Assembly (NCBI GenBank): GCA_030068145.1
Contig: JAPJBO010000194.1
Coordinates: 234,287-298,286 of the forward strand
DNA from: Diplonema papillatum
Taxonomy: Eukaryota > Euglenozoa > Diplonemea > Diplonemida > Diplonemidae
Reading direction: 5' to 3'
Length of the DNA stretch: 64,000 nt
Made by a program: the position numbers and the translations under genes. Shown piece by piece: positions 1 through 64,000 of this stretch; position 1 is the stretch's first letter, and each line of letters begins with the position of its first letter. The notes below the pieces were generated by a model. The model was not told the origin of the DNA and made no database searches. It saw only the letters and a list, made by a program, of their open reading frames with translations.

Positions 1-1035
1 CTTCTCCCAAACACGCTGCGTCCAGCGCTCTCTTTCGAAAATCGGAATCTCAAGCGAACTTTAACTCAACTTGAAAAACAGACCCCCAGAAGCAAATTCC
101 ATGCACAGGTCGGCGATCTCGAGCGATGCGCCACGGGGCAAGGCGTGCCGGAAGGCGACGCCCGGAGCGCGTCGCTGGAGCAGGGCATCGTCGACCTTTC
201 GCGGACGGTCTGCGGGCCGAAGGCCGCGTGCCGGACGGGCGAGCTGGCGCTCCGCGCCCTGGCGGAGCACTTCGAGGCGGCGGCCGCCGGCGAGAAGCAC
301 CTCGAGGCCCTTCGGGCGGAGGTGAGCACGCTGCGCGCGCAGGAGCTGAAGCACGAAATGCTGACCAACGAGCTCGCTGCGCTCGCGACCCGCGTCAAAG
401 GCACCGCCGTCCGAGCGGACGACGCGGTGCTGGTCATCGAGAACGAGGTCAAGCGAAAAGACGCGAGCATCGAGCACCTCGTCGAAGAAAACCGCCTCCG
501 CGACGAAAGCCGCCGGCTACAAGAAGAAGGCAACGTCATGACCCGCGACCGCGCTATGTCCCTCCAGCAGCAGCTCTCGGCGACCGAACGCAAGGTGCAC
601 GTCCTCGAGAAGATGTACAACAACTTCACGATCGAAAAAGCGACCATCGTCGACTCCGAAGAGAAGGACGACACCACGTTCTTCAACATCGACGTGGTGT
701 CCACGGAGGGCCAGCGGTGGCGGTGCGCGAAGCGGTACAAAATGTTCGCCCGGCTCAAGAAGCGGCTCGGGCCCGCGGCGAAGGGCGTCCCGATTCCCGC
801 GAAGGTCATCGGCAGGCTCAACGAAAAAAAGCTCCGGGAGCGGACCGACCAGCTCAACACGTTCCTCGCGCACCTCATGAGCAGAGCCAGGACCGACCAA
901 GCCGTGCAAGTGGAGCTCACGCAGTTTCTGAGCGCGGCGAACCAAGCGGATGCGCTCGACGTCGACGACGACGATGATTTCGACGTCGTCTCGCAGTTAA
1001 GCTCCTCCGTGCGTCCCAACGACCAGTCCCCGTGA
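1..1035 (+). CDS. Coiled-coil protein with C-terminal PX domain (5' end outside window)
   Basis: Frame 1 is open from the first base to the TGA at 1033-1035, so the gene enters from the left edge. An in-frame Met at 145 exists, but coding sense continues upstream of it. The first ~180 residues are charged and heptad-like, predicted coiled coil. They are followed by a PX-type phosphoinositide-binding domain at about 690-945: FFNIDVVS strand, the basic WRCAKRYKMFARLKKRLG segment (RRY/F motif of the family), a proline stretch, then NEKKLRERTDQLNTFLAHL. PX domains bind membrane phosphoinositides, usually PI3P on endosomes. The tail is acidic (DVDDDDDFD). Role is inferred as membrane trafficking or tethering; the partner is unknown. 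Confidence 0.7.
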   Translation, partial: LLPNTLRPALSFENRNLKRTLTQLEKQTPRSKFHAQVGDLERCATGQGVPEGDARSASLEQGIVDLSRTVCGPKAACRTGELALRALAEHFEAAAAGEKHLEALRAEVSTLRAQELKHEMLTNELAALATRVKGTAVRADDAVLVIENEVKRKDASIEHLVEENRLRDESRRLQEEGNVMTRDRAMSLQQQLSATERKVHVLEKMYNNFTIEKATIVDSEEKDDTTFFNIDVVSTEGQRWRCAKRYKMFARLKKRLGPAAKGVPIPAKVIGRLNEKKLRERTDQLNTFLAHLMSRARTDQAVQVELTQFLSAANQADALDVDDDDDFDVVSQLSSSVRPNDQSP

Positions 1036-2297
1036 ATCTTTACACAACGAAGCCAGCGGACCACACTTTTCCAGAGGCCAGCACGCTCCGATGGCGGTAC
1101 TTCACAGTGAGCTTTGCCTCCTGTTGAAAAGGTCCAGAAGGAGGCTTGGGGTGACGACGAAGCCAGTGAATGGGCAGCACTCAGCTTGCAGTAGCACTAC
1201 ACAGCAGGGATGGATATGCTGTTGATGCTCTGCAGAGCGGTGTGTGGTATCTACCACCACCTCCTCTGCTAGTGCTCTACACAGCAGTACCACCTAGCAG
1301 TACTGCATGTAGGCACGTACGTAGTACTCCTACGATGCATACGTACTGTGTATACCCGTGGTACGCGCTACGTGTGTATGCATACACGTAGCTCTGGCGA
1401 GCCTAGCACGCCTCGTCCCCAATGACACAGTCTCCGTCCTCCTTCGCTTGTTTGTGACACGCACGCAGCACTTGTGTCGTCGGGGTAGGGGGGAACTGCT
1501 TCCAAGTCTCTCTACGCGGAGCGCTTCTCCGTCGCTGAGCTCCTGTGAAGCTCTCCAGTCTCTACCTTCCGCGAATCTGAACGGATCGAGCAGACTTGAC
1601 ACGAGAGAGTCAGATCAGTTTGGCTCACTGGTATCTACGTCAACACAACGCATCTGCAGAGCCGGCTCCTGGCATCGGCGTGCCCGTATTTGTCTAGTCG
1701 GGTTCCACAACAGTAATACACTGCCGGGGAGGAAACACGGCACCGAACTGTCAGCGGCAGATGATGATGCTGCGCGCTTGCTGTGACCGGACTGCCAGTG
1801 GCCCAGCAGTAGTGCTTCCACGTGCTCTGGGAAAGCGATCGAAAGTTCCCTTTGGTCAAAGCCATCCTTCTGTGCAACCGCCGTGTCATCACTTCTCTCA
1901 GCTGCTCTGCAGTCTTGCCAAAAACCCCCGCACTCTAAAAAGATGCTGTGACGGGTGGAAAGAACACCAACGCAATATCGCCGGGCCCAGGTCCACGACA
2001 CATTCATTAGCAGCTACCGTTAGACGCCCTCCTTCGCTCAATCCCCGCGTCCCATACCCGTGGCGCATCCAACCTATTTGTGCTTCTGCTTCGATTGTTC
2101 AGCTTGGTACGTCGCTTCGTGCATCTGACCCTCTGGGCCTGAAGCCAGCGACGCAGCGGACACGCCTGCCAGGCGGTTTCGCCCGTCAGTCAGAACGCCC
2201 CCGGCTGCGCCACCATCGGTGCAATCATCATCTTTGACTGGACCGCGGCTCGCACCGCGCCCACGACGTAACGACTTGCGCCCGCCGTAGTAGTACG

Positions 2298-2515
2298 GGA
2301 CAGACCGGATACTCCCCGGATAGATGGTCCCTGCACTCTAACTCGTCTCTCTCTCTTTCTCTCAATCTGTGAGGAGACGGAAACTCTCCGGAGAGTTTGA
2401 GGTCAGAATGCAGAATATTTGTAGCGATGGCCTGCAATCGTCACTAGGTGACTACCTCTTCGATCGTGCCGTGCTTGCACTTATTCGAACCATCGGTCGC
2501 TTTGCGTCCTTTCCC
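2298..2515 (+). repeat. Dispersed repeat with CT-rich core
   Basis: Contains ACCGGATACTCCCCGG, then TGGTCCCTGCACTCTAACTCG, a TCTCTC tract, and GCAGAATATTTGTAGCGATGG followed by CTTCGATCGTGCC and TCGCTTTGCGTCCTTTC. The same ordered blocks recur, complete or in part, at 5484-5540, 10650-10985, 41021-41095 and 56690-56775. No coding potential seen. Probably a non-autonomous element; ends not defined. Confidence 0.6.
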
Positions 2516-2829
2516 TTCCACGCGGTGTGCATGCTTCTGCGACCCCTGCCTTCGATTTCACGCGTGGCACTGGGCTCTTCCGTTGGGGGGTCATCAGTTG
2601 TCCCTCGTCTTCGTTTTGTTGGCGCCGGTGTCTTCCTCGCTGGTGACGGAGTCACTGACGGGGCCGGGGCCGGCGCTCGTGCGTCCGCGTTCCGGTGTGG
2701 TGCTTTCTGCATCCTCGCGTGTTCTGTTCGAGGTGTGTTTGGCCTGTACACTGTTGTCGCTGCTGGTCTCGCCACTTTGCTGCGGTCCTCGGAGATACGG
2801 GTCCCTGCGCTCACACTCGCCTCTCTCTC

Positions 2830-2863
<34 letters not shown>

Positions 2864-4066
2864 GCAATCACGACACAAAGAGATCGCAGGATATCCTACA
2901 AAAGGTCGGTCTTTCGTTGCCTTAGTGTTTGTCCTATGTTTGAGCTGTGAGAGTGCCCGCCTTGGTCCCCCAGAGTAGGAAGCCGGAATGCATCCCGCCT
3001 AAACGGTACCCATGCCAGATCCCAGAGAGTCTCTCGTTGCCTCAGCGTTGCTGCCCTTTGACTGAGTGAACCGATGCCTCTCGTCTCTAGAGTTTCACCG
3101 GACACTCAAGCTTTTGTTGCGCTAGCGGGGAGCTGTCGACAAGCATGGATTGGAGACTTCTTCGTGTGAATTCTTCCATGGGCTGCGATGAAAGCGCAGC
3201 AGTGAAACGCAAGGCAGGCTGGCGTACTCATCTAAACGTACACAACTACGGTACTACCTGTGTCAATAGCCCGCATCACGATATCTCGTGATGTTCTCAT
3301 TCGACGAGTTGATGCCGCCCATCCAAACCGCTTAGAAAGAGTTTTTGTACGCGTAATTGCATTTCCCAAGCAGCGTCAAGGACCGAACAAGGTTGTGTTG
3401 TTTGTCCCCTCTCTAGCCTTCGTCGAAAGAAGCACCGGGCGACCCGCTGCTGGGACCTCTGATCCCGGAAAAGTCCCTGCCGAACGTAGCTAAAGCAAAT
3501 GGAGCCTAACGTCCTTTGCCGGTGTTGAAGTCCGGCCGCATTACTTACGGCATCCCTCTGTTTTGGCCCTCTGCTTCCGTTCGCAACAGGGATCAGCGAC
3601 GAGTGGTCCTACACACCGCAGTAAGAGCAGCACTGGACGCTCTGGACTGGACCACCTTCCCTCCATGCGAGCTCCGGAAAACCTTCCTGCAGGGACTTTG
3701 CACAAGTGAACGCGAGCGAGTACCCACGCTTGAAATCAATAAATGAGAAAGAAGCATAACGCTAAAGTGTATGATTTCCCGGGGAGGGGGTCAAAAAAAA
3801 AAAGGGGTCGAAATCCACCAATCTGTGCCCATGTGGGGGATCGTTGGAAGCCGACGAGGGCTGTTCCAATCGAATACCAGCCCAGCGCCGCGTGGGTGCG
3901 AGCTTCAGAGATTGTGGCACGCAATCTGGAAGCCCAGATGGTGCTGCCGAGTTGATAAGGGAACCGGGTTCATACCGAGCGGTTCACCCTTTCCGAAGTG
4001 CACTATCTATCGGCCGTTTCCTCCTGATCTATCAGGGCCTAATTTGGGCGAATTCAAAAGATACTA

Positions 4067-4403
4067 CTAAACCTGCTGTTGTAGAAAGTACTCGAGGCAA
4101 CCGCCACGTAGACTGTCCAAATCCAGCAACCCACACCTGATTCGGATCCAGGTGTCAAATACGGACTCATTGGGTATGTGGGCTTCTGTGTGTATAGCCC
4201 AAGGAACGCGTGTGGGCTTCTCGAAAGAAGGTTCCAGGACCCCCAAGACCATGAATCACTAGTTGGCAAAACCTCAAGTAGCCCACAAGGGCAAATCTGG
4301 GTTTAGCGCCGGGCGCAAGCGTTCCAGAGGACCCATGTGCAGGTTTCTCTTTAGCCCCGTCGAAGCATGCACCGGGCGACCCCACGAGTACTTCTGTTTC
4401 CCC
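4067..4403 (+). repeat. Diverged copy of the intronic AAATACTYGAGG element
   Basis: Starts with GTAGAAAGTACTCGAGG, contains CAAATCTGGGTTTAGCGCCGG and GCGCAAGCGTTCCAG, and ends CGGGCGACCCCACGAGTACTT. These match the order of blocks in the copies at 11694 and 41108, but with extra internal sequence and many substitutions. Confidence 0.5.
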
Positions 4404-4828
4404 AGTCTACTATGGCCCATGAAGCGCATGCAATTTCTAGTCACCAGAAGACTCTACCACACAGGGTGAACCGGCTCCATACGGCAATCAATCCCTTTAT
4501 ATGAGGAAATGTGAGCGCTACCGGAGTGCCTGCTACCGGAGTGCCTGCCCAACGATATTGAAGGTGAAGCGACGTGCGCTTCTTTGAATAGCGCGTTCAG
4601 ACTTAACGCTTTGCTGCAGGAATACTGCAGCAACGTTCCGGGAACTCCTGGGTGAGCGCTGCCCACGAACGCCACCATGAACCCAGGACCAGAAAGACTT
4701 CCCTTTTTCCATTTTCAACCTTCTCGTCGTTATACCCTCGCACTGTGTTCACCACTTCGAGAAGCAGTGCAAAGGAGACGCAAACGTGGCGTGCTGTTTC
4801 AGCCTTCTCGTCCTTCGACCCTTATACT

Positions 4829-4994
4829 GAGCCGGTCCATCCCCTCGTGATAGACCGTGATAGACCGAAGAATACAGCACCGGCAATTCGATGCAGCTCT
4901 AGGGACTAGGATGGACCGGATAGACCGTGGTGGACGGTGATTCACTGTGATAAACAGCGGCAGGCACTTCGATGCAGTTTCAAGAGATATCGGC
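4829..4994 (+). repeat. Miniature inverted-repeat element, GAGCCGGTCC family
   Basis: Begins GAGCCGGTCCATCCCC and shares over 150 bp with the copy at 13757-13934. The right end is worn: the expected GGGACGGACCGGCTC terminus is replaced by ATATCGGCTGCC. Confidence 0.6.
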
Positions 4995-5794
4995 TGCCCA
5001 ATGGGCGACGCTGTGTCCTATCGTTAAAGGAAAGGAAATCTGGGGTCGGACGAGTGCGCCTATGCTGTGCACGAGTCACCAGTGTTTTTACCAGCAGCCA
5101 CAATGAGGGTCAATTCGAACGACCTCTTTTTTCCAAAAACGCAGTCCATGTCTTTGAAGTGTGAACCTCACGAGACTAGACAATTTTTGGACATCGCCGG
5201 TCGCTCTTATTCAAGATCTATTGACTGAACACCATCCAATTTCATCCAACCTTGCGATTCATTCTCGGACCCAGGATGTCAAACAGAGCATCAATCAAGT
5301 ACGTGATCTTTGCACCGCACCTGTCTGTCCATCCACGAACAGTGGGTCTGGGAAGTTGCTATCACAGCAAATAGGCCGCAGGCGAAGAAGTGCTTCGTTT
5401 CAGGGCAGCGGCCCGCACCGCGCCTCCGCCGGAACGACCTACACCCGCCTTAGAAGTACGGCGGCCGGGTAGCGAGGCGACCGGAAACCCCTCGGTGAGA
5501 TGGTCCCTGCACTCCAACTCGTCTCTCTCTCTCTCTCGGAATGGTCAGCGCGGTAGCGATGACAGCGAGAACACATATAGGTGGGGGGGGATAGGCCCTG
5601 GGACTGCTAAGACGTGACAACCCCGCCCCTGTCCCTCCCAGGGAGCCAGCCTGCCCACCTGACGGTGGAGTCCCACACCTTTTGACTTGTTTTATGTGCT
5701 CTCTCTCTCACTCTCTCTCTCTCTCTTTTTTTGTGGCGGTCCACCCCAGCACATCACATCAAATTCCTTTCCGAAGGATGGGGGGGTGAGGGCC

Positions 5795-8546
<2,752 letters not shown>

Positions 8547-8863
8547 CGGTGGAGTCAGCCTCCGGGGTTGAAAAGCGGGTGTACGCCCGCTTTCCGGGGG
8601 TGCGTTTGGGGAGTGGACGCGTTTTGGGTGTGGGCATACCCTCCTCTGAGCTTCATCTTCTGAGGCTGGACTGCATCGTGTTGTAATGAAGTTTGAATAC
8701 CAGCCGCAGAAAATGTAAGAATCGAGGGGATGGATCTGCCTCTGCCTGCCAAGCTCGAGTATGGTGAAGAGAACGCCGGCAGCGTGTTTCGGAGGAGAGT
8801 AGCCAAACGATCGTAGTCACTCAGTAACAGGCTAGTCCTTCCCCCGGCACGTACAAACAAAAG

Positions 8864-9539
8864 ATGGCACTCACGCGAACCGGCGTTCTCGCCTCTGAGT
8901 TCGAGTGCCTCTCAGAACTATACTCTGTTCACCGTGCGCATTGTTCCTGCGAAGTACGCTGTCAAACCCACCTGCAGGTCTCTTCGTTCCTCGCAGAACT
9001 GGCGAAGTCGGAGCCGCGCGTAACCGGCCTTGCCGCAACCACGGTTAAGCGCTCTGAAGAGCTTCCCCTCAGTACCTACCTTGAGAGTGCGGTATGCAAG
9101 TTCTTATTCTTTGGTGAGTGGGCACCCGCTTTCGTAGGAAGTACTCGAGGAGGCTGCAGTTGCAAAGCACGAAAGAGAAAATGTTTTGGGTCGCCCAGTT
9201 GTGGTTGTGTTGTTTCCCCCCTTCTAAATGTTCGGCGGGATACGGCATCGTGCACTCTGCTGCAGCTGTGTGCTGCTCTTTCAAGGCGCACCTCTTTCTT
9301 TTTTGAATCGGAAGAGACTTGACCCCAGGAAAGCAGGCTTAAGGGCAGTGTTCTGCCGTGCTGTCAAACTGAGTTTTTCCAATGCGACGCAGATCCCCTC
9401 TGAATTCAACAAACACTATACACATACGTTGCAGATGGACGGAACGCTCGACCGGTATTACGCGGAGGAATTGGCTGGAGATGGCAAGGTCAACACGCGA
9501 GATCCGGACAGCGAGGAATTCAGTGTCCACTTCTCGTGA
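8864..9539 (+). CDS. Doubtful small two-exon gene
   Basis: A frame from Met 8864 (MALTRTGVLASEFECL...) runs to a good 5' splice site TTG|GTGAGT at 9114. A second segment after TTGCAG at 9434 reads MDGTLDRYYAEELAGDG... to TGA at 9537-9539. The two segments do not join cleanly in one phase, so the model is incomplete. The intron contains a diverged copy of the intronic miniature element starting at the splice site. No family recognised. Confidence 0.25.
9114..9238 (+). repeat. Diverged intronic miniature element (copy 9)
   Basis: Reads GTGAGTGGGCACCCGCTTTCG, then TAGGAAGTACTCGAGGAGG and AGTTGCAAAGCACGAAAG, ending near GTTTCCCCCCTTCTAAATG. Block order matches the 11694 and 21406 copies. The left edge coincides with a plausible 5' splice site. 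Confidence 0.5.
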
Positions 9540-11271
9540 GGTCCTCGCCGCTGGAGACCGCTAGTGGTTCTCCGTGCACTTTCCGCCCTGTCGAGTGCCA
9601 CCAGGCAGATCCTCCGACGAGTGTCCGATGCAGAGCTGTCACGCTATGCCTCCCACTGTGCACGTATGCACGGAACAGGAACTCTTTAGCGGCCTGTTTG
9701 GTGGGAACAGAGACGAGGCTGGGCGCGATGTTCAGGGACTCCTCTCGATAAATAAGGTTCGGAAAGTCTATAGCCGAAATCTATGACGACACCCTGAGGG
9801 CGGAGGCAGTTGTCATTGCGGTAATCGTTGAGCAGTATGCACAAAGCAGCGACTGCCGCAGTCTCTGCCAGGAGTCAATCTCTGCACAACAAGCCATCGG
9901 TTCTACCCCTGTGCTGTTCTTTCGACGTCGATTTCGAGCTTATCGATTGAATCTCATCCCAGTTCCCGAGCTGTACATTACAGCGAAAACAGTGTGCATC
10001 GTCAGCCGACGGTCAGCCGGAGACTTTCAGAACCCGGAGCTATCAAGAAGTAAGGAAGCAGGCCTTCAGTCCGAGTCAGGCTTCCTCTCCTCCCCGTAAA
10101 ACGTGCGGTCCCATTCTTCGACTTGCCGCAACGTCCGCAACACCGGGCTGTCAATCAAGGAGCCATCAGGAACTGTGTTTCGCCTTTTCTTTCAGCACCG
10201 CTCCTCTCCCCCTGTTGTCTTCACGCATCGCGTTCGGCACGACTCTCGGTCACAGCCTGCTGAGCCGGGCTAACTGACGTTCCCAATTTTTCTTCCACCC
10301 GCTTTTAGTGATGATGGACCGTTTTAGCTAGCTACAAACTGGTTACCAATCAAATGGCGAGTTCGAGCGGGCGGACGCGTGCAGTGGCAAAATCCGGTAG
10401 CCATGGTAGTTTGCATCTACTGCCAGCAAGCAAGGCAGAAGATGCGAAAGTTGTCCTCCGGCCTGCGAAGCGCGTTTCCTGGAAGCGCGGGGCGTCTTCG
10501 CGTACATTGCAGCAGTGGTAGCTCATTCTGCTCCCACTGAGCTTGCCTCATACCAGATGTGCTAGCACAGCCAAACTCCCCTGGTGTCTACAAGCTGGTC
10601 CATCCCCTCTTGATAGACCGTGGTGTACGGTAGTAGACGTAGTAGACGGTTTCAGGTCAGAACGCAAAATATCTGTAGCGATGGCCTGCGTTAGTTCACA
10701 AGGTGATAAGGGGCGCTAAGAGGTGATATGGTGGTATATACGGTGGTATGTAGATACCACATACTGCGTAGGTGTGTATACTAGCTACCAATATACCCTC
10801 AGGATGACCTCGAGGTCCTCGTGACGAGCTCGTGGATGCAATCCTCAGCTCCTCCGTGCACCCACGAGGTGTGGTATCTACCACCATACAACCACGTAGT
10901 ACCACCACGTAGTGACAACATCTTCGATCGTACCGGACCGCGCTTATTGTCTTCGCGCGGTCGCTTTGCGTCCTTTCTCTTCCTTACCGTTATAGACAGC
11001 TCCAAGCAATTCTATGCAGCTCCAGGGCATGGACCTGGCAGACCGTAGTGTATGGTACGACGTGTATGGACAGCGTCAGGCAATGTGATGCAGTTCCAGG
11101 GATAGAGATGGACCGGGTTAGTCTACAAGGAGCAAGCCGAAGCCCGTTTGCGCTGGACAACGAAAGAAGAAGAGCTAACCAACACTCAGGGCGGGGGTGG
11201 AAAGTGGGCGGAGAGCACCTGGCTGCGAGCCGCGCCACTGGGGAGGGGCTGCTGCATCGGGAAAGGGAGGC
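9540..11271. other. Intergenic, repeat fragments
   Basis: No supported gene. Contains pieces of the GAGCCGGTCC family (10592-10650, 10985-11124) and of the CT-core repeat (10650-10985). Between them is a TACCAC-rich stretch (10735-10910) with several GTGGTATGTAGATACCAC-like inverted motifs. Confidence 0.5.
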
Positions 11272-11666
11272 ATGTATTACACGGGTTTGGACGACTCTTT
11301 TGGAGTTTCGGACCATGCTTTCGGGAAGCAGATCACGTCGCCGTACCGGCAGAACCCGCAGCCGTCCTTTAGCGACCTTGAAGCCGAGTACCACAGGCTG
11401 CGGAAGATCAACTTCGACCTCCGCTTGCGGCTCATGACCATGGAGGAAGAGCTGCAGGCACTCCAGCTGTCTCCGGAGGTGACCGACGCGTTGCTCGACT
11501 TGACCGAGCTGAAAAGCACGAACCGGGGCCTGCAGCAGGAAGCGAAAGACATGGCCGAGGGCATGGCGGCGCGGGACCAGCTCCTGCGGCAGCAGCTCGT
11601 CGTCATCAAAAGCCTCGAAGCGGAGCTCGTCGCGGCGACGAGCAAAGAAGCCGACGTGGGCAACAG
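11272..11666 (+). CDS. Exon 1 of CM1 gene: CM1 motif
   Basis: Starts MYYTGLDDSFGVSDHAFG after GGGAGGC. The CM1 core lies at about residues 33-61, with the NFDLRLRL block corresponding to the family's NFNLKLR. It continues as coiled coil and ends GGCAACAG|GTTCGC (phase 2). An in-frame upstream Met (11197) adds a Gly/Arg-rich stretch with no family support. Confidence 0.75.
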
Positions 11667-14600
11667 GTTCGCCTACTTGAAAATTTCTTTTTTGTATAAG
11701 CACCTGCTTTGTAGGAAATACTTGAGGAGGCTGCCAGCTGCAAAAGATCAAAGGAGGTAAATGTGCTGTAGCCCACACGAAACACGGGTAAAGCTGGGTT
11801 TAGTGGCGGGCGTAAGCTTTCAACAAAAAGACCCACTTTGTAGTTGTATTGTTTCTCCCCCTCTAGCCTCCTTCGCAGTAGGCACAAGGCAGCCCCTCGA
11901 GTATTTCCTAACGAAAACGGAAAAGGAAATTGATCTTCATCCCCGGTCAACAGACTTGGAATGTCCGACCTTCTAATCCACAAGTATTCGAAGAATGGCA
12001 GATAATCCGGTCACAAGATTCTAACGACAATAGCCACAATGTATTGTGTGGGAAAGTTGTGGGTGCCACAGTACTGCCCAAGGATGTAACGCTACAGGAA
12101 GTGCGACATTGGGCGCGAGAGGACACTGGTGTTCCGTGTATAGCTAGAATGTAAATTTAGAAGAAAGCGCACAACAAACAATCATCCAGCTACGCCAACC
12201 GAATGGCTACCGTTGAGCAGCAGCTCGATGAAGAGACTCGCAAGACCAGGGACTTGCAAGAGCAGAACAACGAGCTGCGAAGGGCGATGAGTCAGTTGGA
12301 CAGCAGCAAGCATTCCCTCGAGAGCGGCGAAGCTGAAGCGCGCAGAGCTGCGGCTGAGGCGAGCGAAAAGTTCGAGCAGGTGCGATACGAGAATGACGAA
12401 CTTCTCCGCCGGATCGATTCTCTGTTGGCGCAGGCAGACGCTGAGGCAGAGCGGCACGACAGCGAAAGGAAGCTCGTCGAGGACCAGCTTGCCGACGAGA
12501 CTGCCGCCAGAAAGCAGCTGGAAGCCCGAGGCCGCAAGCTGGAAGACGACGTAGTCGACATGGAGGCCGAGGTTGTCATTTCCACTCTTTTTTCCCACCA
12601 CAACGGGGTTAAGCTGGATCCAACCCAGACCACTCCAGCATGGTTCTGGAACGTAGGGGAAGCGCGACACCTACCCTTTGCGGGTGCGTGTGCCTGACCA
12701 GTCACTAAGCTTCTCGTGTTTCTTGTAAGTACAAAAGGAAGAGGAGCAAAGCGCGGCTATATGAGCAGGAGGAGCGAGGTGGAGCTGGGTCTTCGGTAAC
12801 TGCGTAGATCCGGTAGCACTCCCAACTAGCCCGAATTAACAGGAAAGACTGTGAGTCGCACGCTCCTCATTCTTGTCAGACGCTGGTCCACTCCGAAGTT
12901 TGAATCAGGAGTACGAGACTTACACCACGAAAAGCGAATGAAAAGCGTGCTTTCTCGGCTCGTACACAAATGTGGAAGGAAATGAGATCGGCGAGGTCTC
13001 CATCAGGTACCCGTTTTCGTGAGCGTGTGGCATGGTAACGATCTAACGCGCACAGGTCACGAATCTGAGGTCTCTGCTCGAAAACGAGCGAGCAAAAGAC
13101 AGCAAGCAGTCTGTCGCCGAGCTGGCCACATCGAAGCGTGCGGCTGAGCGATTGGCGAGGGATGCGGAGCTGAATCTTCAGGGTGAGATGAACAAGCTCC
13201 GCGAAGACCTCTTCGACAGTAAGGAGCAGGTGTCGCTGCTGGAGGCGAAAGCAGCCCGGCGCGAGGTGCTGCTCAAAGAGTATCAACAGTATGCCTGCCT
13301 GCCTTTGCGCTACTGATTCTACCGACTCTCGGTTGCTCTACAATGTATTGTGGAGGCCGACTGCCCAACCAGGACCTAACCCCAAAATGACGCCATAGAC
13401 GCTGAAATGGCCCTGAACCGAGCCTACCCTCAAAAAGTGCCACCGCAAGACCTCTCAAAGGTCAATACTCTACACAAATTGCGTTGCTTACAGTCTCACT
13501 GCGGGAATGCTGCTGCGCAGTCGTCAAGCCACCCAAGAATCAGGTGGTTGGGGGGGGGGCCAGGGGGGGGGTGTCGTTGGACGGGAAGAAAACCCACCCA
13601 CCCTTCCCCCTGTGACCTTGTCCAGACAAGCTTGTTTCCGGAAGTCCCCTGGACGGGTATTTTCAATCTTGCCCTCCAATGGCGCCTGCACTTTACTTTG
13701 CTTTGAATTGCCCGTTGCAGCCAAGGTGTCCGCTACGCTTGTCGGGGGCTGGTAGTGGGCCGGTCCATCCCCTCTTGATAGACCGTGATAGACCGAAGAA
13801 TACAGCACCGGGCAATTCGATGCAGCTCTAGGGACTAGGGATGGACCTGATAGACCGTGGTGAACCGTGATTCACTGTGATAAACAGCGGCAGGCACTTC
13901 GATGCGGTTTCAAGAGATAGGGACGGACCGGCTCACTGGGAGGGCAGATACTCTTGCGGGCTTGCACCGACTTGAAGTTGTGTATGATGTCACTCGATTG
14001 ACCTGTTTCATCCACACACCGCGTGTTATTGCTCTCAATGCACACGCAGGACCCTCGCGGACATGGAGGCGCAGCGCAACGTGTCGCTGCAGAAGATAGA
14101 CGAGTACGTCTTCAGCCTCGCCGAGCACCGCGGCCGGGTCAACGACTTGGAGAAAGAAGTCGCGCAGCTGGTCGACGGCCGGAACGCCGACGCCGAAAAG
14201 CTAGGCGCGCTGCAGGACGAGATCGCGAGGGTCGTCCAAGACAACGACGAGCTGCGGGCCGAGCTCGAAGCGGCCGCCGACGCCGCGGAGTTCGGCGCAG
14301 ACGCGCTGCCCGAAGAGACGCCTGTGCACGGCGACCGCATCGATCAACAAGCAGACGACGACTACGAGGAAGAATACCTCGAAGAAGACGTGCACCCAGT
14401 GTACCGGCGCCCCGATTGGAGCGGCGGCGAGCACTCGGATGCCGAGGAGGACCCCGACGGAGCCGCCCGCGGGCGGCGGCGGCTGGTGCTGGAGGAGCAC
14501 GCGCAGTCGTACGTCATCGAGCGGCAGCTGTCGCGGCAGGGCTCGTCCCCGAGGCGGTTCGACGTGGTTGACACCTCCCGCTTGGAGCCCCGCCCGGAGG

Positions 14601-17600
14601 TTGTTTCCGTCGTCAAGAAGCCGAAGCGGAAGAAGCACCCCGACTCCGCGTCGAGTGTGCACAGCGAGCGCCGCGTCACCATTGCGCAGGGGGAAGACGA
14701 TGCTGAGGTGTGTCTCGACAGTCTTTGTTTCTGCGCAGATCTGCACGCAACGAGCCCTTTTCGGATGCATTCTGAGTGTTTGTTGAAGCCCTTAGGAGAT
14801 TCACGTAAACATAGCTGTACTCGCTCCTTTTGGACTCGTATGAAAACAAGGGATCAGTGGATTTGGAAGTTTCTGTTCGCCAAAGCTAGTCATGGCCCGA
14901 CGCATGTGCCCTGGGCAACTCGAGACAATGTTCCGGCTTAGTGGCGTACAACCAAATCATCCGGTTGTAGCATCACGGCACCGTCCGATCGAACAATTCG
15001 TAGAGGGGAAGACCTGTAACCCGGGGCTTCGGCAGTGCTTATTATTTTGTATAAGCACCTGCTGTAGGAAATACTTGAGGAGGCTGCCAGCTGCAAAAGA
15101 TCAAAGGATCAAATGTGATGTCCACACGAAACACAAGTGAATCTGGGTTCAGTGGCAGGCGTAAGCGTTCAACAAAAAATTATTCAGCTTTAAAGCAAGG
15201 GTGGGCTCTGACAGAGCTTCAACCACGTTACACACACGCACAGGAAACGGAGTTCGAGGAAGAAGAAGAGGAAGGGCAGCTGAACTCGTACCAGTTTCCG
15301 GACTTGTTGCCGGAGTTGGAAGTCAGCCATCGGGGTTTACAAGGGCCCCCTACTCTTTTTGAGCGCCGAAGGGCTTCGAAGACAGGGACTTCAAGCCCTC
15401 TTCCTGTGCCGCCGTCTCCTTTGGCTTCTGCAATTCAACGGTCCAACGCGGTGCTCTCTGCCTCACTCGATAAGTATGCTTGAATTAGACTTCGTCCCTC
15501 TCACCGCAGGGGCATGTGCAGCACTTGAGGATAGCCGGTCAGGCAAGAACACAAGTTTCGTGATGCTCACGAGCCAAAGCCGGAAAGGCAAGAACACAAG
15601 TTTCGTGATGCTCGCGAGCCAAAGCCGCTTAGTGCAGGACGCTTTCCCACCTGTCCACCAGGAGTCTTACCCATGGCGCCCAATTGCGCGAGCACCGGCA
15701 CTAAACCGCTTTCGCCTATAAAACCCGCGAGTCTTCCGTACAGCGCTGAACACATTGACACCTCTAAACTACAGAGCGCCTTCGCCCATCGTGCGCCGCG
15801 GGGAGTCTCAGCAGGACTTGATGAATTCGTATCACCGGTACGCAGTGCTTTTCTTCAAGCGCGTGAGCGCAAGTTCTGGTCACCTGATTGCACACGTGAG
15901 CTCCTTTGGTTCTGTGTTGTGGTTCGGCGAGTGCGTGTGCGCACAAGTTCGTTCTGATAGCACACTCAAATCAAATTGCAAACCTTCCGACTCAAGCAAC
16001 ACCGCAATCCCTCTTTTCGCGTATTCATTCCTTCCCGCCTCCACTCCAACGGTCAACCAGAGATTTTGAAAACCCGGAGTTCCAAGCGAACCTTCGCTTC
16101 CACACTGCACAAGAGATGTTTCATGAAAAACGCGAGCAACCGGGTCTCAAAAGGCATAGAAGGTGCGTGGTGCGCCCAAAAGGACATTCCAGCATTTTTT
16201 CCGACCTTCCCCTCAGACGGCAACACAAAGTCGGCTAGCCGTAGTTAAAGTGTTCAAGTATGCCTACATCCCTCCCACCCACCCGAAAACAACCGAACCT
16301 TTGAAACCACAATCAACGCTACAAATCGCAGAGCGCTCGAACGCACCTCGTCCGGCCGAGCTGGGGGAAGGAGCACCGAGCCGTTGACGCCCGTGCGGCG
16401 GATGGTGTCTGGCGGGGTGCAAACGAGCCTCACGCCCCGGGCGTCGCCGCGGGGCGGCGGGACGCCGCTGCAGCGGGCGCAGTCGGAGCAGGCGCTGAGC
16501 CGGCAGGGCTCGCGGCTGTCGGCGAAGAGCAAGCAGAACGAGTCAATCCAGCCCCGGACGCTGTCGCCGTTCTTCCGAGAGACCTCCACCCGCAGCTTCC
16601 TCAGCAGGCAGTCGTCAGGCATCTCCCAGTCAACCGGACCTGCACAAGAACCTCGCACACTGACGCCTCTACCGAAAGGGGGCGCACGCAAAGCGTTGGC
16701 GAGAGATCTGTCGTCTTCTCGACTCTCAGCCGGCGCGCCGCAGCGTACCCTCTCTCCCCTAACCCGTACAGTCTCGGGTCAGCCTGGGACACCTCAGCAC
16801 CAAATCCGGACGTTGACCCCTTTGGTGAGGAACTATTCAGGCTCGCCCAGGCAGGCGCTCAGTCGTCAAGGCTCTGCGCAATCTCCCCTCGAAGCACACC
16901 GCACCTTGAGTGCGAGGGGGACTCAGTTCGTGGACTCGCCCGTTGCGGCTCGCAAGACGCTGAGCATGGTGGGATCGCCCAGGGCTCAAGAATACCCCGC
17001 GGGGAGAACCCTCAGCAGGCAAGCGTCCAACCATTCGGCGGACTTCTCCGCGGGGTCTCCGGGGATGCAATCGCCGCGGGGGCAGTACCCAACGGGCAGG
17101 ACACTGAGCAGGCAAGGGTCGCGTGGCCAGGAATACCAAGGAGGAGGATCTCCAAGGAGCCAAGATCACTCCCCTCGCTCGCCGAGGGAGCAAAACTACC
17201 TAGCGGGAAGAACCCTGAGCCGGCAAGGGTCCAGGGGCCACGACTACGGCGGCGGGAGAACTTTGAGCAGACAAGGATCCAGCCGCTCTGCGTCGGCGGG
17301 ACCGGCGAGAGCCGAAAGGCCGCTTCGCACTCTGAGCCGGCAAGGGTCGGTGCGGTCGAATTCTGCGAGAGCGCCGCTGGTGCGGACACTGAGTGGGGGT
17401 CCAGGGACTCCTGTGTCTGTATATCAGCAGCCGCAACACCGGACGCTGAGTAGGCAGCATTCGCTGCGCTCTTTCAGAGACGATGACGAGTCGTCGGGCT
17501 CGCCGGTGGTTCGGACGATGAGCGAACTTGCTCAGCCGACGCGTCAGCCCCGGACACTTAGCAGGCAAGGCTCGACGTCTTTTGCGGAGGACCGCCACCT

Positions 17601-20600
17601 GATCATCCCCCTGTACGCGACCCTCAGCGACCGGCACCGATCGCACAGGCTCAGCCGAGCCTCGTCCGCCCGCTCCCTGAGTCCGAAGCGTGTGGCCACG
17701 CAGCAGCACAGAACCCTCAGCCGGCAAGCCTCTTCGCAGTCCATGCACTCCCCCGGGGCACGCCAGCTGAGTCGGCATGGATCCGGCCGCTCGCTGTCGC
17801 CCGGCTACCTGGCCGCGACCCCCAAGCGGTCGGACACGCAGCTGAAGGCGGAAATGCTGCGGACGCTGGGCGGCGACGGGTCTCCCGGCAGCGTCGAGCG
17901 GGAGATCGGCGGCGTCGGCTTCGGCGCGCGGGCATCGCCGCGCGCCGAAGCGCTGTCGCCAGCGGGCCGGAAGCCGGCCGACTGGCGCCCGATCCCGCCG
18001 GGGCTCGAGGGTTACGCGACGTCTTACTTCCTACCGAGGGCTGATTCGCCGCTGCCGACATCCCCGCACAATGTCCTTAACGACTCGGTGGGCGGGAGGT
18101 CGGATGTGGTGTATGGCCTGCCGCCTGTCGTGAGGCAGACCTCGACGAAGGCGGTTTCGCCGCGCACGCCGTTGCGGGGGGGTGAGCAGCGCACGTTCGG
18201 GACGCAGATGACGCGGTCGCTGTCCGCGTCTTCCGTGGCGCGCCGCCTGCACCCGGATTCGCCGGGGAACATGCAGTCCCGCACGTGCTCGCCGATGTCG
18301 CCGTACCTCGAAAGGCAGCAGCAGCAGCAGTCCACCTTCGGCCGGCCGCCGTCGCCGCGCCACGAGCCGAAGCAGCGGGATCCGCTGTCGACGCCGGAGC
18401 CGCTCCGGTTCGACCGCACGTCGTCCGCCCGCTCGGACATATCCACCTTGACCGCGGACCGGTCGACCTCTCGGTATGACGCTGCGCACACGCGAACATT
18501 TTGGACGCGCAATATTCCCGTCTTCTTTTGGTACTACCAGGGGGGGCGATAATTACGACTTCTTTTTAGCATTTGCATGCATGCTAGCATCAACCCTGCA
18601 TAAGAGGCAGGAGTACAGCCTGAGTCCTGTGAAATAGCAAGGAGTTAACCAACATGGCTCGTCGAGGAAATACGAGACACCCTCGCTCTCAACTCGTCGA
18701 GGAAATACGAGACACCCTCGCTCTCAACGGAGTTCGAGCTCTCCGAAAGGTTTTCGGGTCGCCTCACCTTACCCCGTACTCCTAAGGCGGGAGTAGGTCG
18801 TTCCGTCGGTACTTCATTCAGGGTGTTCTACGGATATCCGGAATGCGGCGCAAGCTGCTTGGGGACAACTGGCGTCAAGGTACACGTCGTGGAATGGAGT
18901 ACCCACTCCTGGAATGGCCATTCCAGGAGAGCAATCCCCCGTCGGGTTTTTTTTGTTGAACGCTTACGCCCGCCACTGAACCCAGATTCACCTGTGTTTC
19001 GTGTGGGCTACAGCACATTCCCCTCCTTTGATCTTTTGCAGCTGGCAGCCTCCTCAAGTATTTCCTACAAAGCAGGTGCTTATACAACAAATTGTTCTCA
19101 ACCTGACCATTCACGACTGTCCGCGCCCGTTCAAATGACCGAGCACGATCCGCAAGTCGGGAAACATATCGATGTATCCACTGCGGAACAGCGGTCACCA
19201 AAGCTGGTTCACCAATCGTGGGAGAAATAGGTCTCAGAATCCACATGAGGCATTACCCCCAAAACCCAAACCTGAAACGGTAGCATACCCAGTTTCACTG
19301 GAGTGCCTGTTCCCGGCGAGCTACGAGGGAACGAACCTGTAAGAGTGCCACCGCTACTCTTTCTACAGTGTGGTCTATTCATGATAACCAGCTACCTACC
19401 TCCCCATCTTAAACACGGGGGCACTGTAGACTACCATGTAGTCGCCTTACACGGGAGTACCTCACCCCCGTGTCTAAGATGGATTGGCATTCTCGCCCGT
19501 TATCCATCTTAAATCAAGGGGGTTTGGCTATCCATCTTATGCACGGGAGGGGGGTAGGTACGTATGTGAGCGTCTTTTTACTACCTGATAATTAGGCTTT
19601 TTTCAGAATGTGACCAGCTGGTTCAGACTGGGGGCAGGCCGGGGCCAAGGCACCCCAGAAACTGTATTGTGGGTTCGTATCCACGACAGGGGCTCCTCAG
19701 CGACACCCCGGCGGCCCATTTCTGACATTTTGAGGGTCCGTGCCACCGTTCCAGGGAGGGGTCACAACGGGGCCGACAACGGCGGGCCCAAAGCGGGCCC
19801 TAGAACGGGCCAATATGCACGTAATGGATGCTAAAACGCAATAACCATCCAGGCCCCTCCCCGATCACCCCCCCCCCCACCTTTACACCATCCAGAAAAT
19901 GAAAGTGCTGGCCACCTTGTTGGACGAGTACTAGTATCAAATAACTGTTATTATTCGACCCCCCCCTTTATCACATGCGGAGAGAGAGAGAGTATGTGTG
20001 TGTGTGTTGGAATTCAATTTCGGGTAACCCCTGAAGCGGAGGTTGTCAACATCCTCACGTCACAGCTGGTCGTGGTGGCCACGCTCTGATCTAAACTGCA
20101 GCCTCGTTTGGTTAAGGCTCCCTGCTCCATGTCCCATGTGCTGCTAGTATAAAGGGGGGTGTTACGGGATAGCCGGCAGCCGCTGCTTAACGACAGTGCA
20201 TGCTGATCCGTGCTTTATCTTTAGCCATACTTCAACTCTCTTCGTATATACCAAGCTTTTCTTCACCGCAGGAGACGCTCGCCCCAGGGCAGGCAGGCGA
20301 TCGATATGAGCACGTCACCGCTTGTGCCTCCTTCGCCGGAGGCGCGGGTCGAGCTCTTTGGCTTGCACGGGCCGACGATAACGCTCGAGCGGGAGCAGTC
20401 CGTGCAGCGGGGCGAAATCGCAACGTCGCCGATGGTTTACCCCCGCAAAACAACGGTGCCCGTCTTCTCGATGGACGACGACATGCAGAGCGTGCGCTCG
20501 ATGGGCAGCACGCAGTCTATCCGGTCTGGTCGATCTGGCAAGTCGACGCGCTCCGCGAGAGCGGCAAAGTATGCTTTTTTATGGTAACAAGCTTGCTTGT

Positions 20601-23600
20601 CTATATCAGAAAGTGTCGGATGGCAGCATGATGTGTTAAATCACTCAAAACAGGGTTTACACACGTACGCACATTTCATCGGCTCTACAACCCTCACGGT
20701 GCTCTAGTCATTGGAAAAACAGTGCGATGACTAGTCATTTTACAGGTGAAAATGGCTTACTGATGCACTAGTAAGAATGATTATTGGCACATTGGCCACA
20801 CGGTGCACCCTATCGCGAGGTTGTTATCAGCTCTGTCGGGGTTGGGCTGTCCCCGCTTGGTAGGTGGTTTGTACTGCCCTCACTCCTTGCAATCACTCAG
20901 GTAGGTCCCGGATTCGTGAAGGGCATGGGTGGTGCGGCCCCGTTCCTTGCTGAGCCACTTCAGGACTACCGAGGACTGAACGCTTGCTGTTTCGAAGAAG
21001 GCTTGGTGTAGGAGTACCCTGTCCAAACACTAAACCAAGATTTCCCCCCCCCCCCTCACTCGCTTCGTTCCTGCACACGGCAAGACCTGCCATTTCCACC
21101 AACCAACTTCCTTTCGCTGCAGGTCCCCAGACGAGATCCGCCGAAGAGCCGAGAAAGCAGCCGCCGACATGCTGCGAACGTTGTCGCCCGGCCTGCGGCC
21201 CGCGGAACCGCAGCTGCCCAGGACTCTGTCGTACCGCAGAGAGCCGTCATTCCCCAACCGGACGCTCACGCCAAGGATGAACCCGGCGCACGTGCCCCGC
21301 ACGCTGTCTCCCGGCCTTTCCCCCCGGGACAACGGCATGCAGCGTACGATGTCCGAGCTCATATCCCCGGAGCTCCTCGTCAGATGTATGCACCCGCTTT
21401 TTTTTGTGTAAGCACCTGCTTTGTAGGAAATGCTTGAGGAGACTGCCAGCTGCAAAAGATCAAAGGAGGTAAATGTGCTGTAGCCCACATGAAACACAGG
21501 TAAATCTGGGTTTAGTGGCGGGCGTAAGCGTTCAACAAAAAAAGACCCACTTTGTAGTTGTATTGTTTTCTCCCCCTCTAGTCTCCTTCGAAATGAGCAC
21601 AAGGCAGTCCCTCGAGTATTTCTCTGGGCTACGAAGACTTTCGGACTCCGTCTCCTCCATCACGCGGAAATCGTCAGCGCGATATCGGAAAGCGGAGAGC
21701 CTACCAAATAGTACCCGTAGCTAAATTCGCTAACTTGTTCGGACGAACCCGCATGGGATTTCGAAGCTTTTTAAAATACCCACCAGACAAGCCAGAAGAC
21801 GGAGTGAAAACCGGTGTGCGCGACGGAAAAAGAGGAGTGAAAACCGGTGTGCGCGACGTAAAAAGAGAATAGGCGGATGTCTCAATTCTTCCGGACAAGA
21901 CTAGACGCCAGCGTCAAGTCACGGGAGGCAGTGTCCAGCCTGAACATCAAACGGAGGGTGGCACTCAACAGAAATTGAAACCAACAACGACAGCTCTCTC
22001 TTCAAAAAGCATGGCCGGGTCAGAGGCCAGAACCCCGCGAAATGTGGACCGCAGCATATACGACGACATGCGTCGAAGCTTCGAGGATGAACTGGACGAA
22101 CGGGAGCGGCAGTTGCAAGAGAGCCTGTACGCGTTGGAGGTGCGCGAGAGAGACGTGGTAGAGTATGCGGATCGACTATCGTGCGCGGAAGAGGAATTAG
22201 CCGCCACGGAGGCGCAGCTGGCGGAGATGGAACACCGGTTCAACGAAGCCGAGCACAGGGCCACGCAGGCCGAAGAGCAGCTGGTCGCAGCGGACGACGA
22301 GACCCGGGCCAGGCACGCTGAGATGGAGGAGAAGTGGGCTGAAGTCGCGCAGGTGTGGTTCTTTTCTTGTGTAAGCACCTGCTCTTTTGTAGGAAATACG
22401 TGAGCTGCCAGTTGCGGAATTACAAATGTAAATGCGCTGTAGCCCACACCGACAGTCAGGTAAATCGGGTTTAGTGGTGGGCGTTTTGAGTTGTTTCTCG
22501 CCTCCGTCGGAATAAGGCAGCCCCTCGAGTTTACTCACTAACAAACATGCTGGTTGTGCTTAATGTATTGGGAAAAGGCTAAAAACCGCAGACAGCTTGG
22601 GGTTTTGTGTTAACAATGCATTGTGGATACTAAGAATTAGTAAAGGGGGGGTCGAATAAAACCTGTGTTATTATTCGATTTGTCGAATAATAATAAAAAG
22701 TTCCGAAGCCGAGCGGTAGCAGGATCAAATAGTGGTAGTGTTGTTAGACAACCTGACGTGTGTCAAATAACTGTTATTATTCGACCCCCCCTTTAGTTGA
22801 CAGCGTGATACATGAAACTTGCAGGTGAGTTCCGCTAGCGCGGACAAACTAAAGAAAGAGCCATACAGTATGTTTCGGCGGTGGATCAGAATTTCTACCC
22901 AACCTGACGAACTTTCACTCTAAACCCGCAGGAGAGGGAGGAACTGCTTCGTGGTAAGGAGGCGTTGCACCTTGCTTCGGTCGCGGTTGCGTCAGAAATC
23001 TTCCTTCGCCCCGAAGACATATCCGAAGCCTTGCCCGACGACGCCGTCGTCGCCGCGTTGCACTCTTCTGTCGCCTGCGTGAACGGGCTGCGCAGCTTGA
23101 TCGACCAAGGCACCTCGTCCCTTTCCGCAGCGATGGCCACTGCCACCGACCAGCTTTCCCAAGCACTCGTTGCGCAAAGGAACCGCGTCGAAGTGGCCTG
23201 CGCTGCCGTGCGCAATCTGCAGCAGGGCCTTCTGGACCAGAAGAGAAAACATGCTCAACGCAAAGCGGAATCCGACAAGCAGATCTCATCCCTGCAAAGC
23301 TGCATCGCCGACATGGAAACGGAGCTGGCCGAGGAGCATGAAAAGAACCTGAGTATGCCCAGTTTGTGTGAAGCCCTAATATGCACGGACACATTAGCAT
23401 CTTGCGAGCATTACACGCATGTTCGCGCCTGGCACACGCTTGCACGTTCGCACGTCCCTTTGCCGACGTAAAGACGTACAATCGGTACAACCGGTTGCTG
23501 TGTCTACGAAGGAGCATGCTCAAGTGTATTCTCCCACCCGTCCCTTGGAAAGGGGAGTTCGCACAGTTTCGTATTTGAAAACCCTTGCTCCTCCGGTTGG

Positions 23601-26600
23601 ATATCCTTCCGCGTGATTGGCACACGGAAGAGGGTACCCCGCAGAAGTGCTTCCTCCTGCGAGTCAACGGACCCTCTTTTTCCGTAGCGGGAAGAATTCA
23701 ATTGACCGGCCCCCCTCGCAACCTCGCAAGGACAGGAGCAAGGGGGTCCTGTGATTCTCCACGGGACCCCGACGCTCGCTACGTCGTAATAAAAACCCAA
23801 ACGAAGAATAGTCTCTTCTTCCTCGATCGTCTTCCTCCAACGTCTCATTGTACTAGGCCGGCGCAAAAACCAAAGGGATGGGAAATAAGATTTCACCACT
23901 TCACGAGCGTCTGCCTCGCTGCAAGTTAGCACCTTCTAAGGCAGCTTTCGAAGTCGCTTCACGAAACATGCGTTCGTGCTTTCGCGCCCCGTGAACTGCA
24001 TACACGATCTTCTTGTTAAGCGAGTTCACGTGTTATATAACACGTGACCAACGTGTAAACACGCAACATGTGATCACATAGAACTAGAGGCAGTGTTCTA
24101 CCGAGACATTAACCCCACACTTTTCTCCCTGCTAAAGCTTTCCCCAATACACCCAGGATTGCAAGACGACAAGCTAAAACTCGAATTCGAAGTACAGAAG
24201 CTGTCGACGGAGCTCCGTTCTTTGGACTCCAACTGCGAAAAGCTGAGGAAGGACAACCTGCGCTGCCGGGCCGACTTGTCGGTGTCCTTGGACCAGGTGG
24301 CCGGGCTGGAGCGTGCGACGAGCCAGCTGCGTGTTGAGAAAGAGAAGGTGTGTATTCAATAATACTTTACAGCTACGCAGCCCGGACGCCTGCACGATAT
24401 TGTCCATTTGTAGTTGTATTGTTCCTCCTGCAGCCTCTGTCGACACAAGTTGATGTGTTCAATGGCTCAGAACAAAGGAGACGGGATCGTTGCAAGCAGA
24501 GGCTTCTGGCCGCCGAAGGTTGAGCCGATGTGTGGCGGCGGTGGTGCGGGTAAACTATTCTGAAAGTAAATAATGTTGTCGACAATGAGCAAAGAATATA
24601 CCAAAATCACGCATTTCTTTGAAATACGGGCAATCACTCGCAGGCGGTAGATGAGTCGCTCCAGCGAAGCCAGTACATGGAGAAGCAGAAGGCGGAGTTC
24701 TCGGAGCTGATTAAGAAGGCAGCCCGGGCAGATGAGTGCCTAGCCGGCGGGCTTGACACGAAGCTGAAGATCTTGCACGAGACGCTGACGGCTGGCCTCG
24801 GAGGGCTCAAAGATTACTTCGAGCAATGTGGCTGGTGGGGAACAGAAGCGCTGGGGCTCTCGAAAGTGTTCCTCTCCAGCGTAACCACCTGCACCGGAAG
24901 GTGCGAACAGGTCCGCACCTTTCTCATTTTAGCTATGACCTTGATTGATCGAAGAGAGATCCTCTTTCATTGTGAGTTTGGAAGTTCCCACCGCAGAAGA
25001 CCAACCTGTCTCACGACGCCTAGTACGCGGGCCGTTTTCAAGCCCCGAGACAACTCCCTGGGCGCTGTCCTGTCTGCAGACAGTGCCCCCCTGCTCCCAG
25101 TAATGTTGCGAGCTACGAACAGCCGCCTGACAAACCAGACTCACGCCGCTGTCCTGTCTGCAGACAGTGCCCCCCGCTGTCCTGTCTGCAGACAGTGCCC
25201 CCCTGCTGTCCTGTCTGCAGACAGTACCCCCCTGCTCCCAGTAATGTTGCGAGCTACGAACAGCCGCCTGACAAACCAGACTCACGCCGCTGTCCTGTCT
25301 GCAGACAGTGCCCCCGCCGCTGTCCTGTCTCGGCTCGTGCAGCCCTATGTTGAATTCATGTACGCGATGTCGACTTCCCAAGGTGTAGTCGCATCATTTA
25401 GGTGTTTAATTCAGCTAATCCCGAGCAAAGCCCCGGCAGGAGCGCGGATCTCCACCAAACCGGATCAGTCATTTGTTTCTGTTCAACTCGTTTGGCTGGA
25501 GAGCGCCCTGCCACTGCTCGCCGGGACTGAATACCCGTGTAGCAAAGCATGCAGGGGGGGCATGCCAGGCTGATGCCTGAGGTGCGAGGCGCGGCCCACC
25601 TGAGGGGGGGTCTTCGCACGCCGATCGACGGTGCAGCTGTTCCAGCTGAGATCCGTCCTGTCCAGTACTTGACGTGCAAGCCGTGGATATTCGTGTGGTG
25701 CCTGGCCAGCGCCTTATCATGACGAGACTCGCTTGGCTGAGGTCCGCCGCGCTCGGCGGCAGCTCGCCTGGTTGGGGTCCGCCTGGTCGCTGACGTGCAG
25801 CTCGCTTTGGCTGAGATTCGCCGTGCCACGTGCACGGCGTGCAGCTCGCTTGGTTTGAGATCCGTCTGGCCTCGATGACGTGCAGCTCGCTTTGGCTGAG
25901 ATCCGCCGTGCCACGTGCACGGCGTGCAGCTCGCTTGGTTTGAGATCCGTCTGGCCTCGATGACGTGCAGCTCGCTTTGGCTGAGATCCGCCGTGCCACG
26001 TGCACGGCGTGCAGCTCGCTTGGTTTGAGATCCGTCTGGCCTCGATGACGTGCAGCTCGCTTGGCTGAGATCCGCCGTGCCACGTGCATGGCGTGCAGCT
26101 CGCTTGGTTTGAGATCCGTCTGGCCTCGATGACGTGCAGCTCGCTTTGGCTGAGATCCGCCGTGCCACGTGCACGGCGTGCAGCTCGCTTGGTTTGAGAT
26201 CCGTCTGGCCTCGATGACGTGCAGCTCGCTTGGCTGAGATCCGCCGTGCCACGTGCATGGCGTGCAGCTCGCTTGGTTTGAGATCCGTCTGGCCTCGATG
26301 ACGTGCAGCTCGCTTTGGCTGAGATCCGCCGTGCCACGTGCATGGCGTGCAGCTCGCTTGGTTTGAGATCCGTCTGGCCTCGATGACGTGCAGCTCGCTT
26401 TGGCTGAGATCCGCCGTGCCACGTGCACGGCGTGCAGCTCGCTTGGTTTGAGATCCGTCTGGCCTCGATGACGTGCAGCTCGCTTTGGCTGAGATCCGCC
26501 GTGCCACGTGCATGGCGTGCAGCTCGCTTGGTTTGAGATCCGTCTGGCCTCGATGACGTGCAGCTCGCTTTGGCTGAGATCCGCCGTGCCACGTGCATGG

Positions 26601-29600
26601 CGTGCAGCTCGCTTGGTTTGAGATCCGTCTGGCCTCGATGACGTGCAGCTCGCTTTGGCTGAGATCCGCCGTGCCACGTGCACGGCGTGCAGCTCGCTTG
26701 GTTTGAGATCCGTCTGGCCTCGATGACGTGCAGCTCGCTTTGGCTGAGATCCGCCGTGTCATGTGCACGGCGTGCAGCTCGCTTGGCTGAGATCCGCCGT
26801 GCCATGTGCACGGCGTGCAGCTCGCTTGGTTTGAGATCCGTCTGGCCTCGATGACGTGCAGCTCGCTTTGGCTGAGATCCGCCGTGCCACGTGCATGGCG
26901 TGCAGCTCGCTTGGTTTGAGATCCGTCTGGCCTCGATGACGTGCAGCTCGCTTTGGCTGAGATCCGCCGTGCCACGTGCATGGCGTGCAGCTCGCTTGGT
27001 TTGAGATCCGTCTGGCCTCGATGACGTGCAGCTCGCTTTGGCTGAGATCCGCCGTGCCACGTGCATGGCGTGCAGCTCGCTTGGTTTGAGATCCGTCTGG
27101 CCTCGATGACGTGCAGCTCGCTTTGGCTGAGATCCGCCGTGCCACGTGCATGGCGTGCAGCTCGCTTGGTTTGAGATCCGTCTGGCCTCGATGACGTGCA
27201 GCTCGCTTTGGCTGAGATCCGCCGTGCCACGTGCACGGCGTGCAGCTCGCTTGGTTTGAGATCCGTCTGGCCTCGATGACGTGCAGCTCGCTTTGGCTGA
27301 GATCCGCCGTGCCATGTGCACGGCGTGCAGCTCGCTTGGCTGAGATCCGCCGTGCCATGTGCACGGCGTGCAGCTCGCTTGGTTTGAGATCCGTCTGGCC
27401 TCGATGACGTGCAGCTCGCTTGGCTGAGATCCGCCGTGCCACGTGCATGGCGTGCAGCTCGCTTTGGCTGAGATCCGCCGTGCCACGTGCATGGCGTGCA
27501 GCTCGCTTGGTTTGAGATCCGTCTGGCCTCGATGACGTGCAGCTCGCTTTGGCTGAGATCCGCCGTGCCCTGTGCACGGCGTGCAGCTCGCTTGGTTTGA
27601 GATCCGTCTGGCCTCGATGACGTGCAGCTCGCTTTGGCTGCGATCCGCCGTGTCATGTGCACGGCGTGCAGCTCGCTTGGTTGAGGTCCGTCTGACCTCG
27701 ATGACGTGCAGCTCGCTTCGGCTACCATCCGCCGTGCCACGTGCACGGCGTGCAGCTCGCTTGGTTTGAGATGTGTCCGGGAGACGCGTCCGCGATCGGG
27801 CGCATGGCATGCGCCCGATCGCGGACGCGTCAGATTGGTCAGGCGGGTGGGCGCCCGTCGCGGACGTGTGTACTTGTTTTATCTGGGCGCCGGGACGGCC
27901 TTCAACCTCTCGTCTTCAGCTTAAAACGGGAGACGGCCTTCAACCTCTCGTCTTCAGCTTGAAACGGGAGACAAAGGGGGGAAGATGACATGACGCTCGC
28001 TCAGTATTGGGATGGTCGTGCCGAGGTTGGCTTGATGGGTCCGGTGACACTAGGGGCCGCGTGTGACCGCCTGCTGAAGCTGGACACCGATGTCCTCGGC
28101 GAGCTCCAGCTCACCCTAGTTGTGGCGTCGAAGGGTCCGGTGTTCTCTCCCACCGGCTGGCCGCAGGTCGGTGGGTTTAGGAACAGAGTTGACAGCGGGC
28201 CGGCAAGGAAGGGCTTGAGACGACTACAAGCCTTTGTCGACTCCGGCAGGAGGTGGAAAATGAACCGAGGGCGGCAGGGCGCTGTCGCCCGAGCTTCCTG
28301 TTTTCCCGCCAGCGTATCAGGCTGGTCATCATAATCATCGACTCTCTCATCGTGGTCTTATCAGACCCCTATCATCAAGACGAAGAAGCGGGGTGCAGCG
28401 ACCCCGCGGGCGGCCTGCAGGTACGTTCTTGGAACGGGCTCTGGGGTACCGGAAGTCAAGGACATGCCTCAAGTGGATAAGGAACTCCGGGAGGCGATCG
28501 GCTCCAGCGCCCTGTCCCCGGTGTTGGAGGCTCACCGCAGTCGCAGAGTATTTTTGGACCGCTGGAGGCGCAGGGCGGGGGACCGTGAACCCTTCTCGGC
28601 GAAGTGCTTGTCGAGCTGGGGATCGCCGAGCCCGACGGCCTCTTGGCGAATCTCAGGGAGGGTTGTCCGATGTCCGGCCAGGTGGGATACAGTCCCTGTA
28701 TAGCCCGAGCCTGGGGGACCCGGAATTGTCAGTAGCGGAACTGATTCGCCGCCAGCCTGACGTGCTGGCGAGGGTCAGGAGGGCCGTCATGGGTGAGTCG
28801 GACTCCAACAGGGAAGGCATCTGGGCGTCGGTGCAGAAAGAGGTGGACAGAGGCTTCATGGTCGAGCTAGCGGAGCCGCCGACGAATTCGGTCTTTCTAC
28901 GGCGCTTCATGGTTGCCCAGCTGAAGGCGGACCAGAAAGGGTGGCAGACGAAGCTCCGCGCGTGCGATGACGGGCGTATGGCCCTGGTTAATAAGGCGGT
29001 CCACATGCGACGAAGGTCAAGCTGGACACCGTCGACGTTTCCGTGGGGGTGGCGCGGCAACTGGCCCAACAGGCCTCCGGTAGGTTTGCCGGGGCGGCCT
29101 TCTACTCAGTAGGTTTGGACCATCGTGACGCCTACAGGCAGATGAAGGCGCAGAACGATGTAATCTGCAGGTGCGTGGTGGCGGAGGACCCGGACGGACT
29201 GTTGCAATTTTTCAGGCTCGACCGTCTGTCGTTTGGCGAGGCGGCAAGCGTTGTACACTACAACGCCTTGCGAAGGTCCTCGCCCGCGTCGTCCGTCGCG
29301 GCCTGTCGCTGCCGCTCCTGCAGTACTACGACGACTTCGCCTGTCCCTGCCGGCTGGAGGACAACCTAGTGCTCGCTGACACCTTAGAGCTGCTGGGCGG
29401 CATTTTGCGCACCTCTTTCAACGACGAAAAGACCTCACAGGGCAACAGCTTTCGGCACCTGGGCTTGATTTTCTCGATAGACGGGGAGGGTGTGCACGTT
29501 TCCCTGTCGGAACCACGGAAGGAGAAACTGGTGTTCGTTCTGGAGGGCGTTCTCGCTCGCGACTCGCTCGCACCGGGCGAGGCGGCGTCGCGCCGGGAAA

Positions 29601-32600
29601 CTAGGGTCCGCCTCGTCCTCCCTATTCCGCAAGGTGGGTAGGGCACCTCTCCAATCTCGATTCAGGCGCGCCAATGCGTCGTCCACGTACCGGGACTTCA
29701 AGCTGGGTCGCGAGCTTTGCGTATCGCTCCGGTGGTGGGTTGACGTCCTGAGGAGTGAGGTCCGTGTCTTTGAAAAGTCGGTTCCCCTCGGTGAGTCCGG
29801 ATACGGGGACCAAGTGCGTCCTGTTCACGGATGCCTGCCCAAAGGGGCTGGGCGCCGTCCTTGTTGTTCTTACGGACGGCGTGGTGTCGTCTGTCGAGTA
29901 CTACTCTTGCCCGGTTCCTGCCAGGGCGTCCGGGCTGCCGATTCACGCTTTGGAGTTCGCAGCCGTGTCGGTGGCGTTCGGTCTGTGGTTCAAAGAGATG
30001 ACGGGCGTTGTCCAGGGTCAGTCCAGGGCTGGGATGCTGCTTGCCCCTGTCCACAGGTTGTGGCAAGGCATTGCCAGGGCGAAGGCTCGCGTATGGTTTG
30101 AGAGAGTTTCAAGCGAGATGAACATCGCGGACCTTCCAAGCCGCCTCGCCCAGTCCTTGGCCAGTGTTCCGTGGGCGGTGCCCGGTTAGGCGGGTGCCTA
30201 GCCTTCAGACGATTGATGAGGCGGTGGCAGATTTCTTGGTCCCGGGTACCCTCCAGTGCACATCCGTGCCGTAGGCGGCTGATTCTTGCGCGCTGATCTT
30301 TGGCTTCTCTTCTCTTTTGCGTCGGTCCATTGGGATAGAGCCATTGGGAAAATCCCAGAGTCCCGCGAGGCGAATGCGAGCAGCCAGGCATCGTGAGCCG
30401 GCCCGCCGCAGCCAGTTGTGTTAGATTGAAGCCAACTCGGGCCTTCGCCAGTTGAGCTGGAGTCTTGGCTGACTGATTCGGTAGCCAGGAGGACCGATCT
30501 CCCCAACTGAGGCAGCCGCCGGGCAGCCAACTTCGCCGGTCAGCTCGTTCCCAAGGTACCAGCAAGCCAGCTAAGGAGAGCTAACCGTGAATGATCCTTT
30601 GATTGGTGTGACATGAATTAAACGGATGTTAAATTGGCGGATGGAGAAGGAACAACGGCTCCGAGTGACTCTCTCCAAGGAGGCAATTTAATAGGTGTTT
30701 AATTCAGCTAATCCCGAGCAAAGCCCCGGCAGGAGCGCGGATCTCCACCAAACCGGATCAGTCATTTGTTTCTCCCGCCCGCCCACCCGAAGAAAATAAT
30801 GACATGGGATGTTGCACGGTTAGACGGCATGAGGACGGGTTTCACGGACCCCGAGTGGGAGGCTCTGGTCGCGGAGCTGCCAGAGGGCATGTCCCTGACC
30901 TCCTTCCGTGTGTTGCCGTGCTGGGCGCTTCCCGAGCCGCGGCCGGCCGAGGAAGTCGACAAGCGCTTTCGCAGCATGGTGGCAGAGCTAGGAGCGGGGC
31001 CCCGCGAACGGGGTCCCGCCCCAGGCGGGGACGGTGTCAAGGACACACCGCCCCGGCCTCCGCCTGGTCAGCGAGCAATCCGCAGAGGGCAGCGCTTAAG
31101 AGGCCCCTCGGTCGGAACTCGGCCGAGGTGGCCCGCAGGGCCATGCGGGCCCGTTACACGACGGTCGGCTCGAAGGCCACATACGACTCGAACACGGCCG
31201 GGTACGTGTCGTGGTGTGGTAGCATGGGCGTTGAGCCCTACCCAACCACGGTAGAGAGGTTGGAGGAGTTCGGCGGTCACCTGCTGCTGATGGGCGACGA
31301 CGGTGCAGCTTATAGGGCGCCCCAGAGCATCATAGCGTCCGTGCTGGCGGAGAACAAAGCCGCGGGGTGTGTTCTTGATGACCCGCTGAATATCGTGGGT
31401 AGGATGATGGCCGTCCTCGGGAAGGAGTCGCCGGACCCACAGCAGGCGGAGCCGCTGGGCGTGAAGGAGTTCAGGGCGATCTTTGATGCCATCCGGACCA
31501 CGGGCGACTGCGGCGCTGCCCTGCAGATTCTGGGCGAATTTATTACGCTACTCAGAACTTCGAGTATGCGGGTGATCCGGGCGGAGGACGTCACTCTGAA
31601 TGGAGGAAGGCTCAGGGTCGAGTGGCGCATGGCGAAGGGCAAAAGGGAATGCATGAGATCCTTGACGTTCGAGGCCATAAACTTGGTGCCTCCGCCTACG
31701 CTTTCCGACCCGCCGGAGGGAGCACCGTCCTCCATCCGCTCCCAGTCGAGGTGTCCACCCTCCTGAAGCGCTTGGCCGGGTCAAGTCAGCTCCTGTGCCC
31801 CAACTGCGGGTACCGCTCATTCAGGGAGGCACTCTGCGGTACAAGGACAAGGCGGGGTCTCTTCGCCGACATTAACGGGATGTCAGCCGGGAGGAGTCCA
31901 GGGAGCAGGCTCGCGTACACGACACACAGCGCCAGGGTGGTTGCTGCACGCTGCTGAAGGCGGGGACGGGGGTGATGCAGGTTTGCGAGCTGGGGGACTG
32001 GGCGTCGGAGGACATGGTGAGGTTGTACGGAAAGAAGCTCACGCGCGATCCGTATTGCGTGGAGGCGGTCCGGTTTTACAACCCGGTGAGCCTAGCTCAC
32101 TGCTACGCCGCGCCCTCGTAGGTCGGTCCTCCTCGGGGTTCGTATGAAGCTCCCTGCGTCCCACCCTTCCCTCTCTCCCCACTCCCCCGCAGTGGATCAA
32201 GGTTAGTCTCCCTGGCTTGCTGAGCTTGACCGGCGGAGGGAAAATCCCAGAGTCCCGCGAGGCGAATGCGAGCAGCCAGGCATCGTGAGCCGGCCCGCCG
32301 CAGCCAGTTGTGTTAGATTGAAGCCAACTCGGGCCTTCGCCAGTTGAGCTGGAGTCTTGGCTGACTGATTCGGTAGCCAGGAGGACCGATCTCCCCAACT
32401 GAGGCAGCCGCCGGGCAGCCAACTTCGCCGGTCAGCTCGTTCCCAAGGTACCAGCAAGCCAGCTAAGGAGAGCTAACCGTGAATGATCCTTTGATTGGTG
32501 TGACATGAATTAAACGGATGTTAAATTGGCGGATGGAGAAGGAACAACGGCTCCGAGTGACTCTCTCCAAGGAGGCAATTTAACCCTTTGTTTTGAGCCC

Positions 32601-33603
32601 GATGTGGAGAAATCCCACAGAAGGACTGGCTTACCATTTCAGCGGCTAGGAATACACCTGAAATGTTGCCCACCCCATCCCTCTCCTTTTTTTTTCCCCA
32701 GTGCAGCGGCACCTTTGTAGCAGACAGAGCCCCCCTGCTCCCAGTAATGTTGCGAGCTACGAACAACCGCCTGACAAACCAGACTCACGCCGCTGTCCCG
32801 TCTGCGGTCACTCAAAACTCCGCGCTAGTAACGGTCCGCCTTACGTGTCCGTGGCTTCAAGGACCGTTACGGTGTTGTGCACGTGGCCGTTCCAAGCACG
32901 TTCTTACAACCCCTCCCCCGCCCCCCAGAAATGTGGCAACCTTCTGTTAACGAACGACGCACAGATCCTCGACGAGGTGCTGTCGCTTGCGCGAAAGGCG
33001 ACTGCCAACAGCCCTAGGGTGGGGAGCCAAGTGCGGACAAGTCGGCGCAGTGTGTCGCCCCACCGAGGGTTGGTTATCTCACCGCGGCGGCACAGAGACG
33101 ACTCAGTACGAGGGTGTCTGCACACGTCGTTGGCGCGGCACGAGTGTCAAACTGTTGAGGCGATGACCAGCCGCCTGCAGAGCCTGTCGGCGGCTCTCCA
33201 CCAGCACTCGCAGCAGCGCGACTCGTCCATGAAAGCCGTTCTGCAGCGTCTGGTCACCTTCGAGCAAAGCATGACGTCCCAGCTTTCAACGCTGCACGCT
33301 ATCGTCTCCAACACGCCGTCTTCCCCACCGAAGACCAACGGGCGGTCGGGCACAAGAATACCGGAATCCGGTTCCCAGTTCTTCACAGCAGCGAACACAC
33401 CCATGCGATTGCTGCAGTTCCGTGTCAGCGAGCAGATGAATGAAGGGCAGAGGATAGACGGCCGCCATGATTCGTACATGTCCATGCCCAATCTAACACC
33501 CATCGGCAAAGCAGGGGGATCCCGCGGCGCACTGTCCCCTGTGCATCGCCACATTGAGTCCCTCTGCAGCATCACGACAACGACTCGATCCGAACAACGG
33601 TGA
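11272..33603 (+). CDS. Large CM1-motif (centrosomin-like) coiled-coil protein, ~16 exons
   Basis: Proposed exons: 11272-11666, 12190-12571, 13056-13288, 14050-14707, 15244-15473, 15775-15837, 16061-16162, 16332-18473, 20272-20568, 21123-21385, 21582-21710 (optional), 21994-22352, 22932-23352, 24157-24347, 24644-24910, 32965-33603. Every boundary is GT...AG and the phases agree throughout (6,771 nt, divisible by 3; also 6,642 without the optional exon). Residues ~33-61 (LEAEYHRLRKINFDLRLRL..MEEEL) match the CM1 motif of centrosomin, CDK5RAP2 and Mto1, which binds and activates gamma-tubulin complexes. Exons 2-4 and 12-15 are long coiled coil; exon 8 is a disordered Ser/Arg repeat region; the C-terminus has a further coil. 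Likely a centrosome/basal-body scaffold for microtubule nucleation. The CM1 match and coil architecture are seen; the cellular role is inferred. Whether the last exon belongs to the same transcript, across an 8 kb intron, is the weakest join. Confidence 0.7.
11694..11910 (+). mobile_element. Intronic miniature element, copy 1
   Basis: Begins GTATAAGCACCTGCTTTG, has left inverted terminus TAGGAAATACTTGAGGAGG and right terminus CCCCTCGAGTATTTCCTA (about 20 nt, near-perfect inverted pair). It carries an internal GTTTCTCCCCCTCTAG acceptor-like site at 11851-11866. It sits in intron 1 of the CM1 gene, starting 28 nt after the donor. It has no ORF of its own. Confidence 0.8.
13547..13577 (+). other. 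G-run cluster in intron 3 of CM1 gene
   Basis: Three runs of 4 to 10 G (GGTTGGGGGGGGGGCC, then AGGGGGGGGGTG) within 31 nt could form a G-quadruplex in the transcript. No known role. Confidence 0.4.
13757..13934 (+). mobile_element. Miniature inverted-repeat element, GAGCCGGTCC family, full copy
   Basis: Left end GGGCCGGTCCATCCCC and right end GGGACGGACCGGCTC are inverted repeats. The interior has the AGACCGTGATAGACCG motif and GGCAATTCGATGCAGC. Other copies are 4829-4994 and 41906-42078 (reverse), with fragments at 10592-10650, 10985-11124, 44851-44940 and 47436-47503. It lies in intron 3 of the CM1 gene. Non-coding, so it must depend on a transposase elsewhere. Confidence 0.75.
14050..14707 (+). 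CDS. Exon 4 of CM1 gene: coiled coil, acidic linker, first LSRQGS motif
   Basis: After CACGCAG the phase joins QTLADMEAQRNVSLQ. Coiled coil runs to about 14290, followed by an acidic stretch (DDDYEEEYLEEDVH), then RQLSRQGSSPRRF, the earliest example of the motif amplified in exon 8, and a basic KKPKRKKH cluster that could act as a nuclear or microtubule-binding patch. Confidence 0.7.
15049..15180 (+). mobile_element. Intronic miniature element, copy 2 (3' truncated)
   Basis: GTATAAGCACCTGCTGTAGG, AATACTTGAGGAGGCTGCC and GTGAATCTGGGTTCAGTGG match the family; the 3' acceptor and right terminus are lost. It lies in intron 4 of the CM1 gene, in the sense orientation. Confidence 0.75.
15538..15615. 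repeat. Tandem duplication (~46 bp x 2)
   Basis: GGCAAGAACACAAGTTTCGTGATGCTC plus GAGCCAAAGCCG appears twice back to back in intron 5 of the CM1 gene. Confidence 0.8.
16332..18473 (+). CDS. Exon 8 of CM1 gene: RTLSRQGS repeat region
   Basis: 714 codons without a break, low in hydrophobics and rich in S, R, G and P, so predicted disordered. RTLSRQ occurs eight times (followed by GS, AS or HS), with variants ALSRQGS, LSRQSS, RQLSRHGS, RTLSPF, RTLSPL, RTLTPL and RTMSEL. Each RTLSRQGS holds two overlapping R-x-x-S sites, as used by basophilic kinases of the PKA/CaMK type, and many S/T-P sites accompany them. Spacing is irregular and codons vary between copies, so this is an old protein-level repeat and not a recent DNA expansion. 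Joins exon 7 as ag|A and exon 9 as cg|G. Confidence 0.8.
18650..18730. repeat. Tandem duplication (~35 bp x 2)
   Basis: CTCGTCGAGGAAATACGAGA plus CACCCTCGCTCTCAA is repeated directly in intron 8 of the CM1 gene. Confidence 0.85.
18906..18929. repeat. Perfect 24-bp palindrome
   Basis: CTCCTGGAATGG followed at once by CCATTCCAGGAG. It lies in intron 8, just upstream of a reverse copy of the miniature element. Could form a hairpin; no known function. Confidence 0.9.
18945..19085 (-). mobile_element. Intronic miniature element, copy 3 (reverse, truncated)
   Basis: On the minus strand it reads GTATAAGCACCTGCTTTGTA, then AATACTTGAGGAGGCTGCC, TGAATCTGGGTTCAGTGGCG and GTAAGCGTTCAACAAAA, after which the right end is missing. 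It is the only reverse copy seen in the CM1 gene. Confidence 0.8.
19375..19560. repeat. Inverted/tandem CCATCTTAAACACGGG repeats
   Basis: CCCATCTTAAACACGGGGG at 19404 faces CCCCCGTGTCTAAGATGG at 19467, with further copies CCATCTTAAATCAAGGGGG (19504) and CCATCTTATGCACGGG (19532). Likely a small foldback repeat in intron 8; the surrounding intron (18474-20271) has no other gene. Confidence 0.65.
21406..21621 (+). mobile_element. Intronic miniature element, copy 4
   Basis: GTGTAAGCACCTGCTTTGTAG, AAATGCTTGAGGAGACTGCC, GGTAAATCTGGGTTTAGTGG, then TTGTTTTCTCCCCCTCTAG (acceptor-like, AG at 21580-21581) and right terminus TCCCTCGAGTATTTC. It begins 20 nt after the donor AGAT|GTATGC of exon 10. The acceptor is in phase with downstream open sequence (see the optional exon 21582-21710). 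Confidence 0.85.
21582..21710 (+). CDS. Optional exon 11 of CM1 gene, started by the miniature element's own acceptor
   Basis: From the element's CTCTAG, exon 10's final t plus tc gives Phe, then an open frame that starts inside the element (SFEMSTRQSLEYF) and continues into host sequence (GLRRLSDSVSSITRKSSARY). It leaves by AAATA|GTACCC. The length is 129 nt (43 codons) and both ends are phase 1, so it can be included or skipped without a frameshift. The donor GTACCC is weak and no other acceptor nearby fits the phase. Confidence 0.4.
22369..22533 (+). mobile_element. Intronic miniature element, copy 5 (internally deleted)
   Basis: GTGTAAGCACCTGCTCTTTTG, GGAAATACGTGAGCTGCC, GGTAAATCGGGTTTAGTGG and right end GGCAGCCCCTCGAGT. 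It starts 16 nt after the exon 12 donor GCGCAG|GTGTGG. Shorter than copies 1 and 4. Confidence 0.75.
22641..22795. mobile_element. Miniature element with TAAAGGGGGG / CCCCCCTTTA termini
   Basis: Left TAAAGGGGGGGTCGAATAA and right TTATTCGACCCCCCCTTTA are inverted repeats, with a second internal pair (TTATTATTCGA / TCGAATAATAA). The outer TA on each side may be the target duplication. A solo right end is at about 19940-19972. It lies in intron 12 of the CM1 gene. Confidence 0.7.
25055..25330. repeat. CTGTCTGCAGACAG palindrome cluster
   Basis: Five copies of GTCCTGTCTGCAGACAGT (self-complementary core CTGTCTGCAGACAG) plus two copies of a 60-bp block starting CCCCCCTGCTCCCAGTAATG and ending CAGACTCACGCCGCTGTCC. 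A third copy of the 60-bp block lies beyond the retrotransposon at 32728-32800. Confidence 0.85.
25399..25480 (+). repeat. DIRS repeat A1
   Basis: TAGGTGTTTAATTCAGCTAA to GATCAGTCATTTGTTTCT; same as A2 (30692-30773). Left boundary of the element. Confidence 0.85.
25737..27775. repeat. 85-bp minisatellite inside the DIRS element (~24 units)
   Basis: Each unit has two related halves of 44 and 41 bp: GTGCAGCTCGCTTTGGCTGA... and GTGCAGCTCGCTTGGTTTGA.... Variants include a missing T and CAC/CAT changes; a few units have lost one half. No stop appears in any of the three minus-strand frames across most of the array, giving a 782-residue open frame that is only a by-product of the repeat. Confidence 0.9.
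27783..27831. repeat. Near-continuous palindrome, 24-nt arms
   Basis: GACGCGTCCGCGATCGGGCG... folds on its reverse complement around a single central G at 27807. Arms match perfectly. It marks the end of the minisatellite inside the DIRS element. Confidence 0.9.
27896..27971 (+). repeat. 38-bp direct duplication
   Basis: GGCCTTCAACCTCTCGTCTTCAGC... occurs twice in tandem, just before the putative gag/RT part of the DIRS element. Confidence 0.85.
28690..30190 (+). pseudogene. Reverse transcriptase / RNase H of the DIRS element (frameshifted)
   Basis: Recognisable in three successive frames. SVQKEVDRGFMVEL and KLRACDDGRMALVN (about 28825-28990) resemble the DIRS/Ngaro block with CDDG. LDHRDAYRQM (29115-29144) is RT motif A with its Asp. 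QYYDDFACPC (29322-29351) is the YxDD catalytic motif C. Then RNase H: LFTDACPKGLGAVLVVL (about 29820), IHALEFAAVSVAF (Glu, about 29942) and SSEMNIADLPSRL (final Asp, about 30112). Frame changes at about 29050, 29280 and 29650-29760 disrupt the product. Catalytic residues are still present, so decay is mild. Confidence 0.75.
30346..30690 (+). repeat. DIRS repeat B1
   Basis: GGGAAAATCCCAGAGTCCCG to CTCCAAGGAGGCAATTTA, the same as B2 at 32238-32582. Separated from A2 by one base. Confidence 0.85.
30692..30773 (+). repeat. DIRS repeat A2
   Basis: Second copy of A1. B1 followed directly by A2 forms the internal complementary region used to bridge the ends during replication in this order. Confidence 0.85.
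30804..32119 (+). pseudogene. Tyrosine recombinase of the DIRS element (frameshifted)
   Basis: The frame from about 30804 gives an N-terminal SAM-like region (YVSWCGSMGVEPYPTTVERL) and the catalytic-domain start LLRTSSMRVIRAEDVTL, carrying the first Arg. After a frame change at about 31640-31700, THSARVVAARC (about 31922) is the H-x-x-R box. A second change then leads to TLLKAGTGVMQVCELGDWAS and MVRLYGKKL, with the nucleophilic Tyr at about 32026. The order R...HxxR...Y is that of DIRS-order YR. All catalytic residues survive, but in different frames. Confidence 0.75.
32238..32582 (+). repeat. DIRS repeat B2
   Basis: Right boundary of the element, ending AGGCAATTTA before ACCCTTTG. Same as B1. 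Confidence 0.85.
32965..33603 (+). CDS. Last exon of CM1 gene
   Basis: After GACGCACAG it reads ILDEVLSLARKATANSPRVG, a Ser/Arg-rich stretch, a coiled coil (AMTSRLQSLSAALHQHSQQR and VTFEQSMTSQLSTLHAIV) and ends at TGA 33601-33603. An upstream acceptor (CCGCCCCCCAG at 32930) also opens in frame and adds KCGNLLLTNDAQ. Style matches the rest of the CM1 protein, but linkage across the transposon is inferred from phase only. Confidence 0.55.
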   Translation: MLDEVLSLARKATANSPRVGSQVRTSRRSVSPHRGLVISPRRHRDDSVRGCLHTSLARHECQTVEAMTSRLQSLSAALHQHSQQRDSSMKAVLQRLVTFEQSMTSQLSTLHAIVSNTPSSPPKTNGRSGTRIPESGSQFFTAANTPMRLLQFRVSEQMNEGQRIDGRHDSYMSMPNLTPIGKAGGSRGALSPVHRHIESLCSITTTTRSEQR

Positions 33604-33654
33604 ATTCGCTTCGATGTTTCTCTTGTGAATAATAGTGTGAAATCTGCAATGCGA

Positions 33655-34060
33655 GGTGTTGCATCTTCAAACAAGGCAATTCCACCCTGCGCACGCCACT
33701 TGACCCGTAGGCTTGTGGCTCTGCAGAACACGTTACAGTTAGTTGTGAAGCTTGACTCGTGTAGCAGCAAGCTTTACTCGGTACAGTTGTTTGCAGAAGA
33801 TTAAAAAAGAAAAGAAAAAGAAAACGGCCGCTCCTGGTCCAGGAGCGTGACGGTCAACCACAGCTTGCAAAGCTTGAGTCGGAGGCAGCACAGTGCCACA
33901 ACCCCGTCCGCTCTGCCCTGAGGCTGACCGTCTCGACGAGCTTGTGTTCAGCGCAAGCGCAAGCCCCAAGCCTTACGCCACGCCTTGATGCTTTAGTTTT
34001 TGAAATCGGTAGCCACTTGACCCGTCGGCCCGTGGCTCTGCAGTACCGTTTACAGTTGTG
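33655..34060. repeat. Dispersed repeat (CTCCTGGTCCAGGAGCGTGAC family)
   Basis: Contains CCGCTCCTGGTCCAGGAGCG (palindromic core), CAACCACAGCTTGCAAAGCTT, TCTCGACGAGCTTGTGTTCA and CGGCCCGTGGCTCTGCAGTA. Further copies are at about 45745-45990, 46640-46910 and 58965-59155, with a piece at 46270-46330. Non-coding. Confidence 0.7.
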
Positions 34061-35668
34061 TTTGCAAGAAAGAAAAAAATAGGTACGCTGTTTGTCGTGC
34101 GTGCCTGGAAGATTAGTCTGTTGGCGAGTGAAGATAATCGTCAGGCTAAACTCTTCTCAAAAACGTTGCCAGCTAAACTCTTCTCAAAAACGTTGCCAGC
34201 GTTCTCTTTCGAGTTTACAACTCATTGCTCCTACAAAAAAAAAGGGGGCTCGCTTGCCAGATCCGTCCCGCCGGCACCAGCTTCTTTAGAGCCCCGAAAA
34301 TCGCAAACGTGTTTTGTCAAGTTCTTTTCTTCTGAAAGAAAACTGAAGTGTGCACCCCCCACCCTGCCTTTACATCTCTCGCACGCCCCACTCTTTGTTG
34401 GTAATAAGAATACTCGGAAGGGCGAGTCGAGGGGTGAGAAACAACACAACTCCGAATGGGTCATTGTCAGTGATTGTACCTGTTACATGTGTATTACAGC
34501 GCACTTCCTCTGTGGTATTAGAGCTCTTAACACTTAGCGGTATGGTCCTTTGACAGAGTGAGCCGATGCCTCTCATCTCACCTTTTAAAACACGACTGAG
34601 TCACGCATGCTCTTGACAGACGCTAGCGTCCGACATCGTCGGGTGGGATTTATGGGGTTTCAGCGGACACTCGCTCTTACCGCTTAGTGGGGACCATCAA
34701 TATGCAGGTGAGTATCAGTATCACACTGTGGTCACAGCGCATTTCCTCCGAGGATATTTTCAACTGGCGGCCTTCCCGAGCCTCAGCGAAAGCATTTGTT
34801 ACGGGTAACACATTGCATGCAACAAATTCCGACACGTTTGCGTAAACCCAGCCATGTGTGCAACAAATGGGCCGTGCGTCTTCCCTAGTGTTCACACCCC
34901 ACCATCAGGGCTGGCAGCGGCCACCTAGATCCGACCGTTCTTTCCTGTGTTTCCAAACAACACAAAAGTGGACGAAAAGGAAAAGAAAAGCATGTTTCGA
35001 CCCCCTCTTAACCCCCCCCACAGTTAGACGACTACCGAAATTCAAGCTAAATTTCGCTTTAGAAAAAGCTAAAGTTCAAAATATCCTTTTTCTTTTCCGT
35101 TCCCGTTCAGCAAGCGAGGTGTCTATACCGCTGTCACGAAGTAGGGAGCGCGGCGCCGTGAATTCCTAGCCACGTGCAATGTGTGAGGAAACTGAACCGC
35201 CTAACTCAGACACTCGCCACCTGAAACCACGTCCAGAATTCGAGCTCAAGAGTACGAGGCCTGTGAGCGGTAGCGATGTAGCGATGACCACGGCTCATGC
35301 AGGTGGAAAGAGGCCTTCAGGGAGCCGCCCCGGATCGAGCCTGACTGGCGGTGGCCGTTTGATTTGGACTGATGGTGCACTTTTCTCTCTTTCTCGGCTC
35401 TTCGGCTTCAGATTGACATCTGAATGACGCCTCAACCCAAAGAAGTGTTGTCGGGCTGTTGTTTTACATAAGCGCCGGCTTGGAGTGAAAAAACAACATA
35501 CGGTGGTGTAAGCGGAGACCAAATTAGTAGATTGTGTTTGTGTTGTATCTTTCATTCGGAGTCAAAGCAGCTCCGTCGAGTATTCCTCCGGCCACCGTCA
35601 AATACTGGCCTTTAAAAAAAGGCAGGGAGTGCTGGGGGAGGTTGGGTGGGTCGCAGGGAAGCCTGCCG
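34061..35668. other. Intergenic between CM1 and RCC1 genes
   Basis: No supported gene. Holds a 26-bp direct duplication (TAAACTCTTCTCAAAAACGT, 34145 and 34171) and AT-rich stretches; the rest is unremarkable. The promoter of the RCC1 gene should lie near 35400-35668, but no clear core motif is visible. Confidence 0.45.
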
Positions 35669-38600
35669 ATGGGGGGATGCTGCAGCGAAGATGCTCAGCC
35701 ACCCGACAGGCTCGGCGCGCACCCGCAGCCCCTGCCTCGTAATGCGGAAGGGCAGGTGGCGGATCCCGCCTCCGGCAACCGGTTCGCGGCCGGGCCCCGC
35801 CCCGTGGGAGCCAACAACATGGCCGGCTGGCAGAGCATGTACTCGACGAATTCGCAGGTTCGCACCACGAGCTCCGCGGCTGACTTCGAGGATTTCCCCG
35901 GGTCTCGGCCGACAGCGACCTACGTCAAATCTTTTGGATGCAACGACCAAGGCCAGCTGGGGCTCACCGTCCATCACGCGTCAACTCCGACCGTCATTCA
36001 AAGCATCTCTTCCACGTCGTTCGTCAACGTTGTCTGCGGCTCGTGGCATACCATCCTGCTCGATGCGCACAGTATGTCTCTTTGCTGTGAAAACGCCACC
36101 TGCTTGATTAACTCACGAAGCGTGCGGTGCGAGGCGCAATCATGCATCTGAACCGCCACGGCGCGTGCGAACAACCGCAAAACAGAAAAAAGTGCCCCTG
36201 CTCCGGTTGTCGTTGCAAGCAAGTCCAATACCGGGAAAGCAGCTGCTTCCTCGCGGGGTTAGGGTGCTCCGGCAGTTTGACAATTACTGCGACGACTGCG
36301 TGCAGTGCAGTCTACTGCCACAGATTGTTGCTGCATACGTTCAAACTACAACTGACGCACTGAAAATCCACCAGCGTCGGCTTGCCCCGATGGTTGGTAG
36401 CACCAACCATCCGGTGCTAGGGCAGTTCGGACTCCCGCCGCTAAAGAAACCTATAATAATGCATTCGATCATCCGGAGAATTAAAAACGTCGGGACTCCC
36501 AGCCAACTCTTCAGCAGAGCCACGGGACAAGCCAATAGACACGTGAGCTGAATGGCGTGGTCGGCCAGCAAAGGCACGCTTGCTCGCCGCCACTAAGCTC
36601 CGTCTATTAGACTAACAGCCACGGTTGCGCGCCTGCCGCCTCCGTCGCTTAGTCAGTCCCGCACAGGCCGCCCCTGCTAGCAGCGGCTACGCCGTCGGCT
36701 CGGTCTCACAGCTTTATCAAGCCAGCCAACGGCCGTAACCACGGAGTCTGTTTGGGCGAACGCGGCATTAAATGTGCGTTGAATGCGCGGGACGAGTGGG
36801 AGCAACGGCTCCGAGCGACCCCCTCGAAGGAGCGGAAATTAACTCTGTCAAAACCAACAGACAACATTCACGTTCGGCGAAGGCCGCGACGGGCATCTCG
36901 GCCTGGGGTCGCTCGCTCTAAGGCAGTTCGAGAACTCCTGCCGCTAAAGAAATTACCGTATTTCTAAAAAGGTTGCCCCCCCCTACGAAGTTGGCCCGAA
37001 AAAATGTTGGCCGGAAAGAAACCTGGCGGTTTTGGGGGGGCGCCAGGTTTATTTCCGACCAACATTTTTTCCAACCAAGATTTTTTTTGGTAAAAGCAAG
37101 TTGTACTTAGCAGATTTCATACTACACCTAGTCAGGCAGAGGGCCTTCACCGGAAGTTGTTCTCCCGCCTACAGGGATAGCGCAAATTTTGCTGGGATCG
37201 CCGACGGCTTAGATACACGGGCCGTCATGATCGCCATCACCGACACGGGCCCCCCGTCATGATCGCCATCACCGACAGCTTAGATGCACGGGCCGTCATG
37301 ATCGCCATCACCGACAGCTTAGATACACGGGCCGTCATGATCGCCATCACCGACAGCTTAGATACACGGGCCCCCCGTCATGATCGCCATCACCGACGGC
37401 TTAGATACACGGGCCGTCATGATCGCCATCACCGACAGCTTAGATACACGGGCCATCATGATCGCCATCACCGACAGCTTAGATACACGGGCCCCCCGTC
37501 ATGATCGCCATCACCGACGGCTTAGATACACGGGCCCCCCGTCATGATCGCCATCACGGACGGCTTAGATACACGGGCCGTCATGATCGCCATCGCCGAC
37601 GGCTTCTTAGCCTCCCAGGACCACCCCAAGCCACCCCAAAAGCACGTCCAAGTGGAGCTTTGGTCTTGGAGCAAGAGCGGGAATCCGGTTGAGGAGCCAC
37701 GTCGTTGCCGAACTAATCGCGATGATGCTCATGGTCGACTCGAGTTTCGTCGGCTCTCGGCTAGGGCCGGCGCGTGGCGAGACTGGAGGCAGCTAAAGTT
37801 CGGGGAGCAGTAAAGTTCGGGCGAAGCTAAGTTCGGGCAATGCTAAGTTCTGGTGAAGCTAAGTTCGAGTGATGCTAAGTTCGGGCGTTGCTAAGTTCTG
37901 GTGCTAAGCGCTCAGGCTGCGCTGGTACTAAGAACAAGTTCGGGCACGAAGCGAAGTTCGGCCAGGGTGGTAAAGTCCGGGTGAAGCCAAGGTCGGTGCC
38001 CGGGAGGGGACACCCTCCCGGGCCCCCCGACCCACCGACGGCGAGCGATTCTAGCATCACAAAGAAAGCCGGATGTTGGCTTTGGGGCGGGTTATCTTCC
38101 GCGTGCGTTGCGTTCCAGGGGAGGTGGACGGTGTGCGCGAAGGTTACAGCCGTCCTGGATGTGCGGGGTGGGGTGGGTGGTTGAGGGGGGAAATCTGCTA
38201 AGTACCCAAAAAACATGCAAAAATGTTGGCCGGAAATAAACCTGGCGGTTTTGCCCGGTTTCGCCAGGTTTATTTCAGGCCAACATTTTTAGATATACGG
38301 TATAATAACGCATTCGACACGGTTGTGATGTACAATACAATGTACATTACAAAATCCGAAAATTCTTGGTCGGCGGGGGATATACAATAATGTACAATAA
38401 TCCATTCGTTTCACAACCGTTTGATTTCGATCATCCGGAGACTTAAAAGCGTCGGGACTCCCAGCCAACTCTTCACTCTGTCAAAATCAACAGACAACAT
38501 TCACGTGTTCGGCGAAGGCCGCGACGGGCAGCTCGGCCTGGGGTCGCCCTAAGGCAGTTCGAGAAATTATAATAGCGCATGCGACACGGTTGTGATGTAC

Positions 38601-39692
38601 AATAATGTACATTAAAAAAATCCGAAAAATCTTGGTCGGCGGGGGAAATACAATAATGTACAATAATCCATTCGTTTCACAACCGTGATTTCGATCATCC
38701 GGAGACTTAAAAGCGTCGGGACTCCCAGCCAACTCTTCACTCTGTCAAAATCAACAGACAACATTCACGTGTTCGGCGAAGGCCGCGACGGGCAGCTCGG
38801 CCTGGGGCCGCTGACCGTGCAGGTGGCGCCGGTGATCAACCCGTTTTTCAGGCGGAAGGTCGCGCGGCACATTGGGTGCGGGGAGCGGTTCACGGTGATC
38901 GCGTGCGAGGACGGGGCGTACGCCTTCGGGACCGGCGACGACGGCCAGCTCGGGCTCGGCGGCGCGACCGCCGTCGCGATGCCGGAGCGGATTCCGTTCT
39001 TCGAGCAGCCGCGGGACATCGGGTTCATCGCCTGCGGGACGCACCACGTGGCCGTGTTTTACCGCGGCAACATCTACACCTACGGCTGGAACGGCGCCGG
39101 GCAGCTCATGCTGGGTGACACCGAAAACCGTACAACCCCCACACTCGTGCCCTTCTTCGCCAACCGAAACGTCCGCTCCGCCGCCTGCGGGGTCCAGCAC
39201 ACGGTCGTCCTCTGCCTAGACGCCGTGTACGTTTGCGGAGGCAACACTTACGGGCAGCTGGGCTTGGGACACCGCACGCATCCGCAGATCCGGCCGGTTG
39301 CGATGCCGTTTCAGGACGTCGCGTCCATCCGGGGGGTCAGCGCGTGGTACCACACCGTGTTTTGCACGGAGTTCGGCGTCTACACGTGCGGAGAAGCGGC
39401 CTTCGGGAAGCTGGGCACCGGCGACGAAGCCGACTCGCTGACCCCGCAGCCGGTGCCGGGGTTTTCCAACAAACACGCCCTGCGAGCCGTTGCCGGGTCG
39501 GAGCACACCGCCGTCTTCTGCGTCGACGGCATGTACACCTTCGGCAAGCCGAGCAGGAAGCTGGGGCACGGGTCGCACGTGCCCGACCGGCCGCCTGCTG
39601 AGTCGCGGATCTTGACGCTCCTCGATCAGCGGATTATCGACTTCGACGTCGGGATCGACCATTCGGTGGTCATCGTGGAGGCCGTGATCTAG
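35669..39692 (+). CDS. Seven-blade RCC1-repeat protein with N-terminal lipidation signal
   Basis: Exons 35669-36071 and 38758-39692, joined in phase 1 (a|AC). About 445 residues. Seven RCC1 signatures are visible: SFGCNDQGQLG, VFGEGRDGQLG, AFGTGDDGQLG, TYGWNGAGQLM, VCGGNTYGQLG, TCGEAAFGKLG and TFGKPSRKLG, enough for a complete beta-propeller. The protein starts MGGCCSED, matching N-myristoylation at Gly2 with adjacent Cys for palmitoylation, so it is probably membrane-anchored, unlike nuclear RCC1. RCC1 propellers act as exchange factors or as interaction platforms; which one applies here is not shown. The donor is GCACA|GTATGT and the acceptor TCAACAG. The 2.7 kb intron carries partial copies of exon 2 and a transposon. 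Confidence 0.85.
36465..36950 (+). pseudogene. Decayed copy of RCC1 intron end and exon 2 start (copy 1)
   Basis: GTCGGGACTCCCAGCCAACTC, CAACAGACAACATTCACG and GGCGAAGGCCGCGACGGGCA repeat the true exon 2 boundary (38710-38800). A GT is lost in CACGTTCGG and the frame breaks. It is interrupted at 36514-36842 by a sequence like the DIRS B repeat. Confidence 0.75.
36514..36842 (+). mobile_element. Solo remnant resembling the DIRS B repeat
   Basis: Ends GGGAGCAACGGCTCCGAGCG..CGAAGGAGCGGAAATTA, compared with GGAACAACGGCTCCGAGTG..CAAGGAGGCAATTTA in B1 and B2, and has a comparable CAGCCAACGG..TAACC block. It splits a sequence that is continuous in the sister copy at 38470-38500, so it is an insertion. 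Strongly diverged. Confidence 0.5.
37199..37610 (+). repeat. 39-42 bp minisatellite (~10 units)
   Basis: Unit TTAGATACACGGGCC(CCC)GTCATG plus ATCGCCATCACCGACAGC. Length variants differ by CCC, so the frame is kept. It lies inside the TA-flanked element. Confidence 0.9.
37798..37965 (+). repeat. ~18-bp degenerate tandem repeat AAGTTCGGGCGAAGCT
   Basis: About seven to eight units of GCTAAGTTCGGGCGAAGC-like sequence with point changes, inside the TA-flanked element. Confidence 0.8.
38310..38600 (+). pseudogene. Partial copy of RCC1 intron end and exon 2 start (copy 2)
   Basis: Nearly identical to 38580-38815, with a period of about 270 bp. It includes the acceptor TCAACAG at 38487 and the codons for DNIHVFGEGRDGQLGLG, then diverges to a stop (CCC TAA). 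Use of this acceptor would truncate the protein after the first exon 2 blade motif. Confidence 0.8.
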
Positions 39693-39904
39693 CCGAGGCG
39701 GACCTCCCAACCGTGTCTGGTTGATTTTTCGGTCTGCAGAGGGCTTCGTGACTGGTCGCAACCTTCTGGCGCTCCGCACGCTACGCGCGAGAAGCGCAGG
39801 AGCAAGGGGGCTCTTCGAGGGAGGTACAGTCCGCACTTCTAACGCGATTTGATCAAATCGCGGGGTGTCAGCTCTCGAACAACCGGTGCTAAGCACCACG
39901 TCCT

Positions 39905-40390
39905 AACAACATGTCCTAGGAACTCGGAGGCGGTCTTCTGGAGCTCCACGCTGCGCGGCCGTTGCCGGGTCGGAGCACACCGCCGTCTTCTGCGACGGCA
40001 TGTACACCTTCGGCAAGCCGAGCAGGAAGCAGGGGCACGGGTCGCACGTGCCCGACCGGCCGCCTGCTGAGTCGCGGATTTTTACACTCCTCGATCAGCG
40101 GATTATCGACTTCGACGTCGGGATGACCATTCGGTGGTCATCGCGGAGGCTGTGATCTAGCCGAGGCGGACCTCCCATGCGTGTCCGGTTGCTTTTTTGG
40201 TCTGCAGAGGGCTTCGTGACTGATCGCTACCTTCTGGCGCTCCACACGCTACGCGCGAGAAGCGCAGGAGCAAGGGGTTTTGCGAGGGAAGTACAGCCTG
40301 CACTTCTAACGCGATTTGATCAAATCACGGGGTGTCAGCTCTCGAATAACCGGTACTAAGCACCACGTCCTAACAACATGTTTGGATCTC
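39905..40390 (+). pseudogene. Tandem copy of the RCC1 gene 3' end
   Basis: Repeats 39480-39905: CCGTTGCCGGGTCGGAGCAC, TGCGACGGCATGTACACC (lacking GTC of the original), through the stop and the downstream block GATTTGATCAAATCRCGGGG. One-base losses break the frame. It stops short of any start, so it is a dead partial duplication. Confidence 0.8.
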
Positions 40391-41107
40391 GGAGGTGGCT
40401 GGAAAATATATAACGGAAGCAGCGCTTCCGTTATACATCTTCCGGACTTAAGTGCTTCCCTTAAAGTTAAGTCCGTTCTTAGTAAAAACGATTGCTTGCC
40501 ATCGGAGGCAGACGGCTTCGCCCGCGTGGATGACCCCCCAGTTTTCAATAGGACAAGTCTTTTTGCTCCCAGAGGGTTTGCGTGGTTGCTCGCAATCAAT
40601 GAATCTCCAATCAAGTTCGGCTCAAGCGCAGGAAGCTTAGCCCACACTTCTTCGTCGTCAGGCTGATGACACTAATGACAACCCGGAGAGCACAGGTTTC
40701 TTATGGCTTGACCGAAATGGAATGTCAAACGCACCGAGGAAGCAAGACGGAGTCAATCTGCCGGACCTAGTAGCTATACAATGCTAGGGCGACGGCACAA
40801 ACAATCTTTTCATTCCACCTCGAATCCCTGCGAGCCGCCAGGTATCAAAGGGCCGTGGCCAAAAGATCAACGAAGGGTTTAGAAAACTGTGCACCCTGTA
40901 TACAAGGCCTACCTGAGATCAACTACCCTGAACCTGTTTCGGATAAACACACCGAGCCCCGGTTGTGTTTTTCCAGGTTCCAGGGAGTTTGGCGTTTTCA
41001 CATTTGTTCTTGATAGTGGGGCGACCGGATACTCTCCGGAGAGATGGTCCCTGCACTCTAACTCGTCTCTCTCTCTCTCTCTTTCTCTATCTCTCTCTTC
41101 TTTTTTT
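40391..41107. other. Non-coding stretch with hairpin and CT-core repeat
   Basis: ATAACGGAAGC..GCTTCCGTTAT (about 40409-40433) is a strong short hairpin. At 41021-41095 is part of the CT-core repeat seen at 2298. One open frame (40316-40666) has no recognisable family. Confidence 0.5.
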
Positions 41108-41317
41108 GTATAAGCACCTGCTTTGTAGGAAATACTTGAGGAGGCTGCCAGCTGCAAGATCAAAGGAGGTAATGTGCTGTAGCCCACACGAAACACAGGT
41201 GAATCTGGGTTCAGTGGCGGGCGTAAGCGTTCAACAAAAAAGACCCACTTTACAGTTGTTATTGTTTCTCCCCCTCTAGCCCCTTCGAAGTCAGCACAAG
41301 GCAGCCCCTCGAGTATT
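41108..41317 (+). mobile_element. Intronic-type miniature element, copy 6
   Basis: GTATAAGCACCTGCTTTGTA, AATACTTGAGGAGGCTGCC, CAGGTGAATCTGGGTTCAG, acceptor-like GTTTCTCCCCCTCTAG and right end CCCCTCGAGTATTTT. Nearly full length. It lies just upstream of a possible exon. Confidence 0.85.
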
Positions 41318-41341
41318 TTTTCATCCTTTCATCGTTCCAGC

Positions 41342-41705
41342 TGGGGGGGGAGCATTGCTACCGGTGACTTTGGACGGTGACGACAACACTGAGTCCAAAA
41401 ATGATGCACGTGATGCCGATAGCTTGTGGAGTGCAGTGCGGGGCGGTCGGAAGATGAAGGCGCTATCGACGAGGATAGCGAAGTCCTCGCGACCATTTTG
41501 GAATTGTCAAAACCCAATTCAAGATGACCAGAGCCCACTTTCCGCCCGCGGCTCCAACCGCCAGAAGCCACCCTTACCTTACGCGGCTGCTGGTGAGCCA
41601 GCTCTCACGCTCAACCCTACGCAAACGCAGCGCCAACAGTCGCTGCGGTCGACGTGCCAGCCCGTTTTAGCAAGCTTTTCACCCTCAGCGAAAAAAGAGA
41701 AATAA
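41342..41705 (+). CDS. Possible coding exon, unknown protein
   Basis: A good acceptor (TTTTCATCCTTTCATCGTTCCAG) precedes an open frame TLDGDDNTESKNDARDADSLW ... PSAKKEK ending in TAA at 41703-41705. The composition is polar and disordered-like. No family recognised and no upstream exon identified. Confidence 0.3.
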
Positions 41706-41905
41706 GCAGAAGAGCAAGGCTTCAAACAGAGTATAGGAGCTGATCTGTGGCCCTTAAACGGTGGTCCTCCCACTGAGAGAAAAAAGGGTTAAAAAAGGGC
41801 AACGCTACTCCTCCAGGCAAGTACATACATCCTGCGGGTTGCACAACGTATTGAAGCGTAACGTGTTCTGGTGGTTGACTAGAATTCCTAGTTCAACGAA
41901 AATAT

Positions 41906-42078
41906 GAGCCGGTCCGTCCCTATAGCTTGAAACTGCATCGAAGTGCCTGCCGCTGTTTGTCACAGTGGATCACAGTCCACCACGGTCTATCAGGTCCATC
42001 CCTAGTCAGCTGCATCGAATTGCCCGGTGCTGTATTCTTCGGTCTATCACGGTCTATCAAGAGGGGATGAACCGGCTC
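41906..42078 (-). mobile_element. Miniature element, GAGCCGGTCC family, reverse full copy
   Basis: Left GAGCCGGTCCGTCCC and right GGGGATGAACCGGCTC are inverted termini. The interior is the reverse complement of 13757-13934, including TGCATCGAATTGCCCGG. Confidence 0.8.
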
Positions 42079-43280
42079 AAAATATAACTAAAACTCTGAA
42101 AAAGAAGTCGATCAACCTGCGCGCACACTGGAAACTTAGAAGAAGTATGTCCAGGTTTGCTTTGACAGAAACCCGTTGGCCACGAACTTCTGATTCCGAA
42201 GCTGGTAGCGGGGTGCAGGAAAAGCCTTAATACGAAATCGAAATGAACTCACTTTCCCATCCCCCCCTAGAATTCCGGCTGCCTGTAAATACTTTCGTCA
42301 CGCCCCATCGCGCTCGTATCAAAGGCCGGTTGACATTCAGAAAAAAAAGGAAGAAGCGTGGCTGAGGCCCTGTAGTAGACACCGGCAATCGGCGCGTGAC
42401 GTGTGACGCGCGCTGGTGAAAGGTGTTGTTAGTTCGTGCGCCTAGGTTCTACGTTCGCCTACATGAAAAGATGAGTCTATTGTCAACCGGAGACTGGAAA
42501 ACAGGTCCACTGGTCGCCCATACCCGGGAGGAAGATACGGTCTACTCCCTGAACTGGCTGCCGCTGTCTTTCCCTGTACATTAACGCGACAAACAACATT
42601 AGCATCGCCGGCTGCATGGGTACCACCAAGCGGCGATAAGCGTGAAGCAGGTCGCACAGACGAAGGAAGCAAACGCGAGGCGAAAGCACGATCTGACGCG
42701 AGCAAAGAGGTAATCGCAAGAAAACGTTGCAGGTTGTATCGCCTCTTGACAATTCTTTGCACTCGAATGACAAAAGAATCGCACGCCACAGGGACAGGGT
42801 ACGACCTGCCCGAGCACGCCTCGTCGGGGCTCTCACGTTCAATGCTGACCAATGTTCGGGCCTCGAGCACAACCAAGGAACCTTCCCTAAGAAAAGTGCC
42901 GCCGACATCAAACAAACACAAGACCCGAACCGTGAGATCTCACGATCTCTTCACGCTTGTTCTTGCTGCTCCCACCGTTTGACCTTTGCTGAGTTCGCAT
43001 CATAAGTAGCACACATTAGCTGACTTCACGAGCCCAAACCTTTGGCTGCAACCTTTCTAGGAGTAGCTTTCTTCAGAATTTCTTGACGCGCTCACAACCA
43101 ATAACCCTCAGCCGGTACGACACTCTCAACAAAAGCTGGTCGCTATAGTTGTCTGGGGGTGTCAGCGGTGCTTTGCGAGAGTCAGCTGTTTGTGAGAGCT
43201 GGCGCTCGCAGTCACAGTAAACTACGCTCTTATGAACAGAACTTGGGGTCTCACGAACGTGTGTGGCAGATGGTCTGCTA
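42079..43280. other. Intergenic, no supported gene
   Basis: Several overlapping open frames between 42442 and 43005, on both strands, lack protein-like character or splice context. No repeats of note. Confidence 0.4.
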
Positions 43281-43957
43281 CAGGGGGGCTAAATACAATT
43301 GTATTCCAAAGCACGCACGCCAATCCCTGCCCCGGCAGAACTTGACAGTTGTTGAATAGAATTGCCTTGGAATACAATTGTTTTCTACAGAAGTCGCCTT
43401 GTCACGCGGCCAAGACGGAGACAGTCCGGCCCTCCGGGACTCCGGTCCCGGGGCGGAGTCCGGACAACATGTAGCCAAGCTGCACGAGCCGATTTCGTCT
43501 CCAATGCGCCACCTACAAACGCTCCGCCGACGTGCGCCACCTACACTACGGGCCGTTCCAAAATCACTCTACTTCTCCACTGATTTTGCGGAAGAATCTT
43601 CTACGGCCGGCAGAGATAGTCGGCGACGCCACAGCACTGGGCGTCGACGACACGTCCCTGCCGGGTCATCACGCTACTTAGTACGCTTGCGCAGTGGCTC
43701 GTAATAGCCCACGGTTTCACAACAGTCACTGACAACTTGACAAAAGTGACCACCGGCTCCAGTCTACCGGAGTCCAGACCTGTGTTGTGGAGGGTCCACG
43801 ATTAGAAACCGTGTGCACAATTGTATTCCAAGGCAACTGCACTGTGTTCCAACACAACTCTATTCAGCTGGACGGACTCTGAAACCGGCCAAGAAAAAAG
43901 ACAATTGTATTCAAAGGACACAATTGTATTCCAAGACAATTGTATTTAGCCCCCCTG
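43281..43957. mobile_element. 677-bp inverted-repeat element with TA flanks
   Basis: Left end CAGGGGGGCTAAATACAATT and right end AATTGTATTTAGCCCCCCTG are inverted (about 25-30 nt, near perfect), with TA on each side (43279-43280, 43958-43959). The motif ACAATTGTATTCCAARG recurs six times inside, in both directions. No transposase; non-autonomous. Confidence 0.8.
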
Positions 43958-44309
43958 TAGCCTTCTGCTGCGTGTGACATCTGTGTGACCCCGCGAGACA
44001 GGCGGGAAGTCCTCCTCTTGACAACAAACAACCAAAAAAGATCGATCGAACGACGGGGTCGTGTGTAAAAACAAACCGCCCCAAACCCAACGTGAGTCCC
44101 GTCGGCGGATTGCAGACTGGACCGGGAGGGGAAGGGCCGGCTATATACATTTACGTTGAAAACAGTGTTTTCTCCGGTCGCCCGGTCTTGAAATCCGTCT
44201 GGCGCCCGACTACGGCTCCGCGTTGAACCAAGTCTGACGCGAGCGCACTTGTTGCCGCTGCAATGCTGTTTGACCTATGTTTTTTTTGTTTTTCTTTTTC
44301 TTTGAAAAC

Positions 44310-44525
44310 AAAACGCTCTGCTTTGTCCCGGAATACTCGAGGAGGCCGCCAGTTGCAAAGTCTCAACAAGGATCCAAATCTTAGAGGAGGAATTGTTCAG
44401 CAGCCCACACGAAGCACACGTAAATCTCGGTTGTAAGCAGACAACCGAAAAGACCTTTGCAGTTGTATTGTATCTCCCACTCTAGCCTTCTTCGAAATAA
44501 GCATTGGGCGACCCCTCGAGTATTT
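44310..44525 (+). mobile_element. Intronic-type miniature element, copy 7 (diverged)
   Basis: GGAATACTCGAGGAGGCCGCC, AGCCCACACGAAGCACACG, acceptor-like TATCTCCCACTCTAG and right end GCGACCCCTCGAGTATTTT. No exons are recognised on either side, so intronic location is unproven here. Confidence 0.7.
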
Positions 44526-44991
44526 TGAAAAGACGTAGGCAACGTGTTTTTGTGGTTGATCAGTATTCCTAACCTGAAAACTAAACAGGGTGAAAACAAG
44601 TGGGAAATCGAGCAACTGGCACAAACAAACAACCCTGTTTTTCTTTTTTTTTTTCACGTCAAAAAAAGAGGTTCAGGAAACAGCGTCCCGCTTGAGAAGA
44701 ATCCATACATGCTGCGATCATGTTCACGTGCCAGGCATTGCGACCCCAAAGATGTTGACTAGAACATCGTCGCAACAATGCATCCCAGTACACGCGGGTC
44801 TGCGGCATTTCTTCCTTTGTCGGCATTCCGTCCCCGGACGAGATACATACGTGAGCCGGCCCACCTCCATTCCCTGGAACTGCATCGAACTGCCTGCTGC
44901 TGTCGAGCACAGTCAGTGTACGTGCGAAGCGGCAGATTATCGCCGCCAATTCTTAGCACTCTGATCCAAACCTATGAGTCTATCAACGGGG

Positions 44992-45146
44992 CAGGGCTTA
45001 CGCAGCTCTTAGTTTTGGAGCTGAATACCTACTGAAAATCAGTACGTAGGGTCAGGCAAAAAAGGAATAGAGCATAGGTGGTTCACCCTACGTACTGATT
45101 TTCAGTAGGTATTTAGCTCCAAGACTAAAGAGATGTGTAAGCCCTG
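44992..45146. mobile_element. Foldback miniature element, ~65-nt inverted arms
   Basis: CAGGGCTTACGCAGCTCTTA..GGAGCTGAATACCTACTGAA pairs with the opposing arm AATACC/GGTATT..TAAGCCCTG, with only a few mismatches. The central loop is about 25 nt. The outer arms (CTATC..CGGGG) show weaker pairing as well. Confidence 0.8.
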
Positions 45147-48100
45147 GCTGAACGTAAGGCCTGCAACGGGGATAGACTGGCTCAATACGTGGAATGCTGC
45201 CACATTCGACAGGCCAAGATTGCCATGACACAGCCGCGCAACACAAAGGGAGCCGGTATTAAGGAATGAACTCGCAGAAACTGCAGGACTCTGTATGCAA
45301 AGGAGCAAACCGATCGTGGGAGCGGGCGGCGGCCCGGGGCCCTCGATTTTCTATTTTCTCTCCCCCAAGCAAGTTCTGTCCAAACACTAAACCCCCCTGC
45401 TTTGGGGTGCTGCTGAGTACCTCGGGGTAGGCGGCACTTGCGTATTGCAATATTCAAGCGTTCGTCGCGGCAAACGCTCGGCACGCCAACCGCTTGCCAA
45501 AAGAAGGGGATGGGTGGGTCCGTGTTGCCTGCACTCCTTGAGAGATCCCAGATCCCTTGGGTAAGGATCGCAAGTTCGCGGGGTTTCACCTGCAAATGTC
45601 CCTGTTGAGGTGGGGTGTTGAGGTGGGAATTGTCCCTCCATCTCGACACAAAAAATAGAAAGGGCGAAAGAAGATAGGACAACGAGCAGGAGTACAAGTC
45701 CGGGATGTCTGGTGCGCGAAGACACAATAGATCTGCTTGGGACAAGAAAAGAAAAAAGGTCGCACCTGGTCCAGGAGCGTGACGGTCAACCACAGCTTGC
45801 AAAGCTTAAGTCGGAGGCAGACGAGCTTGCGTTCAGCGCGAGCGCCAAGCCCCAAGGTGCGCCAAGTCTTGATGTTTCGGTTTGGATGTTTAGTTTGGAA
45901 GTCGGTAGCCACTTGACCCGTAGGCCCGTGGCTCTGCAGTACCGAACACGTGAAGCTTGGCTCCCGTGTCAGGCTTTCCCTGGTACCTGTCCCAAGCTCT
46001 CTGGGCTTGGGACAGGAGATAAGCCCTGGTTTGTGGCCAACGTCGCGACACCGCCCCGATGAAAGCAGCCAAGTGCCCTGGGATGGATCTGTGCTCAGTT
46101 TCTCGTGGGACCTGGCGAATACGTCGACCCTCACCGCATCCCATTCGTCTCCCACGGTCACCTTGTTCAGAGTTTGCGACTACTACGACATCGCGGACTT
46201 GTGCGTACATTGTTGTCGTTGTCCGGGTTCGCTCTTGATTAGAGATCATAAAAATCCGAAGATATCCACGCCTTGATGCTTCGGTTTGGGAAGTCGGTAA
46301 CCACTTGACCCGTAGGGTGGCTGCAGCTTGGCAATGGCAAAGCAAATGTCATTTCAGGCGACCTACCAGATAAATGTCGATACCGTGATATTCGCGGCGG
46401 TCACCTTACTGAAAGGGATTTCCTTTGTTAGGAAGCCCTTGGAGGAGGCCTAGCACCTCCCCTTATTGCCCTTTCCCCCCTCTCATCCCTGTTGCAAAAT
46501 CAAAATCTGCTCAACGCGGAAAGGCAGCCTCTAGCGACGCGGAAAAGCCGCGTTCAGACACAGTTCACGCAGCAAAGGAACAGAACGAACTATACGCAAT
46601 TCTTCTGAACGTCGTTGCGGTGTCTTTTGCGAACAGCGTAGTGGAGAAGAAGAAGAAGACGAAGAAGGCCAGGAACGTGACGATCAACCACTTGCTTGCA
46701 AAACTTGAGTCGAAGGCAGCACAGTGCTACAACCCCTGTGGCTGACCGTCTCGACGAGCTTGTGTTCAGCGCAAGCGCCAAGCCCCAAGGTGCGCCACGC
46801 CTTGATGCTTTAGTTCGGGAAATCGGTGGCCACTTGACCCGTCGGCCCGTGGCTCTGCAGTACCGAACACGTGAAGCGCTTGGCTCCCGTGTAGCAGGCT
46901 TTCCCTGGTACCTTCCGCAAACAGCGGAGTGGAAGTATCGAAACTGACAGCAATTCGGACGGTTGGTCCAAAAATGATCGTTCTCTCTCCTTGCTGCTCT
47001 TCTGCAAATTGTAACTTGTTCTGTATTTTGGCAGGTTTGGAAAGCTAGCGCGCAAAAGAAAATCTGTCCTGGGAACGTGACACCTTCAACTGGAACTCGG
47101 CAGTTTAGCTTCACCCGTCGGGTCTCATTGCTGCGAGGAACGTGGTTATCCAACAAACGGGCCCCCGAAAGCGAAGGATGAGAATGTTCCGTTTCCTGTA
47201 ATTGTCAAGAGCTCAGCCTCTCAAGCAGTATTCGAAAAAGGAACACCAACCCCCCCCCCCCGAATCTCTGAGAAAATCACCGAGCCAAAGCTGCCGAACT
47301 CCGGCACGCACTCGGAGCTCATCGTGCCAATAGAATGCACGCACAGTCTAGTTGTAAGATCACAACGCTACAAGCGAAGAACTAACCGATTCTCTTGTAT
47401 TCGCATTTGGCTGCTTACTTTCCATTTTCTGAATGGCCCGATGGACCGAGAAAGACAGCGGCAACGCAATGCAGTTCCAGGAGATAGGAGCGGACCGGCG
47501 TAGAAACGTGTTGAGCCTTCATGCTATCTTCTACTGCTACGATCACAGGAAGTGACGCCAGCTCACAACCGCTTCCTAGGACCAGACCATCGAAAGCAGC
47601 CTTCCTTTCTTGACTTGCCGGTCTGGCGGTAGCTTTTCAGAAGGTCGTTTGGTACACATGCTTGAGGAGGCGGCCCAACGAATCGGTTTTCCGCTCTCAG
47701 TTGTGCGTGGAACTTGCCATACGCGTGGCAGACAAACAGGATCGAGTTATCCGCATCACCATTTGAGGAGGGGCTGGCGGACCTGCTAAACTTCAGTTCT
47801 TCTCACGTTTGGAGCCGCCCCCACTTGCTTAGTGGGTTTAGCACGCCACCGACTCCGTCCGAATGCACGTCACTTCGATTGCATTTCACCTCAGTGCACT
47901 TCGCACTCCCTCTCGTCGCTGCGTGTTTGTCAAGGCACAGAGTCGGCTACATACCGGGGAGCAGCCTCCTCCTGTTCCTTCCTGCTGGTGGTACCGTCGA
48001 AGCCGCTCCATCTTGCGGCCCGCCCGCTATCATCGTCATATCTGGGGAGATGTCCGTCTCCGATGCCTCGTCAAAAACATACTATGCCGCTTCTGGACAT

Positions 48101-48372
48101 AACGAATGGCCTGACGGATTGTGTACGTACCGTCCGGCCGGCACCTCGATAGACGGCACCAGGCAATTCCCTGAGGATAAAGGTGGACTGCTTTGTGTGA
48201 GCAAATGGTGGAGAGTAGAGATCAACCCCTCCGACAACACAAAACCAGAAAAGGCGACATCACCAATGAGCTAAGAGGAGATCACAAGGATGCCATTCTC
48301 TTGCATTCAAACCAAAATTCATAACTCATGTGTCAGGTTCTTCACAACTCGAAAAGCTTCAACTTCGCAACA
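45147..48372. other. Repeat-rich intergenic region upstream of the kinase array
   Basis: Contains copies of the CTCCTGGTCCAGGAG family (45745-45990, 46270-46330, 46640-46910), a fragment of the GAGCCGGTCC family (47436-47503) and a C-run (47250). An open frame 47714-48274 of 186 codons has no recognisable domain. No gene is supported. Confidence 0.45.
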
Positions 48373-49647
48373 ATGGAAAACGACTACCCTCCGCACGGGC
48401 TGGCTCCCGGAGTGAAGAAGCTGGAGGAATGGATCCAACTGGGATGTGGTGACAAGCCGTACAACTGCCCGGAGAAGGAGGCAACATTCGCTCCTGACGG
48501 GGTGTCGCCTGCAGAGCTGCCCGACTTGTCGCAGCACAACAACTTCATGGCAGAGTTCCTGAGGGAGCACAAGGACGTGTACGCCAAGTTGAAGGACAGG
48601 AAGACGCCGAACGGAGTGACACTGGCTCAGTGCATCAAGACTGGGATGGACAACAAGGGACACCCGCACATCAAGACGGTGGGACTGACGGCTGGAGACG
48701 AGGAAAGCTACGAAGTATTCAAGGAACTGTTCGACCCCATCATCGACGCGCGTCACGGAGGATATGGTCCGGAAGCGAAGCAGCCGACGGACCTGGACCT
48801 GTCGAAGGTGAGCACGACGGACATGGATCCGGATGGTAAGTACGTCGAGACGACACGTGTGCGGACAGGAAGGAGTCTTCGGGGTTTCAAGCTGCCGCCG
48901 ACGATTGGGTTCGAAGAGAGGAGAAGGTTGGAGGCGCTGTGCGTGAAGGGGCTTGCGAACATGGGCGCAGACTTGAAGGGAGACTACTTCCCGCTGCACG
49001 GGTCGCACTCGTACTCGGCAAAGCCTAACGGGATGTCGGAGGAGAAGGAGAAGGAGCTGCGGGCGATGGGGAACCTGTTCCAGGAACCTGACAGCACGCT
49101 GCTGCTTGCTAGTGGCATGGGTCGGCACTGGCCCGACGGGCGTGGGGTGTTCCACAACGATTCGAAGAACCTGTTCGTGTGGGTGGGCGAGGAGGACCAC
49201 TTGAGGATTGTGAGCATGCAGCGCGACAAGGACATGAAGGAGACGTTCGGACGATTCGTGCGGGCGTGCGAAGAGGTGCAGAAGGTGCTGAAGACGGAAG
49301 GGTCAGACTTCATGCACAACGACCACTTGGGATGGATTCTGACGTGCCCATCGAACCTGGGCACAGGACTGCGTGCGGGCACGATGGTTAACTTGCCGTT
49401 GATGTCGGCTAGGTCGGACTGGAAGGATGCCTTGAAGAAGATGAGGCTGCAGGCTCGTGGAACGGCGGGTGTGGACTCCGCCTCCTCCGGGGGCAAGTGG
49501 GACATCTCGAACGCTGACAGGATCGGCAAGAGTGAAGTCGAACTTGTCAACATGGTCATTGACGGCGTGGCCCAGCTGATCAAGTGGGAAAAGCTGCTCG
49601 AAGCAGGCAAGACAGACGACGTCGACAAGGCTATCGCTGCTATGTGA
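48373..49647 (+). CDS. Phosphagen (creatine-type) kinase, copy 1, N-terminally shortened
   Basis: 424 codons from Met 48373 (MENDYPPHGLAPGVKKLEEW), almost identical to copies 2 and 3 after that point, but the ~50 codons that precede DYPPHG in them are absent. The upstream sequence is unrelated, apart from an ATGGA/CGACTACCC junction that looks like a clean deletion. Phosphagen kinases move phosphate between ATP and a guanidino compound. Motifs: VRTGRSLRGF (nucleotide-binding Arg), GEEDHLRIVSMQ, CPSNLGTGLRAG (active-site Cys) and RGTAGVD, all present. The loss removes part of the small helical N-terminal domain but no catalytic residue. It may be a functional short form or a decaying copy; no frameshift is present. 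An in-frame upstream Met at 48328 exists. Confidence 0.75.
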   Translation: MENDYPPHGLAPGVKKLEEWIQLGCGDKPYNCPEKEATFAPDGVSPAELPDLSQHNNFMAEFLREHKDVYAKLKDRKTPNGVTLAQCIKTGMDNKGHPHIKTVGLTAGDEESYEVFKELFDPIIDARHGGYGPEAKQPTDLDLSKVSTTDMDPDGKYVETTRVRTGRSLRGFKLPPTIGFEERRRLEALCVKGLANMGADLKGDYFPLHGSHSYSAKPNGMSEEKEKELRAMGNLFQEPDSTLLLASGMGRHWPDGRGVFHNDSKNLFVWVGEEDHLRIVSMQRDKDMKETFGRFVRACEEVQKVLKTEGSDFMHNDHLGWILTCPSNLGTGLRAGTMVNLPLMSARSDWKDALKKMRLQARGTAGVDSASSGGKWDISNADRIGKSEVELVNMVIDGVAQLIKWEKLLEAGKTDDVDKAIAAM

Positions 49648-50620
49648 GCGAACCTGAGATTACCGTTCCCTTCAGTACTTGTACAAATATACCTTGAATG
49701 ATGTCCGTCCCGTACCAAGATGATGCGAGTTGCGCCAAAGGTTTACACGGCGCAGTGTTCTCCCTATTTCTCCTTTTTTACACGTTTCGGATATAGTTTT
49801 CCATTTAAAGGTTTACACACCGCAAGAGTTTTCTCCCTAATTCTCCTTTTTTTACACGGTTCGGATATAGTTTTACGAACAAGCTTTCAACCCGTTTTCA
49901 CATTTCTTTCGATTTTCGGACAGTACACTATGAAACACCGCAACTTCCCTTTCCTTCCAGCCACCGTTCAATGTCTGCATTTCGCACTTCTCCTTTTGTC
50001 TCTTTCGCTTTGTTTCTGTCTCGAAACAGGTCGCGGTAGCAGGAACGGTGAAGATGATTATAGTCACAGATGATGAAACCAAAGAGAAAACCCGCGGTAG
50101 CAGTTATGGGTATAGACGCCCTATTCTAACTTCTTGCTTGTCCTACCGTGAGATAGGACTAGTTGAACCGTCAATTTCTTATGGCAACAAACGCTCTCGG
50201 AACGCAATGCGCAGACTCTGAGAGGGAAATGGAAATGTGCCAATCCTTGAGGATCCTGATTTACTGGAACTGGGGGATTTGAGGAAGTCAAGAACACCTG
50301 TTGGGACAGAAGATGGTGAAACAATGCCTGGCTACCCTGGTGAAGGTCGGTTGCGTTGTTGGCGTGCAAATCGCTCGTCGAAGCTGAGGAGAGGCGGGTG
50401 CCTGGTTCACTTCGAAGTGTCCCTCGAAATAGCTAGAACAGGTAATAGGCCAAACAGGAGTTACGCCAGGTCAAACGAAGGACAGGAGTCATGGGGAAAT
50501 CGCTTTCCTCGACCTATTTTCAACCTTTATATGGGCGTAGCTGACGTCCTGCAGCTTTCATCCTGACAACCAGTCGCCCGTTTTCGCGACTTTTGTGCTT
50601 GAAACGTGCTGAGTTGACAC
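49648..50620. repeat. Kinase-array spacer, first copy
   Basis: Matches 52947-53885 with substitutions and indels: GATTACCGTTCCCTTCAGTA after the stop, the GGTTTACAC/CGGATATAGTTTT blocks, GCCAATCCTTGAGGATCCTG and CAGTCGCCCGTTTTCGCGAC. Shows that the duplicated unit includes the spacer and not only the gene. Confidence 0.75.
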
Positions 50621-50621
50621 A

Positions 50622-51468
50622 TTGTGTTGCAACTGATAGGAGTCAAGGTGTCTGTTCTTTTCAGTACCTACCCTCCACATGAGAGGCAAGTAGCGCCTGA
50701 ACACGAAACTAAGATTTTCTCCCCGTGTAATTGAGACAGCAGGAAACGCTTGTATTAGAGACTGGGGTCTCAATTACACGCGTTTAGGTTAATGGACATG
50801 TACAAATGGGAGCACCACTGGATTGACACACTGCACGAAAAGTTCAGGAGGGGAAAACGAAGAAACGCGGCCTTTGATGGTAGGTGTCAGGAAGATGCAT
50901 CTGAATTTCTGACACTCGGTATGTTTGCCTTGTTTTCAGATGTTGCATCAGGAGACCCCGATCTGCAGTTGTTCTCCAAGTAGAAAGTCTTTGGTGGTTT
51001 GGATGTGATGAAGAGCGAATTCTCACACGCTTAACTCCAACAACTGTGAACTTGTAAGCCGCAAATGATCAACCCCAGACTATAGAATGTCCCTCGCACG
51101 AAAAGCAGGCGGCCGAAGCTGTGACTTCGGAGTGCCTGCGAGGCGATGTCAACACCGGGAAGGAAAACAACAAAGCTCACAGCATCAGAGGACCATGATA
51201 TTTTCCATTCTCATGCTGGTGTTTCCCCTTACAGGTCATCACGCAGCAACGGGGTGTCCGGGCTCGCTTTTTTTCTTCGGTACAGGTGTCACCGTGCCAC
51301 AATAGAAGTACATTAGCGCTTGCAATTGGGACACTTTTGGGCAAATTACGAGAATAGATCTCAATTACACGGGAGGGGTAGTTAGGTGAAATTGGCATCC
51401 AGTTCTTCGGATCTGCCCCCGCGGGGCATCCAGCAAACGTGTCGATGGGAAGAGAAACAGTCTGAGGA
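50622..51468. other. ~850-bp insertion in the spacer upstream of kinase copy 2
   Basis: The sister spacer runs directly from GAAACGTGCTGAGTCGACA to CGTGTATCAGTGCATCTG; here these are separated. The insert holds GTGTAATTGAGAC facing GTCTCAATTACAC (50726-50777), a third TCTCAATTACACGG (51360), and a 63-codon frame (50792-50983) of unknown family. Possibly a worn transposon; ends unclear. Confidence 0.5.
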
Positions 51469-51469
51469 A

Positions 51470-51551
51470 TCACTTCGTGTATCAGTGCATCTGAAACACA
51501 AAGGAACGATGACAGGTAGCGTACACCACAACTAAATAAAGTCTCAGCAAA
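51470..51551 (+). promoter_or_regulatory. Conserved 5' flank of kinase copy 2
   Basis: About 80 bp from CGTGTATCAGTGCATCTG through AAGGAACGATGACAGGTAGC and TAAATAAAG to the ATG is kept in copy 3 (53888-53970), although the sequence further upstream differs. Likely 5' UTR and core promoter; TAAATAAAG is only 11 nt from the ATG, so it is probably not a TATA box. Copy 1 lacks this block. Confidence 0.45.
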
Positions 51552-52946
51552 ATGGAGAAGGACCCCGCTAATCTCGAGTACCTGCGAAAGCAGAACGTTG
51601 CTGATCTTGTGGACGGAGCGATTCAGGAGCTGGTGAAGGAGAAGCCGTCGGAGGCGCGACCGTGGCTCGCAGAGTATTTCGACTACCCTCCGCACGGGCT
51701 GGCTCGCGGAGTTAAGAAGCTGGATGGATGGATCCAACTGGGATGTGGTGACAAGCCGTACAACTGCCCGGAGAAGGAGGCAACGTTCGCTCCTGACGGG
51801 GTGTCGCCTGCAGAGCTGCCCGACTTGTCGCAGCATAACAACTTCATGACAGAGTTCCTGAGGGAGCACAAAGACGTGTACGCCAAGTTGAAGGACAGGA
51901 AGACGCCGAACGGAGTGACACTGGCCCAGTGTATCAAGACTGGGATGGACAACAAGGGACACCCGCACATCAAGACGGTGGGACTGACAGCTGGAGACGA
52001 GGAAAGCTACGAAGTATTCAAGGAACTGTTCGACCCCATCATCGACGCGCGTCACGGAGGATATGGTCCGGAAGCGAAGCAGCCGACGGACCTGGACCTG
52101 TCGAAGGTGAGCACGACGGACATGGATCCGGATGGTAAGTACGTCGAGACGACACGTGTGCGGACAGGAAGGAGTCTTCGGGGTTTCAAGCTGCCGCCGA
52201 CGATTGGGTTCGAAGAGAGGAGAAGGTTGGAGGCGCTGTGCGTGAAGGGGCTTGCGAACATGGGCGCAGACTTGAAGGGAGACTACTTCCCGCTGCACGG
52301 GTCGCACTCGTACTCGGCAAAGCCTAACGGGATGTCGGAGGAGAAGGAGAAGGAGCTGCGGGCGATGGGGAACCTGTTCCAGGAACCTGACAGCACGCTG
52401 CTGCTTGCTAGTGGCATGGGTCGGCACTGGCCCGACGGGCGTGGGGTGTTCCACAACGATTCGAAGAACCTGTTCGTGTGGGTGGGCGAGGAGGACCACT
52501 TGAGGATTGTGAGCATGCAGCGCGACAAGGACATGAAGGAGACGTTCGGACGATTCGTGCGGGCGTGCGAAGAGGTGCAGAAGGTGCTGAAGACGGAAGG
52601 GTCAGACTTCATGCACAACGACCACTTGGGATGGATTCTGACGTGCCCATCGAACCTGGGCACAGGACTGCGTGCGGGCACGATGGTTAACTTGCCGTTG
52701 ATGTCGGCTAGGTCGGACTGGAAGGATGCCTTGAAGAAGATGAGGCTGCAGGCTCGTGGAACGGCGGGTGTCGACTCCGCCTCCTCCGGCGGCAAGTGGG
52801 ACATCTCGAACGCTGACAGGATCGGCAAGAGTGAAGTCGAACTTGTCAACATGGTCATCGACGGCGTGGCCCAGCTGATCAAGTGGGAAAAGCTGCTCGA
52901 AGCAGGCAAGTCAGACGACGTCGACAAAGCCATCGCTGCTATGTGA
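51552..52946 (+). CDS. Phosphagen (creatine-type) kinase, copy 2
   Basis: 464 codons, uninterrupted and intronless. N-terminal domain from MEKDPANLEYLRKQNV through GHPHIKTVGLTAGDEESYEV and FDPIIDARHGGY; catalytic domain with VRTGRSLRGFKLPP, GMGRHWPDGRGVFHND, GEEDHLRIVSMQ, CPSNLGTGLRAG (Cys about residue 365) and RGTAGVDSASSGG. The GVD loop, in place of an acidic E-H/E-containing loop, and the GHPxIKTVGxxAGDEESY block favour creatine-kinase-type over arginine-kinase-type; the substrate itself is inferred. About 80 residues longer than a typical cytosolic creatine kinase, mainly from both ends and a Lys/Glu-rich insert. No targeting peptide, so probably cytosolic or flagellar. Likely buffers ATP near motile machinery. 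Confidence 0.9.
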   Translation: MEKDPANLEYLRKQNVADLVDGAIQELVKEKPSEARPWLAEYFDYPPHGLARGVKKLDGWIQLGCGDKPYNCPEKEATFAPDGVSPAELPDLSQHNNFMTEFLREHKDVYAKLKDRKTPNGVTLAQCIKTGMDNKGHPHIKTVGLTAGDEESYEVFKELFDPIIDARHGGYGPEAKQPTDLDLSKVSTTDMDPDGKYVETTRVRTGRSLRGFKLPPTIGFEERRRLEALCVKGLANMGADLKGDYFPLHGSHSYSAKPNGMSEEKEKELRAMGNLFQEPDSTLLLASGMGRHWPDGRGVFHNDSKNLFVWVGEEDHLRIVSMQRDKDMKETFGRFVRACEEVQKVLKTEGSDFMHNDHLGWILTCPSNLGTGLRAGTMVNLPLMSARSDWKDALKKMRLQARGTAGVDSASSGGKWDISNADRIGKSEVELVNMVIDGVAQLIKWEKLLEAGKSDDVDKAIAAM

Positions 52947-53970
52947 GCGATCCTGAGATTACCGTTCCCTTCAGTACTTGTACAAATAATACCTTGAATG
53001 CTGTCCGTCCCGTACCAAGATGATGCGAGTTGCGCCAAAGGTTTACACAGCGCAAGAGTGTTCTCCCTACTTCTCCTTTTCCAGTTCTTGATACTACCCT
53101 GAGTGGGTCTTGAGCGTCTTCCTTACACGTTTTTGGATATAGTTTCCCTGACAAACTTTCTTTCGAATTTCGGACAGTACACTACGAAACACCGCACTTC
53201 CCTTTCTTTCCAGCCACCGTTCAATGTCTGCAGTTCGCACTCCTCCTTTTGTCTCTTTCTCTTTGTTTGTTGTTGTTGTCGGTAGCGGGAACGGTGAAGT
53301 TGCTTATAGTCACATAATGAAACGAAAGAGAAAAACGGGGCAGCAGTCATGGGTACAGATGCACCATTCTAACTCCTTGCTTGTCCTACCGTGCGGTGGG
53401 AGTAGGAGTGAACCGTCATTGTCTTATGACAACAAGCGCTGTCGAATGTAATGTGCAAACTCTGAGAGGGAAATGGAAATGCGCCAATCCTTGAGGATCC
53501 TGATTTGGAGGGATTTGAGGTCAAGAACACTTGTTGGGACAGAAGATGGTGAAACTATGCCTGGCTACCCTGGTGAAGGTCGGTTGCGGTGTTGACGTGC
53601 GGTCGGTCGTCGAAGCTGAGGAGAAGCGGAAGACTACTAGACCCATCGAAACATCTTGTAACTGGTTCACTCCGGAGTTTCCTAGAACCTAAAAAAACAG
53701 GAGCTACAGTAGGTAAAGAAGAGGACAGATAGGAGGCATTGGGGAAATCGCTTCCTCGACTCCTCGACCTATTCTCAACCTTTGAGTAGGCGTAGCTGAT
53801 GTATCCACATGCGTCCTGCAGCTTTCATCCTTAAAACCAGTCGCCCGTTTTCGCGACGCTTTCTTGCTTGAAACGTGCTGAGTCGACATATTTTCGTGTA
53901 TCAGTGCATCTGAACCACAAAGGAACGATGACAGGTAGCGCACACCACAACATAAATAAAGCTCAGCAAA
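52947..53970. repeat. Kinase-array spacer, second copy
   Basis: Homologous to 49648-50620 (see there), without the 850-bp insert. Ends in the conserved 5' flank of copy 3. Confidence 0.75.
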
Positions 53971-55365
53971 ATGGAGAAGGACCCCGCTAATCTCGAGTAC
54001 CTGCGAAAGCAGAACGTTGCTGATCTTGTGGACGGAGCGATTCAGGAGCTGGTGAAGGAGAAGCCTACGGATGCGCGACCGTGGCTCGCAGAGTACTTCG
54101 ACTACCCTCCGCACGGGCTGGCTCGCGGAGTTAAGAAGCTGGAGGGATGGATCCAACTGGGATGTGGTGACAAGCCGTACAACTGCCCGGAGAAAGAGGC
54201 AACGTTCGCTCCTGACGGGGTGTCGCCTGCAGAGCTGCCCGACTTGTCGCAGCATAACAACTTCATGACAGAGTTCCTGAGGGAGCACAAAGACGTGTAC
54301 GCCAAGTTGAAGGACAGGAAGACGCCGAACGGAGTGACACTGGCCCAGTGTATCAAGACTGGGATGGACAACAAGGGACACCCGCACATCAAGACGGTGG
54401 GACTGACAGCTGGAGACGAGGAAAGCTACGAAGTATTCAAGGAACTGTTCGACCCCATCATCGACGCGCGTCACGGAGGATATGGTCCGGAAGCGAAGCA
54501 GCCGACGGACCTGGACCTGTCGAAGGTGAGCACGACGGACATGGATCCGGATGGTAAGTACGTCGAGACGACACGTGTGCGGACAGGAAGGAGTCTTCGG
54601 GGTTTCAAGCTGCCGCCGACGATTGGGTTCGAAGAGAGGAGAAGGTTGGAGGCGCTGTGCGTGAAGGGGCTTGCGAACATGGGCGCAGACTTGAAGGGAG
54701 ACTACTTCCCGCTGCACGGGTCGCACTCGTACTCGGCAAAGCCTAACGGGATGTCGGAGGAGAAGGAGAAGGAGCTGCGGGCGATGGGGAACCTCTTCCA
54801 GGAACCTGACAGCACGCTGCTGCTTGCTAGTGGCATGGGCCGGCACTGGCCCGACGGGCGTGGGGTGTTCCACAACGATTCGAAGAACCTGTTCGTGTGG
54901 GTGGGCGAGGAGGACCACTTGAGGATTGTGAGCATGCAGCGTGACAAAAACATGAAGGAGACGTTCGGACGATTCGTGCGGGCGTGCGAAGAGGTGCAAA
55001 AGGTGCTGAAGACGGAAGGGTCAGACTTCATGCACAACGACCACTTGGGATGGGTTCTGACGTGCCCATCGAACCTGGGCACAGGACTGCGTGCAGGCAC
55101 GATGGTTAACTTGCCGTTGATGTCGGCTAGATCGGACTGGAAGGATGCCTTGAAGAAGATGAGGCTGCAGGCTCGTGGAACCGCGGGTGTCGACTCCGCC
55201 TCCTCCGGCGGCAAGTGGGACATCTCGAACGCTGACAGGATCGGCAAGAGTGAAGTCGAACTTGTCAACATGGTCATCGACGGCGTGGCCCAGCTGATCA
55301 AGTGGGAAAAGCTGCTCGAAGCAGGCAAGACAGACGACGTCGACAAGGCTATCGCTGCTATGTGA
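53971..55365 (+). CDS. Phosphagen (creatine-type) kinase, copy 3
   Basis: 464 codons, same motifs and length as copy 2. It differs at only a handful of residues (for instance KPTDARPW for KPSEARPW, RDKNMKE for RDKDMKE, LGWVLT for LGWILT). The 3' flank is unrelated to those of copies 1 and 2, so the duplicated block ends at or just after this stop codon. Confidence 0.9.
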   Translation: MEKDPANLEYLRKQNVADLVDGAIQELVKEKPTDARPWLAEYFDYPPHGLARGVKKLEGWIQLGCGDKPYNCPEKEATFAPDGVSPAELPDLSQHNNFMTEFLREHKDVYAKLKDRKTPNGVTLAQCIKTGMDNKGHPHIKTVGLTAGDEESYEVFKELFDPIIDARHGGYGPEAKQPTDLDLSKVSTTDMDPDGKYVETTRVRTGRSLRGFKLPPTIGFEERRRLEALCVKGLANMGADLKGDYFPLHGSHSYSAKPNGMSEEKEKELRAMGNLFQEPDSTLLLASGMGRHWPDGRGVFHNDSKNLFVWVGEEDHLRIVSMQRDKNMKETFGRFVRACEEVQKVLKTEGSDFMHNDHLGWVLTCPSNLGTGLRAGTMVNLPLMSARSDWKDALKKMRLQARGTAGVDSASSGGKWDISNADRIGKSEVELVNMVIDGVAQLIKWEKLLEAGKTDDVDKAIAAM

Positions 55366-56270
55366 GCCGAGTCATCCCGAGCTACGTTTCTTGACCTCCT
55401 TGTACAAACAAAGTCCACGTTTTCCGCCTACTTCTCTTTTGTCCATAGAAAGTTCTGGCGCCCAGAACAACCAGCTTGAACTACTTGCAGCGACTGAATG
55501 GCTCGTACTGCAAAGCTGAAGATCCATACCGGGAGGCAAAGTGATTGCTTGCCTTCTTGATTTCGGCTTACCCCCTCCGACAACTCGTTTCTGGTCAAGA
55601 CGAGAACCATCCCATGCCAATCTTCCTTTCCCTGTTCATCCCGCCTGCGACAATAAACAAACAAAGTTTCTTTTTTTGAAAGTACAAAGTACTGTAGGAA
55701 TAGTTGACTTGGTTTTGCTGCTCACGATTGCAGGAGTCCTCCTGATGACGAGTAATAACACTCTCTTCTTTTTCTCTGGTGTGCGATAAACTATTCTTAC
55801 TTTGGATACGCGCCTGCATAGCGATTGTACTCGAGAAAGCCGCGACTTGCGAAGGAACATGCATCAAAAGACGACCAGCTGCTAGTAGGATGCTGTTTCT
55901 AGACGACGTCTCTCGAGTATTCTCGCGACCTTGGTGCAGTTTCCAACCGCCGAACGGTGACCTTATTTTACACACGTCGGATCGATCTGGTCCGCATTTT
56001 CTTTCCCACCATCCTTAAAAATACACATTTCTTTTCGAGTCGTATCCTCTGAGGGGTGCCGCCTCTTCACCTTCCGGACCTTGCAGTTCATGTTCGCAGT
56101 CTTTCTTTTGATTACCTGTGCGAAGTCGGCAGGAGTACACTAGCTGCTACAAATGGCAATTCACGTGCGTCTCGAGCGAAGTCTCATGGCGTCAGCAGAC
56201 TTCGAGTGATTGGAGAAGGACCTGTGACGAATCGACGGTTTGCTACAATAAGCATGTTTTCGCTCAGCGA
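55366..56270. other. Spacer downstream of kinase copy 3
   Basis: No supported gene. GCGACTTGCGAAGGAACATG and TCTCGAGTATTCTCGCGACC (55838-55930) vaguely resemble ends of the AAATACTYGAGG family; not claimed as a copy. Confidence 0.4.
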
Positions 56271-56276
56271 GTGTAC

Positions 56277-56318
56277 GTAGCTTGTGGAGTGTCGTCAACA
56301 CACTCCACAAGCTCAAGA
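56277..56318. repeat. Hairpin GTAGCTTGTGGAGTGT / ACACTCCACAAGCT
   Basis: Arms of 14 nt match perfectly around a short loop (CGTCAAC). It lies just before the 27-bp tandem array. Confidence 0.85.
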
Positions 56319-56349
56319 TAAGACTGGACCCAGGAAGGTGCCCCATCTG

Positions 56350-56600
56350 GATGTCTTGTCATGTACAAGAATTGAGAATGTCTTGTCATGTACAAGAATT
56401 GAGAATGTCTTGTCATGTACAAGAATTGAGAATGTCTTGTCATGTACAAGAATTGAGAATGTCTTGTCATGTACAAGAATTGAGAATGTCTTGTCATGTA
56501 CAAGAATTGAGAATGTCTTGTCATGTACAAGAATTGAGAATGTCTTGTCATGTACAAGAATTGAGAATGTCTTGTCATGTACAAGAACTGAGAATGTATT
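56350..56600. repeat. 27-bp tandem array, ~9 units
   Basis: Unit AATGTCTTGTCATGTACAAG plus AATTGAG, virtually identical copies; the last has one change. As 27 is divisible by 3, open frames run through it on both strands (MSCHVQELR repeated), but no gene context supports translation. Each unit contains CTTGTCATGTACAAG, nearly self-complementary. Confidence 0.95.
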
Positions 56601-56689
56601 GTCGGCCATTGTCTCTGCAACCAATGGCGTCGCAAACTTCGTTCATGTTCGAAGTTGGACCGAAATCGACGGCTTTCTCCACCCAGAGT

Positions 56690-57818
56690 ATGAAGGTAGA
56701 CTGCAGAAAATCTGCAGCGATGGACTGCATTGGTGACTACTTCGTCGATCGTACCGTGTCGTGCTTCATGCGCTTGCAATCGCTCGAATCAGTCTAAGCG
56801 AGGTCCTTTTGGGCTGTGCGAACAATGTGCAAGGGAACCCGCTGTGTCGTTTACTCACTGCTCGACCATCGCTGAGCGCATGCGTGAAGAACTACTAGTC
56901 ACGAGGCCACCCCATAAAACGGAAGAAACCGAGAATGCTTGCTGGCCACACACACACACAGCCCCTCGTGGTGACGCGCAGTGGCTCTGCGGCGATGCCC
57001 GCAAAGTTCATGCAGGTCCTACCGATCCCGTGGTCCGCTGGGCTCAAGACCGCCAGAGGTACCTTACGTTTCGTTTCAAAAGAGCAAGGCTGCAATCAGC
57101 AACAGCAGCTATGGGATAAAGGCAGCCTGGCGGCGGCCACCTGAAGCGCACGACTGCAGATACCCACAACACTGCGTTTGAGGTGCATAGCATGGTACCG
57201 GTGGTTGTCCTGTGTTCGATGGGTTGTTCGTCTTGTTTCACGCTTTTAACGAAGCCAACTCCACGCAGGCGCGGACTGCGAACGAACATCTTGTATCATA
57301 CCGACAGATTGGCGAAAGGCGTCGTGCTGCAGGACGTATGTGGACTTTTTCTTCATGCCGTATGAACGAACCCCGCACTATCCACTACCGTAGCGGACCT
57401 ATGCACACCCACGCGCAGTAACATTTTCAAAGACACCGAATTTCAGAATTTGATAGCGTCCGCAGACCGTGTCTGTGGAACACAGCCCAGCCAACCTGAA
57501 AAAACCGGCCACGCATGTTGCTGGACGAGATGCGCCGCCTATGCAAAGACCTTGAGTTGTTGCGAACCCCCGCAAACCCGTGACGCAGCAACTTCTCCCG
57601 CTCCGGCCGCGACTCCCCAAGGACGATGCCTTGCTTCCGTTCGTTTTGCAAATAGTCACAGAGCCTGAGAGCAGCGTGTCTGGAAGTCAAAGCTGTCTGG
57701 AGTAAAGTAACAAGAAGTGCAGAAAGGTTGATCGCTTCAAGCTGGAAGCTTGAGATGCATACACACACGCTCTTCATTTTTGGACAAAGCATCCCAACAC
57801 CAACACAACACAAAGCAG
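56690..57818. other. Stretch before the fucosyltransferase exon
   Basis: Begins with a piece of the CT-core repeat (56690-56775). Upstream exons of the next gene may lie here: a frame around 56990-57119 reads DARKVHAGPTDPVVRWAQDR, but no splice phase could be confirmed. Confidence 0.35.
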
Positions 57819-58352
57819 GTCAGGCGGGCCCTGCAGTACTACAACTACCGGATCAATCCCGCGATTATTCGCCGTGTTGACATATTCACCCAGAGACACT
57901 CGATCAACCCGAAGAACACAGTCGGCGTGCACATCCGCACTGGTGCCAGGATGCCCCTAGACATGGGCGACGTCGTGGCCGACGTGCGTCTTCGATTTAA
58001 TACCCGCACGTTTTTTGTTTCCTCTGACGACATACAGGCCGAGCAAACTTTCCTGCGCAGCTTCGCGGGCCGCGCCGTCTCAAATACTATGAGGAAGCAC
58101 TTTCCGGGCAAGCTGAACTGCTCCTTACCCATTCGGGTGGAAGGCAAGAAAGGCGCAGACCGGTTCAATGTGTTACGTGGCGAGTATTCTGTCGTGGACT
58201 CTCTGACCGATATGGCCATCCTCTCCCGTACCGAGCGTCCGATCATTGACGGCCTGCCCCGTGATCCAATGTCGACCCTGTGCGTCCTGCGGCTCTCCTG
58301 TGATGAGGAAATGGCGCTTCTCGCAGAACGAGCCCAACGAGGCAGTTCCTGA
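57819..58352 (+). CDS. Fucosyltransferase-like glycosyltransferase, last exon
   Basis: After AACACAAAGCAG the frame reads VRRALQYYNYRINPAIIRRV and ends at TGA 58350-58352 (177 codons). VGVHIRTGARMPLD matches the GVHIRTG donor-binding motif of alpha-1,6 and protein O-fucosyltransferases and NodZ-type enzymes. Then come TRTFFVSSDDIQAEQTFLRSF and the C-terminal EYSVVDSLTDMAILSRTERPII, which matches the family's region following the motif. The N-terminal half must be in exons upstream. The acceptor substrate cannot be told; action in the secretory pathway is inferred from the family. Confidence 0.6.
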   Translation, partial: VRRALQYYNYRINPAIIRRVDIFTQRHSINPKNTVGVHIRTGARMPLDMGDVVADVRLRFNTRTFFVSSDDIQAEQTFLRSFAGRAVSNTMRKHFPGKLNCSLPIRVEGKKGADRFNVLRGEYSVVDSLTDMAILSRTERPIIDGLPRDPMSTLCVLRLSCDEEMALLAERAQRGSS

Positions 58353-59160
58353 CCAGTCGCTCTTTCTTCTCGATGTGAGGTGTTGATAGGAGACCCGCAC
58401 TGATGCCGCGGGTCATTGGTCATTGTGGGTGTGGCGGGCTACAGTCGCCGACTATCCCCTGAGGTCTTGGCAGCACAACGGAGCACTGTCTGCGTGCGGG
58501 CGTACTTTTGCAACGTCTGTAAATGTACGCTTGAGCAATGAGCAAACTCATACCATACACAAGATCATTGAACCGATTCAGTTCACACGTCTGGAGAGCC
58601 TCAAACAAGCGGGGAAAAAACCTACGTGAAGAGAAGGCCCAAACTTGGGCGTGCTTCAAGTAGGGTTCACGTTTTCACAAGTAAAAGAATAAAACAAAAC
58701 TACGCATTTCTTTGCCTACTCGGGCAGGTTGGCACAAGCCCGTCGCTTAATTGAGATTTCCATCGGTCCTGGGGGGAAAGGTTCCCCGGTACTACACGTC
58801 AACAACGTAGTGTCCGGTATTGTCACTGCCAAGGGGGTCCACCTGGCGTGTATTGGTGGTAGGTCTCGTCGCCACCTTTAATCGTTTTTCGTCGGCGAAG
58901 CCGTGCAGTACAGATTTCTCGAAGAACCCTGAAGTAGCAACGGGGATCAAAAATGAGAAAAGAAGAAGAAGAAAAAGGCCGCTCCTGGTCCAGGAACGTG
59001 ACGGTCAACCACAGCTTGCAAAGCTTGAGTCGGAGGCAGCACAGTGCGACAACCCCCCGTCCGCCCTGCCCTGCGGCTGACCGTCTCGACGAGCTTGTGT
59101 TCAGCGCGAGCGCCAAGCCCCAAGGTGCGCCAAGCCTTGATGCTTTAGTTTGGGATCAAA
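58353..59160. other. Intergenic with CTCCTGGTCCAGGAG repeat copy
   Basis: GGCCGCTCCTGGTCCAGGAAC to AGCCTTGATGCTTTAGTTTG (58978-59152) is a copy of the 33655 family. AGAATAAAACAAAACTACGC at 58686 recurs at 63456. No gene supported. Confidence 0.55.
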
Positions 59161-59189
59161 AATGAAAGAAACACAAAGTTCATCGTAGC

Positions 59190-59531
59190 GTGGAAGGCCC
59201 TTCGAAAAGCCGAAGCCGAAGGCGGGGTAATCACGGGAGTTCTTTTTGAACGAGAAGGCAAAGGGTCAGTCCGCGTCGGCGTCCAACGGCCTACGGGGCC
59301 AAAGTCCAAGGCAGGATCAGCTCCGGCACTGACGCAGAGCTGTGTGCGCTCGTGGTGCTCGCCACGGCCCTAACGCAGTGCAGCCGCAGGCCACAGTTAC
59401 ACGAGTGCGGGAACCCGCACGCGGAATCCCCGGAAAGGAGACCCCGTCGTCGCGGTTCTGCGGAAAAACCCGGAGGTCCTGTGGGTGAGGGGCTACTGCG
59501 ACAATGCGGACATCAACGCGGCCGAGCAATA
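59190..59531 (+). pseudogene. Decayed RNase H-like fragment
   Basis: In shifting frames: GGVITGVLFEREGKGSVRVG, then SSGTDAELCALVVLATAL (like the Glu-containing helix of RNase H), then DPVVAVLRKNPEVLWVRGY and CDNADINAAEQ, like the family's WV.GH....N..AD block. At least two frame changes. Probably a retrotransposon relic; too short to assign to an order. Confidence 0.35.
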
Positions 59532-59821
59532 GGGTAAATTAACGTTCTCCTTGTCTCTGCATCCGGGTGCGGAAACATCTGAACAGTTGGCAGTGGTCCG
59601 ATTCGCGAGAATCTGCTGGTAGTCTTATTCCGACAACGACGAGGCGGATGATTTGGATTTCCAAGCTCCACTGTGCTACTGCGCGGGGTCCTGGGAAAGA
59701 CCCGGTTGTTGGCACGCCTTGGCGAGGACGCGGACTATGTGCCCGCTTCGGAGTGCTGCTTTCCACTCCGGTTTCTTGCTTTCACGAAGCTCAACGAGCG
59801 AGTTCAGCACCGGGAAATGAA

Positions 59822-60064
59822 AAAATACTCGAGGGACTTCTTTGTTCTCATTTCGAAGGAGGCTAGAGGTGCTCATTTCGAAGGAAGCTAGAGGGGGAGA
59901 AAACAATCTAACAAACTACAAAGCGGGCCTTTTTTGTTGAACGCTTACGCCCGCCACTAAACCCAGATTTACCTGTGTCGTGTGGGCTACAGCACATTTA
60001 CCTCCTTTGATCTATCGCAACTGGCAGTCTCCTCAAGCATTTCCTACAAAGCAGGTGTTTATAC
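59822..60064 (-). mobile_element. Intronic-type miniature element, copy 8 (reverse)
   Basis: Minus strand: GTATAAACACCTGCTTTGTA, AATGCTTGAGGAGACTGCC, GGTAAATCTGGGTTTAGTGG, acceptor-like GTTTTCTCCCCCTCTAG (duplicated together with CTTCCTTCGAAATGAGCAC) and right end GTCCCTCGAGTATTTTT. Closest to copy 4. No host exons recognised nearby. Confidence 0.85.
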
Positions 60065-60629
60065 AAACAATGACACTTCATTGAGGAGACGGTAACATTT
60101 TGTCTTCTTGATTCCCTCTGCGTGGAACTACTAGTCACACTGGCTACACCGCGATGGAGTCAGCCGAAAACGAGAGCAAGACGACCAGTCCAATTCGCCG
60201 TTTTGCAGAGGACAATGCACGTGAAAAGACTCGTGACCGGAAGTATTCATTTAAGCTGTTTCTGTAGCCGTGAGTCGAGTCGTATGACTACTCTAAATGT
60301 ATGCTAGCACACAACTGGTGTTCCGCCAAGTGGTGCTAAAAGTGCCCGATGATAAAAGCGGCCGCAGTTGTTCTTCTCGTGCCTTTCTCGCCCTTCTCCA
60401 AGCTTCTTCCCTCACGTTCGCCTCTTGTTTCGATCTGCATACTACAGCGCGAGCAGCGTAACGCTGGTGGTTTTGCACTTTGGCAGTGCATGTTGCAGAT
60501 GATACGATGCAGGAATGCCAAACGATAGCAGTCAACAGCCAGCCTGGGCGCCGTGTAGAGATTAGCACATCTCCCTTTCAGTCAATTTCGCTGAGCTGTT
60601 GAGTGACCCTTTCACACTAAGCCAAATTT

Positions 60630-60990
60630 CCGTTTCGCTTATATCCAAAAAGCCAAATTTCGTGTCGCTTATATCCAAAAAGCCAAATTTCGTTTCGCTT
60701 ATATCCAAAACAAATTTTTGTTTCGCTTATATCCAAAAAGCCAAATTTCGTTTCGCTTATATCCAAAACAAAATTTTGTTTCACTGATATATATATCCAA
60801 TGAGCCAAATTTCGTTTCGCTTATATCCAAAAAAGCCAATTTTCGTTTCGCTAATATCCAAAGCAAAATTTTGTTTCGCTTATATCCAAAAGTCAAATTT
60901 GCGTTTCGCTTATATCCAGGCTTGGATATAAGCGAAACGAAATTTGGCTTTTTGGATATAAGCGAAACGAAAGTTTGACTTTTGGATATA
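60630..60990. repeat. ~30-bp tandem array CCAAATTTCGTTTCGCTTATAT with inverted tail
   Basis: About nine direct units, then at 60915 the array turns to the opposite strand for two units (GGATATAAGCGAAACGAAAT), forming an inverted end capable of a long hairpin. Confidence 0.9.
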
Positions 60991-62275
60991 AGGGTAGGCG
61001 GTTTTTTTTTTTTTTTGGCCCATGTCCGTCGGCCCACAGAAATTTACGCGCGCGCGCGCAAAAAAAAAAACTTTTCAGAAAAAAAAAAACTTTTGCCACA
61101 AGACTTTCTGCTACTGGATGTCACACCATATGTGCCGGCTATACTACTGGCCGGTCCGCTGTTGGCACTTTTGTGCCCGTTCTTGGTGGAATTTCTGGAC
61201 GATGAGCTCAAAGATGAGTGTGATGATGAACTTGATGTGTCCGAGGGGTTGCGGTGGCAGTCTAGAGTTCAGTAGTCCTGAACGTCGCGCGGGGTGCGTT
61301 TCGACAAAAGCTTCCATAGTCGAATGCGAAGGAGAAAAAACACTCGGGTTTGAACTCGAGATCGCGGTTCGCTGGTACGACAAAGCAGTGACCCAGAGGA
61401 CTGTCGATTGTGCGGGTGTCCGTCAATCTTGTATCTCCTGACATGCCCCATTGCGATGTCACGGTCCTACCGAACCACCGTGCGAGAGCCTACTGACGGC
61501 TGGTCGGTGGCATTTCCATCGGCGAGAATAAGCGCCAGCTACCCGCAGATAGTATGGTGAACTTCAACTTCTGCTTTCCTCCACCTTGTGCAAGGATGGT
61601 TGCTCTCGCGGCTTCTGCGGTGGTCTGCTGTTGAAACCCCAAAAGGCGGACGTCGACCCCGTCGTTTCGGGTGTAGTGGCTTTGTCGATGTTACTCGAGT
61701 TCACAAAGATGAACTGTTTGGTGTAAACGGAGTTTGTGTGCAACGAAGGCAGTTCTGCTCAGGGGTGCCCCGGACTGGTTCTGTGTGATAATCGCACCAC
61801 AGCGGCAAACCCTCCCGACATGCCTTGCCGGTAAAACCGCGCACATTTTCGAGGCTGAGGCTGTGCTTGTATCCCGCGTGCTTCGACTGCGTCCAGCAGG
61901 AGCTGGCTAAAGCTACCCGAATCTTGCTGTTTAGATTGACACCAACGTCAAAGTAGCACGATATTGCTTGCCCAGCGCACCAACCCAGCACCAGTCATAG
62001 TCGGCTTCAAAGTCCATACACACTGAGGTAAACAACGTCTACGCGATTCGCATCGCCGTGAAGTATCGGTGTGATGAACAGGTTTTCGACTTTCCCGAGC
62101 CGGACACGCTCGTGACTCCGCCTGCAGTCGCTCTCACGACCGGTTCCAATGCACAGATCCCAAAAGTTTTTTTTTGGCAAAAGTTTTTTTTTTCCGGGGG
62201 TTTCCAAAAATTTACGCGCGCGCGGACATGGGCCAAAAAAAAAAAAAAAAAACCGCCTACCCTAAGCGAATTTTT
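60991..62275. mobile_element. Possible element bounded by ~100-bp inverted repeats
   Basis: Left AGGGTAGGCGGTTTTT..GGCCCATGTCCG..AAATTTACGCGCGCGCG (60991-61095) is the reverse complement of the right CGCGCGCGGACATGGGCC..AAAACCGCCTACCCT (62160-62275), with matching A/T runs. The 1.06 kb interior has short open frames (for example 61100-61275, DVTPYVPAILLAGPLLALL..., with a hydrophobic segment) but no recognised gene. No target duplication seen. Confidence 0.5.
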
Positions 62276-62891
62276 CCGAAATTTACAAATCCATATATTA
62301 GCTGACCACAAATCATAGGACCAAAGCAACAAGTCACTGGCCATGCTGTGGACAGGAAAGGGCTCGGCGAGAAGAACACACAGCGACCGGTCAGTTCAAT
62401 AACTATTGTCCAATCAGGGTTGAAGCCGTAAGTAAGCCCTGCCCACAGTCCATCGATCGCAAACTGGGACCAGTCAGAGGTACTTTTTAACAAGAACATC
62501 CTCCTCTATCGGAAACAAGCATTTGCTTTTGTGTGACTGTTCAAAAGTTTCCGCGCCTGCGGCGCAGGCATAATTTGCATCTGTCTCTGCGGTGGGTGGT
62601 CGGCACAGCTAGTTCCCTGTCCCCAAAAAGGTCGAGTGCCTGTCCAAGAGCCTGGACAGGAAATATTAATTCTGGGCCCCTCCAAAAAGTAAGATAATTC
62701 GTCCATAAATTGCATGGCCATAAAATAGAATTCCGCAAATTAAAGGGCCATAAGTTGTCAGGGTGTACAAAGCCTTCAGGCCAAAAAACGTCCAGATGCG
62801 CAAAACACCCGTTTTTGGCCAAAATCACGTCTCTGTATTATGCACTGATACAACATCCAAAAAAACAAAAAACTATAGTTATAGCCAGCGG

Positions 62892-63030
62892 CCGGTGGTG
62901 TCGTGGGGGCGGCGGTAGTGGGTGGTCATGTGGTGGGAGGTCGTGGAGGTAGTGCAGTGGGTGGGTGGTGCGGCGGGCAGTGGTGGTGGTGGGTGTGTTG
63001 TAGGCAGTGCAGTGGGTGGGGATGATGCTA
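62892..63030 (+). repeat. GGTGG-rich minisatellite
   Basis: Over 130 nt with almost all G on the plus strand (GTGGTGGGAGGTCGTGGAGG, CAGTGGGTGGGTGGTGCGG...). Strongly strand-asymmetric, with many short G-runs. Confidence 0.8.
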
Positions 63031-63839
63031 CAGTACGGTACCTGCACCTCTGGATCATGGGTCTAGCAACGTAAACCCTCAATTTTGGAATCTGCAGCAC
63101 TGGCCCAATAGCTTGGCAAATTTTCCGCCTGCGGCGCTGGCATTTTTGGCTTGTGTAATACACATGTTTCATGTCGTGTTGCCAAGAAGACTGCAGCTGC
63201 TCTCTGTGGTGGGCAGTAGTGACAACCACAAAGAGGAGCACCCTGCAGAGTGCATAAGTGCGCACTTGACTCGCATCAACTTTGCCGCAGTCCCTGTGAA
63301 CTACAAAGCGGCAATATCAATTTCTGCTGTTTGAATACCTGCAGCGTTGACCCCAATAGCTTTGAGAGTTTCCGCGCCTGCGGTGCTGGTCTAGGTGTGT
63401 GTAATGTTAGCCGCCCTGCTGTCGCAGATAACCGCTAAGCGACACTCGCTTTCGGAAGAATAAAACAAAACTACACATTTCTTCGCATGGTTCTTTTGCT
63501 TCCCGAAGGACAGCCTCTGTGGTGGACAGTTGTGACAACTATAAGTTAGCTCACATCAAACTTGCCACAGTCGCTGTGGGCTACAAAGCTGTTAGCAATT
63601 CTTGCTGTGTTGCGCTACCTTCCATGCGCAAAACCCACCTGCACGCGCCGCATTTTGTCCGAACACCCCACGCCCCCAACACAGTGTCGGTCTGAGCTCC
63701 ACACGCACAAAGTGCCACGAGGACCCTGAAAAGCGCTCTGTACAGCATTTTGTAGGATTTTACGTGGGGCTCAGAGCTCAAGCTACTTCCCTGGCCCTGG
63801 TGCAGTGATTTATATATGGGTCTGGGGCTCGGGGCCACC

Positions 63840-64000
63840 CCGAGCGCGAAAAAGAATTGAATTAATTTTGGGCTGGGGGTTGGGGTAGGGCCGGGTCACT
63901 ACCAACCGGGATCAACGGCAAGGGGTGAGCCGAGGCAGGGGTGGGATAAAGGGGGGAGCCGAGGCAGGAGGGACAAGGGGCGAAGCCATGGGGGCAGGAT
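63840..64000 (+). repeat. G-rich degenerate repeat at window end
   Basis: GGGGTGAGCCGAGGCAGGGG and GGGGGGAGCCGAGGCAGGAG are two units of a G-rich repeat that continues out of the window. Confidence 0.6.

Follow-up and report, generated by a model that had tools for sequence, protein, structure and literature searches.

The described systems closest to the repeat examined here are of several kinds. HINE/DINE-1 elements, the non-autonomous Helentrons, are small, non-coding and present in many copies, with inverted repeats unequally distant from the ends, a palindrome near one end, and T-rich targets in which the number of Ts varies and no target duplication is made (PMC4067079). Helitron2 elements of Fusarium have asymmetric inverted repeats, ends like ATTTT and tandem insertions, carry identified Rep-Hel genes or originate from them, and have had their T-rich insertion sites compiled (PMC5148889). 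Introners as portrayed in PMC9860276 are non-autonomous elements with inverted repeats, mostly in sense orientation, in introns of an aquatic protist. The inverted-repeat introners of Amoebophrya live in unidirectional gene arrays with trans-splicing and have inverted and direct repeats at the exon/intron borders (PMC7789003). Hemistasiid diplonemids, hosts related to the present one, have non-canonical introns with paired ends and no GT-AG, and a MITE-like origin is discussed for them (PMC12621601).

The genome of the marine flagellate Diplonema papillatum contains, in thousands of copies, a mobile non-coding repeat of about 216 bp with asymmetric inverted repeats. In this genome the core of the dinoflagellate spliced leader has 0 matches and a core of the kinetoplastid/diplonemid type has 628, and a dinoflagellate host was rejected. 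It was noticed in a 64,000-nt stretch of DNA, here called the window, where an earlier note had listed eight copies of an element of about 220 bp, and two diverged ones. All eight are found in the window sequence, with spans set by a family profile, and size and non-coding character are likewise borne out. Five lie in a gene with a Pfam Cnn_1N match in its first exon, here called CM1, for which the ab initio model (11329..24865, +) gives exons and 12 introns between 11667 and 24643, where the note had counted 15 introns; its tally of five introns with a copy, four of them sense, is reproduced by the model. Full copies are found at 11684..11910 (+) in intron 11667-12189, with the profile start 17 nt past the donor GT, and at 21397..21624 (+) in intron 21386-21993, starting 11 nt past it. 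An internally deleted copy at 22357..22538 (+) starts 4 nt past the donor GT of intron 22353-22931. The copy at 15037..15179 (+), in intron 14708-15243 and far from the donor, has no right end and stops at an internal A-run, and profile and gene model place an antisense copy, also without its right end, at 18942..19091 (-) in intron 18474-20271.

Outside predicted genes, profile and gene model give a full copy at 41096..41323 (+) and a diverged full copy at 44290..44530 (+), and the family profile gives a full antisense copy containing an internal duplication at 59819..60072 (-). The two diverged copies also stand. One is the left part of a copy at 9105..9196 (+), with a donor-like GTATGC, by score, about 20 nt upstream. 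The other, at about 4067..4398 (+), has family-type ends, a profile match at 4278-4398, and a foreign segment (4107..4260, +) just inside the left inverted repeat. A weak fragment at 3391..3445 (+) covers family profile positions 168-221, and repeat comparison finds a fragment of a related family, B, at 35482..35586 (+).

Exact genome-wide matches number 2,827 for one inverted-repeat motif and 5,483 for the other. An exact 20-mer of the inverted repeat occurs 1,405 times on the plus strand and 1,422 times on the minus strand, where its reversed control gives 0 and 0, and within the window the motif with up to 3 mismatches matches 10 times against a shuffle mean of 0.01. In the consensus of 49 copies, inspected by eye, the left inverted repeat begins about 20 nt inside the element, after GTATAAGC and a small palindrome, while the right one forms the extreme end. 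The inverted termini of the earlier note are present as repeats but are not both terminal. Both repeats are readable in 38 of 49 copies, and complementary changes in these run 31 G/C, 4 A/T, 3 G/T and 0 A/C. Many truncated copies share an internal A-run as their endpoint; because the left motif served to choose the loci, left-truncated copies escape a fair count. An Rfam scan of element copies from six sources returned no family at its cut-off.

Element copies sit in T-runs, the run at one end being of varying length, and at loci L045, L046, L050, L037 and L027 they form head-to-tail chains with a short T-run at the joints. A target-site duplication extending beyond Ts was seen, at a score of 6 or more, in 0 of 52 cases, with 2.4 expected, in a search that an all-T duplication would escape. 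A search for empty sites by joined flanks yielded one usable site, most other spans being element-in-element matches; this paralogous, element-free site carries a T6 run where the element would be inserted. In sum, this miniature non-coding mobile element enters T-runs and has asymmetric inverted repeats and a small palindrome near one end.

These features bear on two conventional classes. A SINE-like retroposon inserted antisense would show its poly(A) tail as a T-run, as the variable T-run at one end and the copies that have no opposite end might suggest; we hold this highly unlikely, given that the target-site duplication which a SINE would leave along with its A-rich tail was not seen, that the inverted repeats are paired with complementary changes, and that so many truncations share one internal A-run. 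Neither were the terminal inverted repeats and fixed-length duplication of cut-and-paste MITEs found. A MITE could still escape notice if it duplicated only a few Ts, and inverted repeats, short length and a T-run on either side would suit it, but one inverted repeat lies about 20 nt from its end and a single T-run is shared within chains. We know of no superfamily with an all-T duplication, and regard this origin as unlikely.

The element resembles non-autonomous Helitron2/Helentron elements, of which it is a putative member. Asymmetric inverted repeats, a palindrome near one end, a T-rich target and the absence of a visible target-site duplication are all present, as are the small size, many copies and varying T number of the HINE/DINE-1 description (PMC4067079). 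With Helitron2 of Fusarium, it further shares ATTTT-like ends and tandem insertions (PMC5148889). The Helitron_like_N profile has 68 matches in this genome, most with long open frames, and none in 14 control genomes. The foreign segment 4107-4260 corresponds to a single unit of a 192-bp tandem array; the contigs with this array contain Helitron_like_N genes as well. The segment may link the copy to Helitron-associated DNA by capture or nested insertion. That one shared repeat unit is the element's only link to such DNA, in contrast to Helitron2 of Fusarium. Four stretches beside Helitron genes (L063-L066) were read and contain no autonomous partner with the family's ends; the family profile gives five sub-threshold matches only in them (E = 0.16-0.30; one short tandem motif in L066). 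The element also differs from HINE/DINE-1 in being strand-uniform and clustered behind donors. A non-autonomous Helitron2/Helentron-like element, moved in trans by the genome's Rep/helicase genes, is a tentative proposal to which we would give not quite even chances. Against this step, the T-run flanks the end that has the hairpin and the inner inverted repeat, a polarity opposite to that of published HINEs (PMC4067079).

Copies are found in introns and between genes, with an excess just behind the intron start. In a sample of 69 copies, from which locus L018 was left out for a strand call based on one weak segment, short predicted introns hold 19 copies against 10.3 expected (p = 0.005), about twice the density of other sampled non-coding DNA. 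The earlier note had asked for intron enrichment, and this is the excess it meets with, a modest one based on ab initio gene models at loci chosen around copies. Copies just behind a 5' splice site are strongly over-represented in the sample: of the 14 intronic copies that are sense-oriented and have an intact left end, 9 begin no more than 17 nt from the intron GT, none begins within 30 nt of the acceptor, and 0 of 20,000 random placements were as extreme as this clustering. Independently of gene models, a donor-like site precedes the element in 27/85 cases versus 62/667 windows. T5 runs occur at 5/38 element-free intron starts and in 306/5,254 background windows. T-runs near donors are insufficient as the sole cause, with a donor-like site at 14/41 T-runs that hold a family element versus only 36/313 that hold no repeat.

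Our overall reading, which we favor by somewhat more than even chances, is a Helitron-like mobile element of T-runs, landing in introns and spacers that already exist and over-represented behind donors. It enters T-runs and leaves no detectable target-site duplication. It would land in introns and in the spacers between genes of one-way arrays; since the sequence ahead of it is intron-like, the introns were probably there first. The donor-side excess would arise either from insertion favored behind the 5' splice site or from loss of copies elsewhere. The host intron would be spliced by its own GT and AG, with the element carried along.

The main question is then whether the element made any of these introns, as the earlier note considered when it proposed an intron-creating or intron-dwelling family with a built-in 3' splice site. 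On an introner reading, the element or its ancestor would have entered exons and made introns using a donor just upstream or its own GTATAAGC, with an acceptor within the element or beyond it, and later insertions would have lengthened them. The starts close to the donor, the sense bias, the initial GT of the element and the CTCTAG and CTCGAG near its right end speak for it. With +1 assigned to the G of the donor GT, GTATAAGC/GTGTAAGC starts at +17 (intron 22353), +21 (intron 21386) and +28 (intron 11667) in CM1, in agreement with the 16-28 nt given for three introns. But the predicted acceptor lies 62-1,186 nt past the element in all 14 of the sense intronic copies whose left end is intact, and 50 of the 69 sampled copies are outside short predicted introns. 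The stretch from donor to T-run has a per-codon score of -0.31, like element-free introns (-0.38) and not exons (+0.27), so the introns probably came first and the flanking GT, rather than GTATAAGC, is the likely donor. GTATAAGC as a real donor is accordingly not the best reading.

The motifs themselves, although GTATAAGC, a pyrimidine tract and CTCTAG are there at the two ends as described, do not look like functional splice sites. In a local donor/acceptor model, A makes up 4% at each of the two positions occupied by AA in the element, and T makes up 4% at acceptor -3, which is weak evidence from 36 predicted introns seeded with our own start values. Identity to consensus is 0.923 for GTATAAGC and 0.891 for CTCTAG against 0.919 overall, so neither is extra conserved. 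A built-in 3' splice site is not upheld. Introners as described in PMC9860276 differ in that here similarity does not extend to both splice sites, introns run far past the element and many copies are outside predicted introns. The repeated intronic elements with inverted repeats recall Amoebophrya (PMC7789003), but the present element lies in the interior of GT-AG introns; GT-AG also sets these introns apart from the hemistasiid ones (PMC12621601). The evidence is against the element as creator of its host introns, for which we see a slim chance; what endures of the proposal is a mobile, sense-biased and often intron-dwelling family.

Strand bias, the other property singled out in advance, is present: 44 of 50 copies are in sense orientation, a count that excludes L009 and L016 (no strand call) and enters L018 as antisense. 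At short loci the figure is only 14/20 (p = 0.12). The bias is not diagnostic of an introner because other dispersed repeats are equally strand-uniform (140/158, with L009, L016 and L018 set to plus as the other C1 loci are). The element, like other repeats here, is thus mostly in one orientation relative to transcription. Family F10 is mixed, and on contig C3 the left motif is found in 10 plus and 6 minus orientations. T-run targeting was rejected as the source of the bias, since the sense strand of non-coding DNA has T-runs and A-runs in about equal numbers (ratio 0.81-1.23).

Selection by itself would have T-runs entered at random, with antisense and deep-intron copies lost through wrong RNA signals (spliced-leader acceptor, poly(A)) or through double-stranded RNA formed with sense copies. 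The uniformity of several unrelated families fits this, as does a sense fraction of 23/28 in high-scoring and 21/22 in lower-scoring copies, yet the bias is already there in the high-scoring copies, F10 departs from it, and no reason has been shown why a copy would be harmless 5-30 nt behind a donor but not in the rest of the intron. We judge it somewhat unlikely as a full account; it is also one of the two branches within our overall reading.

A more specific proposal is that a group of small T-run elements, made up of this family, the related family B and others each met once in such a position, prefers to insert 5-30 nt downstream of active 5' splice sites, through exposure of the sense strand coupled to transcription or splicing. 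Since insertion would read the transcribed strand, the repeats of a polycistronic genome would all be oriented alike, and introns would grow from the donor end as chains of elements. We rate this as rather unlikely.

The outcomes of interest are donor-linked insertion or retention and the genome-wide strand uniformity of repeats, the mechanism of each being a proposal. If donor clustering holds genome-wide, insertion or retention would follow a rule linked to 5' splice sites, a point that bears on intron lengthening and on how mobile elements spare genes. Unrelated repeats that are strand-uniform across one-way gene arrays would be a readout of transcription direction shaping repeat insertion or survival, and they caution that, where a genome has polycistronic arrays, sense bias alone does not speak for introners.

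At locus L020, the gene finder set the donor inside the T-run (distance -2), and a better-looking GTACGC is seen by eye 15 nt upstream. Other repeats show a donor-like site at 8/46 of their starts, not significantly over background (p = 0.18). In the window, the start of another repeat family (ATGGTAACAAGCTTGCTTGTCT) at 20575..20620 (+) lies directly behind a donor GTATGC at 20569 and a T-run.

Genome-wide searches of the 271-Mb assembly (2,910 contigs) find 2,827 exact matches to the 20-mer of the element's left inverted repeat, a motif that covers one of two subfamilies only, and 5,483 to that of the right, with 0 for the reversed controls. Profile searches covered 53 stretches totalling 323,632 bases: the window (C194:234287-298286), together with 20 loci of 10 kb and another 32 that are shorter. 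The loci were taken around exact left motifs of contigs C1 (1,009,103 bases), C2, C3, C7 and C8, among the matches listed, a choice that leaves out left-truncated copies and most of the contigs. After merging, the stretches hold 109 element insertions, and 11 additional matches to family B, a relative of the element. The consensus, built from 49 near-full copies whose identity runs from 0.748 to 0.954 with a median of 0.907, opens with a T-run, then GTATAAGC, then a small palindrome, AAGC-ACCT-GCTT, recognized by eye, and continues with a 20-bp inverted repeat about 20 nt in, a body of about 150 bp, the second inverted repeat, and TATTTT. Paired changes between the inverted repeats, scored in the 38 of 49 copies with both repeats readable, comprise 31 G/C, 4 A/T, 3 G/T, and 0 A/C (p = 0.0005). 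An internal A-run is the stopping point of many copies. Short foreign repeats interrupt some copies at the pyrimidine tract that precedes CTCTAG (L057:868-976 and L027:6256-6504, in loci elsewhere in the genome), and LSU and SSU rRNA gene fragments are scattered near copies (L027:5357-5678, L021:9611-10000, L027:1-385). Directly behind one copy, on the opposite strand at about L013:5185-5260, is a segment that by eye resembles U2 snRNA.

Insertion is into T-runs. Head-to-tail chains of elements occur in five loci (L045, L046, L050, L037, L027), with one short T-run at each join, and chains also mix the subfamilies, and the element with family B. A 35-mer across one chain junction occurs 126 times in the genome, not every match being necessarily a chain. 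At one element-free paralogous site the insertion point is marked by a T6 run, and the right flank differs slightly. No target-site duplication beyond Ts was seen, with 0 of 52 flank pairs scoring at least 6 against 2.4 expected.

The genome is described as organized in one-way gene arrays, with a 108-gene cluster on tig00022654_12, in its paper (PMC10161547). By our codon model, nearly all coding is '+' in the C1 loci and the window, and '-' in the C2 loci at 132-276 kb, each with a few short opposite segments. The sense bias of the element, which the earlier note had offered as a test of the introner idea, is real, at 44 of 50 copies with a strand call in the window and 10-kb loci (p = 3e-8), 14 of 20 in short loci, and '+' at 20 of 23 places for the right motif on C1, but it is not diagnostic of them. 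Once the element, family B, and predicted coding are all masked, 266 pairs of other repeats common to loci agree in orientation relative to genes and 72 disagree. The dispersed non-coding families of L009-L062 and the window include 22 with at least 4 members, 158 in all, and 140 of these lie in the majority orientation of their family, against a null mean of 101; 140 was reached in 0 of 20,000 simulations. Seven of eight repeat seeds examined are nearly uniform and F10 is mixed, although some seed matches lie in one same locus and seed F11b, open almost full length, may be coding; a further family has six C1 matches at '+' and three C2 matches at '-'. T-runs and A-runs are roughly equally frequent in the sense strand. 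Strand bias is a property of repeats in these arrays, not peculiar to the element, and is therefore no mark of introners.

Introns, GT-AG for most, are reported in 41% of D. papillatum genes (PMC10161547). Our gene models are ab initio, from a simple gene finder with donor consensus AG|GT[AG]TGC that, once refitted, has 68 introns longer than 50 nt; CM1, the Cnn_1N gene at 11329..24865 (+), has 12 introns in this model instead of the 15 claimed previously. There is a modest excess in introns: of 69 copies in loci with strand (L018 left out), 19 are inside predicted introns of at most 1,500 nt, where length alone predicts 10.3 (p = 0.005). The other 50 are elsewhere, which may include introns of missed exons. 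Seventeen intronic copies are sense, and 14 have the left end intact, one being a family-B copy matched by profile. Their left ends lie -2, 3, 4, 4, 7, 9, 11, 11, 17, 249, 309, 329, 509, and 661 nt from the donor GT, with the predicted acceptor 62 to 1,186 nt away; random placement in the same introns put at least nine within 30 nt of the donor in 0 of 20,000 trials. Independently of gene models, a donor-like score of at least 4 is found directly before left ends in 27 of 85 windows versus 62 of 667 further upstream (p = 1e-7). Such sites precede 14 of 41 T-runs followed by the element, 36 of 313 without a repeat, and 38 of 462 A-runs; at the starts of other repeats the count, 8 of 46, is not significantly raised. 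Individual members of other families show the same donor/T-run arrangement (window 20574, L045:277, L058:446). The PPR-repeat gene at window 5777-8423 has an intron, 6526-7051, opened by a long GT repeat.

The proposal that the element creates introns with a built-in 3' splice site fares poorly. Both CTCTAG and the supposedly donor-like GTATAAGC fit the local splice model badly (36 introns, seeded with our own start values), and neither is conserved above the rest, at 0.891 and 0.923 identity versus 0.919 overall. Per codon, the stretch from donor to T-run scores -0.31 (39 codons, contributed by 10 of 11 cases), close in kind to element-free intron starts (-0.38, n = 27) rather than exon interiors (+0.27, n = 67). 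Being intron-like, it suggests from codon usage that the upstream GT is likely the actual donor and that the intron is likely older than the insertion. Beyond the element, there is more non-coding DNA with other repeats.

As to what moves the element, Helitron_like_N has 68 genome matches, most with long open frames, and 0 in 14 control genomes; Helitron-like ORFs are mentioned in the genome paper, and no mention of the element was seen in the passages covered (PMC10161547). Matches on C514 at 137092, 144246, 151400, and 159150, spaced by 7,154 and then 7,750 bases, have the regularity that a tandem array of Helitrons would give. The diverged copy at 4067-4398 has, just inside its left inverted repeat, a foreign segment (4107-4260) that is one unit of a 192-bp tandem array. 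Among the matches listed, such arrays follow Helitron_like_N on the same strand, starting about 5.2-5.7 kb downstream, on C9, C2610, C907, C585, C1468 (twice), C2771, C2172, and C2202; the array listed on C1491 is upstream, C2852, C1782, C2741, C736, C752, and others have arrays with no listed Helitron match, and L063 has one between two Helitron_like_N matches on C514. The unit ties this copy to Helitron-associated DNA, but the tie may reflect capture or nested insertion. A family-profile search for element ends beside Helitrons (L063-L066) gave five sub-threshold matches only (E = 0.16-0.30), all in a single tandem motif of L066. The layout is like that of HINE (PMC4067079) and Helitron2 (PMC5148889), but the T-run polarity is reversed. 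We lean modestly towards the whole explanation, a T-run mobile element, with Helitron-like movement within it, entering existing introns; Helitron-like movement as a claim by itself is rated slightly less likely than not. Searches of an open-access library turned up no published account of the element, the donor clustering, or the strand uniformity of repeats.

Exact matches to the spliced-leader core CAGTTTCTGTACTWTATTG number 628, and those to the dinoflagellate core number 0 in the same genome. The leader is described on essentially all D. papillatum mRNAs in the genome paper (PMC10161547). Its exon sequence occurs twice in L065 (about 615-660 and 1265-1305), beside a Helitron-associated tandem array. 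The window also has three arginine-kinase-like genes in tandem (48373-49647, 51552-52946, 53971-55365), none of them with an intron in the models and the first with a Pfam ATP-gua_Ptrans match.
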